Virus record (IMG/VR): IMGVR_UViG_3300012920_000118
Coordinates: 1 to 35,382 of that record
Source of the DNA: a virus
Reading direction: 5' to 3' (one strand)
DNA length: 35,382 nucleotides
Position 1 is the first letter of the stretch. Each line of letters starts with the position of its first letter. This document shows positions 1 through 35,382 of the stretch, in pieces. The notes beneath the pieces were generated by a model, which saw nothing but the letters and a program-made list of their open reading frames with translations, made no database searches and had not been told where the DNA came from. Both the position numbers and the translations under genes were made by a program.

Positions 1-657
1 GGTGCTAATGTTACATTTAAAGATGGTGGCACAACCTTCTTTGATATAGCAAATAACTCAACAGATGTTGAACTAACAGTTAGCGTTGCAGATAAAAACT
101 TTAAAATTAAAGGAACAGATGATTCTAGTGCCATTACTGCCTTGGATATAGATATGGCTGCCGCGGGTGATGCTACCTTCAACGGAGCTGTCTATGCTGG
201 GGGTAACATCGGACTAGACTCTACAGACTTTATCTCATTTACTGATAACACTCGTATGGACGTTACAATAAATGGAAGTAATGAATTTAGATTTGAATCA
301 GACGGAGACTTTCATGCAGACGGAGACGTTATTGCAGCTTCTACAACAGTATCCTCTGACGAGAGATTAAAGGAAAACATTGAAACAATAGAAAACGCAA
401 CTGATAAGATAAAACAAATTAGAGGCGTAACATTTACAAAGAAGCACTCTGGAGAAGAAAGTGCTGGAGTCATAGCACAAGAAGTTGAAAAGATACTACC
501 TTCGGCAGTAAAAGAAAAAATATTGCCTATGGAAACTGGAGACGAAGAGACTCTTTGGAAAACTGTCAAATACGATCAACTTCATGCTTTGTTAATTGAA
601 TCTGTAAAAGAATTAACTAAAAGAGTAGAGGAGTTAGAGAATGGCAACACCGAGTAG
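1..657 (+). CDS. Tail fibre/spike protein, C-terminal part with S74 intramolecular chaperone (5' end outside window)
   Basis: The reading frame is open from base 1, so the start lies upstream of the window. The visible part is a beta-rich, repetitive fibre shaft (T, D, N and G rich). From about nt 350 it becomes a peptidase S74 / endosialidase-type chaperone domain. The hallmark SDERLKENI lies near codons 118-126 and is followed by GVIAQEVEKILPSAV. The end is a helical tail (SVKELTKRVEELENG) that would form a trimeric coiled coil. In this family the domain helps the fibre trimerise and then cleaves itself off at the serine of the SD pair; that serine is present. The stop lies inside the next gene (17-base overlap), which suggests translational coupling with the glycine-rich protein. 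The domain call is secure; the receptor or substrate is unknown. Confidence 0.88.
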   Translation, partial: GANVTFKDGGTTFFDIANNSTDVELTVSVADKNFKIKGTDDSSAITALDIDMAAAGDATFNGAVYAGGNIGLDSTDFISFTDNTRMDVTINGSNEFRFESDGDFHADGDVIAASTTVSSDERLKENIETIENATDKIKQIRGVTFTKKHSGEESAGVIAQEVEKILPSAVKEKILPMETGDEETLWKTVKYDQLHALLIESVKELTKRVEELENGNTE

Positions 658-1738
658 TGGCGAGTTTAAACTACAAGATATCGTAGCAGAGTTTGGTGGA
701 GATGCTCCACACGGACTAACTGAATATTATGCAGGTGGATCTAATGTGGGTTCTGGTACACAGAACGCTCAAGGACAAGCTGTACCTTCAAGTGGTGAAA
801 TAAAACTAACAGATTTTTATGGAACAGCTAACACCTTTTCAATGAACTACCTCATCGTTGCTGGTGGTGGTGGAGGTGGTGTCGCCTTCGGTGGAGGAGG
901 AGGCGGTGGCGGTATGCGTGTCGGCACTGCTCAAATAACTCCAGGAGGTTCTGCATTACAAATAACAGTCGGAGGCGGTGGAGGCTCTGGTGGAAATAGT
1001 GCTGGTGGACAACAAAATGGTGGCACTGGTTCAAACTCTGCTGTAACTAATTTAGGTGGATCTACCTTCACTTCAAATGGTGGTGGATACGGAGCTGGCC
1101 CTGATGGTGCTGGTGGTCAAGGTGGAGCTGGTGGTGGCGGAAAAAAATATCAAGGAATCAACCCTGGTGGTGCTGGTAATACTCCTTCAACATCTCCTTC
1201 TCAAGGTGCAAATGGTGGTCAAGGTTATGGCTTCATTCAGTATCCTGGTGGTAACAACAGATGGGGTGGTGGTGGAGGCGGAGGCGGTGGAGCCTCTGGT
1301 TCAACTGGTGGTAGATTCTGGCCCCAAAGTCCTCACGGTGGTGCAGGAACACAATCAGACATAACTGGTTCAGCCACTTATTATGCTGGTGGTGGCGGTG
1401 GTGGTAGAATAAACTACCCATACTACAATCAACCTGCTGGTGGTCAAGGCGGTGGTGGTCAAGGCGGTGGAAGCATCCAAGAAGTTGGTGGAGGCGGAAA
1501 CCAAGCTGGTGGATCATCTGGTTCAGGAAACACTGGTGGTGGTGGTGGAGGAGCTGGTTCTTCTTACGTCCCTTACAGTGGTGCTTATCTTTCTGCTGGT
1601 AGTGGAGGAAGTGGAGTTGTAGTATTAAAACTTCCAACGGCTAATTATACTGGTCAAACAAGTGGATCACCACAAGTTTCAACAAGTGGACAACAAACGA
1701 TATTGAGATATACTGGCAGTGGTACATTAGCTGTATAG
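641..1738 (+). CDS. Glycine-rich tail adhesin-like protein
   Basis: 365 residues. The N-terminal ~75 residues contain two copies of a PSSGEIKLxDfyG-type motif, common in phage tail proteins. Then comes MNYLIVAGGGGGG and a body dominated by glycine runs interspersed with S, N, Q and A. The last ~45 residues (GSGVVVLKLPTANYTG onward) resemble the cap that closes such glycine-rich domains. This composition recalls polyglycine-II sandwich adhesins such as the gp38 adhesins of T-even phages, so receptor binding at the fibre tip is a reasonable inference. A GAG-rich stretch precedes the ATG, which lies inside the end of the S74 fibre gene. Long open frames on both strands here are by-products of the GGT/GGA repeats. 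The glycine-rich tail assignment is firm; exact placement in the tail is not known. Confidence 0.8.
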   Translation: MATPSSGEFKLQDIVAEFGGDAPHGLTEYYAGGSNVGSGTQNAQGQAVPSSGEIKLTDFYGTANTFSMNYLIVAGGGGGGVAFGGGGGGGGMRVGTAQITPGGSALQITVGGGGGSGGNSAGGQQNGGTGSNSAVTNLGGSTFTSNGGGYGAGPDGAGGQGGAGGGGKKYQGINPGGAGNTPSTSPSQGANGGQGYGFIQYPGGNNRWGGGGGGGGGASGSTGGRFWPQSPHGGAGTQSDITGSATYYAGGGGGGRINYPYYNQPAGGQGGGGQGGGSIQEVGGGGNQAGGSSGSGNTGGGGGGAGSSYVPYSGAYLSAGSGGSGVVVLKLPTANYTGQTSGSPQVSTSGQQTILRYTGSGTLAV

Positions 1739-1746
1739 GAGAAGAA

Positions 1747-2199
1747 ATGGCACATTTTGCAAAAGTAAGAAATTCAGACGGTGTTGTCGTAGAAACTGTT
1801 GTCGTAGCTAACGAAGTTATAGTAGATGGTAGTGGTAACGAGCAAGAGAGTTTGGGAGTTGCTTTTTTAGAAAACATGTATGGCGAAGACAGTGATTATT
1901 CATGGAAACAAACATCATACAATGGTACTTTTAGAAAAAACTTTGCCTCTGTAGGAGATGTGTATGACACACTCAATAATTGGTTTAGAGGTGTGCAACC
2001 TTATGCTTCATGGACATTAAACTCAAGCACTGCACAATGGGAAGCTCCTATAGCTAGACCTAATACTTGGAATGGTGGACAGACAATTTCAAATGACGAC
2101 TTAAGTGATGAAGCTAAAGCAGATGTGTATTTTTGGGATGAGAGTGCATATCAAGCAGATAATACCAAGGGTTGGACTATTATAGACGACCCCGAATAA
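1747..2199 (+). CDS. Conserved phage tail-region protein, function unknown
   Basis: 150 residues, preceded by AGGAGAAGAA. It starts MAHFAKVRNSDGVVVE and contains WKQTSYNGTFRKNFASVGD near residues 57-75, then QPYASWTLN...WEAPIARP. This pattern is familiar from proteins encoded beside tail-fibre genes of cyanophages and other marine phages (the KQTSYNGTFRKNYAGIG signature followed by QPYPSW and W.PP). No enzymatic motif is visible. It lies 8 bases after the glycine-rich adhesin and is probably co-transcribed with it, so an accessory tail role is likely but unproven. Confidence 0.65.
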   Translation: MAHFAKVRNSDGVVVETVVVANEVIVDGSGNEQESLGVAFLENMYGEDSDYSWKQTSYNGTFRKNFASVGDVYDTLNNWFRGVQPYASWTLNSSTAQWEAPIARPNTWNGGQTISNDDLSDEAKADVYFWDESAYQADNTKGWTIIDDPE

Positions 2200-2204
2200 A
2201 ACTT

Positions 2205-2231
2205 GACTTAGTTTTTCTAAGTCTTATTATA
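2205..2231 (+). terminator. Weak terminator-like hairpin before the oxygenase array
   Basis: A perfect 7-bp stem GACTTAG / CTAAGTC (2205-2211 with 2217-2223) closes a TTTTT loop and is followed by TTATTATAT. It sits directly after the stop of the preceding tail gene and just before the first oxygenase. The stem is AT-rich, so it is likely leaky at best and may act as a processing or attenuation point. Confidence 0.35.
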
Positions 2232-2237
2232 TCTCAT

Positions 2238-2870
2238 ATGTCCGAAAATTTTTACTATATAGTCTATGATAACTTTCTAGACGGCAGAGAGTTTGGCATT
2301 TTTAAACATCATATTGAGATGGATATTGCCTATAATTTAACTCCAAAAATAAATTCTTTAGATGAAAACTCACAGTGGTATTTAGCACAAATGCTTTATA
2401 TAGCAACCACATATTGTGATTGGAACGGAGGTTGGAATAACATGTTTCCTAAAGATCCTCTTTTACTTTTATTAAGTAAAATTCACATGCAAACGATAAT
2501 AAGAGTAAAAGCAAATATGTATCCTAGATCTAGACTTAAAAAAGTAGAAGCTCATGCAAAACATCAAGACTACATTTATGATCATCAAGGAGCATTATTT
2601 TATACAGATGAGTGTGATGCACCCACAACACTTGCAGATGGCACACAGATAGAATCAAAGCCGAACAGATTATTATTGTTTAATCCAGCAACACCACATT
2701 CTAGTTCTTCTCCTACAGATAAGGATTATAGGTTTACAGTTAATATAAATTATTTTGGAATGGGCGTTAAAAAAGATTATTTAAGAGAACATCTTGGCCC
2801 ACCAACAATGGTACACAATCCACCAAAAGGTTGGATAGATGAATATAAAGATATGAGCGATACTTCATGA
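2238..2870 (+). CDS. Putative 2-oxoglutarate/Fe(II)-dependent oxygenase (array member 1)
   Basis: I start at the ATG giving MSENFYYIVYDNF (210 residues). An earlier in-frame start would lie inside the previous gene and add a non-conserved leader. The double-stranded beta-helix signature is visible: proximal iron ligands H109-Q110-D111, then a beta strand (GALFYTDECD), NRLLLFNP, distal ligand H154 in TPHSS, and R165 (DYRFTVNINY) as the likely 2-oxoglutarate carboxylate contact. The NRLLLF...H pattern matches 2OG oxygenase-like proteins of marine T4-like and T7-like phages. No strong ribosome site is seen; a small hairpin precedes the gene. The substrate cannot be read from sequence. It overlaps the next gene by ATGA. 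Confidence 0.68.
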   Translation: MSENFYYIVYDNFLDGREFGIFKHHIEMDIAYNLTPKINSLDENSQWYLAQMLYIATTYCDWNGGWNNMFPKDPLLLLLSKIHMQTIIRVKANMYPRSRLKKVEAHAKHQDYIYDHQGALFYTDECDAPTTLADGTQIESKPNRLLLFNPATPHSSSSPTDKDYRFTVNINYFGMGVKKDYLREHLGPPTMVHNPPKGWIDEYKDMSDTS

Positions 2871-3550
2871 CACGAATACATTCTGTAGGTTCTTTTTCAA
2901 GAATCTATTTAGACGAACATCAATATTTGTTTGTTATAAAATGTGACATGCCAAATAGTTTATCAGAGGATATGATTGAACTTGGAGAAAAGTACATGCT
3001 TTCACCAGATGATCCTCAAGTAGTCACTCCTAATGGTGAACCACAACACGATAACCTTCAAAGATTAGAGGGCAGAACTGGTTGGCATTTACAAAAGACA
3101 CAAGAATATGTTGATATAATAAAACCTAGATTAGATCCAATATTAAGTGGAGGAGTTGTTTCAATTAATGCCTCTGAACATCCACATAAATATGTCTATG
3201 CTATGGTTGATTTATGGGTAGGTTTTTATAAAGAAGATAGTCATGTTTCGAAACACAATCATGATGATGCTTGGGACTCTTTAGCTTTTGCTTGGTATTT
3301 AGATACACCAGAAGATGGAACATACTTAGAGTTTGTTACGGGTAGAAACTATGGAAAAAGAATACATGTTCAAAAAAATCAACTGTTATTATTTAATGGT
3401 CGTTTAAACCATCAGTTTTATGGAAACGCCGCAAAAAGAATTGTTTGCTCTGGCAATCTTATTTTTGCAAACGAGAGATTTTACAAACCAAATGTAGAAG
3501 TGGAGAATAAAAATGTTAATATGGAACAAGCCAAAATCAGTTACTATTGA
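2867..3550 (+). CDS. Putative 2OG/Fe(II) oxygenase (array member 2)
   Basis: 227 residues. The iron-binding core is VSKHNHDDAW (H130, H132, D133), followed by SLAFAWYLDTPEDGTYLEF and then NQLLLFNGRLNHQF (distal H182) and R191 in KRIVCSGNLIF. The order H-x-H/D, strand, LLLFxxxxxH, then R is that of the phage 2OG-Fe(II) oxygenase families. The first ~110 residues carry no motif I recognise. The start overlaps the stop of member 1 (ATGA), and its 3' end overlaps the next gene by 38 bases, so the array is probably translated as a coupled unit. Substrate unknown. Confidence 0.68.
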   Translation: MTRIHSVGSFSRIYLDEHQYLFVIKCDMPNSLSEDMIELGEKYMLSPDDPQVVTPNGEPQHDNLQRLEGRTGWHLQKTQEYVDIIKPRLDPILSGGVVSINASEHPHKYVYAMVDLWVGFYKEDSHVSKHNHDDAWDSLAFAWYLDTPEDGTYLEFVTGRNYGKRIHVQKNQLLLFNGRLNHQFYGNAAKRIVCSGNLIFANERFYKPNVEVENKNVNMEQAKISYY

Positions 3551-4253
3551 TTGTTTCACACCAGTTCAAGCTATAGCAGATAATGCACCTATTGCACATG
3601 CAAAAGAAGTAACTCCTAAATTTTTTAAAGAGTTAAACACTCCAAAAAAAGATCCTAATTTAGTGACAGCTGGTATTAAATCAGATATTAAAGATTGCCA
3701 AGCTTTGATTGATATAAACAACAGAGGTATTGTAGTTCCTCTTTGGTGTAGTTTATTGTTTCAAGGCAACTTCGTTGAAGACGAAAAAGGATTTACAGAC
3801 TATCATCACAAATGGTCAATAACTGATGCAAATTACAGTGGTATGCAACCTTTTAATCCTTTGGACTGGGGAGTAGATAGTCAAAAGGTACATAACATGA
3901 AACAAATATACTATCAGTTTAAAAGTCCTTGGAGAATAAAATCTAATAAGTATGTGCAGTTTATACAAACAAATACTTTTTGGCATCACATGTCTCACGA
4001 TTTCTTTGTAATGAACGGAGTGTTAGATTATTATCATCAAAATGCCGTAAGTTGTATATATGCTATTGGTAAAAAGAAAGACCAAGAAGTAGAACTGCCT
4101 GCTGGAACACCAGTAATGCAAATACTTCCACTAGAAAAAGTAAATCTTAAAATTAAAATACACTGTGTTACAGAACAAGAGTGGAATAAATTAGCACCTT
4201 ACTTTATGTTTTGGAATAAAAATGCTTTACGTTTAAGAAAAATTAGAAAATGA
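3513..4253 (+). CDS. DUF6065-like protein within the oxygenase array
   Basis: 246 residues. Features seen are GIVVPLWCSLLFQG, a central aromatic and histidine-rich stretch (TFWHHMSHDFFVMNGVLDYYH) and a C-terminal LPAGTPVMQILPLEK. The combination of a PLWC segment, a W-rich middle, and AGTPVMQxxPL before the C-terminus recalls the phage family catalogued as DUF6065; I make that link from memory and with moderate confidence. It has no clear HxD...H...R set, so I do not call it a dioxygenase, although the fold could still be a cupin-like beta barrel. It overlaps both neighbours and is therefore part of the same translational unit. Confidence 0.55.
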   Translation: MLIWNKPKSVTIDCFTPVQAIADNAPIAHAKEVTPKFFKELNTPKKDPNLVTAGIKSDIKDCQALIDINNRGIVVPLWCSLLFQGNFVEDEKGFTDYHHKWSITDANYSGMQPFNPLDWGVDSQKVHNMKQIYYQFKSPWRIKSNKYVQFIQTNTFWHHMSHDFFVMNGVLDYYHQNAVSCIYAIGKKKDQEVELPAGTPVMQILPLEKVNLKIKIHCVTEQEWNKLAPYFMFWNKNALRLRKIRK

Positions 4254-4765
4254 TAAATACAAACTGGTTAGCTCACACAAATATTAGTATTGATGGATTT
4301 GAAGATACTTTAAATAATATAACGCAAGGTGAAACACCGATAGATATATCTAATAAATCTACAAGAGGAAATGAGTCATTACAGTTTTCTTTAAACAATT
4401 ATTTTAAAGATATAAAAAATATTACAAATACAGTAACACAACAACTTAAACGCATTGAACCATTACAAAACAAAAAATTTAACTTATTAGAAGGGTGGAC
4501 AGTTTATGGTCGCCAAGGTGGTTATCACATGGTTCATAATCATGGAATATTAAATCATGTTTCAGTTGTAATATATTTGAAAACACCTAAACAAGAAGGT
4601 CAGTTTTATTATTTTTTATTAAACAATAACGAAATAGAGTATGATGAAATTCAACCAGAAGAAGGTATGATGATTGTTATGCCAACAAAAACACTTCATG
4701 GTTCATATCCTCAAGCTAAAGGATTGAGACATACATTAAACTTAGATTTTGAGATGATAGAATGA
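4250..4765 (+). CDS. Putative 2OG/Fe(II) oxygenase (array member 3, HxH type)
   Basis: 171 residues. The core reads GWTVYGRQGGYHMVHNHG, giving H96-N97-H98 in the position of the usual HxD, then HVSVVIYLKTP, distal H150 in KTLHGSYP and R160 in RHTLNLDFE. The pattern W...G..H..HNHG...SVVIYL matches the 2OG-FeII_Oxy_5 style found in marine phages, in which HxH followed by SGvyYl is normal. Start ATG overlaps the upstream stop (ATGA) and its stop overlaps the next ATG. Confidence 0.66.
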   Translation: MINTNWLAHTNISIDGFEDTLNNITQGETPIDISNKSTRGNESLQFSLNNYFKDIKNITNTVTQQLKRIEPLQNKKFNLLEGWTVYGRQGGYHMVHNHGILNHVSVVIYLKTPKQEGQFYYFLLNNNEIEYDEIQPEEGMMIVMPTKTLHGSYPQAKGLRHTLNLDFEMIE

Positions 4766-5304
4766 AATTAAACTTAAAAGATTACTTGTATGTTGAAAAT
4801 CACATACCAGAAAAAATTTGTAATGAGATCGTAGATGATTTAAAAGAATCAAAGTTTGTAGAACATACATGGGGTGGCACAAATATAAAAAAAGATAACG
4901 AATTATCTGTTTGTGTTGATTATGCTGGATCAAACTCACTTGAAGATAGAGTGTGGCAAGTTATACAAAACTATATGAATTTTATTAAGACACCTTGGTA
5001 TTCTGGTTGGCATGGTTTCACACCAGTTAGATTTAACAAGTATGCAAAAGATACAACTATGGCAGAACATTGTGATCACATACATTCTATCTTTGATGGC
5101 AGTATAAAAGGTATTCCAGTATTGAGTGTTGTAGGGTTATTAAACGATAACTATGAAGGTGGCAATTTTGTTATGTTTGAAGACTATAAAGTTTCTTTAA
5201 AACAAGGAGATGTGTTAGTCTTCCCTTCTAACTTTTTATATCCACATAAAGTTACATCAGTTAAAAAAGGCACGAGGTATTCTTTTGTGAGTTGGGTTTG
5301 GTAA
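4762..5304 (+). CDS. 2OG/Fe(II) oxygenase, prolyl-4-hydroxylase-like (array member 4)
   Basis: 180 residues and one of the clearest members. The catalytic core is FNKYAKDTTMAEHCDHIHS (H103-C104-D105), LSVVGLLNDNYEGGNF, QGDVLVFPSNFLYPHKV (distal H162) and KKGTRYSFVSWV (R172). This is the classical P4H / PKHD arrangement: HxD, GGEF-like turn, GDxxxFPS, H, then GxRYS. The N-terminal half (YLYVENHIPEKICNEIV) is the usual helix that introduces the barrel. Family members hydroxylate proline or other residues in proteins or small substrates in the cytoplasm; which one applies here is unknown. Confidence 0.85.
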   Translation: MKLNLKDYLYVENHIPEKICNEIVDDLKESKFVEHTWGGTNIKKDNELSVCVDYAGSNSLEDRVWQVIQNYMNFIKTPWYSGWHGFTPVRFNKYAKDTTMAEHCDHIHSIFDGSIKGIPVLSVVGLLNDNYEGGNFVMFEDYKVSLKQGDVLVFPSNFLYPHKVTSVKKGTRYSFVSWVW

Positions 5305-5846
5305 TGGAACGAGAGTTTATAAGTATTGTTATGAATCAAGTAGTTCCACATAGTCTTTGTGACGAACTCATTAAGATGGGTCAAGATAAGTGGCAAGGTT
5401 CCGTAGTTGGTTTAGATAATGAAATACAATCTACAGTTAGAAAAAGTGACACTTTTTGGATTGGAGAAAAAAGAATACATGATATCTTTTGGTCTTTTAT
5501 GCAAGAAGCGAATATAAGAGGTGGTTGGAATTTTGACATACGCAAAGTACATGAATTACAATTAACAAGATATACTGCACCCTCAGACAAGTATGACTAC
5601 CACATAGATTTACAAGACTCTAAAATAATTGGAGACAATGTTCGTAAATTATCTATGACTTGTTTATTGAATGATGATTTTGAAGGTGGTAAGTTTCAAT
5701 TTAATAATGGTAAAGAAATGACGATAGAATTAAAAAAAGGTGATATTTTATTTTTTCCGTCTTTTTATTTACATAGAGTAAAAAAAGTTACCAAAGGTAC
5801 ACGATATTCTTTGGTTGGCTGGTATTGTGGGGAGTATTTTAAATGA
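5304..5846 (+). CDS. 2OG/Fe(II) oxygenase, prolyl-4-hydroxylase-like (array member 5)
   Basis: 180 residues from the ATG that shares one base with the upstream TAA; an in-frame TTG 12 bases earlier is less likely. The catalytic set is DKYDYHIDLQ (H100-I101-D102), CLLNDDFEGGKFQF, KKGDILFFPSFYLHRV (H157) and KGTRYSLVGWY (R167). Length, spacing and wording closely parallel member 4, so the two are probably paralogues from a local duplication that have since diverged in the N-terminal half. Confidence 0.85.
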   Translation: MEREFISIVMNQVVPHSLCDELIKMGQDKWQGSVVGLDNEIQSTVRKSDTFWIGEKRIHDIFWSFMQEANIRGGWNFDIRKVHELQLTRYTAPSDKYDYHIDLQDSKIIGDNVRKLSMTCLLNDDFEGGKFQFNNGKEMTIELKKGDILFFPSFYLHRVKKVTKGTRYSLVGWYCGEYFK

Positions 5847-6442
5847 TAGTATCTTTGTTTCCAGACGCTATGTATATTAGCGATGATAAATATGTGTTAA
5901 CTAAAAAACAATTTGACACAATTATGAAATTAGATATGAAACAAAACATAAGCAACAAAGTTTCTAAAGAAACTTATCTTTTAAATAAACCAACTTTTAG
6001 AAAATTAAAAAATTGGTTGGAAAAAGAAACAAATAGATATGCAAAAGAAGTTCTAAAATGGAACAGTTTAGATTTTTATATAACTCAGTCTTGGATAAAC
6101 GTAGCAACTAAGGGTGAAAGTCATCATGGACATAGACATCCAAATAGTATGTTAAGTGGGGTTTATTACATATCTCCAGAAGAGTGTCATATAAGAATGA
6201 TGAGAGACACTAAAATGTGGGGTAACTTTGTTTATGATCATGATCCAGAACAAGAAAATGAATTTAATACTTTAAGTGCTAAAGTTCCTGTAGAACAAAA
6301 TAGAGTTGTTATTTTTTTATCTGAACAAGTACATAGTGTAGATCCGATAGAAGATGATAGTATAAGAATATCATTAGCCTTTAACTGTTTTGCAAAGGGT
6401 AATTTAGGAGGAAGAGGACACTCAAGCGAGTTGATACTATAA
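5843..6442 (+). CDS. Putative 2OG/Fe(II) oxygenase (array member 6, 2OG-FeII_Oxy_5 type)
   Basis: 199 residues. The core SHHGHRHPNSMLSGVYYIS (H97-R98-H99) is the hallmark of the 2OG-FeII_Oxy_5 family, followed by distal H164 in SEQVHSV and R175 in DSIRISLAFNCF. The N-terminal domain, with its TQSW...VATKGE lead-in to the metal site, also fits that family. Start overlaps the upstream stop (ATGA). Substrate unknown. Confidence 0.78.
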   Translation: MIVSLFPDAMYISDDKYVLTKKQFDTIMKLDMKQNISNKVSKETYLLNKPTFRKLKNWLEKETNRYAKEVLKWNSLDFYITQSWINVATKGESHHGHRHPNSMLSGVYYISPEECHIRMMRDTKMWGNFVYDHDPEQENEFNTLSAKVPVEQNRVVIFLSEQVHSVDPIEDDSIRISLAFNCFAKGNLGGRGHSSELIL

Positions 6443-6931
6443 ATGTTTTTTATAGATAATGCTGTAGACCCTTACTATATTTATGAATATTATAATAAAA
6501 TAAATAAGTATTTTCATGAAAAAGTAAGTCAAGGTGCAAGTTACACGGACTTTTATCCTGCAAGAAACATGGCACTTGATAAAGATGATAAGATTATAAA
6601 GATAGTGCAAGATCTATTAGAAAGTAAACTAAGAATTAAGTTAACTTGTCATGATGCAGAGCTTCAGACATGGCCCATTGGTGTAGACAGTGCATTACAT
6701 GTGCATGGGAAAGAAGGTGGTAGACCAGAAGGTGATTATAACAGTTTACTTTATCTTAATGATAATTTTGAAGAAGGTGAATTTTATACAGGTCATGGTG
6801 TTACTTTAAAACCAAAAAAGAACAGACTTACTTTTTTTGATGGTGAAAACATACCTCATGGAGTAAAAAAGGTTTATGGACATCACAGATACACAGCAAT
6901 TTTTTGGTGGACAAATACAAAACATGAATAA
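6443..6931 (+). CDS. Putative 2OG/Fe(II) oxygenase (array member 7, HxH variant)
   Basis: 162 residues, starting on the base after the previous stop. The second half carries LQTWPIGVDSALHVHGKEGG (H86-V87-H88), NSLLYLNDNFEEGEF, KPKKNRLTFFDGENIPHGV (distal H139) and GHHRYTAIFWW (R149). The EEGEFY turn and NRLTFF...PHGV strand are typical of prolyl-hydroxylase-like barrels. At the proximal site an HVH occupies the place where HxD is expected, so metal binding may use a different acidic residue or be altered. The member is therefore a likely but not certain active enzyme. Confidence 0.68.
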   Translation: MFFIDNAVDPYYIYEYYNKINKYFHEKVSQGASYTDFYPARNMALDKDDKIIKIVQDLLESKLRIKLTCHDAELQTWPIGVDSALHVHGKEGGRPEGDYNSLLYLNDNFEEGEFYTGHGVTLKPKKNRLTFFDGENIPHGVKKVYGHHRYTAIFWWTNTKHE

Positions 6932-7484
6932 AAAATTTAAACTAATTGATAAAACTCTTTGTAACTTTTTGTGTCATCACATAAAAGCAATAGAACCTCT
7001 TGTGGGACAAACCACCAGTTATGACAACGGAATGATTCTTGGTAGTTATGAATATTTACACGACCCTTTGTTTGAAAGTTTGCTAACTCTTGTACAACCA
7101 ATTGTAGAAAAACAATATGGTAAACCATTATTGCCTACATATTCTTGTTGGAGAACGTATGGCAAAGGTCAAAATTTACATCCTCACAAAGACAGACCTT
7201 CTTGTGAAGTAAGTGTTAGTCTACACATAGGTAGTTCAAACGATAAATACAAATGGAAGTTTTTTGTTGACGAACAATCATTTACTACAAAACCAGGAGA
7301 GTGTGTTCTTTACAAAGGTATGGCACAACAGCACTGGAGAAACGATTTAGAAATAGATTGGCACACACAAGCTTTTTTACATTATGTAGAAAAAGATGGG
7401 AACTGGTCAGATTTTATCTATGATAAAAGAGGTGGTTTACATAGAACTCAAGAAAACCCTGGACATGTGCTAGATCCAAGATGA
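6924..7484 (+). CDS. 2OG/Fe(II) oxygenase-like protein (array member 8)
   Basis: 186 residues from the ATG overlapping the upstream gene end by 8 bases; upstream in-frame starts would read through the previous gene. The core is YGKGQNLHPHKDRPSCEVSV (H88-K89-D90), TTKPGECVLYKGMAQQHWR (distal H137, R139) and WHTQAFLHYVE. The HPHKDR-CEVS...L..G pattern, followed by GE.vlYkG...HwR, is recognisable from phage proteins annotated as 2OG-Fe(II) oxygenases. This is the last member of the array; 38 bases later the virion genes resume. Confidence 0.75.
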   Translation: MNKKFKLIDKTLCNFLCHHIKAIEPLVGQTTSYDNGMILGSYEYLHDPLFESLLTLVQPIVEKQYGKPLLPTYSCWRTYGKGQNLHPHKDRPSCEVSVSLHIGSSNDKYKWKFFVDEQSFTTKPGECVLYKGMAQQHWRNDLEIDWHTQAFLHYVEKDGNWSDFIYDKRGGLHRTQENPGHVLDPR

Positions 7485-7522
7485 CAAGTTGTTTAATTAG
7501 TTAATTTGAGGTAATATAAGCT

Positions 7523-9382
7523 ATGCCTTTAACATCATTAAAATTTAGACCCGGTATTAATAGAGAAATAACTTCTTATTCAAATGAAGGTGGTTTCTTT
7601 GATTGTGAAAAAGTAAGATTTTATGCAGGCTTTCCAGAAAAAATAGGTGGTTGGGTCAAGCAATCTGACAACACATATCAAGGAACAGCAAGAGCTTTAC
7701 ATAACTGGGTAGCTTTAGATAATTCTAATTTTTTAGGAGTTGGAACACACCTTAAATATTATATAGAAGAAGGTGGAGATTTTAACGATATAACACCAGT
7801 TCGTAAAACATCTACAAATAGTATAACTTTTGCAGCAGTCGATGGCTCTGCCGAACTTACAGTTACAGATAGTTCTCACGGTGCAGTAGCAAATGATTTT
7901 GTTACAATATCTGGTGCAGTCAGTTTGGGTGGTAATATAACTGCCGCCGTATTGAATACAGAACATCAAATAACTTCTATAGTTAATGGTAATTCATATA
8001 AGATTACTGTAAGTGCTACGGCTAATTCATCTGATAGTGGCAATGGTGGTTCTGGTGTTGATGGTGTATATCAAATAAATGTAGGTTTAGACACTACCGT
8101 TGGAGGTAATGGATGGGGGGCTGGAGGTTATGGTGGTGTTAACGCAGATTTATCTACATTTGGATGGGGTGAAGCTGCGGCTAGTGGTACAACTGCTCAA
8201 ATTCGTATTTGGTCACATGATAATTTTGGTGAAGATTTACTTCTAAACCCAAAAGACAGCGGTATTTTTTATTGGGACAAGTCAAATGGTCTTGGCACAC
8301 GAGCCGTAAACTTAACATCTGTGGCGGGTGCTTCTAATGTACCAACTGTTGCAAAACAAATACTTGTCTCTGATATTGATCGACACATTATTGTATTTGG
8401 AACTAACCCACTAGGGAGCACGGATCAAGATCCATTGCTAATTAGATTTGGTTCTCAAGAGTCTCTAACTGATTTTACTCCAACTGCAACAAACACGGCA
8501 GGTGATTTAAGACTTGGTAGTGGCTCTACGTTTGTACAAGCAGTAGAAACAAAACAACAGATACTTGTCTTTACGGATAAAGCTGTTTTTTCTATGAGAT
8601 TTATTGGGCCGCCATTTACATTTGGATTACAAGAACTTTCAAAGAATATCACAATCATGAGTCCAAAGTCTGCAATAGCTATTGATGATGCAGTGTTTTG
8701 GATGGGTAAAGATAGTTTTTATGTATATGGAGGACAAACTCAACAACTTCCATGTTCTGTACGAGACAAAGTATTTTTAGATTTTAACAATTCTCAAGCA
8801 GATAAAGTATTTGCTGGTGCTAACTCCAAGTGGGGAGAAATATGGTGGTTTTATCCTTCTGCTAATAGTGCAGAGATAGATAAGTATGTTATTTACAATT
8901 ATTTAGAAAAGACATGGTATTATGGATCATTATCTAGAACTGCTTGGCATGATAGAGGTATAAGAACATTTCCGATTGCAGCAGGCTCCTCTTATTTATT
9001 TGAACATGAAAATGGTAATGATGATGACGGTAGTGCAATGACTGCATCCGTAGAATCAAGTCAGATAGACATAGGAGATGGATATCAGTTTAGTTTTATA
9101 AAACAACTTATACCAGATATTACTTTTGATGGATCAACAGTTTCAACTCCAGCGGCAAGTTTTACTTTACAAGCCAGAAATGGACCAGGTAGTCCTTATG
9201 ATAATACTTCATCTGGGACTAGCACAAGATCAGCGACAACTCCAGTAGAGCAATTTACTGACACTTTAAATGTAAGATTAAGAGGTAGATCGTTTAACAT
9301 GAAGCTTGAATCAACAGGACAAGGAGTGATGTGGAAACTTGGGACACCAAGAGTAGATGTTAGACCAGATGGGAGAAGATAG
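7523..9382 (+). CDS. Tail hub / DNA-stabilisation protein, P22 gp10-like
   Basis: 619 residues. It begins MPLTSLKFRPGINREIT, then EKVRFYAGFPEKIGGWV, a common opening in podovirus proteins of the packaged-DNA stabilisation class (P22 gp10-like, part of the short tail). The centre has FTDKAVFSMRFIGPPFTFG and DDAVFWMGKDSFYVYGG, and the end has RLRGRSFNMKLES. A glycine- and serine-rich insertion of about 80 residues lies at residues 105-190. A GAGG sequence lies 10-15 bases before the ATG. The gene opens the virion block after the oxygenase array. Confidence 0.68.
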   Translation: MPLTSLKFRPGINREITSYSNEGGFFDCEKVRFYAGFPEKIGGWVKQSDNTYQGTARALHNWVALDNSNFLGVGTHLKYYIEEGGDFNDITPVRKTSTNSITFAAVDGSAELTVTDSSHGAVANDFVTISGAVSLGGNITAAVLNTEHQITSIVNGNSYKITVSATANSSDSGNGGSGVDGVYQINVGLDTTVGGNGWGAGGYGGVNADLSTFGWGEAAASGTTAQIRIWSHDNFGEDLLLNPKDSGIFYWDKSNGLGTRAVNLTSVAGASNVPTVAKQILVSDIDRHIIVFGTNPLGSTDQDPLLIRFGSQESLTDFTPTATNTAGDLRLGSGSTFVQAVETKQQILVFTDKAVFSMRFIGPPFTFGLQELSKNITIMSPKSAIAIDDAVFWMGKDSFYVYGGQTQQLPCSVRDKVFLDFNNSQADKVFAGANSKWGEIWWFYPSANSAEIDKYVIYNYLEKTWYYGSLSRTAWHDRGIRTFPIAAGSSYLFEHENGNDDDGSAMTASVESSQIDIGDGYQFSFIKQLIPDITFDGSTVSTPAASFTLQARNGPGSPYDNTSSGTSTRSATTPVEQFTDTLNVRLRGRSFNMKLESTGQGVMWKLGTPRVDVRPDGRR

Positions 9383-9681
9383 TGTCCTCACGAAACACAG
9401 CTCCACCAAGATTACCTCTTCCAATAGGTGGTGTCACCGAAATGTACATGACAGATCTAATAAACGCTTTAGATTTTTTTATTACACAAACAACCAATCC
9501 TGGTGAAGGAAGAAACACAAAATTAGTTTTTACAGATATGCCAACAAGTGACACAGGATTAGAACCTGGAACCTTGTATAGAATAGGAAATGATGTTAAG
9601 ATATCTTTATTGAACATAGCTGGTGTTGATGGTAACTCAGCAACGACTTCTTTAGGGACTGTAACTGTATCGGTATCGTAA
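9382..9681 (+). CDS. Small conserved virion-region protein
   Basis: 99 residues from a GTG that overlaps the upstream TAG by one base; no ATG gives a comparable frame, and the reading frame fills the gap exactly between its neighbours. Sequence begins MSSRNTAPPRLPLPIGGV and contains TDLINALDFFITQ, with a beta-rich C-terminus (TSLGTVTVSVS). No family function is recognised. Its position between the tail protein and internal virion proteins suggests a minor structural role. Confidence 0.6.
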   Translation: MSSRNTAPPRLPLPIGGVTEMYMTDLINALDFFITQTTNPGEGRNTKLVFTDMPTSDTGLEPGTLYRIGNDVKISLLNIAGVDGNSATTSLGTVTVSVS

Positions 9682-10452
9682 ATGGGAATATTTAAAAGTT
9701 TTACAAAAATTTTAAAAAAAGCAGCACCAATTATAGGTGGCACAATAGGTTTTGCTATAGCACCAGGGTTTTTGGGTCCAGCTCTTGGGACAGGAATTGG
9801 TAGTCTTTTAGGAGGAGCTGACGCAGAGGATGCTTTAAAAGCCGCGGCTCTTGGTGGCATAGCTGGATACGCGGGTAGTAAATTTATGGCTCCCACTGCC
9901 GAAGCAGTAAAAGCCACAACACCCGCATCTTTTGGTTTTGAAGCTGCGTCAAAAGTACCAGTTACTGCTGTATCAACAACACCATTAGCTTCTGAAGGTA
10001 TTATGTCTTCAGTATTGGACTTTGCTAAGTCACCAGTGGGTATCGCTAGTATTGTGGGTGCTGGAGGTTTAGCGGCTCTTGGTGGAGAGGAAGAAGAGAC
10101 AGCTAAAAAAGAAGAAAGACCTTTTCCAAGAGGTACATCAAGATTAGGCATGGGAATGGTAGATGGAAAGTCTTACAATTTAAATAATAAAGAAGAAAGA
10201 GACGAGTATTTTAGAAGAGTTAGAGCAAAACAAGGTTTTGAAGATGATGTAGGTATAGATCCAGTATACTCTGCTAGTGGTGGTGAGGTAACTGGACCAG
10301 GGACTGGTACAAGTGATTCTGTACCAGCAAGACTATCAGATGGTGAGTTTGTATTGACTGCTAAAGCTGTCAGAGGAGCTGGTGGTGGAGATAGGGACTT
10401 GGGTGCAGCAAGAATGTATGATATGATGTCAGAGTTAGAGAGGGTCGCATAA
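9682..10452 (+). CDS. Minor/internal virion protein with glycine-rich hydrophobic N-terminus
   Basis: 256 residues. The N-terminal ~75 residues are a hydrophobic, alanine- and glycine-rich segment (KAAPIIGGTIGFAIAPGFLG) that could insert in a membrane. A second hydrophobic patch lies at about residues 110-135. The C-terminus has GGEVTGPGTGTSDSVPARLS then DGEFVLTAKAVRGAGGG, a motif recurring in marine podovirus virion proteins. These features fit a protein ejected with DNA or lining the tail, but direct evidence is lacking. It ends in TAATG overlap with the next gene. Confidence 0.55.
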   Translation: MGIFKSFTKILKKAAPIIGGTIGFAIAPGFLGPALGTGIGSLLGGADAEDALKAAALGGIAGYAGSKFMAPTAEAVKATTPASFGFEAASKVPVTAVSTTPLASEGIMSSVLDFAKSPVGIASIVGAGGLAALGGEEEETAKKEERPFPRGTSRLGMGMVDGKSYNLNNKEERDEYFRRVRAKQGFEDDVGIDPVYSASGGEVTGPGTGTSDSVPARLSDGEFVLTAKAVRGAGGGDRDLGAARMYDMMSELERVA

Positions 10453-11453
10453 TGGCAGATCAAAATATTACACAAGAACAAACCGTTAGACTTGCTCCGT
10501 TTCAAGAAGAATTTTTAGCTGATATATTTGCAAGTGCTAAAAACTTAACTGGTGATGGCACACAAATGCCTTTTGCTGAACAGCAGTTGGCAGGCTTATC
10601 ACAAGGTCAACAAGCAGCTATAGCAAACGCACTAAGTGGAGTAGGTGGTTTTCAACCTTTTCTTGATAAAGGTGCAGAGGCAATTGGTTCTGGAATTGGT
10701 GCAGTTGGCACTGGTCTTGGAACAATAGGAAGTGCTATAGGTCAAGCGGCAGGTGCTGGCTTTGATCCAACATCTTATCAACAATTCATGAATCCTTTTC
10801 AAGAAGATGTAATTGCAGCCACACAAGCTGATATAGCAAGACAAGGACAAATGCAAAGAAATCAAATAGGTGCTCAAGCTGTTGGTGGTGGAGCATTTGG
10901 TGGATCAAGACAAGCAGTAGCAGAGCAAGAACTCGCTAGAAATGTCATGGATCAACAAGCAAGAACTGGAGCACAGTTAAGATCACAAGGATTTCAACAA
11001 GCACAAAATTTAGCACAACAACAAGCTAATCAAGCGTTAAGACAAGCACAACTTACTGGTCAATTAGGACAAGCAACTGGTGCTCTCGGATCACAGATTG
11101 GACAAATGGGTGTGCAAACTGCTGGACTAGGACAACTTGGTCAACAGTTAGGAGTGCAGGATATCAATACACTATTAGGTATTGGTGGTCTTCAACAACA
11201 ACAAGGACAGAAAGAACTTGACGTTGAAAGAGCTAACGAACTTGCAAGACAATCGTTACCTTATCAACAAGTTGGATTTATGTCTGATATATTTAGAGGT
11301 GTACCAGCATTACAACAAACAACTTCAACAACAACTAGACCTGGTCCAAGTACAGGATCACAGTTACTTGGTTTAGGAATCGCGGGTCTTGGAGCGGTAG
11401 GACAAGCTGGTGGCTTTAGTAATTTCTTTGGGCCTCAACCGAGGATAGCATAA
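10452..11453 (+). CDS. Internal virion / DNA ejection-like protein, Q/A/G-rich
   Basis: 333 residues, extremely rich in Q, A and G. Seen are LAPFQEEFLADIFASAK at the start, NPFQEDVIAATQADIARQGQ near residue 114, GAFGGSRQAVAEQELARNV near 148, and long QA-rich helical stretches. The NPFQ..VI..T...I.R..........GAFGGSR pattern is widespread in marine podovirus internal virion proteins. Likely role: helical ejection protein. It is coupled to its neighbours by one-base or ATGA overlaps. Confidence 0.58.
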   Translation: MADQNITQEQTVRLAPFQEEFLADIFASAKNLTGDGTQMPFAEQQLAGLSQGQQAAIANALSGVGGFQPFLDKGAEAIGSGIGAVGTGLGTIGSAIGQAAGAGFDPTSYQQFMNPFQEDVIAATQADIARQGQMQRNQIGAQAVGGGAFGGSRQAVAEQELARNVMDQQARTGAQLRSQGFQQAQNLAQQQANQALRQAQLTGQLGQATGALGSQIGQMGVQTAGLGQLGQQLGVQDINTLLGIGGLQQQQGQKELDVERANELARQSLPYQQVGFMSDIFRGVPALQQTTSTTTRPGPSTGSQLLGLGIAGLGAVGQAGGFSNFFGPQPRIA

Positions 11454-13228
11454 TGAGCATATACGATAGACCAATGTTTCGTAAAAAAGGCGGAGCTTCT
11501 GGCATCATGGCTAGTGGGCCAGAGCTAATTAAAAGATCTAATGGTGGTGGCTTTAATATTGTTTCAGGTGCAAATGCCAATCCTGTTTTAACTGGAGACA
11601 ATCAGATAATACAAATACCACAAGGAGGAGGTACAATAAAAGTTCCTTTCTATGGACAAACACGACCTCAAAATAAATTTAACACAGAAATAGAAACTCC
11701 TGATTTTGAATTTGGTAGAGTTCCTACAGTTACTCCTGCAAGTTTTGGTGCTATACCTGGAACTAATCCTGCTACAACTATTGGTTCAGATGAGGAAGGA
11801 AATAAGACTGGAACTTTTGGTAAAAAAATTAATGAAAGCTCTAAAAAAATATTAGATAAAAAAGGTACAAAAAAGGATGAAGACGTTGTTGATAAAAAAA
11901 CTGGTGAGGTGTTTACTACGGGAGAGGACGATCCTAATTTAGTTACAGGAGGAGAAACTACTGGAGGGACAACAGCAAAATCGTTTGACTTTAATGACGT
12001 AAATCAAAGAATACAAGAACAGACCAAAGAGCTTCAAGATATATACAATAACTATGCTACAGATTTAGAGGATGTTAACTCTGCTACTTATTTGGGTAAA
12101 ACTTTTGAACAACATCAACAAGATTATTTTGATGCCTTAAATAAAAAACCAGAAGAAGTTACTTTTGCAGATGTAAAAGATGCAGCTTTTGATATGCTTG
12201 GATACGACAAAGATAAGTTAGATGAAAATTTATCAAAAGATCAACAAGGTTCTATTTGGCTTAACATGATGAGAGCGGGTCTTGCTATGGCGGCAGGAGA
12301 AAGTTCAAACACACTTACTAATGTAGCAAAAGGTTTTAGTGTTGGTCTTGAAGGCTATGGAAGAGACATGAAGAATCTTAGAGATGATTACAGAGAAGAT
12401 GTAGAAAAATATCAAAACACAATGTATAGATTGTTAAAAGATGAAAAGGCAGAAAGAGTGGCAATGAACGCATTAGATGTTCAAAGAAAAGCTGCACAGT
12501 TTAATATAGTTCAACAAACTCGTGGCGAAGCAAGAGAAGATTTGTTAAATAAATTAAACACAGAAGTTGCATTGAGAAAAATAAAATTAAATACCATGAG
12601 CACTCTTGCACAATTTGATCTTGAAAAATTTAAACTAGATAAATCTTCAGATGAATTTCAAAAAACACTAGAGATGTCAAAAGCAAAGATAGCTGCTATG
12701 TTACCAGATGAAATACAAGGAGCAATAGCTAGTGGTCTTGTTCAATTAAAAAATCCTGATGACCCAGCTACAGCAGATAACTTAGAGTTAACTAAGAAAG
12801 GTATTGATAGTGCGTTTGATTTAATTAAAGCATTAAAAGATGGCAGTAAAAAATATCCAAGTGAGGCTATGCAAAAAATAAGTATTTCTGGTGGAACTGG
12901 AGGATACGGTATTTCAGCCATTGAAGGCACAGAGTTGACAGATCAAATGAAAAGTGAACTTGGTGCAACCATTCAGAATTTACAGAAGTCAACCAGTCCA
13001 TATCAAAAAGCATTAGATCCTACCACTTCAAACCCAAGTGCAGCATTAAGTGCTTTGATCACTGAATACAGACCTTTATACAATAAATATAAAGGAAAGA
13101 TACAACTTAACTATTTAGATTTACCAGAACAAATAAAGACTGCAATAGAAGAAGCTGACCCAGATACAATGAAAGTATTGCAGAGAAACAAGTCTTTGTT
13201 TACTAACTTCGGTGTAGATTTCGGTTAA
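11453..13228 (+). CDS. Internal virion protein, mostly helical
   Basis: 591 residues. N-terminal ~170 residues are low-complexity (G, T, K, E); residues ~180-420 are predicted helical and highly charged, with SIWLNMMRAGLAMAAGESSN near residue 270 and AKGFSVGLEGYGRDM just after. The C-terminal ~120 residues look globular. No catalytic motif seen. The arrangement of three successive internal-type proteins followed by a giant one resembles the T7 gp14-gp15-gp16 ejection set in order, not in recognisable sequence. Confidence 0.55.
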   Translation: MSIYDRPMFRKKGGASGIMASGPELIKRSNGGGFNIVSGANANPVLTGDNQIIQIPQGGGTIKVPFYGQTRPQNKFNTEIETPDFEFGRVPTVTPASFGAIPGTNPATTIGSDEEGNKTGTFGKKINESSKKILDKKGTKKDEDVVDKKTGEVFTTGEDDPNLVTGGETTGGTTAKSFDFNDVNQRIQEQTKELQDIYNNYATDLEDVNSATYLGKTFEQHQQDYFDALNKKPEEVTFADVKDAAFDMLGYDKDKLDENLSKDQQGSIWLNMMRAGLAMAAGESSNTLTNVAKGFSVGLEGYGRDMKNLRDDYREDVEKYQNTMYRLLKDEKAERVAMNALDVQRKAAQFNIVQQTRGEAREDLLNKLNTEVALRKIKLNTMSTLAQFDLEKFKLDKSSDEFQKTLEMSKAKIAAMLPDEIQGAIASGLVQLKNPDDPATADNLELTKKGIDSAFDLIKALKDGSKKYPSEAMQKISISGGTGGYGISAIEGTELTDQMKSELGATIQNLQKSTSPYQKALDPTTSNPSAALSALITEYRPLYNKYKGKIQLNYLDLPEQIKTAIEEADPDTMKVLQRNKSLFTNFGVDFG

Positions 13229-13232
13229 TTAA

Positions 13233-16200
13233 ATGTTTACTTATAATGTTGATGGAAAAAACTACACTTACTCAAAAGAGATAGGTCAAGAAGAAGCTGA
13301 AAGAAGAGTAAGGCAGTTTGAAGAAAAAATAGCAAAAGCTCAAAAAGGTGATCCTCAAGAGTACGAAGGATTTTTTACTGAAGCTGGTGAAGGTGTGCTT
13401 TCTGGTTTATCAAAAATACCAGAAGGTATTATATCAGTTGGGACTTTAGCATCTGACGCAATTACTGGAGGCAATGCCACTGGTCTTGTTGAACAATGGT
13501 TTGATGGACTTAGAGAAGATCTTGGTATAGATCCTACGGGTGCAGCAGGTAAAGTTACAGAAGCATTGGTGCAGTTTGGTATACCTGGTGTTGCCGCCGC
13601 TTCTGCCGTGTCAAAGGTGGGACGAGTAGCAAGAATCATGAGAGGTCAGCCAAGAATGGCTGTGAAAAACCGTAAGATAGAGTCTTATCAATTAGGAACT
13701 AAATTAGGTGCTGTTAGAAAAGGACGAGATCCTTTTACTATGTTTGAGAAAAAACCTACTGTGTTTGGATTACCTGGTAAAGTCAGAACCAAAGCACAAA
13801 AAGTAGGTCGATACGCTACCATGTTAGGTGCGGCTGGTTTAGCAGATGCCATAGTTTCTACAGATGATACTCAAACATTAGGAGATTTTTTTGACGCTGG
13901 CCCAACAAATACAGTTGATGCAGTTGGCAAGGATGGTCAAGAAAGAGCTTTTGCAAAAATAGCAAATAAACTTAAAGTTGGTCTTGAGGGTGGAATAGCA
14001 ACAGGTGTCATTCCTCCAGCATTAGGTGCTTCTTTTACAGTTCTAAATAAAACTCTCGGTGCAAGACCAGTGGAAGGAATAAGAGCTTTAAATGAAAAAG
14101 TCGGTAACATAGCGGGTAAAATTCTTCCAGAAAATACAACAGTTTTAGATATAGCTAGTGGTATGACAGTTCCTTTAGCTAGAGGCATGATAGACACTGC
14201 TAAAAGATCTATTGCTAAAAGAGAGGAGTTACTTACCAAAGATCCTCAACAACTATCAACCTTGTCTGGTTTTATCGCTAAAATGGAATCTTTGTTAAGA
14301 TACAGAGGTTTTTTAGATCCAGTTGTTGCAAGAGCTAGATCTTTAATTAATCCAGAAGTAGAAGGCAACATTAAAATTGCCAAACAAAAAATGCAAGAGA
14401 TCGATAAAAAAATTACTGAAACTTTAAAGAATCCTCGTTTTACTGGATTACCAGATCACAGTAAAAGAAAGTATGTAGATAATTTTATGGATGTCTTAGA
14501 GGGAGCAAGAAAAAATCAAAATTTACGAGGCTTGTCACGCAATCAACAACAAATAGCAAGACAAAAAGCAAACAAGATTATAGATTTACCAGATGAATTA
14601 TACACCTTATATGTAGATGCGGCTAACATGATTAAGAAGTTATCTGATCAGTTTGTAGCAAGTAAAGTTATTCAAGATCTACCAGATGATGCAGTTATTC
14701 AAGGTAACCTCACTAGATATCAATTTGAAGCTCAAGTTGAAAAAATGATGAGAGAGGGAGGATATTTAAGAAGATTATATAGAATATATAATGACAAGAA
14801 TTATAAGATACAACCTCAAGCAAAAGAAGCAATCATACAGAAAATTATTGCAAGAGAAGGCACAGATTTAGGACACATAAGAGGTATCTTATCTGAAACA
14901 CCTATGAGAATAAGTGATCAACAAATGGATGATATAATCAATGGAGGAGCTACTCTTACAAGACAACAAGCAGAGGCGTACATAAATAGAGTGGTATCAA
15001 ACGCAAAAGCAAAAGGTGGAAACAGAGGCATTGGTCTTAATAGATTGTTTCAAACAAGATTAGACACAAGTTTAATTAATAAAAGAAAAGTAGATAGTCA
15101 AGTTTTAAGAGAGATACTTGGTGAGGTTAGAGATCCAAGAGAGGCTTTTATATCTACTGTATCTGAGTTATCTAACTTTGTTGCTACAGATAGATTCTTA
15201 TCGTTGTTCAAACAATCTGCTGATGCAAACATAGCTTCAGTTGCCGCGAGAAATGCAGCACGAGCCACGGAAGTTGGAGCGACCCCTGAAAAACAGCTCT
15301 TCTTTAAAATGGATGATGAAATCATAAAATACATAAAAGAAAGAGCAACTACCTATGATGTTGATCCAAACCAAATTAGTAGAATAGGTCAACTAGATCA
15401 ACAACTTTTAGGTAAAGCTTTAGATGATTGGTTAGAAGATAATCCTAATCATGTTATCTTAGGACGTTCTGGAGAGACAACTGTAGCAAGAGATGCTTAT
15501 TCTCCTGGTGCTAACCAAACAAGTAGTATTTATGGAACTATGTTTGGCTACGCAATACCTAGAGTTATGTTTAACAATTTAAGTAATCATATTTGGACAG
15601 ATGCAGACACCATGCCTACATTACTTAGAAAAACTTATGGTATGATGCAAACACTAAAAGGTGCTACACAATATGCAAAGACAATTCTATCTCCTTTGAC
15701 ACAAGTAAGAAACGTAACATCCGCTTCTGGATTTGCAATAGCTCAAGGTAATTATGGCAAGGGAGCTAGTTTAGGATCTTCGTTTAACATAGTTTTAAGA
15801 GATGCAATCGACAAAGAACTCAAGACAAAAAACATGACTTTTTTAGATTTACAAAGAGATAATCAAACTCTTGACTTTCTTGTAGAAATGCAAAAAAGAG
15901 GTGTTATTGGTAGTTCAGCACAATTAAGAGAGATACAAGAAAATTTAAGAAAAGGGTTAGGCTATGAAGGCACTGGTGGTTTTGTCCAGGGTTTAAAAGA
16001 ATTTGATCCTAGAGGAAAACAACTTACACAAGGGCAGAGAGCAGAAAAACAATTAGGTAAATCAGATCCTACTTTTGATGCAGAAAAAAGAAGTAAGCTC
16101 GGACAGTTTTTTAGAGGGCCTCTTGGTTTTGCAGAAGATTTATATAGAGGTGGTGATGATGTTTGGAAGATATACAACTACTTGTTTGAGCTTCAAAAGT

Positions 16201-18041
16201 TTAGAAATGCTAGAAGAAAGATGCAGAATGCTGCAATAGGAAAAGCAAAAAATCGACTTCAGTTTCAAGGGCAAAGAATTTCTTTTGATGATCTAAATAA
16301 AGAACAACAAAATAGTTTAATTGCAGGTGCAGTAAGAGATGCAGACAGAGAGTTTGCTCGTTACATAGGAGCTAAACCAGATGCAGTTGGTGATGAACTT
16401 GATGAAGCATTTAAACAGTTTACAGCAGATAATATTCGTAACTTAGTTCCAAACTACGAACTTGTACCAGACATTATAAAAGGATTAAGAGGATTACCTC
16501 TTGGTAACTTTATTGCTTTTCCTGCAGAGATTTTAAGAACTGGATTTAACACATTAGATGTTGCTATGAAAGAATTAGCAAGTGATAGTGCAGCCATAAG
16601 AGAGATAGGAGCAAGGAGATTAACTAATTCTTTGTTCACATTCAGTGCGTTGGGAGATGGACTACAAAGATTTGGTCAAATGATGACTGGAACTTCAGAC
16701 GAGGAAGTCGATGCAATCAATAGATTATCTGCTCCTTGGCAAAGAAACTCTGTGTTGATACCAGTAGGTAAAGATGAAAAAGGTAATCCAGAAGTTATAG
16801 ATTTTAGCTACACGAACCCTTGGGACATGTTGTCTAAACCCTTCCACACAGTTTTTAGATCATTAAGAGAGGGATCAAGATTACAAAAATCTGACTTTGC
16901 CAATATTAGAGGAGCGGCATTTGATTCTCTAGCTGAATTTTTTAGTCCTTTCTTTGAAGTATCTATGATTTATGATGCGGCCCTTGATGTGCTACCAAAA
17001 GAGAGTGCATTAGGACTTGGAGTTGGAAGAGGAGGACGAACTCGTTCTGGTGCTAAAGTTTATAAAGAAGGTGATGGTTTAGGGTTGTCCATAGAAAAAA
17101 GTATAATACATCTTCTTGATACTCTTAAACCAAACATTATTCCGATCAGAGTTCCAACTGGTGCAGATCTTGGTATTACTAGAGGACAACCAGTTAAGTC
17201 TCCAGAACTTGGCAGAACTGCAAGAGGTCTTTTATTTCCAGAGGGTGGAGAGTTTTTGGGATTTAATGTAAAAGCAGAGGAGCCTACTACTGGAAGAGAG
17301 TATACAAGATATGGTGAATTATTTAGAGCTTTTACTGGATTACAATCTCAAGTTATAGATAGAGATAAGATTGCAGAGTTTAAAGCTCAAGAGTTTAAAT
17401 CACTTAGATCAGAGGCAGCCACATTATTTACTGATGCTTTACGATTAGAAGACCCATCAAAAGAACAGATGTTAGAAGCATATCTAAGAGCAGATGACGC
17501 TAGGCTCAAGGCATTTAGAGAAATGAAATTAAATTATGATAGTTTAAAACGATTAGGTTTTACTAATAATAAAATAGCTAGAATATTAAGAGAGAAAGCT
17601 GGCATAGGAAAAAAAGAAATATTTTCTTTGAGAGCAGATAAATACATACCGTATTTGCCAAGTAAAGAAAGACTGGGTGCAGCTATTAGAAAAGGAATTA
17701 AAGTGCCTTATTCTACTATCATGAGATTATACAGAAAAAGATTTGGAATGAGATTGACTCCAGAACCTAAAGAAAAGGTCTCACCACCAACTGTAAATGA
17801 TTTTTTAAGTTTAACAAACACTAAAGGAAATCCTAACTTTAAAGTTAATCCGTTAAACGAAAATCAAAAAATACCAGAACAGACAACGCAAAGAATTACG
17901 GAAGAGCCGAACATAAATGTAGCAACAGTTACAAGTCAACTTCTTAATCCTGCACCAGAGAACAGACAAATAGCAGAGTTTTTAGGTGGTAATCCAGAAC
18001 AGATACTAAAGAATATGGAGATTGCAAGGAGAACAGGATAA
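13233..18041 (+). CDS. Giant internal virion / ejection protein (T7 gp16-like in position and size)
   Basis: 1602 residues, the largest gene in the window. It starts MFTYNVDGKNYTYSKEIGQE. It has hydrophobic stretches near residues 65-130 (GIISVGTLASDAITGG, FGIPGVAAASAVSK) and ~190 (ATMLGAAGLADAIV), then over a thousand residues of largely helical, basic/acidic sequence with many short repeats of Q/E/K/R. I looked for a lytic transglycosylase motif and did not see a convincing one. Podoviruses commonly carry one such giant protein that forms the transperiplasmic DNA conduit; that role is inferred from size, position and composition. Four bases separate it from the preceding gene. Confidence 0.58.
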   Translation: MFTYNVDGKNYTYSKEIGQEEAERRVRQFEEKIAKAQKGDPQEYEGFFTEAGEGVLSGLSKIPEGIISVGTLASDAITGGNATGLVEQWFDGLREDLGIDPTGAAGKVTEALVQFGIPGVAAASAVSKVGRVARIMRGQPRMAVKNRKIESYQLGTKLGAVRKGRDPFTMFEKKPTVFGLPGKVRTKAQKVGRYATMLGAAGLADAIVSTDDTQTLGDFFDAGPTNTVDAVGKDGQERAFAKIANKLKVGLEGGIATGVIPPALGASFTVLNKTLGARPVEGIRALNEKVGNIAGKILPENTTVLDIASGMTVPLARGMIDTAKRSIAKREELLTKDPQQLSTLSGFIAKMESLLRYRGFLDPVVARARSLINPEVEGNIKIAKQKMQEIDKKITETLKNPRFTGLPDHSKRKYVDNFMDVLEGARKNQNLRGLSRNQQQIARQKANKIIDLPDELYTLYVDAANMIKKLSDQFVASKVIQDLPDDAVIQGNLTRYQFEAQVEKMMREGGYLRRLYRIYNDKNYKIQPQAKEAIIQKIIAREGTDLGHIRGILSETPMRISDQQMDDIINGGATLTRQQAEAYINRVVSNAKAKGGNRGIGLNRLFQTRLDTSLINKRKVDSQVLREILGEVRDPREAFISTVSELSNFVATDRFLSLFKQSADANIASVAARNAARATEVGATPEKQLFFKMDDEIIKYIKERATTYDVDPNQISRIGQLDQQLLGKALDDWLEDNPNHVILGRSGETTVARDAYSPGANQTSSIYGTMFGYAIPRVMFNNLSNHIWTDADTMPTLLRKTYGMMQTLKGATQYAKTILSPLTQVRNVTSASGFAIAQGNYGKGASLGSSFNIVLRDAIDKELKTKNMTFLDLQRDNQTLDFLVEMQKRGVIGSSAQLREIQENLRKGLGYEGTGGFVQGLKEFDPRGKQLTQGQRAEKQLGKSDPTFDAEKRSKLGQFFRGPLGFAEDLYRGGDDVWKIYNYLFELQKFRNARRKMQNAAIGKAKNRLQFQGQRISFDDLNKEQQNSLIAGAVRDADREFARYIGAKPDAVGDELDEAFKQFTADNIRNLVPNYELVPDIIKGLRGLPLGNFIAFPAEILRTGFNTLDVAMKELASDSAAIREIGARRLTNSLFTFSALGDGLQRFGQMMTGTSDEEVDAINRLSAPWQRNSVLIPVGKDEKGNPEVIDFSYTNPWDMLSKPFHTVFRSLREGSRLQKSDFANIRGAAFDSLAEFFSPFFEVSMIYDAALDVLPKESALGLGVGRGGRTRSGAKVYKEGDGLGLSIEKSIIHLLDTLKPNIIPIRVPTGADLGITRGQPVKSPELGRTARGLLFPEGGEFLGFNVKAEEPTTGREYTRYGELFRAFTGLQSQVIDRDKIAEFKAQEFKSLRSEAATLFTDALRLEDPSKEQMLEAYLRADDARLKAFREMKLNYDSLKRLGFTNNKIARILREKAGIGKKEIFSLRADKYIPYLPSKERLGAAIRKGIKVPYSTIMRLYRKRFGMRLTPEPKEKVSPPTVNDFLSLTNTKGNPNFKVNPLNENQKIPEQTTQRITEEPNINVATVTSQLLNPAPENRQIAEFLGGNPEQILKNMEIARRTG

Positions 18042-18085
18042 ACACCCAGATTATAAAAGGTTGTTGTACCAATAGTTACCTTGAC

Positions 18086-18577
18086 ATGATGAAGCAAGAA
18101 GCAGAGCGAAGTGAATCTTGGTCATTTAGATTTCCTATTGATGATAAAAAATATATTCCAATAGAAGATAAATTCGCTAAACTTATTTTAATAACAAAAC
18201 AACAAGGGATACACAAAGAAAACGCAGTGTTAGCAGGCATGGCAATAGGTTTACTTATACAGATATGGGAAAAATCAGAAAGAAAGTTTTTTATTCCACA
18301 AATTCAATGGTGTGGAATATCTATCAAAGATTCAAGCAGAGAGGACAACACACACTCTGATCATGAAAAGGGAAGCGGCTTAGTTAAAGTATTAGGTACA
18401 CTAAATTCAGACTGGGATACAAAAAAAATGGGTGGTGGTTTTACTCATGGTAAAACTACATATCCATTAGAGCCAACAGACTTTATCATTTTTGATGCGT
18501 CTGTTCCACACAGAGCAGAAACTATGATTACAAACAAAAAAAGATTTGCTATAGATTATACATTAAAAGGAGTTTGA
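18086..18577 (+). CDS. 2OG/Fe(II) oxygenase-like protein, separate from the array (ninth copy)
   Basis: 163 residues; two adjacent ATGs, either possible, with no strong ribosome site. The catalytic set is complete: DNTHSDHEKG (H90-S91-D92), LGTLNSDWD, TDFIIFDASVPHRA (distal H142) and KKRFAIDYTL (R153). N-terminal half has no hallmark I know. It sits between the giant virion protein and the endolysin, 44 bases after the former and overlapping the latter's ribosome site. It is not closely similar to any of the eight array members by eye, so it probably entered independently. Confidence 0.68.
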   Translation: MMKQEAERSESWSFRFPIDDKKYIPIEDKFAKLILITKQQGIHKENAVLAGMAIGLLIQIWEKSERKFFIPQIQWCGISIKDSSREDNTHSDHEKGSGLVKVLGTLNSDWDTKKMGGGFTHGKTTYPLEPTDFIIFDASVPHRAETMITNKKRFAIDYTLKGV

Positions 18578-18579
18578 AC

Positions 18580-19035
18580 ATGAGATTATCAAAAAATTTT
18601 AGCTTGGCAGAGTTTACAAAATCGCAGACAGCAGAAAGAAAAGGCATTGACAATACGCCAGAGGATCACCACATAGAAGCTATGGAGCAGTTGTGTCATG
18701 GCGTGTTAGAAATGATACGCTATCACTTCAAAAAACCTTTGGTTATAAATTCTGGATATCGAAGTGTTGCTTTGTGTGAGGCGATTGGTTCAAAAGCCAC
18801 CAGTCAACATGCAAAAGGTCAAGCGGCTGATATAGAAATACCAGGTGTCGATAATTTAGAACTTGCTAAATATATACAAGACACTCTAGATTTTGATCAA
18901 TTGATCTTAGAGTGTTATACTGGAGAGCCAAGTTCTGGTTGGGTTCATGTTTCATACAACAACGAAGGTAACAACAGACAAGATGTTCTTACCTACGATA
19001 GAACAAATGGATATAGAAAAGGATTGATCACATGA
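18580..19035 (+). CDS. Endolysin, peptidase M15A family
   Basis: 151 residues. AAAAGGAG lies about 8 bases before this ATG, which decides the start over an in-frame TTG six bases upstream. Zinc-peptidase motifs are clear: VINSGYRS (residues ~58-65), SQHAKGQAADIEI (first zinc ligand H and D), and GWVHVSYN near the C-terminus (second histidine ligand). M15A enzymes cut peptide cross-links of peptidoglycan; in phages they act as endolysins at the end of infection. No signal peptide, and no holin is recognisable next to it. Confidence 0.87.
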   Translation: MRLSKNFSLAEFTKSQTAERKGIDNTPEDHHIEAMEQLCHGVLEMIRYHFKKPLVINSGYRSVALCEAIGSKATSQHAKGQAADIEIPGVDNLELAKYIQDTLDFDQLILECYTGEPSSGWVHVSYNNEGNNRQDVLTYDRTNGYRKGLIT

Positions 19036-19244
19036 TAAAAGCTGGGCCGCTAAAAGATCACATAGATGCAGATCATGGTGATATGGTCATTAAACAAGAA
19101 TTTATAACAATTAAAATTGTTGACGGTGTTATTATTAGAGAAGTTGTGACAAGAAACTTTGAATGGAATGGTAATTATATTGACCACAAAGAAACAGAAC
19201 CCATAGTTAATCTAGAAATAATTCCAAAACATATGTTGAACTAA
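19032..19244 (+). CDS. Small conserved phage protein, unknown function
   Basis: 70 residues, ATGA overlap with the endolysin stop and one-base overlap with the following gene. The sequence is acidic/hydrophilic with beta-strand character (FITIKIVDGVIIREVVTRNF, then WNGNYIDHKE). No membrane segment, so it is not a holin. No family recognised. Confidence 0.55.
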   Translation: MIKAGPLKDHIDADHGDMVIKQEFITIKIVDGVIIREVVTRNFEWNGNYIDHKETEPIVNLEIIPKHMLN

Positions 19245-19897
19245 TGGCTACACTAATTTGCAATCTCCCATCAATTGATGTATGGGTTAGAAGAGAATAT
19301 TTAAGAGATCATGTTGATGGACATGGAGAGTTTGTTAAAGGTATTTGGGTCACAGCAAAGTCGATTCCAGGTAGAGCGTTTTATTTCGAAACTTATCTTC
19401 CTGATTATGGTGCTCTTTACGATAAGCTACCTATTTCTGCATTCGTTTCTGACCCAGTTGTCCCTACTCCAGATATGGATCTTTATAATCTTCAGTTTTG
19501 GAACTGCATGGACTATGGCGTGGTTTCTGTTTCTAAACAATTTATAGGATCTATGGATTTTGAAGTGTATACGAGAGATCATGGAATACTAAAAGGTAGT
19601 TATGTGGCAACATTAGATAACTATCACGAGAATGTAGATTCAGTTGATTTTTCTACAAGTGAAAAACCAGCAGAGCATAAGTCACATAATATTATAGAAT
19701 TAGAAAATGGTCAGTTTTGTTTGTATCCAAACAATAGAATGAGAGTATACGACAACTCTCTTACACCAGATAAACCTCTTCAACCAGACTTTAAAGTTAG
19801 CACAGAAATCTATCAAGTAGAAAATGGACAGAAGTTTAGATTAGGGGATACTGACGAGTATTTTTGGAAAACAAAGGACGAAGATAAAAAAAATTAG
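19244..19897 (+). CDS. Conserved marine phage protein, unknown function
   Basis: 217 residues. Motifs: WVRREYLRDHVDGHGEF, VWV-like GIWVTAKSIPGRAFYFETY, and LPDYGALYDKLPISAFV. This wording (WVRkEYL, G.W...KSIPGRA.yFETyLPeYGALYDKLPIsAF) recurs in cyanophages and pelagiphages as a conserved protein without assigned function. It is the last gene of the rightward block, ending head-on against the DNA polymerase gene. Confidence 0.65.
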   Translation: MATLICNLPSIDVWVRREYLRDHVDGHGEFVKGIWVTAKSIPGRAFYFETYLPDYGALYDKLPISAFVSDPVVPTPDMDLYNLQFWNCMDYGVVSVSKQFIGSMDFEVYTRDHGILKGSYVATLDNYHENVDSVDFSTSEKPAEHKSHNIIELENGQFCLYPNNRMRVYDNSLTPDKPLQPDFKVSTEIYQVENGQKFRLGDTDEYFWKTKDEDKKN

Positions 19898-19919
19898 GCT
19901 CTCAGACGCTCACAGAGAG
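19883..19919 (-). terminator. Weak terminator candidate for the leftward polymerase operon
   Basis: Read on the - strand, CTCTC and GAGAG (19915-19919 and 19899-19903) can pair across an 11-nt loop and are followed by CTAATTTTTTTA. The stem is only 5 bp with a flanking mismatch, so efficiency is doubtful. It overlaps the 3' end of the convergent + strand gene. Confidence 0.35.
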
Positions 19920-19990
19920 GCGAAACAGTCCCCCTCTAGTATGATTACACCTAAAAATACGTTTTCTTTTGTACGCTTTTATAATCGCCA

Positions 19991-21901
19991 CTATCCAACT
20001 TCACCCCAGTTTTGACCCATTTCAGCGTCAACTTCAAAGGGAATCTTAAGATCTGATATACAATTAGACATAATGTCTTTTATTTTATCTGAATCATCTT
20101 GATTTACTATGCTAAAACAAAGTTCATCATGCACAGTTAGCATCGGACATAATCCCTCTTTGTAACAATCAACCATTGCTTTTTTAGTTTGATCGGCACT
20201 CGACCCTTGAATCAGTCTATTCAACGCCTTGTATGTAAATGCTCTTCTTATTCTACCTTTACCTCCATATTCAGATATCGCTTCTTTCATGGGTAAGGCT
20301 TTATTGTATTGATATGAAATAGGCTCGTACATATTAAATCTACATTTACGACCCAACCAAGTTCTAATTACTCCACTATCTGCTGCTCGTCTCATAGCTT
20401 TTTCTGAAACTGATTTTAGGAAAGGAACTTTGTCATTATATTTATCTAATAAACTTGTTGCCTCTTCGATAGATAGATCTAGAATGTTCGCCAACTTAGC
20501 TTTACCCATACCATACATTAAACCAAGGTTAACTGTCTTTGCTTGTTTTCTTGGTATACCAGCAATGTCTGCAACAATTTGATGAAAGTCGGCTTGACCT
20601 TCTTGATACAACTTTACAACATCATCAATTTGTGGATGTCTATCTATACCTGTCAAGGTGGCACAATAATGTACTAGCCATCTTGGTTCTTGTGAAGCAT
20701 AATCAAAAGAACCCCATTTGTAACCTTCCTCTGGAATAAACAAACCACGGATTAATTTTTTTATCTCTGGATCTCTAGCAGGAATCTGTTGTAAGTTGGG
20801 ATTACTAGAACTGAAGCGGCCCGTTACTGTACCGCCTCCGTCAGTACGAAGAGGATGAAAGTCACAATGTATACGACCATTATGAGAATGTTCAAGAATA
20901 GTATCAACAAAAGTAGTATTTGCTTTGTTTATCTCTCGAATCTTTATAATCTTTTTTGCAATTGGGTGAGGATGGTTAGCAAGAAACTGTTTTGTAAACG
21001 CGGGAGACCCGGACTTTTCTGTGCGAGAATAAGAAAGACCCATAGCATCAAAGACCTTTGCTACAGATGTGGCGACCCAAGGTTCCATCGTAACTTTTGT
21101 TTCAGAGGCTATCTCATCAAGTAAATCTTTTTCTAATTTTGTTAGATATCGTTTTACTTGTTGAGCCTTATCTAAATCTACACGGACACCTTTTGTTTTC
21201 ATGTCTAACAATACTGGAGTCAACTGTGTCTCTAAATTAAATATACTGGTACACTCTTCAGAAACAATTCTATCTTGCAAAATGTTCCAAAGTTTTAAAG
21301 TTATCGAAGCGTCTTGTTCTGCATATGCACCAACATAACGAGGTGGTAATCTCCACATCTCAGACTTTGGATCTACACCAAACTCTTCTGCTGCACCTTT
21401 TAACATCTTTTCATCTTTATATATTTTTAAATAATCTCCAGCGACAGAGTTTAAATTATAATATCTTCTGTTCTCGTCTAATATTGGAGCTGCTATCATT
21501 GTGTCCCTAATTTTACCCTTAACCTCTATATCCGCGGATCGTAACCACCCTAAGTCATACAGAGCGTTGTGAAACACAAATGTTTTTGTAGTATCAGAAC
21601 ATAAATCTTTTAACCAACCAAGCACTGGTCTTCTAGGCATATTCCCAACAGTGTGTGCTATCGGAAAATACCAAGAGCTATCTCCCGCCGCCACGGCTAT
21701 GCCTATAATGTGTCCATCTTTTCTACACCATCCAGGCCCAAGTTTTAATAGATTCGAGTCTTTGGTTTCTAAATCTATCGCTATGGTATCATACTGTGAC
21801 AAGTCTGGAATAGTCTGTGGAGGTGTCCAATCAGAGTCAGCATTACCCCAAGAGATATCCCTTATGTCTTGTTCTAGCAAATGATATTGTTCATTTGTCA
21901 T
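19991..21901 (-). CDS. polA: DNA polymerase I (family A) with 3'-5' exonuclease domain
   Basis: 636 residues; replicative polymerase of the phage. The proofreading domain is intact by eye: D43 and E45 (AIDLETK), N112 and D116 (VFHNALYDLGWL), and Y193...D197 (YAEQD). Polymerase motif A is FDYASQEPRW (D400), motif B is RKQAKTVNLGLMYG (R451, K455, Y463), and motif C is TVHDELCF (H591, D592). There is no N-terminal 5'-3' exonuclease. At the position of E. coli Pol I Phe762 the residue is leucine (L459), a class reported among marine phages and linked there to slower or temperate replication. It is the last gene of the leftward operon, overlapping the upstream small gene by 11 bases. Confidence 0.95.
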   Translation of the reverse strand: MTNEQYHLLEQDIRDISWGNADSDWTPPQTIPDLSQYDTIAIDLETKDSNLLKLGPGWCRKDGHIIGIAVAAGDSSWYFPIAHTVGNMPRRPVLGWLKDLCSDTTKTFVFHNALYDLGWLRSADIEVKGKIRDTMIAAPILDENRRYYNLNSVAGDYLKIYKDEKMLKGAAEEFGVDPKSEMWRLPPRYVGAYAEQDASITLKLWNILQDRIVSEECTSIFNLETQLTPVLLDMKTKGVRVDLDKAQQVKRYLTKLEKDLLDEIASETKVTMEPWVATSVAKVFDAMGLSYSRTEKSGSPAFTKQFLANHPHPIAKKIIKIREINKANTTFVDTILEHSHNGRIHCDFHPLRTDGGGTVTGRFSSSNPNLQQIPARDPEIKKLIRGLFIPEEGYKWGSFDYASQEPRWLVHYCATLTGIDRHPQIDDVVKLYQEGQADFHQIVADIAGIPRKQAKTVNLGLMYGMGKAKLANILDLSIEEATSLLDKYNDKVPFLKSVSEKAMRRAADSGVIRTWLGRKCRFNMYEPISYQYNKALPMKEAISEYGGKGRIRRAFTYKALNRLIQGSSADQTKKAMVDCYKEGLCPMLTVHDELCFSIVNQDDSDKIKDIMSNCISDLKIPFEVDAEMGQNWGEVG

Positions 21902-22175
21902 TTATTATTTCGCCTCCCAGAGCAGCGTATCCTATGATATCTACCCAACTGTCGTCTTTGTTAATATCTTCAGCTAATCTTGCCACTTTTACCCCTATCA
22001 TACAAGCTACTGCCTCTTCTGGAGTTATAGGCTCTTTTAATTTTTTTTCTAGTAAAATTGACCATATGTCAGCTATCCTTTGATGATTCTTTTTTACTGG
22101 CCCATAATCTTTTGCTCTTGGTCCATTAATTAATTTTTCTGTTTCTTTTAAAAAATATTCTCTGTTTTTCTTCAT
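21891..22175 (-). CDS. DUF6378 family protein
   Basis: 94 residues. The sequence carries the family wording: NGPRAKDYGPVKKNHQRIAD, IWSILL, ITPEEAVACMIGVKVARLAE and DDSWVDIIGYAAL. DUF6378 proteins are small, helical and very common in phage replication neighbourhoods. Their shape and acidic residues suggest kinship with MazG-like nucleotide pyrophosphohydrolases, but I cannot confirm an activity. ATGA overlap with the helicase stop and 11-base overlap with polA indicate translational coupling. Confidence 0.72.
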   Translation of the reverse strand: MKKNREYFLKETEKLINGPRAKDYGPVKKNHQRIADIWSILLEKKLKEPITPEEAVACMIGVKVARLAEDINKDDSWVDIIGYAALGGEIINDK

Positions 22176-23707
22176 AAATTAAATCCGTATTGTTGTTGTG
22201 ATTCTATTAAATGTAATGTCTTTTTTGCACGAGTCATCCCTACATAAAAAACTCTATACTCTGGGTCTTGATCCCATTGTTCAGTACAAGCTTTTGTGGA
22301 GTCTAACAATAAAGCTACATTATCCGCCTCTCCACCTTTGGCTTTGTGTATTGTCGATACACGAATCCTCGGAGCTTTCGTTAGTATCCTCTCCCCTCTC
22401 TTTCTGACAGATACTATGTAAGCCACCTCTTGTTCCGATACTTTCAGAACTTTCTGCCAAGGTGTTTCTGATGTCGCTTTTAGATTGCAGTTGTTTATAA
22501 TATCTTGAAGAGTATAGTTTTGATCTGATTCTAAAGAGGCTAGAAGTTTTCTGCCCGCCTTTGTAATAAGATCTGGATGTATTAGTTTTGAAAATGGGAG
22601 TAACTCTTCTGTTGTCAATTCTTCCCCTTTGCATAGTTTAAGCCATACCTCTATTGCATTCAAAACATTTGGTGATATAGACCAACCAGTGCCTTCTCTC
22701 CAGAAAAGATGTCCGTCTTCTTTCAAACGTAAACATACTTTGTTTACTAAATAATTTGTTCTTGCAAGTATTAACCATTCGCCACTTGTTAAGTCTACAT
22801 CAAGTATATCACGATACCAAGAAACAAATCCATTGTGGTTTTGGGGTTGCCATTTTTTATCTTCTCTGATTTTAACTTTTCTTATAAGTAAGTCTGCCAT
22901 TTTATGTATTTCAATTGGTACACGAAAAGATTTTTTAAGAACTCTTTTATTTGGACTAGCTCCTAAAAATCTTTTTACATCCACACCCATCCAACCATAG
23001 ATCGCTTGATCATCATCACCTGCATAGAAAACTTCTTTTGAATTAGGAACCAACACTTCCTTAACCATTCTCCATTGCAGAGGCACAAGATCTTGTGCTT
23101 CATCTATAATTAGCAAATCAAACTTTGGACTTGTCCCTTGACTGATAAATTTTTCTATCATGTCTATGAAATCTAATTTACCTTTTGCTCTTTTATATTT
23201 CACATAAGCATCGTTCAATAGTTCTAGTTGTTGCACTTGTAGTTTTGAACTCCACTCTTCTGGTGTGTCCCAGTTTTGTTTAAACTCATCCATGACTGGC
23301 ACTTGTTTAACTCTTGCCATTTGGATGATAGACATGTATTTATCTCCACCTGCACCGATAGAAAACAAAGGACCGTCTTCTATATTTAATGTTTGTGATG
23401 ATCTAAAATCTATACCTACGATCTTACCTAGCTCATTGTAATCAGAGCCTCTAAACACATCTCTTGTGTTTAAACCAAGCCATTGAAAGGCTAAACTGTG
23501 TAAAGTTCTAAAATACTGTAAACTTTTATTATCTAATTGTAAGTCAAGCCAAGCACGATCTCTAGCTTCTGTGGCTGCTTTTCTACTAAAAGAAAAGAAC
23601 CCTATCTTATCTGGAGCCATTCCAGTAGACATTCTATCTTTGACTATATTAATTAATGTTGTTGTTTTCCCCGTTCCAGGAGGCCCAAATATCGTTGTTT
23701 CATTCAT
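22172..23707 (-). CDS. UvrD/Rep-like superfamily 1 DNA helicase
   Basis: 511 residues. Walker A GPPGTGKTT at residues 8-16; motif Ia GFFSFSRKAA; motif II IDEAQDLVP with DEAQ at 202-205; motif III GDDDQAIYGW at 230-239; motif IV-like KSFRVP; VSTIHKAKGGEADNV near 455; and motif VI VFYVGMTRAKK near the C-terminus. This is a complete set for an ATP-dependent 3'-5' SF1A translocase. As no DnaB/T7 gp4-type replicative helicase is seen in the window, it is a candidate for unwinding at the fork or for recombination. It overlaps the primase stop by one base (TAATG). Confidence 0.9.
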   Translation of the reverse strand: MNETTIFGPPGTGKTTTLINIVKDRMSTGMAPDKIGFFSFSRKAATEARDRAWLDLQLDNKSLQYFRTLHSLAFQWLGLNTRDVFRGSDYNELGKIVGIDFRSSQTLNIEDGPLFSIGAGGDKYMSIIQMARVKQVPVMDEFKQNWDTPEEWSSKLQVQQLELLNDAYVKYKRAKGKLDFIDMIEKFISQGTSPKFDLLIIDEAQDLVPLQWRMVKEVLVPNSKEVFYAGDDDQAIYGWMGVDVKRFLGASPNKRVLKKSFRVPIEIHKMADLLIRKVKIREDKKWQPQNHNGFVSWYRDILDVDLTSGEWLILARTNYLVNKVCLRLKEDGHLFWREGTGWSISPNVLNAIEVWLKLCKGEELTTEELLPFSKLIHPDLITKAGRKLLASLESDQNYTLQDIINNCNLKATSETPWQKVLKVSEQEVAYIVSVRKRGERILTKAPRIRVSTIHKAKGGEADNVALLLDSTKACTEQWDQDPEYRVFYVGMTRAKKTLHLIESQQQYGFNL

Positions 23708-25245
23708 TAGAATGGTGACTCCTCTTGCTTTATCTCTATTGGTTTCATCTGTACTTCTGCTCCAAACTCAGGTATCCACCATACTCTAACGGACTTCCAT
23801 TTACCTTGTGATGTTTGAAACTTTTTAACTACGGAACTATCTCCATTATTTATTTCTTTTATTCTCTCTTGCACTTGTGCTCTTGTATAATTATCAAATT
23901 TTCTTCCTCTCAAAAAATCCATCAGAGATTCTAATCTAAAGTATGTTTTAGATTCTTCTGCCTCTGTAAAAGGTTTACCTAACACCACTTCTTCAAAGCT
24001 TTGTGCTTGAACTCTTCCAGTGCAATATAATTCTAGCAGAGACATGAACTGACCTTTATATGTAAGTTCCTCTGGTACACTTATTTCATTACAGTTTTCA
24101 AGAAGACCATTGACTTGTATCTCCCAATCACTATCTTTCATTTTTGGTGGCATGAAATTTAACTGCTCCATACACGCTCTTTGAAACAACCTTGGTGTCT
24201 GTAGTTCTTCTGTTGTGAGTTCTAATCTTCTACTATCTATATCCAAGAACCAAAGACGAGGCTCTGATAAAATGACGGACAATCCACTAATTGATGGCAT
24301 AGAGGTCATACCAATACCATGCTTCAATCCACGACAAACTCCTTGATTACAATGAGAAGCCATAGGTTCTTCTTTACATGTATATTGATACTCTTTTTTC
24401 TCCAGTGTGTTTTGAATCGTAACTATTTCAGAAGCAGGTAAAGGTGGAGTAAAATGTTTTACATTCAACTCCTCCATCTGCGACTTCCAGTCATTAGGTC
24501 GAGACTTTTGTAAAAAAACACCTAACTGAAAAGCAGCTTTGTTTCTACCACCTTCATGCACTCCGACACTTAATAAAGCACGAAGACATGGCACAAATCC
24601 TGGAAATAAATTAGCTGGCCCACCAATACTTATATTCATAAATTGTTTTGGTAGACATGTTTGCTCTTTTATTTCTTCAATAAACTCCTCAAGCGTAGCC
24701 TCAATATAGCCATCTTTCTTTTGAATGACCGCGTATCTGAGGGTTTTAGCAGAATCAAAATAAGGAAGATTGATAAAATTACCAACATCCCCCCTTTCGA
24801 CCAGAACTTGCTCCTGTTTTGGGAAAATCTCGCAACGACCATGACCCAGTCCAGCAGCAATCTCCGCAGCTTTATCACGAAAATCACTAGCATCCATCCA
24901 CTCCTTAAAAAAGAAAAATATGTGTGCTCCGCCACTTTTACTACGGCACACGATACATGGAACTTTGAGTTCCTTCAGTTTTGTGGCTAGACTAATATGG
25001 TCTAATGGATACTGATCAATGTCAAGAGCACCAAATTTGCACTTGTTGTTTTCGTTAATTGGTATCGCTCCGACACCTTTTTTGCCATCAAGATGACCTT
25101 GTACTAATTCTAATGTTAATGGTTGTCTTACTATAAATGATTTGGCTTTTTGTTTGCCGTTCATTCTTTGGTTGGAAACATCTGTTTGTCCGTGTGCTTG
25201 ACCGAACCCTTCAAATGCTTTTAAAAATTCTTCTGTTATATTCAC
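23707..25245 (-). CDS. Archaeo-eukaryotic-type primase (AEP) with PriCT-like and zinc-binding segments
   Basis: 512 residues. AEP active site: FGALDIDQYP (D75, D77), CRSKSGGAHIFFFF with SGGAH at 104-108, RCEIFPKQ (E139), and GNFINLPYF at 155-163, the usual order of AEP motifs; the match is closest to the TOTE-system-style primase domain. Residues ~225-285 resemble a PriCT helical domain (EGGRNKAAFQLGVFLQ). C290, C299 and C304 in YTCKEEPMASHCNQGVC form a likely metal knuckle, followed by GLKHGIG. A helicase domain is not fused; the separate UvrD-like gene follows directly. It would prime replication in place of a T7-type primase-helicase. Confidence 0.85.
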   Translation of the reverse strand: MNITEEFLKAFEGFGQAHGQTDVSNQRMNGKQKAKSFIVRQPLTLELVQGHLDGKKGVGAIPINENNKCKFGALDIDQYPLDHISLATKLKELKVPCIVCRSKSGGAHIFFFFKEWMDASDFRDKAAEIAAGLGHGRCEIFPKQEQVLVERGDVGNFINLPYFDSAKTLRYAVIQKKDGYIEATLEEFIEEIKEQTCLPKQFMNISIGGPANLFPGFVPCLRALLSVGVHEGGRNKAAFQLGVFLQKSRPNDWKSQMEELNVKHFTPPLPASEIVTIQNTLEKKEYQYTCKEEPMASHCNQGVCRGLKHGIGMTSMPSISGLSVILSEPRLWFLDIDSRRLELTTEELQTPRLFQRACMEQLNFMPPKMKDSDWEIQVNGLLENCNEISVPEELTYKGQFMSLLELYCTGRVQAQSFEEVVLGKPFTEAEESKTYFRLESLMDFLRGRKFDNYTRAQVQERIKEINNGDSSVVKKFQTSQGKWKSVRVWWIPEFGAEVQMKPIEIKQEESPF

Positions 25246-25255
25246 TCATCACTCC

Positions 25256-25297
25256 AAAAAATAAGGGCCACATACTTGGAGGAGCGTATGTGACCCC
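25256..25297 (-). terminator. Rho-independent terminator/attenuator between SSB and primase genes
   Basis: On the - strand GGGTCACATAC pairs with GTATGTGGCCC (25296-25286 with 25275-25265) across a 10-nt loop, with one T-G wobble pair, and is followed by TTATTTTTT. The stem is long and GC-containing, the T tract is close, and it lies just after the SSB stop. It would lower primase, helicase and polymerase expression relative to SSB. Confidence 0.75.
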
Positions 25298-25302
25298 AAT
25301 AG

Positions 25303-26082
25303 TTAAAACGGTGCTTCGTCACCCTTATCTGCCATCTCGTCAGCAGAGGCGGCTGCCATTTTAACCTCCCCTTTCCTCACACTTTGATACATATTACGAG
25401 CTTCTAGCATCATACTTTCTATATCTTTAGTGATTTCTGTAATACGGTCAAGTTTATAATTATACCATGTCCCTTGATCGTTACTTTCGGAAACTGTCGT
25501 AATCTTCCACGCAGTACCATAAAGAGGCATAGGTTTACCAGAGGGCAAACGAATACCATTCTTCAAAGTATTCCATCTTCTTGACACTTTTAATTGTGTC
25601 TTCTTCATGTCAAGAACTGCTGGAGCCATCTCATTCTCACCTTTGGCAATCACGAGATGTTGGTGTGTTCTTACGAGTTCATTACCACTTGGTAACATTT
25701 CAATAGTCCCTTCACGATTGGTAAGATTGATATCTTTATCGTCTGGAGATAACTCCTTGATAAATCCACCACCAGTAGATCGTAATGCAAATTCTAAAAA
25801 CTTCTTTTCAAAATATGCTGGAACAACAGTTAATCCAGTATCTGCTTTATAGATCTCTCCACTAACTGTATTGAATATATCGCCTTGCTCAGCACCTTTA
25901 ATATATAAAGGATCTTGCTTATTGAGTTGTGGCGACAACGCCTGCAGAATCCTAATAAAAGGTATCTGCATATCTTCGGTTGTAAAATTCTCAAGACCAG
26001 CACCAGAGTCCTCTTCAAGTAACTTGTCGAGTTCTGATACCACAACCTCTGTGGTCTTTTTCTGTGCAACTTGTGTGTCCAT
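25303..26082 (-). CDS. Single-stranded DNA-binding protein
   Basis: 259 residues. The body has IPFIRILQALSPQLNKQD, GDIFNTVSGEIY and VVPAYFEKKFLEF, wording I associate with marine phage ssDNA-binding proteins. The C-terminus is acidic and ends ADKGDEAPF, the same kind of terminal acidic-hydrophobic tip (D-x-PF) by which bacterial SSB and T7 gp2.5-like proteins recruit replication partners. It is followed by a strong terminator and preceded by an acidic unknown protein in the same operon. OB-fold residues cannot be verified by eye, so the tail and context carry much of the call. Confidence 0.72.
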   Translation of the reverse strand: MDTQVAQKKTTEVVVSELDKLLEEDSGAGLENFTTEDMQIPFIRILQALSPQLNKQDPLYIKGAEQGDIFNTVSGEIYKADTGLTVVPAYFEKKFLEFALRSTGGGFIKELSPDDKDINLTNREGTIEMLPSGNELVRTHQHLVIAKGENEMAPAVLDMKKTQLKVSRRWNTLKNGIRLPSGKPMPLYGTAWKITTVSESNDQGTWYNYKLDRITEITKDIESMMLEARNMYQSVRKGEVKMAAASADEMADKGDEAPF

Positions 26083-26648
26083 TACTGACCTCCTTTAATT
26101 TTTGCACGATTACCCTGGTATACCCCAAACATATCAAGATCAATCTCTTGACCGTTTTCGATTCTGTTCTTCGCCCAAGTTCTCAGAGTCATTGGATGTA
26201 TGTGAGTTTTCTGTACTGGATTCAGACCTTGCTTCGTAAGATCATCAACCACGGCTCCCGCTACATTATCTTGACCCATATTAAATCCGACAACAACTTC
26301 ATTCTTAATTATATCTGCTTCACCTATTGATCTTAGAAAAGCATAAGCTTCATCTTTTCTAGCCTCTGGTATACGAGCAGACACAAATTTATCTATTGAT
26401 ACTTTGTTGCCATCTACTTGTAGACTCTCTACACCAAGCTCTTCCATTAATGAAGGAATATCTTCCTCATCAACAGTTCTCTTCTTTTGTTTCAAGTCTT
26501 TAAGATAGTCTTCGGTTTCTTTTATTTGTTTCTCAACATCTATAGATAACCGAATAAGAGACGAAAGATTCTTCGTCTTGTCTTTGCTAATTTCAAACGC
26601 TTGAGGATTAGCTGCCTCTTCTTCAAATAGTGAAAACACATCACTCAT
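26082..26648 (-). CDS. Conserved phage protein upstream of SSB, unknown function
   Basis: 188 residues. A ribosome site AGAAAGG precedes the ATG. N-terminal half is acidic and helical with a coiled-coil stretch (VEKQIKETEDYLKDLKQKKR, residues ~38-57), then a beta-rich GVESLQVDGNKVSIDKF and a C-terminal LRTWAKNRIENGQEIDLD. The helix-turn-helix-beta order recalls small nuclease-inhibitor (Gam-like) or SSB-partner proteins, but I do not recognise a specific family. Position directly before ssb suggests a replication or recombination role. Confidence 0.55.
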   Translation of the reverse strand: MSDVFSLFEEEAANPQAFEISKDKTKNLSSLIRLSIDVEKQIKETEDYLKDLKQKKRTVDEEDIPSLMEELGVESLQVDGNKVSIDKFVSARIPEARKDEAYAFLRSIGEADIIKNEVVVGFNMGQDNVAGAVVDDLTKQGLNPVQKTHIHPMTLRTWAKNRIENGQEIDLDMFGVYQGNRAKIKGGQ

Positions 26649-26692
26649 AGTTCTACCTTTCTCAAATAAAGTTTATGCTCTTCAGCGGTTAA

Positions 26693-26792
26693 GATACGGC
26701 CCTACAGGAGTGGAGAGCCGTATCGATATGTATTAACATACGCTAATCGTTAAGTGAGGAAATGTACGGATCTAGGAGTGTCGTCCAGACCC
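26693..26792 (-). other. Intercistronic region with two stem-loops
   Basis: Between the ribbon-helix-helix gene and the next gene (175 bases without a gene). On the - strand there is GGGTCT-GGA / TCC-AGATCC (26792-26768) with one G-T pair and a bulge, and a perfect 8-bp GATACGGC / GCCGTATC (26724-26717 with 26700-26693) closing a 16-nt loop. Neither is followed by a T run, so they are not ordinary terminators. Processing sites, mRNA stabilisers or protein-binding elements are possible. Confidence 0.45.
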
Positions 26793-26823
26793 GGAAAGGA
26801 AACCCCACCCAACTAATCGACAA

Positions 26824-26991
26824 CTAGCCTACCTTTTTGATTTGCTTGTTGTCAACTTCTTTTTCATATTCTCTTTTTGTGAGAAATGAAATCGTTCCGC
26901 CAACAGATCTATCGTTTCTGTCAGCTAATTCTTTTAACTTTGTCCAAATGCTAATCGGTACTGCTACTGATTTCCATTTACTCGGATCCAT
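26824..26991 (-). CDS. Small ribbon-helix-helix (Arc-like) DNA-binding protein
   Basis: 55 residues. The ATG is preceded by AGGAAGGA with good spacing, which decides the start. Residues 7-15 (KSVAVPISI) form the expected N-terminal beta strand with alternating polar/apolar positions. Helix A is WTKLKELADRND, and RSVGGTISFLTKREYEKE forms the second helix after the conserved turn. This is the Arc/MetJ/CopG fold, a dimer that inserts the strand in the DNA major groove. It is the first gene after a strong promoter and a long structured leader, so autoregulation of the leftward replication operon is the natural inference. Confidence 0.75.
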   Translation of the reverse strand: MDPSKWKSVAVPISIWTKLKELADRNDRSVGGTISFLTKREYEKEVDNKQIKKVG

Positions 26992-27208
26992 TTGTCGTCC
27001 TTCCTAATTAATGATGAGGTAGGGGAGAAACCAGGTAATCCACAAAAACCCTGGAACCTACCTCATCTTTTTTCGCAATTCGTTTGAGTGGTCTGGAGCT
27101 AATGTGGGAAATAAAAAAAACCACAATCAGACTCCTCAAACTGGCATCTCGGTGGCAAGGAGGAGGGTTATGCGAACCCCTATGAAAAACAACCACCTTG
27201 ATGTTATC
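26992..27208 (-). ncRNA. Highly structured 5' leader RNA of the replication operon
   Basis: From the predicted transcription start near 27208 to the ATG at 26991, the transcript folds into three large stem-loops. H1 pairs 27203-27193 with 27155-27145 (two mismatches) and encloses a GGGTT/AACCC hairpin. H2 pairs GTTTGAG/CTCAAAC plus GTCTG/CAGAC (27141-27082) and encloses TGTGG/CCACA. H3 is a perfect 11-bp stem (27067-27057 with 27023-27013) enclosing CCAGG/CCTGG. H3 ends just before the ribosome site. The nested pairing of each arm is hard to explain by chance. It could be a cis-regulatory leader, a stable phage RNA or a processed small RNA; the class is not recognised. Also, in the + direction H3 is followed by TTTTTT. 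Confidence 0.6.
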
Positions 27209-27214
27209 TTAACT

Positions 27215-27242
27215 CTTATCACAACTATACCCACTTTGTCAA
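27215..27242 (-). promoter_or_regulatory. Strong sigma-70-type promoter driving the leftward replication operon
   Basis: On the - strand TTGACA (27242-27237, perfect -35) is followed after 16 bases by GATAAG (27220-27215, 4 of 6 matches), with TGT just before the -10 giving an extended -10 element. The start would be near 27208, at the edge of the structured leader. No gene lies between it and the leader. Confidence 0.65.
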
Positions 27243-27250
27243 ATAAAAAC

Positions 27251-27712
27251 TTATATTTTTTTTCTTTCTTTTTTTAGTAGGTTAAATGTGTGTTTTTGAC
27301 TTTCATACAAAGAACTTTGCCATGTTCTTTTTACATCATCTTCATTCATAAAATCATTCATGTGAATTTTTTTACTTACCTTTTGTAATTTTTCAACATT
27401 GAAAAATAAAACACCTTTTTGTCTGATGGAACACAAAGCTATGATGTCACAATCTTTTTTTGTGTAGGCTCGTTTGTCTCCACCTTTTGATGTAGAAAAG
27501 TTAAATAGTTTTTTCTCATTCAACCATGTTGCTGTCTTCACTTCTATTCTTTGAGGCACAAGTAAACTATCGTCTATTGACTTACACGCTATGATATCTG
27601 TACCATCTTGTTTAACCAAGGAACATTCAACACCCATCATTGATAAAGCATAAACAACGAAAGCTTCTCCCGCCGTGCCTATCATCTTTTCTCCTCTTAT
27701 GTCTTTAGCCAT
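27251..27712 (-). CDS. PD-(D/E)XK nuclease / resolvase-like protein
   Basis: 153 residues. The nuclease core is visible: an N-terminal helix with the first glutamate (GTAGEAFVVYAL), then DGTDIIACK (aspartate), and RIEVKTATW giving E-x-K, followed by a KKDCDIIALC strand. This is the arrangement of archaeal Holliday junction resolvase-like and restriction endonuclease-like enzymes. It overlaps the SNF2-type helicase gene by 16 bases, so the two are probably made together and may act jointly on branched DNA. Strand specificity is not predictable. Confidence 0.72.
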   Translation of the reverse strand: MAKDIRGEKMIGTAGEAFVVYALSMMGVECSLVKQDGTDIIACKSIDDSLLVPQRIEVKTATWLNEKKLFNFSTSKGGDKRAYTKKDCDIIALCSIRQKGVLFFNVEKLQKVSKKIHMNDFMNEDDVKRTWQSSLYESQKHTFNLLKKERKKI

Positions 27713-29142
27713 TCTAATACCCTTTCTCCCAAAGTTATACTTGCTAGTTTATTCTTGTTTAATAATGTCTTAACAATGTGAACATCAACTGTGTTAGGAC
27801 ACATTAGATCAACATATAAAACTGGATGATGTTGACCAACTCTATGTGCTCTATCTTCAGATTGTTTTCTTGATTCTAAATTAAAATCATTTGAGTAATA
27901 AATAACATTTGTCGCTGCATGAAGTGTAATACCCATACCACCAGTTTGTGGATTGGATATGAAAAATTTCACATCATCTTCTAAATTTTGAAATTTTTCA
28001 ATTGCATCTTGTCTGTCTTGCATAGTCGTATCGCCAAAGTAATTTACCACTGTGTTTGATCCATATGTTTGTTTTAACTTTTCTGTTATCTTTATAATGT
28101 CGTGTCTGAATCTAGACCAAATAATAATCTTGCCTTCCATCTCTTCGATTGTTTCCATTAACACATTCATACGGTTGTTTGGTATCTCTTCTACTTCTCC
28201 GTTGTCTGTAACAAGATAACCACATAGTAATTGTTGTAGTCTTAGCAATTGTGTCATGACCTCTGGAGCAGTAACCATCTCTCCAGTTTCAAGCAACGCC
28301 ACTGAAGTTTTTTTAATACTTTGATAATGTCGTTCTTGTTCTATTGTCAAATCAACTTGTCTTGTTGTGTATATCTTCGGTGGTAAATCTAATGCTTCTT
28401 CTTTTGTTGTACGATAAGAATAGTGAGCAATCTTACATTTCATCTCTTCTAAATTTCTGTACCCAATAACCTGGTTGAAAGAATGTGCTCCCATCTTCAC
28501 ACTTCTCACTACGGCATACCTTCCTTGAAAAGACCAGTATGAATCAAACCCCATGATCTCTTTGTCTAGAAATAAAAACTGTGCATATAAGTCAAGAGGT
28601 GATTTTGTTATTGGTGCTCCAGTTAATATTCTTTTATACTTCGCATCCTCACCAAATTTTATAAGTGCCTTCGTTCTTTTTGCTTTTATGTTTTTAATCG
28701 TTGTTGATTCGTCTATGGCTAAAAGAAACTCGCTTCTATGTGTTACCTTATCTAAATACTGCAACACTTTCTTTGTAGCAAAAGCCTCAACATTGACGAG
28801 AATGATTCTAAGTCTATGTCTCTCGACCACCGATTCACGGAGCATTTCCGTTTCTTTTTTTGTTAGACTAGATTTCCATGTGTAAACTTTATGTCTTATA
28901 CTATCATGCAGATGAATAGGTATTTCACTATTCTTCCAGTTCATGTATACACCTTTTGGTGCAACGATAACGGCACAATCAATTTCTGCTTTTTCATAAA
29001 GCCAAGCTATATTATCAATCAATACTTTTGACTTACCACAACCCATCTCCATGAAGTATGCAAAGTTTCTTTCCATGTAACTTTGTTCTAGTGCTTCTTT
29101 TTGATGTTGGTATGGTTTTGTTTTGTATTTAAAGTCTGTCAA
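27697..29142 (-). CDS. SNF2-family / superfamily 2 DNA helicase-translocase
   Basis: 481 residues. Motif Q region KPYQHQKEAL, Walker A MEMGCGKSK (34-38), motif Ia IVAPKGVYMNW, motif II AIDESTTIKN (DEST at 144-147, a common SNF2 variant of DEAD/H), motif III LTGAPITKSPLDLYAQ, and in the C-terminal RecA lobe IIIWSRFRHDI, QTGGMGITLHAAT and EDRAHRVGQ. All marks of an SNF2-type ATPase are present. Related phage proteins are thought to serve recombination or replication restart. It overlaps the downstream nuclease and touches the upstream small gene (4-base overlap). Confidence 0.9.
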   Translation of the reverse strand: MTDFKYKTKPYQHQKEALEQSYMERNFAYFMEMGCGKSKVLIDNIAWLYEKAEIDCAVIVAPKGVYMNWKNSEIPIHLHDSIRHKVYTWKSSLTKKETEMLRESVVERHRLRIILVNVEAFATKKVLQYLDKVTHRSEFLLAIDESTTIKNIKAKRTKALIKFGEDAKYKRILTGAPITKSPLDLYAQFLFLDKEIMGFDSYWSFQGRYAVVRSVKMGAHSFNQVIGYRNLEEMKCKIAHYSYRTTKEEALDLPPKIYTTRQVDLTIEQERHYQSIKKTSVALLETGEMVTAPEVMTQLLRLQQLLCGYLVTDNGEVEEIPNNRMNVLMETIEEMEGKIIIWSRFRHDIIKITEKLKQTYGSNTVVNYFGDTTMQDRQDAIEKFQNLEDDVKFFISNPQTGGMGITLHAATNVIYYSNDFNLESRKQSEDRAHRVGQHHPVLYVDLMCPNTVDVHIVKTLLNKNKLASITLGERVLEWLKT

Positions 29143-29324
29143 AATTTAGGTTCCCAAAAAATTCCATGATTGATTTTGTCTTTCCAATAATCTGCTTGTT
29201 CTTTACACCATCGTGCATTGAGTTTGTCCTCATTCCACTCATGGTCGTATTGTTTTTGTCTCCAATACTTTTCTTCTTTCAAGCAGTTATCAAACAGCTC
29301 TTCTTGTCTTTTGGGATCTTCCAT
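29139..29324 (-). CDS. Small hydrophilic protein, unknown
   Basis: 61 residues, rich in W, K, E and D (EKYWRQKQYDHEWNED, then EQADYWKDKI). It overlaps the end of the upstream DUF7768-like gene by 35 bases and the helicase start by 4, with dense packing supporting translation. No family recognised. Confidence 0.5.
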   Translation of the reverse strand: MEDPKRQEELFDNCLKEEKYWRQKQYDHEWNEDKLNARWCKEQADYWKDKINHGIFWEPKF

Positions 29325-29676
29325 TATACTCTCCTGCTTCTATTGCCCTGGCCCAGTCTGCTAAAGTTCTAAATTCTATTTTTATATTATAATATTTAGC
29401 GACTCGGATACCTTTTCTCATGCCTTGAGTTATTCCATGATCTCGATACACTGCCATAAGATTAGCGTGTCGATACCATTTAAAAGCTCTTTTCATACCC
29501 ATTGTCCTTTGACCAAGATCTTGCTCGTTTAATACTTGAGTATAAAGCAAGTGTGATGCAAAAGGTGACTCTCCACGCATCAACGAATCATGAAGGCATA
29601 ATCTTGCATATGTTGAGTTCTGTTCTTGACCAAAATTTTTATTGCCGCGAAATGGCGACTCTATGATAACTAACAT
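29290..29676 (-). CDS. DUF7768-like protein (nucleotide-sugar/deoxyribosyltransferase-like fold suspected)
   Basis: 128 residues; GGGAGAG ribosome site precedes the ATG. Conserved features: VIIESPFRG at the N-terminus, YARLCLHDSLMRGESPFASH then LLYTQVLNE, GMKRAFKWYRHANLMAVYRD, GITQGMRKGI and IEFRTL. This is the layout of the widespread phage family DUF7768. The YxDxGIxxGM segment is suggestive of Rossmann-like nucleotide-binding folds such as nucleoside deoxyribosyltransferases, but no catalytic activity is established. First gene behind a candidate promoter with perfect TTGACA. Confidence 0.7.
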   Translation of the reverse strand: MLVIIESPFRGNKNFGQEQNSTYARLCLHDSLMRGESPFASHLLYTQVLNEQDLGQRTMGMKRAFKWYRHANLMAVYRDHGITQGMRKGIRVAKYYNIKIEFRTLADWARAIEAGEYNGRSQKTRRAV

Positions 29677-29696
29677 TGTCTCTCCCTTTTATTATG

Positions 29697-29725
29697 TTTT
29701 AATCACATTTTTTCCTATATGTCAA
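29697..29725 (-). promoter_or_regulatory. Candidate promoter upstream of the DUF7768-SNF2-nuclease set
   Basis: On the - strand TTGACA (29725-29720, perfect) is followed after 17 bases by TTAAAA (29702-29697, modest -10). A second choice shifts the -10 by one base to TAAAAC. The DUF7768-like gene starts about 20 bases further on. Confidence 0.5.
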
Positions 29726-29734
29726 TCAAAAAAA

Positions 29735-30124
29735 TTATTCGTAAGTATCTTCGGCCCAGGTTAAACTAGAACTTGACGACTGTTGTATAGAATACTTGTT
29801 TCTATATCGTTGTTCTTTTTCTTGTACTGCTCTTGGATCATCCTCAAATTTTTCTGCACATAGTTCTTCTGATTCTTCTGGTGTTAAAAAAGGTCCCCAG
29901 TAACCTTTGTGTGAGTCAAAGACATTTTTATCGTCTTTCTTCCAGTTTTCAAGTTTTGCTATCTTCTGGATCGTCTCCACTGGTGTCCCAATCTGGAGTG
30001 AAATAGAATGTGAGTCTCTCCCCACTTTCCACATTCTCCTTGCGACTGCTATCGCTAGGTGCGGATGGTTTGGGAAACTGGATGATGTTATCTCCAGTTT
30101 TATTGTGTATGTTTTTTTTGTCAC
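29735..30124 (-). CDS. Uncertain ORF overlapping the 61-residue gene; possible frameshift product
   Basis: 129 residues from a GTG without a good ribosome site. Its first ~58 codons coincide in a different frame with the better-supported gene 29949-30134. After that gene stops, this frame continues alone with NVFDSHKGYWGPFLTPEESE and a hydrophilic tail. No ATG exists in the non-overlapping part. It is thus either translated from GTG, made by a +1 shift at AAAACTTGA near 29950, or the result of a one-base error or mutation splitting one gene. Family not recognised. Confidence 0.4.
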   Translation of the reverse strand: MTKKTYTIKLEITSSSFPNHPHLAIAVARRMWKVGRDSHSISLQIGTPVETIQKIAKLENWKKDDKNVFDSHKGYWGPFLTPEESEELCAEKFEDDPRAVQEKEQRYRNKYSIQQSSSSSLTWAEDTYE

Positions 30125-30134
30125 TCTTCTTCAT
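29949..30134 (-). CDS. Small protein with NIIQFPKP motif, unknown
   Basis: 61 residues from the ATG; GAGGGAGAG lies directly upstream with suitable spacing, favouring this frame over the overlapping GTG frame. Starts MKKSDKKNIHNKTGDNIIQFP; the xNxIxFP opening is common among small phage proteins, including the upstream neighbour (DNVLKFP). Remainder is hydrophilic, ending TSGDDPEDSKT. It overlaps the previous gene by 14 bases. It may be the N-terminal half of a longer protein completed in the next frame. Confidence 0.5.
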   Translation of the reverse strand: MKKSDKKNIHNKTGDNIIQFPKPSAPSDSSRKENVESGERLTFYFTPDWDTSGDDPEDSKT

Positions 30135-30369
30135 CAATCTCTCCCTCTTCCAATATCATGCCTTGCATCAAACCCATTTTGGAACTTTCTAAGTACCAAA
30201 GAACTTCAGCAGGGTCTTGGAATGTAGATATAAGTTGGACTTGACCCTGTTTTGTTACCCCCATGATAACTACATTCTCCAACTTAGCTTTTGCCAAATC
30301 ACATACTCGTTCTATTGGCATTTGTGTCCTCTTTAATTTATAAGGAAATTTTAATACGTTGTCACTCAT
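30121..30369 (-). CDS. Small phage protein, unknown
   Basis: 82 residues from the ATG giving MSDNVLKFPYKLKR; an in-frame start 24 bases earlier lies inside the zinc-ribbon gene and is less likely. Features: KAKLENVVIMGVTKQGQVQL and a strand-helix QDPAEVLWYLESSKMGLM, ending in an acidic EEGEIDEEE tail. The layout (beta hairpin then helix) suggests a small alpha/beta domain. ATGA overlap with the upstream zinc-ribbon gene. Confidence 0.55.
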   Translation of the reverse strand: MSDNVLKFPYKLKRTQMPIERVCDLAKAKLENVVIMGVTKQGQVQLISTFQDPAEVLWYLESSKMGLMQGMILEEGEIDEEE

Positions 30370-30539
30370 TTTTGTGGTTGTCCTTGGCAACAATCTTCAA
30401 TTACTGTTTTGCACATAACACATTGTAAGTGTCCATGAACATCAATTGTCTGTAAAGCCGTCTTGCATCTTGGACATAGCTTCCCGGTACAATGGTCTTT
30501 AATATTTAAAATTGTCTGATCTTTAGGTAGTTCTTCCAT
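30366..30539 (-). CDS. Small zinc-ribbon protein
   Basis: 57 residues, shorter than usual gene-calling limits. AAGGAG is placed 8 bases before the ATG, and the stop overlaps the next ATG (ATGA). Two CxxC knuckles, LCPRCKTAL (C22, C25) and LQCVMCKTV (C40, C43), are separated by 14 residues that could form a beta hairpin: a compact zinc ribbon. Extra cysteines follow (DCC). Such proteins bind nucleic acid or partner proteins; no specific role can be assigned. Confidence 0.68.
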   Translation of the reverse strand: MEELPKDQTILNIKDHCTGKLCPRCKTALQTIDVHGHLQCVMCKTVIEDCCQGQPQK

Positions 30540-30753
30540 TATTGTTCTCCTTTTTAATACATTTTATAGTCATTGAATGTGGAACTGGTATTGTATTTCT
30601 AATATTCCACATCATTTCACTCAATCTTGTTTGGCATTTCTCTATTGTTTTGTAACCTTGTGGCTGTATCATGTCATGTACTTCAATACAATTAGGATTA
30701 GCGATTGGTGAGCAAAGTAATATTATAGCAAAGAACATAATTAAATCTACCAT
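30523..30753 (-). CDS. Small exported or membrane protein, unknown
   Basis: 76 residues. Residues 1-18 (MVDLIMFFAIILLCSPIA) form a hydrophobic segment fit for a signal peptide or membrane anchor; the remainder is polar with cysteines at 22, 40 and 64 that could form disulphides after export. Overlaps the zinc-ribbon gene by 17 bases. It is the first gene on the left side of the divergent iteron region. A role in the host envelope (for example superinfection exclusion) is conceivable, without evidence. Confidence 0.5.
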   Translation of the reverse strand: MVDLIMFFAIILLCSPIANPNCIEVHDMIQPQGYKTIEKCQTRLSEMMWNIRNTIPVPHSMTIKCIKKENNNGRTT

Positions 30754-30780
30754 GCTTTACTCTTTCTGCCAAACGCATAT

Positions 30781-30917
30781 AGTGTTTCTGTCATATTTTT
30801 TTGTTTGAAAAAATTTTTTAAAAATAGGTGTAGAAAGTGTAGAAACGTAGAAAACACTCTGTAACCCTTACTGACACTAGGGTTATTGGTTACACTTTGG
30901 TTACACTTGCTACACTT
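30781..30917. repeat. Iteron-rich divergent intergenic region; candidate replication origin or operator
   Basis: An AT tract (30794-30827) is followed by tandem 9-mers GTGTAGAAA (30828-30836), GTGTAGAAA (30837-30845) and the degenerate CGTAGAAAA (30846-30854). Then comes a hairpin TAACCC/GGGTTA and three copies in opposite sense: GGTTACACTT (30888-30897), GGTTACACTT (30899-30908) and GCTACACTT (30909-30917). The left and right sets are related by inversion (GTGTAG versus CTACAC). Phased repeats beside an easily melted AT tract between divergent genes are typical of iteron origins and of multi-site operators. Confidence 0.6.
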
Positions 30918-30963
30918 CACATACGATTTATGATGACACGCGGGCATTTTTTTGTGTTTTGAA

Positions 30964-30992
30964 TTGAAAAAATATGGGGAAAACACTATTAT
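30964..30992 (+). promoter_or_regulatory. Promoter of the small terminase gene, possibly giving a leaderless mRNA
   Basis: TTGAAA (30964-30969) and TATTAT (30987-30992), each 5 of 6 matches to consensus, are 17 bases apart. The predicted transcription start falls on or next to the ATG at 30999. Only AAGG two bases before the ATG could serve as a ribosome site, so leaderless initiation is possible. Confidence 0.55.
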
Positions 30993-30998
30993 AAGGCT

Positions 30999-31508
30999 AT
31001 GCCAAAAGAAAAATTTCTTACAAATAGACAAAAAGAATTTGCCAAATTTATAGTTGAAGGCACTTATTCCAATGCGGAATGTGCTAGAAAAGCTGGATAT
31101 TCTGAAGGACAAGCAGCTAAAACTGCAAGTCTTTTGCTCAATGGTAAAGATTTTCCCCTGGTTGTGGATCATGTTAAAGATCTTCGTGAAGCCAGAGAAA
31201 AGAAATATGGTGTCACTTTGTTGGGCCAGTTGAAAAGATTCTCTGATCTTTCCAAGGGAGCAGAAGAGTCTGGACAATTTTCTGCTGCGGTCAATGCAGA
31301 GAAGATTAGATCTGCACTTGGTGGTCTTGCCATAGATAAAAGAGAAACAAATGTTGTACATCAATTAGATAAACTTTCTCGTGAAGAGATCGTGGCTCGA
31401 CTCTCTGAGATCAGAAAAGCCTATCCGTCTGCATTCATTGAAGGTGATTATGAGGTAGTCGGAGAGGACAAGGGGAGGAAAACCCTCTCCGACAAGGGCG
31501 TTGATTAG
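30999..31508 (+). CDS. terS: Terminase small subunit
   Basis: 169 residues. N-terminal LTNRQKEFAKFIVEGTYSNA then ECARKAGYSEGQAAKTAS is the helix-turn-helix DNA-recognition domain of the phage terminase small subunit. The middle (VKDLREAREKKYGVTLLGQL) is the helical oligomerisation region, and the C-terminal part (LSREEIVARLSEIRKAYPSA) is also family-like. It recognises concatemeric phage DNA and hands it to the large subunit, which is not in the window. The gene is a + strand island between leftward genes, with its own promoter. Its 3' end encodes a strong hairpin. Confidence 0.85.
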   Translation: MPKEKFLTNRQKEFAKFIVEGTYSNAECARKAGYSEGQAAKTASLLLNGKDFPLVVDHVKDLREAREKKYGVTLLGQLKRFSDLSKGAEESGQFSAAVNAEKIRSALGGLAIDKRETNVVHQLDKLSREEIVARLSEIRKAYPSAFIEGDYEVVGEDKGRKTLSDKGVD

Positions 31509-31547
31509 CAATTCCCGTAATTGCCTCGTGCTATTAAGAAATAGCAC
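31458..31547 (+). other. Three consecutive hairpins at the 3' end of the small terminase gene
   Basis: GTCGGAGAGG / CCTCTCCGAC (31458-31467 with 31484-31493, 10 bp, inside the coding end), GCAATT / AATTGC (31508-31524, 6 bp, starting on the last base of the stop codon) and GTGCTATT / AATAGCAC (31528-31547, 8 bp, loop AAGA). None has a strong T tract directly after it. Possible roles: composite terminator between convergent genes, or a packaging (pac) recognition site, which in many phages lies in or next to the small terminase gene. Confidence 0.5.
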
Positions 31548-31652
31548 ACATAAATTTTGCAAGTCAAGTGACATTATTTTTTTCTAACTTTTTTGTTTCC
31601 GTTGTGTGTGTAAGAAATGTACTTGTCTTTTGCGTTTGTTTTGCGTTTGTGC

Positions 31653-31910
31653 CTATTCGCAGCTTGTTTTGCTTTGTGTATTCGTTTCATTCTTAAGTCC
31701 TTTCGTTAATTTAATTTCTTTGATGTCGTTTTGAAAAGCTTTTATACTTTCTGCAAGTTCCATGCAAAGATCGATACCATCCAATACGCCCTGGTATCTT
31801 TGTGAGTGTGGTTTACCCACTAACTCACAATGTTCTATGTATAAATATCTAAGTCTTTCAACCTTCTGAAAAAGATTTTGTACTGATCCAGAAGGTCTGC
31901 CCTTTCTCAT
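31653..31910 (-). CDS. Small phage protein, unknown
   Basis: 85 residues, basic and helical: MRKGRPSGSVQNLFQKVERL, then YLYIEHCELVGKPHSQRYQG and a second helix DLCMELAESIKAFQNDIKE. The ATGA overlap with the preceding gene supports translation. The RKGRPSGS start looks like a nucleic-acid-binding or tail segment. No family recognised. The 140 bases beyond it toward terS hold T-rich sequence and the hairpins listed separately. Confidence 0.5.
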   Translation of the reverse strand: MRKGRPSGSVQNLFQKVERLRYLYIEHCELVGKPHSQRYQGVLDGIDLCMELAESIKAFQNDIKEIKLTKGLKNETNTQSKTSCE

Positions 31911-32122
31911 GTGGTCACCTTGTGTGGTCTCATTGCTCTCACCTTTAGCTCATTTTCCATTTTACCGATTGTGTTTGTCACATATCTTCTTTCTTTAGAT
32001 ACTGGATGTGTATAAATATAAGTATCAGAGTGTGGATGATCTTCATCCAATTTATTCCTATAAGTATACATACTTCTAACAAACAACTCTATTTCTTTTT
32101 GTGATATTTTAAGATGTGCCAT
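31907..32122 (-). CDS. Small phage protein, unknown
   Basis: 71 residues: MAHLKISQKEIELFVRSMYT at the N-terminus, DEDHPHSDTYIYTHPVSKER in the middle, basic C-terminus. It overlaps the methyltransferase end by 14 bases and the following gene by ATGA, and GGAGAG precedes the ATG. No family recognised. Confidence 0.5.
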   Translation of the reverse strand: MAHLKISQKEIELFVRSMYTYRNKLDEDHPHSDTYIYTHPVSKERRYVTNTIGKMENELKVRAMRPHKVTT

Positions 32123-33179
32123 TAAACTCTCCTCTCAATGCTAATCCTAAATACATTGCATTTTGGGGACATATTGCATTCCCCAAGCCAATTAATCGTT
32201 GCTTTCTGTCTTTGTCCAATTCTGTGGATATCCCATTAGGAACTCCGTGAAGTTGGCGTTCAACTTCCCACCATGATAATTGTTCTTCAACACTTCTCTC
32301 GGTAACGATTTGTCTCTGCTCTCTTTCCATGTTGGATTGTATGATGCGTCCTTCCAATCTCTCGCAAGTGGTGTTGGATAATTCCAAGTTTTCATTCTTG
32401 GTGGTCTCAATGTTACTCCGTCCATCATTGCTTGAGCTTCTGCTTCCGTCATCTCCCCATTCTCCACTTTCTTTCTGAAGATCATTGTTTGTCCCTCCGA
32501 GGCATGACCGAAACCCTTGGTCGTTGGAGTTGGATACAAACTCATTGTCATTGGATCTAACTGCTCTCTCAGATTGCTCGGTTTCTTCCGTCCCTTTCTG
32601 TGACCTTCTTGCATTTTCTTCGTTGCTTCTGCACTCCTTGGGGGAAGATGATCCATCGTGTTCGGTGTTGCGTAAAGATTTACAGACGATCCAGAGCCTG
32701 TCCCTTTTGTGCCATGCTCCGATTGATGAAGACGGAAATACAAATGTCCTCGTACAGTAGTCGATGCTTTCCATTTTAAAGAGAACCTCGTCCAATCCCA
32801 ATGAGAGATGTCCATAAACATTTTCGTAAATGACATAAGAGGGTCTTGTTTGTTCAACAATTCTAAAGATGTACGGGAAGATGTGGCGAGGGTCTTCTTG
32901 CCCTCTGCGATTTCCTGCAACGCTGAACGGTTGACACGGATATCCAGAGGTGAGGATATCTGGTTTTTTTGGAATAAATCTTTTTGGGTCATTTGCGATC
33001 TCCTTTACATCGTTAAAAATTGGTACACCTGGAAAATTCTTTTTTAATACTTTGTGACACCATTGTTCGGTATCACAAAATAAAATTGGTTTGGATAGTT
33101 TTGCACCTTCATCTAAGCCAAGTGCAAATCCTCCAATGCCACTACATAAATCAACATGAGTTTTATTTAAGTGTTTCAT
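32109..33179 (-). CDS. dcm: DNA cytosine-5 methyltransferase
   Basis: 356 residues. Motif I DLCSGIGGFALGL (10-22), motif IV SGYPCQPFSVAG with catalytic C82, motif VI YENVYGH (E119), motif VIII WHKRDRLWIV (157-166) and motif X GLGNAICPQNAMYLGLAL (331-348) are all in order. The stretch from ~170 to ~310, where the target-recognition domain normally lies, is low-complexity S/N/R/E/G-rich sequence. The same DNA in another frame encodes a conserved-looking protein (32192-32992). The enzyme would place 5-methylcytosine on phage DNA, most simply as protection against host restriction. Whether it is complete by itself is questionable. Confidence 0.88.
   Translation of the reverse strand: MKHLNKTHVDLCSGIGGFALGLDEGAKLSKPILFCDTEQWCHKVLKKNFPGVPIFNDVKEIANDPKRFIPKKPDILTSGYPCQPFSVAGNRRGQEDPRHIFPYIFRIVEQTRPSYVIYENVYGHLSLGLDEVLFKMESIDYCTRTFVFPSSSIGAWHKRDRLWIVCKSLRNTEHDGSSSPKECRSNEENARRSQKGTEETEQSERAVRSNDNEFVSNSNDQGFRSCLGGTNNDLQKESGEWGDDGSRSSSNDGRSNIETTKNENLELSNTTCERLEGRIIQSNMEREQRQIVTERSVEEQLSWWEVERQLHGVPNGISTELDKDRKQRLIGLGNAICPQNAMYLGLALRGEFNGTS
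32192..32992 (-). CDS. Overprinted protein in alternate frame of the methyltransferase, PTP-repeat type
   Basis: Up to 266 residues, same strand, shifted frame, entirely inside the methyltransferase gene; an internal ATG at residue 53 (MSFTKMFMDISHWDWTRF) is an equally plausible start. The sequence looks like a folded protein, not a random shadow: RFSLKWKASTTVRGHLYFRL at 69-88, three spaced copies of (Y)xTPxxxD-like segments (YATPNTMD 107-114, YPTPTTKG 153-160, YPTPLARD 205-212) and LNANFTEFLMGYPQNWT at 244-260. I recall these marks from phage proteins associated with C5 methyltransferases. The last segment resembles methyltransferase motif IX. Possible role: missing specificity region supplied in trans. 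No search was done. Confidence 0.55.
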   Translation of the reverse strand: MTQKDLFQKNQISSPLDIRVNRSALQEIAEGKKTLATSSRTSLELLNKQDPLMSFTKMFMDISHWDWTRFSLKWKASTTVRGHLYFRLHQSEHGTKGTGSGSSVNLYATPNTMDHLPPRSAEATKKMQEGHRKGRKKPSNLREQLDPMTMSLYPTPTTKGFGHASEGQTMIFRKKVENGEMTEAEAQAMMDGVTLRPPRMKTWNYPTPLARDWKDASYNPTWKESRDKSLPREVLKNNYHGGKLNANFTEFLMGYPQNWTKTESND

Positions 33180-33399
33180 TTTGCTCCTTGTCTATTTGAT
33201 CGTTATATAAAACTAAACCAAAGTCATAACCTTCTTTGTAATAATGAGCTTTGTTAGTCTCACTTCTAATTCCATGAATTAATCCGTCTGTGACTCCGTC
33301 TTTAAAATCGTCTAAAATTCTAAAGACCATTTGATCTATTGAATCTTTAGGATTATTGTCTGGAAGATTAGTTCTAAATTTAATTGGTTTCATTTTCAT
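33163..33399 (-). CDS. Small phage protein, unknown
   Basis: 78 residues, acidic: FRTNLPDNNPKDSIDQMVFR, ILDDFKDGVTDGLIHGIRSE, then YYKEGYDFGLVLYND. Overlaps the methyltransferase start by 17 bases and the preceding gene by 4. The GYDFGLVLYN ending suggests a compact alpha/beta unit. No family recognised. Confidence 0.5.
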   Translation of the reverse strand: MKMKPIKFRTNLPDNNPKDSIDQMVFRILDDFKDGVTDGLIHGIRSETNKAHYYKEGYDFGLVLYNDQIDKEQNETLK

Positions 33400-33590
33400 T
33401 CCTCCACTATTATTTGATAATCTGCATTATCGTTTTGCAGATACTCTAAAGCATCTGCAATAAATTTGTTTTTGTTAAAATAAATAATCATGTCACAAAC
33501 TTTTTCGTCATATTGTATATACTGATTAATATCTATGTTGTTCTCCATAAACTTGTCATGATCATCTTTATATATTTTTTTGACTGTCAT
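33396..33590 (-). CDS. Small acidic phage protein, unknown
   Basis: 64 residues from the ATG giving MTVKKIYKDDHDKF, just after the upstream stop and preceded by GGGTGGA; a longer frame would read back into the upstream gene. Features: NQYIQYDEKVCDMIIYFNKN and a C-terminal ADYQIIVEE. No known family. Confidence 0.5.
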   Translation of the reverse strand: MTVKKIYKDDHDKFMENNIDINQYIQYDEKVCDMIIYFNKNKFIADALEYLQNDNADYQIIVEE

Positions 33591-33591
33591 T

Positions 33592-33918
33592 TTATTCCAC
33601 CCTATCATGAATTGCGACTGCACCATAAAACTTATGTCCTAACATTTCAGAAACCTTCTCTGAAAATCTGGAGTCTGAAGTTTCTCCGAAGTTACCACCA
33701 AACATTGGATTTTTGTCGATTACTTCATGAGGTACAATTTTAACACTCTTGCCATATCCAAAATCTTGTAAAACAAGTTCTGCTTTTGGATAATCTTTGC
33801 AAGGCTCGAAAGGCCCATCTACATTCGTAAGACATAAGCCTTTTATATCTCTGGACGAAACACCATTATTAGTGCAATCGCCTAAATTATTTTTATAAAT
33901 ATATATTAACATTGGCAT
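33592..33918 (-). CDS. Conserved phage protein of GGNF/SDSRF type, unknown function
   Basis: 108 residues. Motifs LCLTNVDGPFEPCKDYPKAE, MFGGNFGETSDSRFSE and YGAVAIHDRVE match a pattern I know from many phage proteins (GxFGGNF.xTSDSRF...ypipvHDRxE) lacking an assigned function. Overlap spacing to neighbours is typical of this compact early operon. Two ATGs near the start (residues 1 and 3) cannot be distinguished. Confidence 0.62.
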   Translation of the reverse strand: MPMLIYIYKNNLGDCTNNGVSSRDIKGLCLTNVDGPFEPCKDYPKAELVLQDFGYGKSVKIVPHEVIDKNPMFGGNFGETSDSRFSEKVSEMLGHKFYGAVAIHDRVE

Positions 33919-33921
33919 AGT

Positions 33922-34155
33922 TTAATCTCCTTGATGTAAGCTTCTGTTAGTTCTGTGAAAGTTATCCCAAGATTGTGTAAGTCGATCTTCTGCTTGTCTT
34001 TCTAAAATAATCGTCTTTGCAATCTCTCTCTTATATGTGCCAAGCTCTTTTTCAATATGATTTAAAGCTTGGACGTTGGTCATTCCTTTTTCATTGAGGC
34101 AAAGGTCAAGCTCTTGCTCGACCTCTATCATTACATTGTTTTGTAAGTTAGCCAT
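33922..34155 (-). CDS. Small helical phage protein, unknown
   Basis: 77 residues, almost wholly helical and heptad-like (VEQELDLCLNEKG, then ALNHIEKELGTYKREIAKTI and ILERQAEDRLTQSWDNF). Likely coiled coil. One-base overlap with the upstream gene and short gap downstream fit a single operon. Confidence 0.5.
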   Translation of the reverse strand: MANLQNNVMIEVEQELDLCLNEKGMTNVQALNHIEKELGTYKREIAKTIILERQAEDRLTQSWDNFHRTNRSLHQGD

Positions 34156-34583
34156 TAATTAGGCCCCCCTTTCTTTACTTTGGTTACATTGCCATCTTTT
34201 CCAAAATAAACAATTCCTCTCCATTCTGGAGATATTGGTTTGTTACCATACCAATCTGTGGTTCTAAATTCTTTGTGTTTGTAAGGATTGTATTTAACAA
34301 ATTCTACACAACCATGATCTCCGTAAAGTGTCCAATGTTGACACCATTCGCCAATAACAAAAGCGTGAACATATTTTTTTCCTTGCTCTACAATCTTTTG
34401 TCTAGTCTTTTCATTAACTTGAAATCTGCCATTATTAACTCTGGCTATTTTTATATGACCTTTTACTCTCCAACCTTTTTCGGTTTTTACTTGAACACTC
34501 CAAAGATTCTTTGGTTTGTTCTTGTAAATTTTTACTGGAGTGTTGGTCTCAATATCTTCTGGAACTAACATTCTAGTCGTCAT
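34155..34583 (-). CDS. Conserved phage protein, unknown function
   Basis: 142 residues from the ATG preceded by GGAGG, which decides the start over two earlier in-frame ATGs. Features: NLWSVQVKTEKGWRVKGHIK, KIVEQGKKYVHAFVIGEW and CVEFVKYNPYKHKEFRTTD. The pattern WSVq...GWrV..H......f.V...gRq.v....k.VHAFv.Ge, then YNPYKh.tF, recurs in diverse phages without assigned role. First sizeable gene of the rightmost leftward operon. Confidence 0.65.
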   Translation of the reverse strand: MTTRMLVPEDIETNTPVKIYKNKPKNLWSVQVKTEKGWRVKGHIKIARVNNGRFQVNEKTRQKIVEQGKKYVHAFVIGEWCQHWTLYGDHGCVEFVKYNPYKHKEFRTTDWYGNKPISPEWRGIVYFGKDGNVTKVKKGGPN

Positions 34584-34719
34584 CTTGTCCTCCATATTTT
34601 TTGTTAACATATTCTGTTGTCTCGTCTTGCTCCTCCATTACTGTTTCGATCCAGTAAAGTGGAGATAAAAAAAACTTCTGGTCTTCTGAAGTAAATGGTT
34701 TATTATTTCTATAAAACAT
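34573..34719 (-). CDS. 48-residue phage protein, first gene of the rightmost leftward operon
   Basis: Too short for usual gene callers. It begins MFYRNNKPFTSEDQKFFLSP and ends in KKYGGQDDD. AAGGAG is placed seven bases before the ATG, a promoter lies just upstream, and its 3' end contains the ribosome site and start of the next gene (11-base overlap). Function unknown. Confidence 0.55.
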   Translation of the reverse strand: MFYRNNKPFTSEDQKFFLSPLYWIETVMEEQDETTEYVNKKYGGQDDD

Positions 34720-34744
34720 ATTTTCTCCTTTATGCTATATAATA

Positions 34745-34774
34745 ATTATTCCCATATATTACCATATAAGTCAA
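34745..34774 (-). promoter_or_regulatory. Promoter of the rightmost leftward operon
   Basis: On the - strand TTGACT (34774-34769) and AATAAT (34750-34745), both 5 of 6 matches, are 18 bases apart. The predicted start lies about 20 bases before the 48-residue gene. The region between the divergent genes is short and very AT-rich. Confidence 0.55.
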
Positions 34775-34781
34775 CAATAAA

Positions 34782-35204
34782 ATGAAAGAAAAAAACTTTT
34801 TTTTGAACATAAAAAAACAACTTCCAAAAGGTTGTTTTATCCAGAAAATAGAAAATAAATTTAATTCTGGTTTTCCAGATTTAATAATAATAACTGATAA
34901 ATTGCCCTTGTTTATTGAGTTAAAATCGCCAATAAAAGGAAATAGGATAACTGTGGAAAAGTCCCAGATATCAATACATTTGAGAATACAAGCCAATAAT
35001 TACATTTCTTTTTTCTTGGTTCGTGACCCTTTGACCTCTGATCTATTTTTATTTGACGGTGGTAAACTCTGCACTTTTATCTCTGTCCACCTTTGCACTC
35101 CGTCTCTGTCCGCCTCCCTTCCAGGTTACCTGGATCACGGAGATCTGGTGCGGGTGTTGCAAACTGCGAATCGGGAAGCACGAATCAGATCGCAAAGAAA
35201 ATGA
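34782..35204 (+). CDS. VRR-NUC (PD-(D/E)XK) nuclease
   Basis: 140 residues. The VRR-NUC core is visible in the first ~80: FIQKIENKFNSGFPDLIII (G30, D33), PLFIELKSP (E46, K48), VEKSQISIHLR (Q62) and a closing strand YISFFLVRDP. Such phage nucleases cut branched or flapped DNA. The last ~55 residues depart from the family: they are encoded by GC-rich, repeat-containing DNA and look like read-through of non-coding sequence (LSASLPGYLDHGDL and a basic end). The original stop may have been lost, or the island inserted in the gene end. No ribosome site is seen. Confidence 0.72.
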   Translation: MKEKNFFLNIKKQLPKGCFIQKIENKFNSGFPDLIIITDKLPLFIELKSPIKGNRITVEKSQISIHLRIQANNYISFFLVRDPLTSDLFLFDGGKLCTFISVHLCTPSLSASLPGYLDHGDLVRVLQTANREARIRSQRK

Positions 35205-35205
35205 A
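35055..35205. other. GC-rich, repeat-containing island
   Basis: This block is clearly richer in G and C than its AT-rich surroundings. It contains a near-repeat CTCTGTCCACC / CTCTGTCCGCC about 23 bases apart, the palindrome CCAGGT-T-ACCTGG (35121-35133) and several TGCGAATC/TGCGATTC-like words. It coincides with the atypical C-terminal part of the VRR-NUC gene. Could be an attachment, packaging or recombination site, or imported DNA. Confidence 0.45.
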
Positions 35206-35240
35206 ATGGTCGCTCTGCGATTCTTTGCGATCTTTATTTA
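35187..35240 (+). terminator. Inverted repeat, candidate + strand terminator after the VRR-NUC gene
   Basis: AGATCGCAAAG (35187-35197) pairs perfectly with CTTTGCGATCT (35223-35233) across a 25-nt loop and is followed by TTATTTA. Long loop and interrupted T run make it a moderate candidate. Confidence 0.45.
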
Positions 35241-35257
35241 CTGGGAAAAAAAACTGG

Positions 35258-35286
35258 AAAAAAATCCAGAGGCTACGCCTCTGGAT
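35258..35286 (-). terminator. Strong rho-independent terminator of the - strand gene at the right edge
   Basis: ATCCAGAGGC and GCCTCTGGAT (35286-35277 and 35273-35264 on the - strand) form a perfect 10-bp stem with a 3-nt loop, directly followed by a T tract. The loop contains part of the stop codon of the gene it terminates. Confidence 0.85.
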
Positions 35287-35382
35287 CTGGGTCATCGATG
35301 AGATGTATGTCATCTCTGTATAAAATCTTGCCTGTTGTTAAATCGTTTGGCACATTCTTTAGCTTGACCAGGTCAACGCCAC
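35273..35382 (-). CDS. C-terminal end of a - strand gene (5' part outside window), unknown
   Basis: Thirty-five codons are visible before the TAG, ending in KILYRDDIHLIDDPDPEA, with VDLVKLKNVPNDLTTG before that. Acidic C-terminus; too little to name the family. The stop lies within the loop of the terminator hairpin, so coding and termination signals are merged. The frame has no stop up to the window edge. Confidence 0.6.
   Translation of the reverse strand, partial: GVDLVKLKNVPNDLTTGKILYRDDIHLIDDPDPEA

Follow-up and report, generated by a model that had tools for sequence, protein, structure and literature searches.

Clustered oxygenase genes in marine phages

Among the nearest known counterparts of the locus analysed here are the HTVC023P-type pelagiphages, in which eight co-located kinds of oxygenase have been reported (Wittmers 2022, PMC9599517); together with a ferrochelatase regarded as a heme enzyme, they were treated there as auxiliary metabolic genes that lie nearby but "not adjacent", and no link to tail fibres is drawn, the term being absent from that text. 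In cyanophages, up to five 2OG oxygenase genes per genome were counted (Sullivan 2010, PMC3037559), and S-SZBM1 has nine, the copies being scattered (PMC9146016). Fe(II)-dependent oxygenases are also among the commonest genes of metaviromic islands and were classed there with host recognition (Mizuno 2014, PMC3909814), but that work describes no array, no co-variation with adhesins and no mechanism. Genes for 2OG oxygenases, "ferrochelatase", "endonuclease V", prnA and carbamoyltransferases recur in abundant ocean phages and have so far been explained by metabolism or DNA repair; for the 2OG oxygenase, prnA and carbamoyltransferase genes of cyanophages, the proposed roles were modulation of 2OG or repair of DNA (PMC3037559, PMC9146016).

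Our window is the whole 35,382-nucleotide stretch of viral record IMGVR_UViG_3300012920_000118. It contains the same gene families as HTVC023P and 023Pt_psg01, in the equivalent gene region, but here eight oxygenase-type genes stand in one run that is tied to an adhesin. The earlier note had supposed that marine phages usually carry one or a few such genes, which the nine of S-SZBM1 and the eight kinds of the HTVC023P type contradict. Published work already covers the clustering of oxygenases in phages of this kind and their occurrence in variable islands; the linkage to the adhesin, the exchange of the block and the relabelling of two families appear to be new.

A run of nine genes beside a glycine-rich adhesin

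Nine tightly overlapping genes, g1 to g9, occupy the array (Table 1), with junction gaps from g1 to g9 of −4, −38, −4, −4, −1, −4, 0 and −8 nt, and all except g3 are of oxygenase type. The first description holds in placing this multi-oxygenase operon between the fibre and adhesin genes on one side and, on the other, a gene of the tail or of head completion. Internal promoters and terminators are in no excess over chance within the array.

Table 1. Features of the adhesin-array region (window coordinates).
Feature	Position	Strand	Evidence or remark
C-terminal part of a tail fibre, carrying a Peptidase_S74 chaperone domain; gene truncated at window edge	1..657	+	Pfam PF13884 9e-18; PHROG tail fibre
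Glycine-rich adhesin, class II, 34% Gly	641..1738	+	Homologous adhesins in HTVC023P, psg01, Mosig, S-SSM5
Conserved partner gene of adhesin, 150 aa, phrog_7759, function unknown	1747..2199	+	
g1, 2OG oxygenase-type, phrog_274 family	2238..2870	+	Relatives apparently mislabelled DNA endonuclease V; HxD...H...R invariant
g2, 2OG oxygenase-type, HxH...H...R	2867..3550	+	phrog_81 6e-11; profile match to g7
g3, DUF6065-like, predicted dUTPase-like beta-clip fold, non-oxygenase	3513..4253	+	
g4, 2OG-FeII_Oxy_5 (PF13759), HxH...H...R	4250..4765	+	
g5, 2OG-FeII_Oxy_3 (PF13640), HxD...H...R	4762..5304	+	
g6, 2OG-FeII_Oxy_3 (PF13640), HxD...H...R	5304..5846	+	Relatives PiuC and prolyl 4-hydroxylases
g7, 2OG-FeII_Oxy_5 (PF13759), HxH...H...R	5843..6442	+	TIGR02466 above its cut-off
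g8, 2OG-FeII_Oxy_3 (PF13640)	6443..6931	+	HxH replacing HxD/E
g9, 2OG oxygenase fold, HxD...H, atypical 2OG site	6924..7484	+	Relatives apparently mislabelled ferrochelatase
Right-hand edge of exchanged block; DNA similarity to relatives starts	7494..7499	.	
Conserved virion structural gene ("stabilization protein"), synteny anchor	7523..9382	+	

Because the ordered triad pattern occurs in 23–53% of shuffled versions of the array proteins, it was rejected as sole evidence, and conservation within families was used instead. The products of g4 to g8 score above the Pfam 2OG cut-offs (PF13759 or PF13640), g2 matches a PHROG family annotated "2OG-Fe(II) oxygenase", and g1 belongs to phrog_274 (3.8e-29), a family that g4, g6, g7 and g8 also match. 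The double-stranded beta-helix fold is accordingly indicated by Pfam for g4 to g8, by profile links for g1 and g2, and by predicted structure for g9. Across the oxygenase families the residues of the triad either never vary or give way only to conservative substitutions: H109xD111, H154 and R165 of g1 are invariant in 17 relatives; the g5/g6 family has the first His, D or E, the distal His and R or K in 89 of 89 members each; and the PF13759-type family of g2, g4 and g7 has HxH, the distal His and R or K in all 33. The earlier description of an ordered HxD or HxH...H...R set in eight genes needs refinement: HxD/E...H is present in g1, g5, g6 and g9, and HxH...H rather than HxD in g2, g4, g7 and g8; the Arg or Lys for 2OG about ten residues past the distal His is found in g1, g2 and g4 to g8 but not in g9, which has invariant R139 and H153 instead. 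Median dN/dS values of the array genes in relatives are 0.05–0.23. The oxygenases are presumably catalytically active. Families, active sites and the g9 model together bear out the run of nine plus-strand genes with eight oxygenase-like members. DUF6445 (cluster 17), PP-loop (cluster 22) and clusters 27, 34, 53 and 65 were left out of the oxygenase count because profile comparison gave them no support.

Public labels on the relatives of two of these genes look wrong. Profile searches of g9 and g1 against solved structures gave no useful match, and g9 was therefore assigned by structure prediction: Pfam offers it no match at E up to 1, ferrochelatase included, and it models as a 2OG oxygenase (pLDDT 87, Z 16.5) with PKHD-type hydroxylase PiuC and prolyl 4-hydroxylases among the nearest folds. 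For g1, whose relatives are called "DNA endonuclease V", Pfam at E up to 1 returns only AraC_binding and 2OG-FeII_Oxy_3, both weakly, and the HxD...H...R set is invariant. The relabelling corrects annotations that underlie claims about heme and iron metabolism in phages. The remaining gene, g3, is not an oxygenase: the protein is DUF6065-like, and its predicted model shows a beta-clip fold resembling that of dUTPases (best Z 10.2, best Foldseek E 4e-3); no dUTPase model is among its Pfam matches at E up to 1. Single-sequence queries of viral contigs returned no close relatives of g2 or g3; an alignment query supplied the g3 relatives, in whose alignment P35, C62, K130, W140, P206 and H217 are invariant.

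Exchange of the block and co-variation with adhesin class

From 7494 to 29900 the window is 89–96% identical in DNA to another contig, L001/L248, and this similarity ends 10 bases beyond the array; the adhesin and the array of the relative are both different. Among locus pairs with both flanks more than 80% identical, the adhesin-array DNA is shared to 34% where the two adhesins belong to one class, but to about 1% where their classes differ. Phages that are otherwise near-identical thus carry different blocks, and the block takes in the genes that would bind the receptor, a role that position and composition suggest for the adhesin, so that the array is very probably part of an exchangeable host-recognition block, the left edge of which lies beyond the window. 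No conserved recombination sequence was seen at the block edges, promoters and terminators stay at chance level, and nothing was found in support of the phase variation that had been proposed.

Adhesin genes in the g9-family loci were read without the bias filter, which drops glycine-rich proteins, and adhesin homologues were found better with profiles built from relatives than with tblastn, whose matches in phage records were confined to the N-terminus and came from Vibrio and Xanthomonas phages. The co-variation of array content with adhesin or fibre type that the earlier note had suggested seeking in related phages was found: over 34 loci, the partial r between array content and adhesin class is 0.67 once anchor distance is allowed for (0 of 2000 permutations as high), and that between array content and the anchor, allowing for adhesin class, is 0.14. 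Among class I loci every core oxygenase co-varies with the sequence of the adhesin (partial r 0.49–0.64), and where same-group loci have an adhesin of the DUF7483 type the slot is free of oxygenases. In HTVC023P, 023Pt_psg01, Mosig, S-SSM5, S-SM2 and Bellamy, too, array families adjoin genes for adhesins or tails. Similar arrays occupy such positions in podovirus and T4-like isolates, in some cases accompanied by tryptophan halogenases or carbamoyltransferases; in cyanophages S-SSM5 and S-SM2 the 2OG oxygenase genes directly follow the tail-fibre genes, as here. That in related phages the host-binding gene and the entire block are exchanged as one suggests that the enzymes may chemically tune host recognition, and linkage and unit exchange together offer one testable explanation for such genes.

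Possible substrates of the array enzymes

The leading mechanism, which we hold tentatively as the most likely of those considered, is that the enzymes finish the adhesin. The fibre tip, the adhesin and small tailoring enzymes very probably form an exchangeable block that recombines into phage genomes as a unit, the nine array genes being its enzyme half; the enzymes, presumably made late and acting in the cytoplasm, would oxidise adhesin or fibre side chains at virion assembly, and each adhesin type would arrive with the enzymes that finish it. Operon position and adhesin linkage survive from the first interpretation; rarity per phage does not, and phase variation found no support. Arrays also accompany adhesins that are not rich in glycine, so that a glycine-rich protein is not the obligate substrate, and because the adhesins are of several compositions no single target is evident. 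The closest solved relatives of g6, PiuC and the prolyl 4-hydroxylases, favour adhesin tailoring, although they are single cellular genes of low identity, and so does the presence of Trp halogenases and carbamoyltransferases in the slot of other phages. Against adhesin tailoring, physical linkage alone could give co-inheritance, and in the window itself the adhesin is of class II although g1 and g9 come from families that typify class I. The literature searched held no relevant report on hydroxylation of phage tail proteins and no phage adhesin modified in this way. Should the enzymes indeed act on the adhesin, post-translational chemistry would be a new layer in phage host-range evolution. 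A broader version, possible though somewhat doubtful, is that the host range of marine phages is chemically encoded, each adhesin class having its own interchangeable hydroxylases, halogenases and carbamoyltransferases that finish it post-translationally; a number of the "auxiliary metabolic genes" described in cyanophages and pelagiphages would then be one system.

The co-variation would be identical if the enzymes instead acted on molecules of the host surface, such as glycans and outer-membrane proteins, or on precursors of these, so that sister phages are no longer bound by infected cells or debris, or competitors meet with resistance, since an enzyme set that must match the receptor therefore matches the adhesin. 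Glycosyltransferases adjoin the anchor in HTVC023P and HTVC027P, and one lies inside the array of locus L157, which speaks for this explanation. We nevertheless consider it unlikely, as the array genes lie within the structural operon and not among early genes, and the nearest solved relatives of g6 are not sugar enzymes.

It is improbable, in our estimate, that the post-adhesin slot is simply a recombination hot spot gathering auxiliary metabolic genes (2OG, iron and amino-acid metabolism), to which the adhesin is linked only physically. Published readings are metabolic (PMC3037559, PMC9599517, PMC12753301), and PLP, PP-loop and carbamoyltransferase enzymes also occur in the slot, but array content hardly follows the equally close anchor gene opposite, the same families recur by adhesin or tail genes in unrelated phages, and relatives without an array have another adhesin type. 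It is very improbable that the enzymes build a small molecule or a peptide directed at competitors or at the host: the kinds of enzyme resemble natural-product tailoring sets, and Trp halogenases and carbamoyltransferases occupy the slot in other phages, but no scaffold-making gene is present in the slots read, the window holding oxygenases and g3 only. Least probable of all is DNA repair or base modification by AlkB- or TET-like enzymes, as suggested for cyanophage homologues (PMC9146016) and with a DNA methyltransferase gene at 32109–33179 of the window, for the sole AlkB-type Pfam match (2OG-FeII_Oxy_2, in g5) reaches 13.6 bits against a cut-off of 31.2, and the array lies in the adhesin operon with a content that depends on adhesin class.

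Predicted enzymes of the array

The nine genes of the array (g1 to g9, in order) overlap or abut at all eight of their junctions, and thus are likely to form a single operon with translational coupling. A short terminator-like hairpin with a T-rich tail is present at 2205–2223, within the 38-nt gap upstream of g1; the scan total for such elements was not above chance. The earlier note judged eight of the nine genes to be 2OG oxygenase-like, and this count is right. Two reservations apply: four of the eight have a three-histidine site, and g9 lacks the canonical 2OG arginine and so would have an atypical 2OG site. The assignment follows from several kinds of evidence: g4–g8 score above the curated cut-offs of Pfam 2OG oxygenase families; g2 matches a PHROG 2OG family and the g7 profile (93% probability); H109xD111, H154 and R165 of g1 are invariant in 17 diverged relatives; and 2OG oxygenases head the structure-match lists of the g9 AlphaFold2 model (pLDDT 87; best match Z 16.5, rmsd 2.3 across 148 residues; 415 chains with E < 0.001). 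Relatives of g9 are labelled "ferrochelatase", contrary to these matches, and g1 falls in a PHROG labelled DNA endonuclease V that also matches g4, g6, g7 and g8.

The triad columns are kept in 89 of 89 members examined of the g5/g6 family (middle residue D or E) and, as HxH, in 33 of 33 of the g2/g4/g7-type family, and g8 has HxH in place of the HxD or HxE of its relatives. Across related loci L001–L080 the metal-site acid of the g5/g6 family is D in 51/89 and E in 38/89, and its 2OG-site residue is R in 51/89 and K in 38/89; the matching numbers suggest two subfamilies, one pairing D with R and the other E with K. In a 355-aa protein (L003:7013-8080) a g9-type domain is fused to an additional one, and phrog_3531 fuses a g9-like half to a g5/g6-like half.

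The model of the remaining gene, g3, is a dUTPase-like beta-clip (pLDDT 79.5, Z 10.2, Foldseek E 4e-3); dUTPase sequence features are absent from g3, and its relatives approach DUF6065. Because a DUF6065-like gene is found in 48 of 80 loci centred on g9 homologues, the g3 type is a regular array companion that is not peculiar to this phage.

Occurrence in other phages

With profiles built here, oxygenases of these families were found next to glycine-rich adhesins in HTVC023P, 023Pt_psg01, Mosig and the cyanophage S-SSM5. The Pelagibacter myophage Mosig has six oxygenase genes consecutively, and in S-SM2 and Bellamy such genes lie downstream of tail-fibre genes. Homologues of the 150-aa protein gene (1747-2199) and g9 are 0–10 kb apart in 10 of the 10 dereplicated isolates listed with both (genomes of 60–205 kb). 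Among 80 IMG/VR loci around g9 homologues, 67 have the anchor (a conserved virion structural gene) and 79 also have a g5/g6-type oxygenase; these families occur in none of 80 control loci around DNA polymerase, a control that mainly represents the window's own phage group outside the late genes and tests location, not overall rarity. The arrangement recurs in unrelated phages, and the array, real as first described, is more general than had been claimed.

Published work already describes cyanophages with several 2OG oxygenases each (PMC3037559, PMC9146016), HTVC023P-type phages in which oxygenases and "ferrochelatases" are co-located (PMC9599517), and host-recognition islands whose genes include oxygenases (PMC3909814); the array is a large member of this partly known class. 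New here is the evidence that the array is the enzyme half of a cassette for host recognition; a partial literature search found nothing on a link between array content and adhesin type, on block exchange or on the two label corrections, and priority is unproven.

The DNA polymerase of this 35,382-base virus contig is 49–53% identical to those of HTVC023P, HTVC027P and 023Pt_psg01, so its host is likely Pelagibacter-like; as a counterpoint, identity is also 49% to the polymerase of DSL-LC04, a phage whose reported source is a gammaproteobacterium. The contig's backbone resembles that of HTVC023P-type pelagiphages. A 540-base stretch (18040-18580) with an ORF at 18086-18577 (phrog_37187) is missing from the near-identical L001, L185, L202 and L248 and is an apparent single-gene insertion. 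A ferredoxin-type PHROG protein (19244-19897) and a DNA methyltransferase (32109-33179) are also encoded.

Array content, adhesin class and block exchange

When loci were sorted by adhesin class (34 after dereplication; the window adhesin is class II), the mean Jaccard distance of arrays was 0.65 for the same class versus 0.97 for different classes, a gap that holds at all levels of anchor divergence. Array content correlates with adhesin class given anchor distance (partial r 0.67, reached by 0 of 2000 label permutations) but hardly with the anchor given adhesin class (partial r 0.14). In class I (14 loci) the three constant oxygenases each track adhesin divergence (partial 0.49–0.64, controlling for the anchor), and a conserved gene upstream shows no such tracking (r -0.09); these correlations ignore phylogeny, and linkage and function would give the same signal. 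The window is a partial exception, with a class II adhesin alongside g1 and g9 of families otherwise found with class I. Overall, array content goes with adhesin class, whether by linkage or by function.

The slot between fibre and anchor was compared in 80 relatives retrieved via the anchor gene; in close relatives it occupies the same place in the gene order, but holds anywhere from zero to nine genes. Positions 7494-29900 are 89–96% identical in DNA to IMGVR_UViG_3300030451_001154 and 3300030116_002265, beginning 10 bases past the last array stop codon. Left of 7494 the sole alignment to these two relatives, which have a class I adhesin and seven different array genes, is 205 bases within g1 at 68% identity. 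Exchange between conserved flanks recurs in other locus pairs; L051 and L059, for example, are 94% identical on both flanks and have no DNA in common in the interval between. The adhesin-array region is a swappable block.

Possible substrates and other slot enzymes

Given where the genes lie in the operon, how the block is exchanged and how its content depends on the adhesin, the array enzymes probably act on the recognition step, via adhesin or receptor. We favour modification of the adhesin itself, which would occur while the virion assembles, on two grounds: among solved structures g6 is closest to PKHD-type and prolyl hydroxylases, and the array genes lie within the structural operon. Action on the receptor is the main rival and predicts the same genetics as adhesin modification. 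Neither general metabolism nor DNA repair would be expected to vary with the class of adhesin, so both are poor fits.

Related slots also hold tryptophan halogenases, carbamoyltransferases (up to two per locus), a PLP Cys/Met-metabolism enzyme, PP-loop proteins, DUF6445 and a glycosyltransferase, most of which are substrate-decorating kinds. The array-linked halogenases suggest a setting for prnA of cyanophages, a gene so far unexplained.

Late genes of the window and enzymes of related slots (L numbers, related loci)
Feature	Position	Context	Support
Fibre tip with S74 domain	left end of window	first of late genes	
Glycine-rich adhesin	641-1738	after fibre tip	
150-aa protein	1747-2199	after adhesin	
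Nine-gene array	2238-7484	after 150-aa protein	
Anchor, virion structural gene	7523-9382	after array	
Tryptophan halogenase	L159:8234-9748	between array and anchor	Pfam-confirmed
Tryptophan halogenase	L184:4002-5525	locus with oxygenase array	Pfam-confirmed
Tryptophan halogenase	L180:1201-2832	locus with oxygenase array	by similarity
Tryptophan halogenase	L133:12646-14205	locus with oxygenase array	by similarity
Carbamoyltransferase	L144:7446-8933	inside array	
Carbamoyltransferase	L158:5482-6981	inside array	
Carbamoyltransferases (two)	L172:5225-6793 and 9654-11153	inside array	
Carbamoyltransferase	L153	inside array	
Carbamoyltransferase	L101:9626-11290 (S-SSM5)	directly before array	
PLP-dependent Cys/Met metabolism enzyme	L018:5590-6735	near array's anchor end	
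PLP-dependent Cys/Met metabolism enzyme	L111:11011-12144	near array's anchor end

Follow-up and report, generated by a model that had tools for sequence, protein, structure and literature searches.

The put RNA of phage HK022 lies at the start of its transcript and acts on RNA polymerase, and the preQ1 riboswitches are H-type pseudoknots that sequester the ribosome-binding site. Detailed knowledge of the post-transcriptional control of phage replication genes comes from very few phages, mainly T4. In this phage, the translational operator of gene 43 is a hairpin some 40 nt ahead of the start codon and that of gene 32 a pseudoknot 67 nt ahead of its own; the rpsO operator is likewise a pseudoknot and sequesters the ribosome-binding site (PMC3014915). 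The stabilization of bacterial mRNAs by 5' hairpins is established, and 5' stem-loops that stabilize the message, or leaders that insulate its ribosome-binding site, have been described for ompA and papA of E. coli and aprE of B. subtilis (PMC3997798).

The leader analyzed here has features in common with several of these systems. As in the ompA, papA and aprE leaders, structure rather than sequence is kept, and an untranslated 5' hairpin stands beside a ribosome site that is, in this case, predicted to be open. Unlike them, it belongs to a phage operon and has up to three nested hairpins with conserved pyrimidine-rich loops, the terminal one being anchored to the start codon. With the T4 gene 32 and gene 43 operators it has in common that a phage mRNA is structured ahead of its replication genes, yet it has no invariant loop sequence, no pairing between loop and Shine-Dalgarno sequence above chance and no known ligand, and the first gene behind it encodes a 55-aa protein instead of a single-stranded DNA-binding protein or a polymerase. 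Its stem-loops come directly after an early phage promoter, as those of HK022 put do, but their position follows the start codon.

The leader and its operon

The window, that is, the whole stretch of 35,382 nt that was analyzed, comes from IMG/VR and represents part of an uncultured phage. Its plus strand encodes the structural genes and its minus strand the replication genes. The leader lies on the minus strand, between a gene whose small product matches PHROG 5018 (27712-27251, minus), itself next to a gene for an SNF2-type helicase (29142-27697, minus), and a gene for a 55-aa protein (26991-26824, minus; ATG at 26991-26989). The latter is the first gene of a replication operon that continues, on the same strand, with a DUF7307 gene (26648-26082), a Pam3 gp34-like gene (26082-25303) and the genes for an AEP primase (25245-23707), an SF1 helicase (23707-22172) and a DNA polymerase A (21901-19991). 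The 55-aa gene is conserved among the aligned relatives. Its putatively ribbon-helix-helix-like product had no sequence match in Pfam, PHROG or PDB, its AlphaFold model is a low-confidence monomer with two helices (residues 13-27 and 39-54), and a role as a ribbon-helix-helix repressor is unproven. Among cultured phages, protein searches gave Phage DSL-LC04 (L284, OR003939) as the closest for the replication module, judged by its primase (39% identity); its replication genes form a similar run. A DNA search of a phage collection gave no match to the leader sequence in cultured phages.

The putative promoter of the operon (27242-27214, minus) consists of a -35 box TTGACA (27242-27237), a 17-nt spacer and a -10 box ATAAGA (27219-27214) preceded by TGTG, and it would start transcription about 5 nt before the first hairpin. 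The TTGAC motif and its context are kept at the same place in all clades with hairpins and in those shown without them. The promoter had been called strong from the sequence alone; this holds for its perfect and conserved -35 box, but the -10 box is weak and a consensus promoter scan did not call the promoter.

Three stems lie end to end between positions 27203 and 27013 of the minus strand, each with a second hairpin inside, and all three form in the minimum free energy structure. The first, H1 (27203-27145), pairs CATC(aa)GGTGG with CCACC(ga)GATG in 9 of 11 outer positions and encloses the stem GGGTT-cgcat-AACCC (27179-27165). H2 (27141-27082) has 7+5 outer pairs (GTTTGAG + GTCTG with CAGAC + CTCAAAC), a U-rich loop and an inner stem TGTGG/CCACA (27125-27103). 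The terminal hairpin, H3 (27067-27013), is built on an exact 11-bp inverted repeat, GATGAGGTAGG/CCTACCTCATC, which gives 11 outer pairs around an inner stem CCAGG/CCTGG (27054-27031) and a pyrimidine-rich internal loop, UUUCUCC. The Shine-Dalgarno region of the 55-aa gene, AGGAAGGA (27005-26998, minus), follows 7 nt after H3. These are exactly the stems that the sequence-only reading had described, and its placing of them, from some five bases after the predicted transcription start to just before the ribosome site, is also correct.

The leader has a minimum free energy of -65 kcal/mol (z of -1.9, with 6 of 200 shuffles equally low; z of -2.5 in a second shuffle comparison, with 2 of 150 equally low), and this is the lowest value among 89 compared minus-strand windows of 217 nt. 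The local sum of the three hairpins alone is not exceptional (z of -1.2). Among the exact inverted repeats of the leader only the 11-bp stem of H3 stands out, and over the whole window there is no clear excess of long exact inverted repeats. The evidence for structure from the single sequence is moderate and would leave doubt; the case rests on the comparison with homologues. A 62-aa reading frame (27196-27008) spans the hairpins, but a protein-coding leader was rejected on account of indels of 1-2 nt in near-identical relatives.

Conservation and position of the hairpins

Protein searches yielded 282 IMG/VR loci, which were reduced to 88 loci with distinct leaders, and the gene order is conserved across these 88. 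In close relatives of the window, whose helicases are 97-100% identical, all three hairpins are present and changes in both arms keep the pairing. H1 folds alike in L002 and L003 and has one pair fewer (A.C) in L004 and L005; both arms of H2 are altered in L002 (GTCTG/CAGAC to GCTG/CAGC) with the pairing kept; and the inner stem of H3 is either CCAGG/CCTGG or, in L004 and L005, CCAAGG/CCTTGG. More distant members have one long hairpin beside the ribosome site, made with other arms (GTGGAGAGGGTATG, GAGGTAG, GGGTAGGG or GTTGGGGTGG), and their set of upstream hairpins varies. Counterparts of H3 were found in 46 leaders.

The stems were compared from their own pairing, and a MAFFT alignment of the terminal hairpins, which misaligned the arms, was not used for counts. 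Aligned on their core, 24 distinct outer stems showed double-sided Watson-Crick differences at 12 positions. This count pools several clades, and base-by-base homology may not hold for all of their stems. Covariation inside the GGGTAGGG group alone is weak, with 3 double-changed pairs that were matched by 46 of 500 shuffles. The double-sided changes are thus taken to speak strongly for a kept hairpin and less strongly for an unbroken descent of every single pair. A covariance model (R1) built from one clade recovered the leader in near sister groups at E < 0.01, gave only E 0.11 for L002, which belongs to the window's own clade, and did not report the window's H3. Since its sequence scores fail to span the clades, homology of the terminal hairpin over all of them is argued from position and architecture.

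Rfam gave no match at the gathering score in the window and in 10 relatives, and the best sub-threshold matches, at E up to 10, were unrelated. The RNA class had not been recognized in the sequence-only reading either, and the cis-acting RNA leader proposed there is supported by the compensatory changes present in the homologues. A lack of covariation, which that reading had named as its refutation, was looked for and is not what the homologues show. Structured leaders are a known kind of element on phage mRNAs; the present arrangement and family are uncatalogued in the collections searched. What emerges is a large family of uncultured phages in which such a leader has been kept in evolution together with a separate hairpin, complementary to the Shine-Dalgarno sequence, before the primase gene.

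In a tree of the DUF7307 proteins, the hairpin beside the ribosome site is found in every row of one clade (32 rows, support 97/99), including L230 and L204, whose sequences both carry it, and L261 is the only hairpin-bearing row outside that clade. Most of the other loci outside have retained promoter and 55-aa gene and lack the hairpin, as exemplified by a leader of 66 nt. Because most members of the sister clades have the same promoter and gene without hairpins, the element is dispensable. Outside the clade, L260 and L234 carry similar long hairpins after the promoter and before a different first gene, of 80 aa; the element therefore accompanies whichever ribosome site comes first behind the promoter and is not tied to the 55-aa gene. 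Some sister phages (L260, L234 and L058) have, between promoter and 55-aa gene, a gene for a homologous 80-aa protein (M[GS]NN[IV]K[AS]F.IKNV...): the operon begins with a slot for variable cargo.

The terminal hairpin is anchored to the start codon. In the 46 leaders its end lies 12-33 nt from the start codon (sd 4.9), whereas its start lies 32-175 nt from the -35 box (sd 37.8). It begins near the predicted transcription start in L191 and L219 and much later in other relatives.

Stems kept at the DNA level would give G.T and A.C intermediates equally often. Strand-neutral calls of the leader stems contained 13 G.U/U.G and 8 A.C/C.A cases, an excess that is no more than suggestive of conservation at the RNA level. 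The A.C/C.A cases are located at stem junctions or go back to shared ancestry; the core has none of them, and its non-Watson-Crick intermediates are of the G.U type when read on the mRNA strand.

Proposed function of the leader and its alternatives

The loops of the terminal hairpins are 74% pyrimidine, compared with 42% (sd 10%) in background windows of the same strand, and many of them contain UUCC or CUCC. Folding, which is blind to pseudoknots and proteins, gave a predicted accessibility of the Shine-Dalgarno sequence of 0.55 in native leaders against 0.32 with shuffled upstream sequence, and a higher value in 18 of 20 loci (0.52 against 0.36 in the window); the shuffled control retains the pyrimidine-rich upstream composition, which is itself likely to occlude the Shine-Dalgarno sequence. 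A switch is not needed since the hairpins are predicted to leave the ribosome site open, and they look like packaging that keeps this site free.

The reading we prefer, with a probability of about 0.4, is that of a structured cis-acting 5' leader of the replication-operon mRNA that insulates the first ribosome site and probably stabilizes the transcript. The hairpins would act in cis and at the RNA level, with the terminal hairpin set against the first ribosome site and the upstream hairpins, where present, joining in. Their local stems would tie up purine-rich stretches as well as the pyrimidine-rich ones that resemble an anti-Shine-Dalgarno sequence, and would in this way leave the Shine-Dalgarno sequence open. 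Hairpins at the 5' end probably also slow the decay of the long transcript, and the pyrimidine-rich loops may be a docking site for ribosomal protein S1 or for a phage protein. The most likely role is thus to maintain access for the ribosome and the stability of the message, and not to work as a switch. A counterpoint to stabilization is that the usual stabilizer hairpin stands at the very 5' end, whereas here the terminal hairpin starts up to about 140 nt inside the transcript. If this function is true, the locus would offer a tractable model of RNA-level control over the amounts of phage replication proteins, as well as two RNA families to seek in viral metagenomes.

Pyrimidine-rich loops conserved on variable stems next to a Shine-Dalgarno sequence, at the head of a replication operon, also recall autogenous control. 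A protein of the operon (gp34-like, DUF7307, primase, polymerase or 55-aa) would bind the loops and stop translation, as gp32 and gp43 of T4 do at the pseudoknot of gene 32 and the hairpin of gene 43 (PMC3014915). This is the alternative that survives best, but we hold it to be unlikely: no loop sequence is invariant across the clades, the proteins of the operon are kept in hairpin-less clades, and in L260 and L234 the element precedes a different first gene. Rather improbable is a processing or stabilizing site at which RNase III or RNase E would cleave in or near the hairpins and give read-through transcripts a protected 5' end. Long imperfect stems between genes, arms that change fast in sequence while the shape is kept and a variable number of hairpins would suit such a site; yet the outer stems are often of only 7-12 bp, and a promoter lies just upstream in all the clades shown, which means that processing is not needed to make the 5' end.

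That the terminal loops pair with the Shine-Dalgarno sequence of the same gene and hide it is improbable, in spite of the CUCC or UUCC runs in the loops and of the 7 bp that L193 and L201 are able to form with their own Shine-Dalgarno sequence. In 43 leaders the best match between loop and Shine-Dalgarno sequence scored 13.2, compared with 13.9 for shuffled loops, and a pseudoknot in the leader was rejected since the match is not above that of shuffled loops. Against the Shine-Dalgarno sequence of the next gene (DUF7307) the loops scored slightly higher than their shuffled versions (17.5 against 15.8, median p 0.30).

We regard as very improbable a transcription element near the promoter, either an RNA antiterminator like put or a pause site, even though the hairpins of the window begin about 5 nt after the predicted start and a terminator-like hairpin with a U-rich tail is found downstream, before the primase gene. 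The conserved hairpin holds its distance to the start codon and not to the promoter, and the same primase hairpin occurs in clades without leader hairpins. An antiterminator of the put type was rejected because a fixed position at the transcript start was not found, the distance to the -35 box ranging over 32-175 nt and that to the start codon over 12-33 nt. A DNA-level element, whether an operator or a replication origin that uses cruciforms, would explain why a gap in the replication region holds inverted repeats but is of the same low standing, as it is disfavored by the G.U intermediates of the core, which lacks A.C or C.A cases, by the modest overall excess of 13 to 8 and by the strand-specific composition of the loops. 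Two further suggestions of the sequence-only reading were not supported. The hairpins as a DNA target of the ribbon-helix-helix protein are at odds with the G.U core intermediates, with the presence of the gene in hairpin-less sister clades and with the hairpins before another gene in L260 and L234, and a separate stable small RNA is not indicated because no terminator follows the hairpins.

The primase-gap hairpin and other structured sites

The covariance model R1 also drew attention to the gap between the gp34-like and primase genes (25302-25246, minus). It contains a hairpin of 11-12 bp, GGGGTCACATAC-GCUCCUCCAA-GTATGTGGCCC, followed by a U-rich stretch and by the primase Shine-Dalgarno sequence UUGGAG, to which the loop CUCCAA is complementary. 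In 70 distinct loci, the few most distant of which differ, the hairpin is mostly of 10-13 bp, starts about 5-11 nt after the gp34 stop codon and is followed by the U-rich stretch and the primase Shine-Dalgarno sequence. The loop appears to co-vary in part with the Shine-Dalgarno sequence across clades: CUCCA(A) faces (U)UGGAG in most loci, ACACUC faces GAGUGU in another clade, ACGCUC pairs with GAGUGU by wobble in L202 and L211, and CUCCA faces UGGGG where the Shine-Dalgarno sequence has changed. The mean score of this pairing is 13.2, compared with 10.6 for shuffled sequences. The stem covaries, with 98.4% of cells paired, a value reached by none of 500 shuffles. The largest group shows no variation in the second helix, between loop and Shine-Dalgarno sequence. 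For the clade that has the other loop, all 500 shuffles scored lower in covariation, although this helix contributes few of the changes and 3 of 13 rows pair in another register. G.U outnumber A.C intermediates by 44 to 5 in 41 distinct stems (related sequences being counted more than once), which points to a clear RNA-strand bias.

Concerning its geometry, a long first stem and a second stem of 5-6 bp with no or few nucleotides between them fit an H-type pseudoknot, which a ribosome ending gp34 would open. Similar to preQ1 riboswitches and the rpsO operator, the loop could pair with the Shine-Dalgarno sequence immediately downstream, the second stem stacking onto the first. Unlike in those systems, no ligand is known and the U-rich tail suits an intrinsic terminator just as well. 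This hairpin would be a better candidate for a true switch than the leader. The primase gap of Phage DSL-LC04 contains a plain hairpin with a GAAA loop and no loop complementary to the Shine-Dalgarno sequence. A wider proposal is an undescribed phage RNA family that coordinates the whole replication operon, in which expression of the first genes would be set through binding of an operon protein or of the ribosome to the pyrimidine-rich leader loops, and ribosomes finishing gp34 would open the primase-gap hairpin and free the primase Shine-Dalgarno sequence by melting of the loop pseudoknot. We consider the two parts taken together doubtful, and place them below the autogenous operator and above the RNase site.

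A second structured gap, of 175 nt, precedes the DUF7307 gene (26823-26649, minus; z of -3.6). Its large hairpins, at 26700-26815 (minus) between the 55-aa and DUF7307 genes, occur only in the window's own clade; L007 to L011 have a different hairpin (GAGTGAGAGTAAT...) in their place and the other clades have neither. Near the DUF7307 start, a short hairpin GCU-GAAG-AGC is followed by AUAAACUUUA (26668-26686, minus). Hairpins with a GAAG loop are present there in all the clades shown, on GCC/GGC, ACC/GGU or GCU/AGC stems, and the loop could pair with a downstream CUUU.

Toward the end of the window, a GC-rich hairpin of 10 bp followed by TTTTTT (35264-35286, minus) is probably an intrinsic terminator; near it is an inverted repeat of 13 bp whose loop measures 21 nt (35187-35233, minus). 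A perfect 10-bp inverted repeat (31458-31493) falls within the final part of a plus-strand open frame (30999-31508) and comes directly behind a minus-strand sequence of the TTGACT type.
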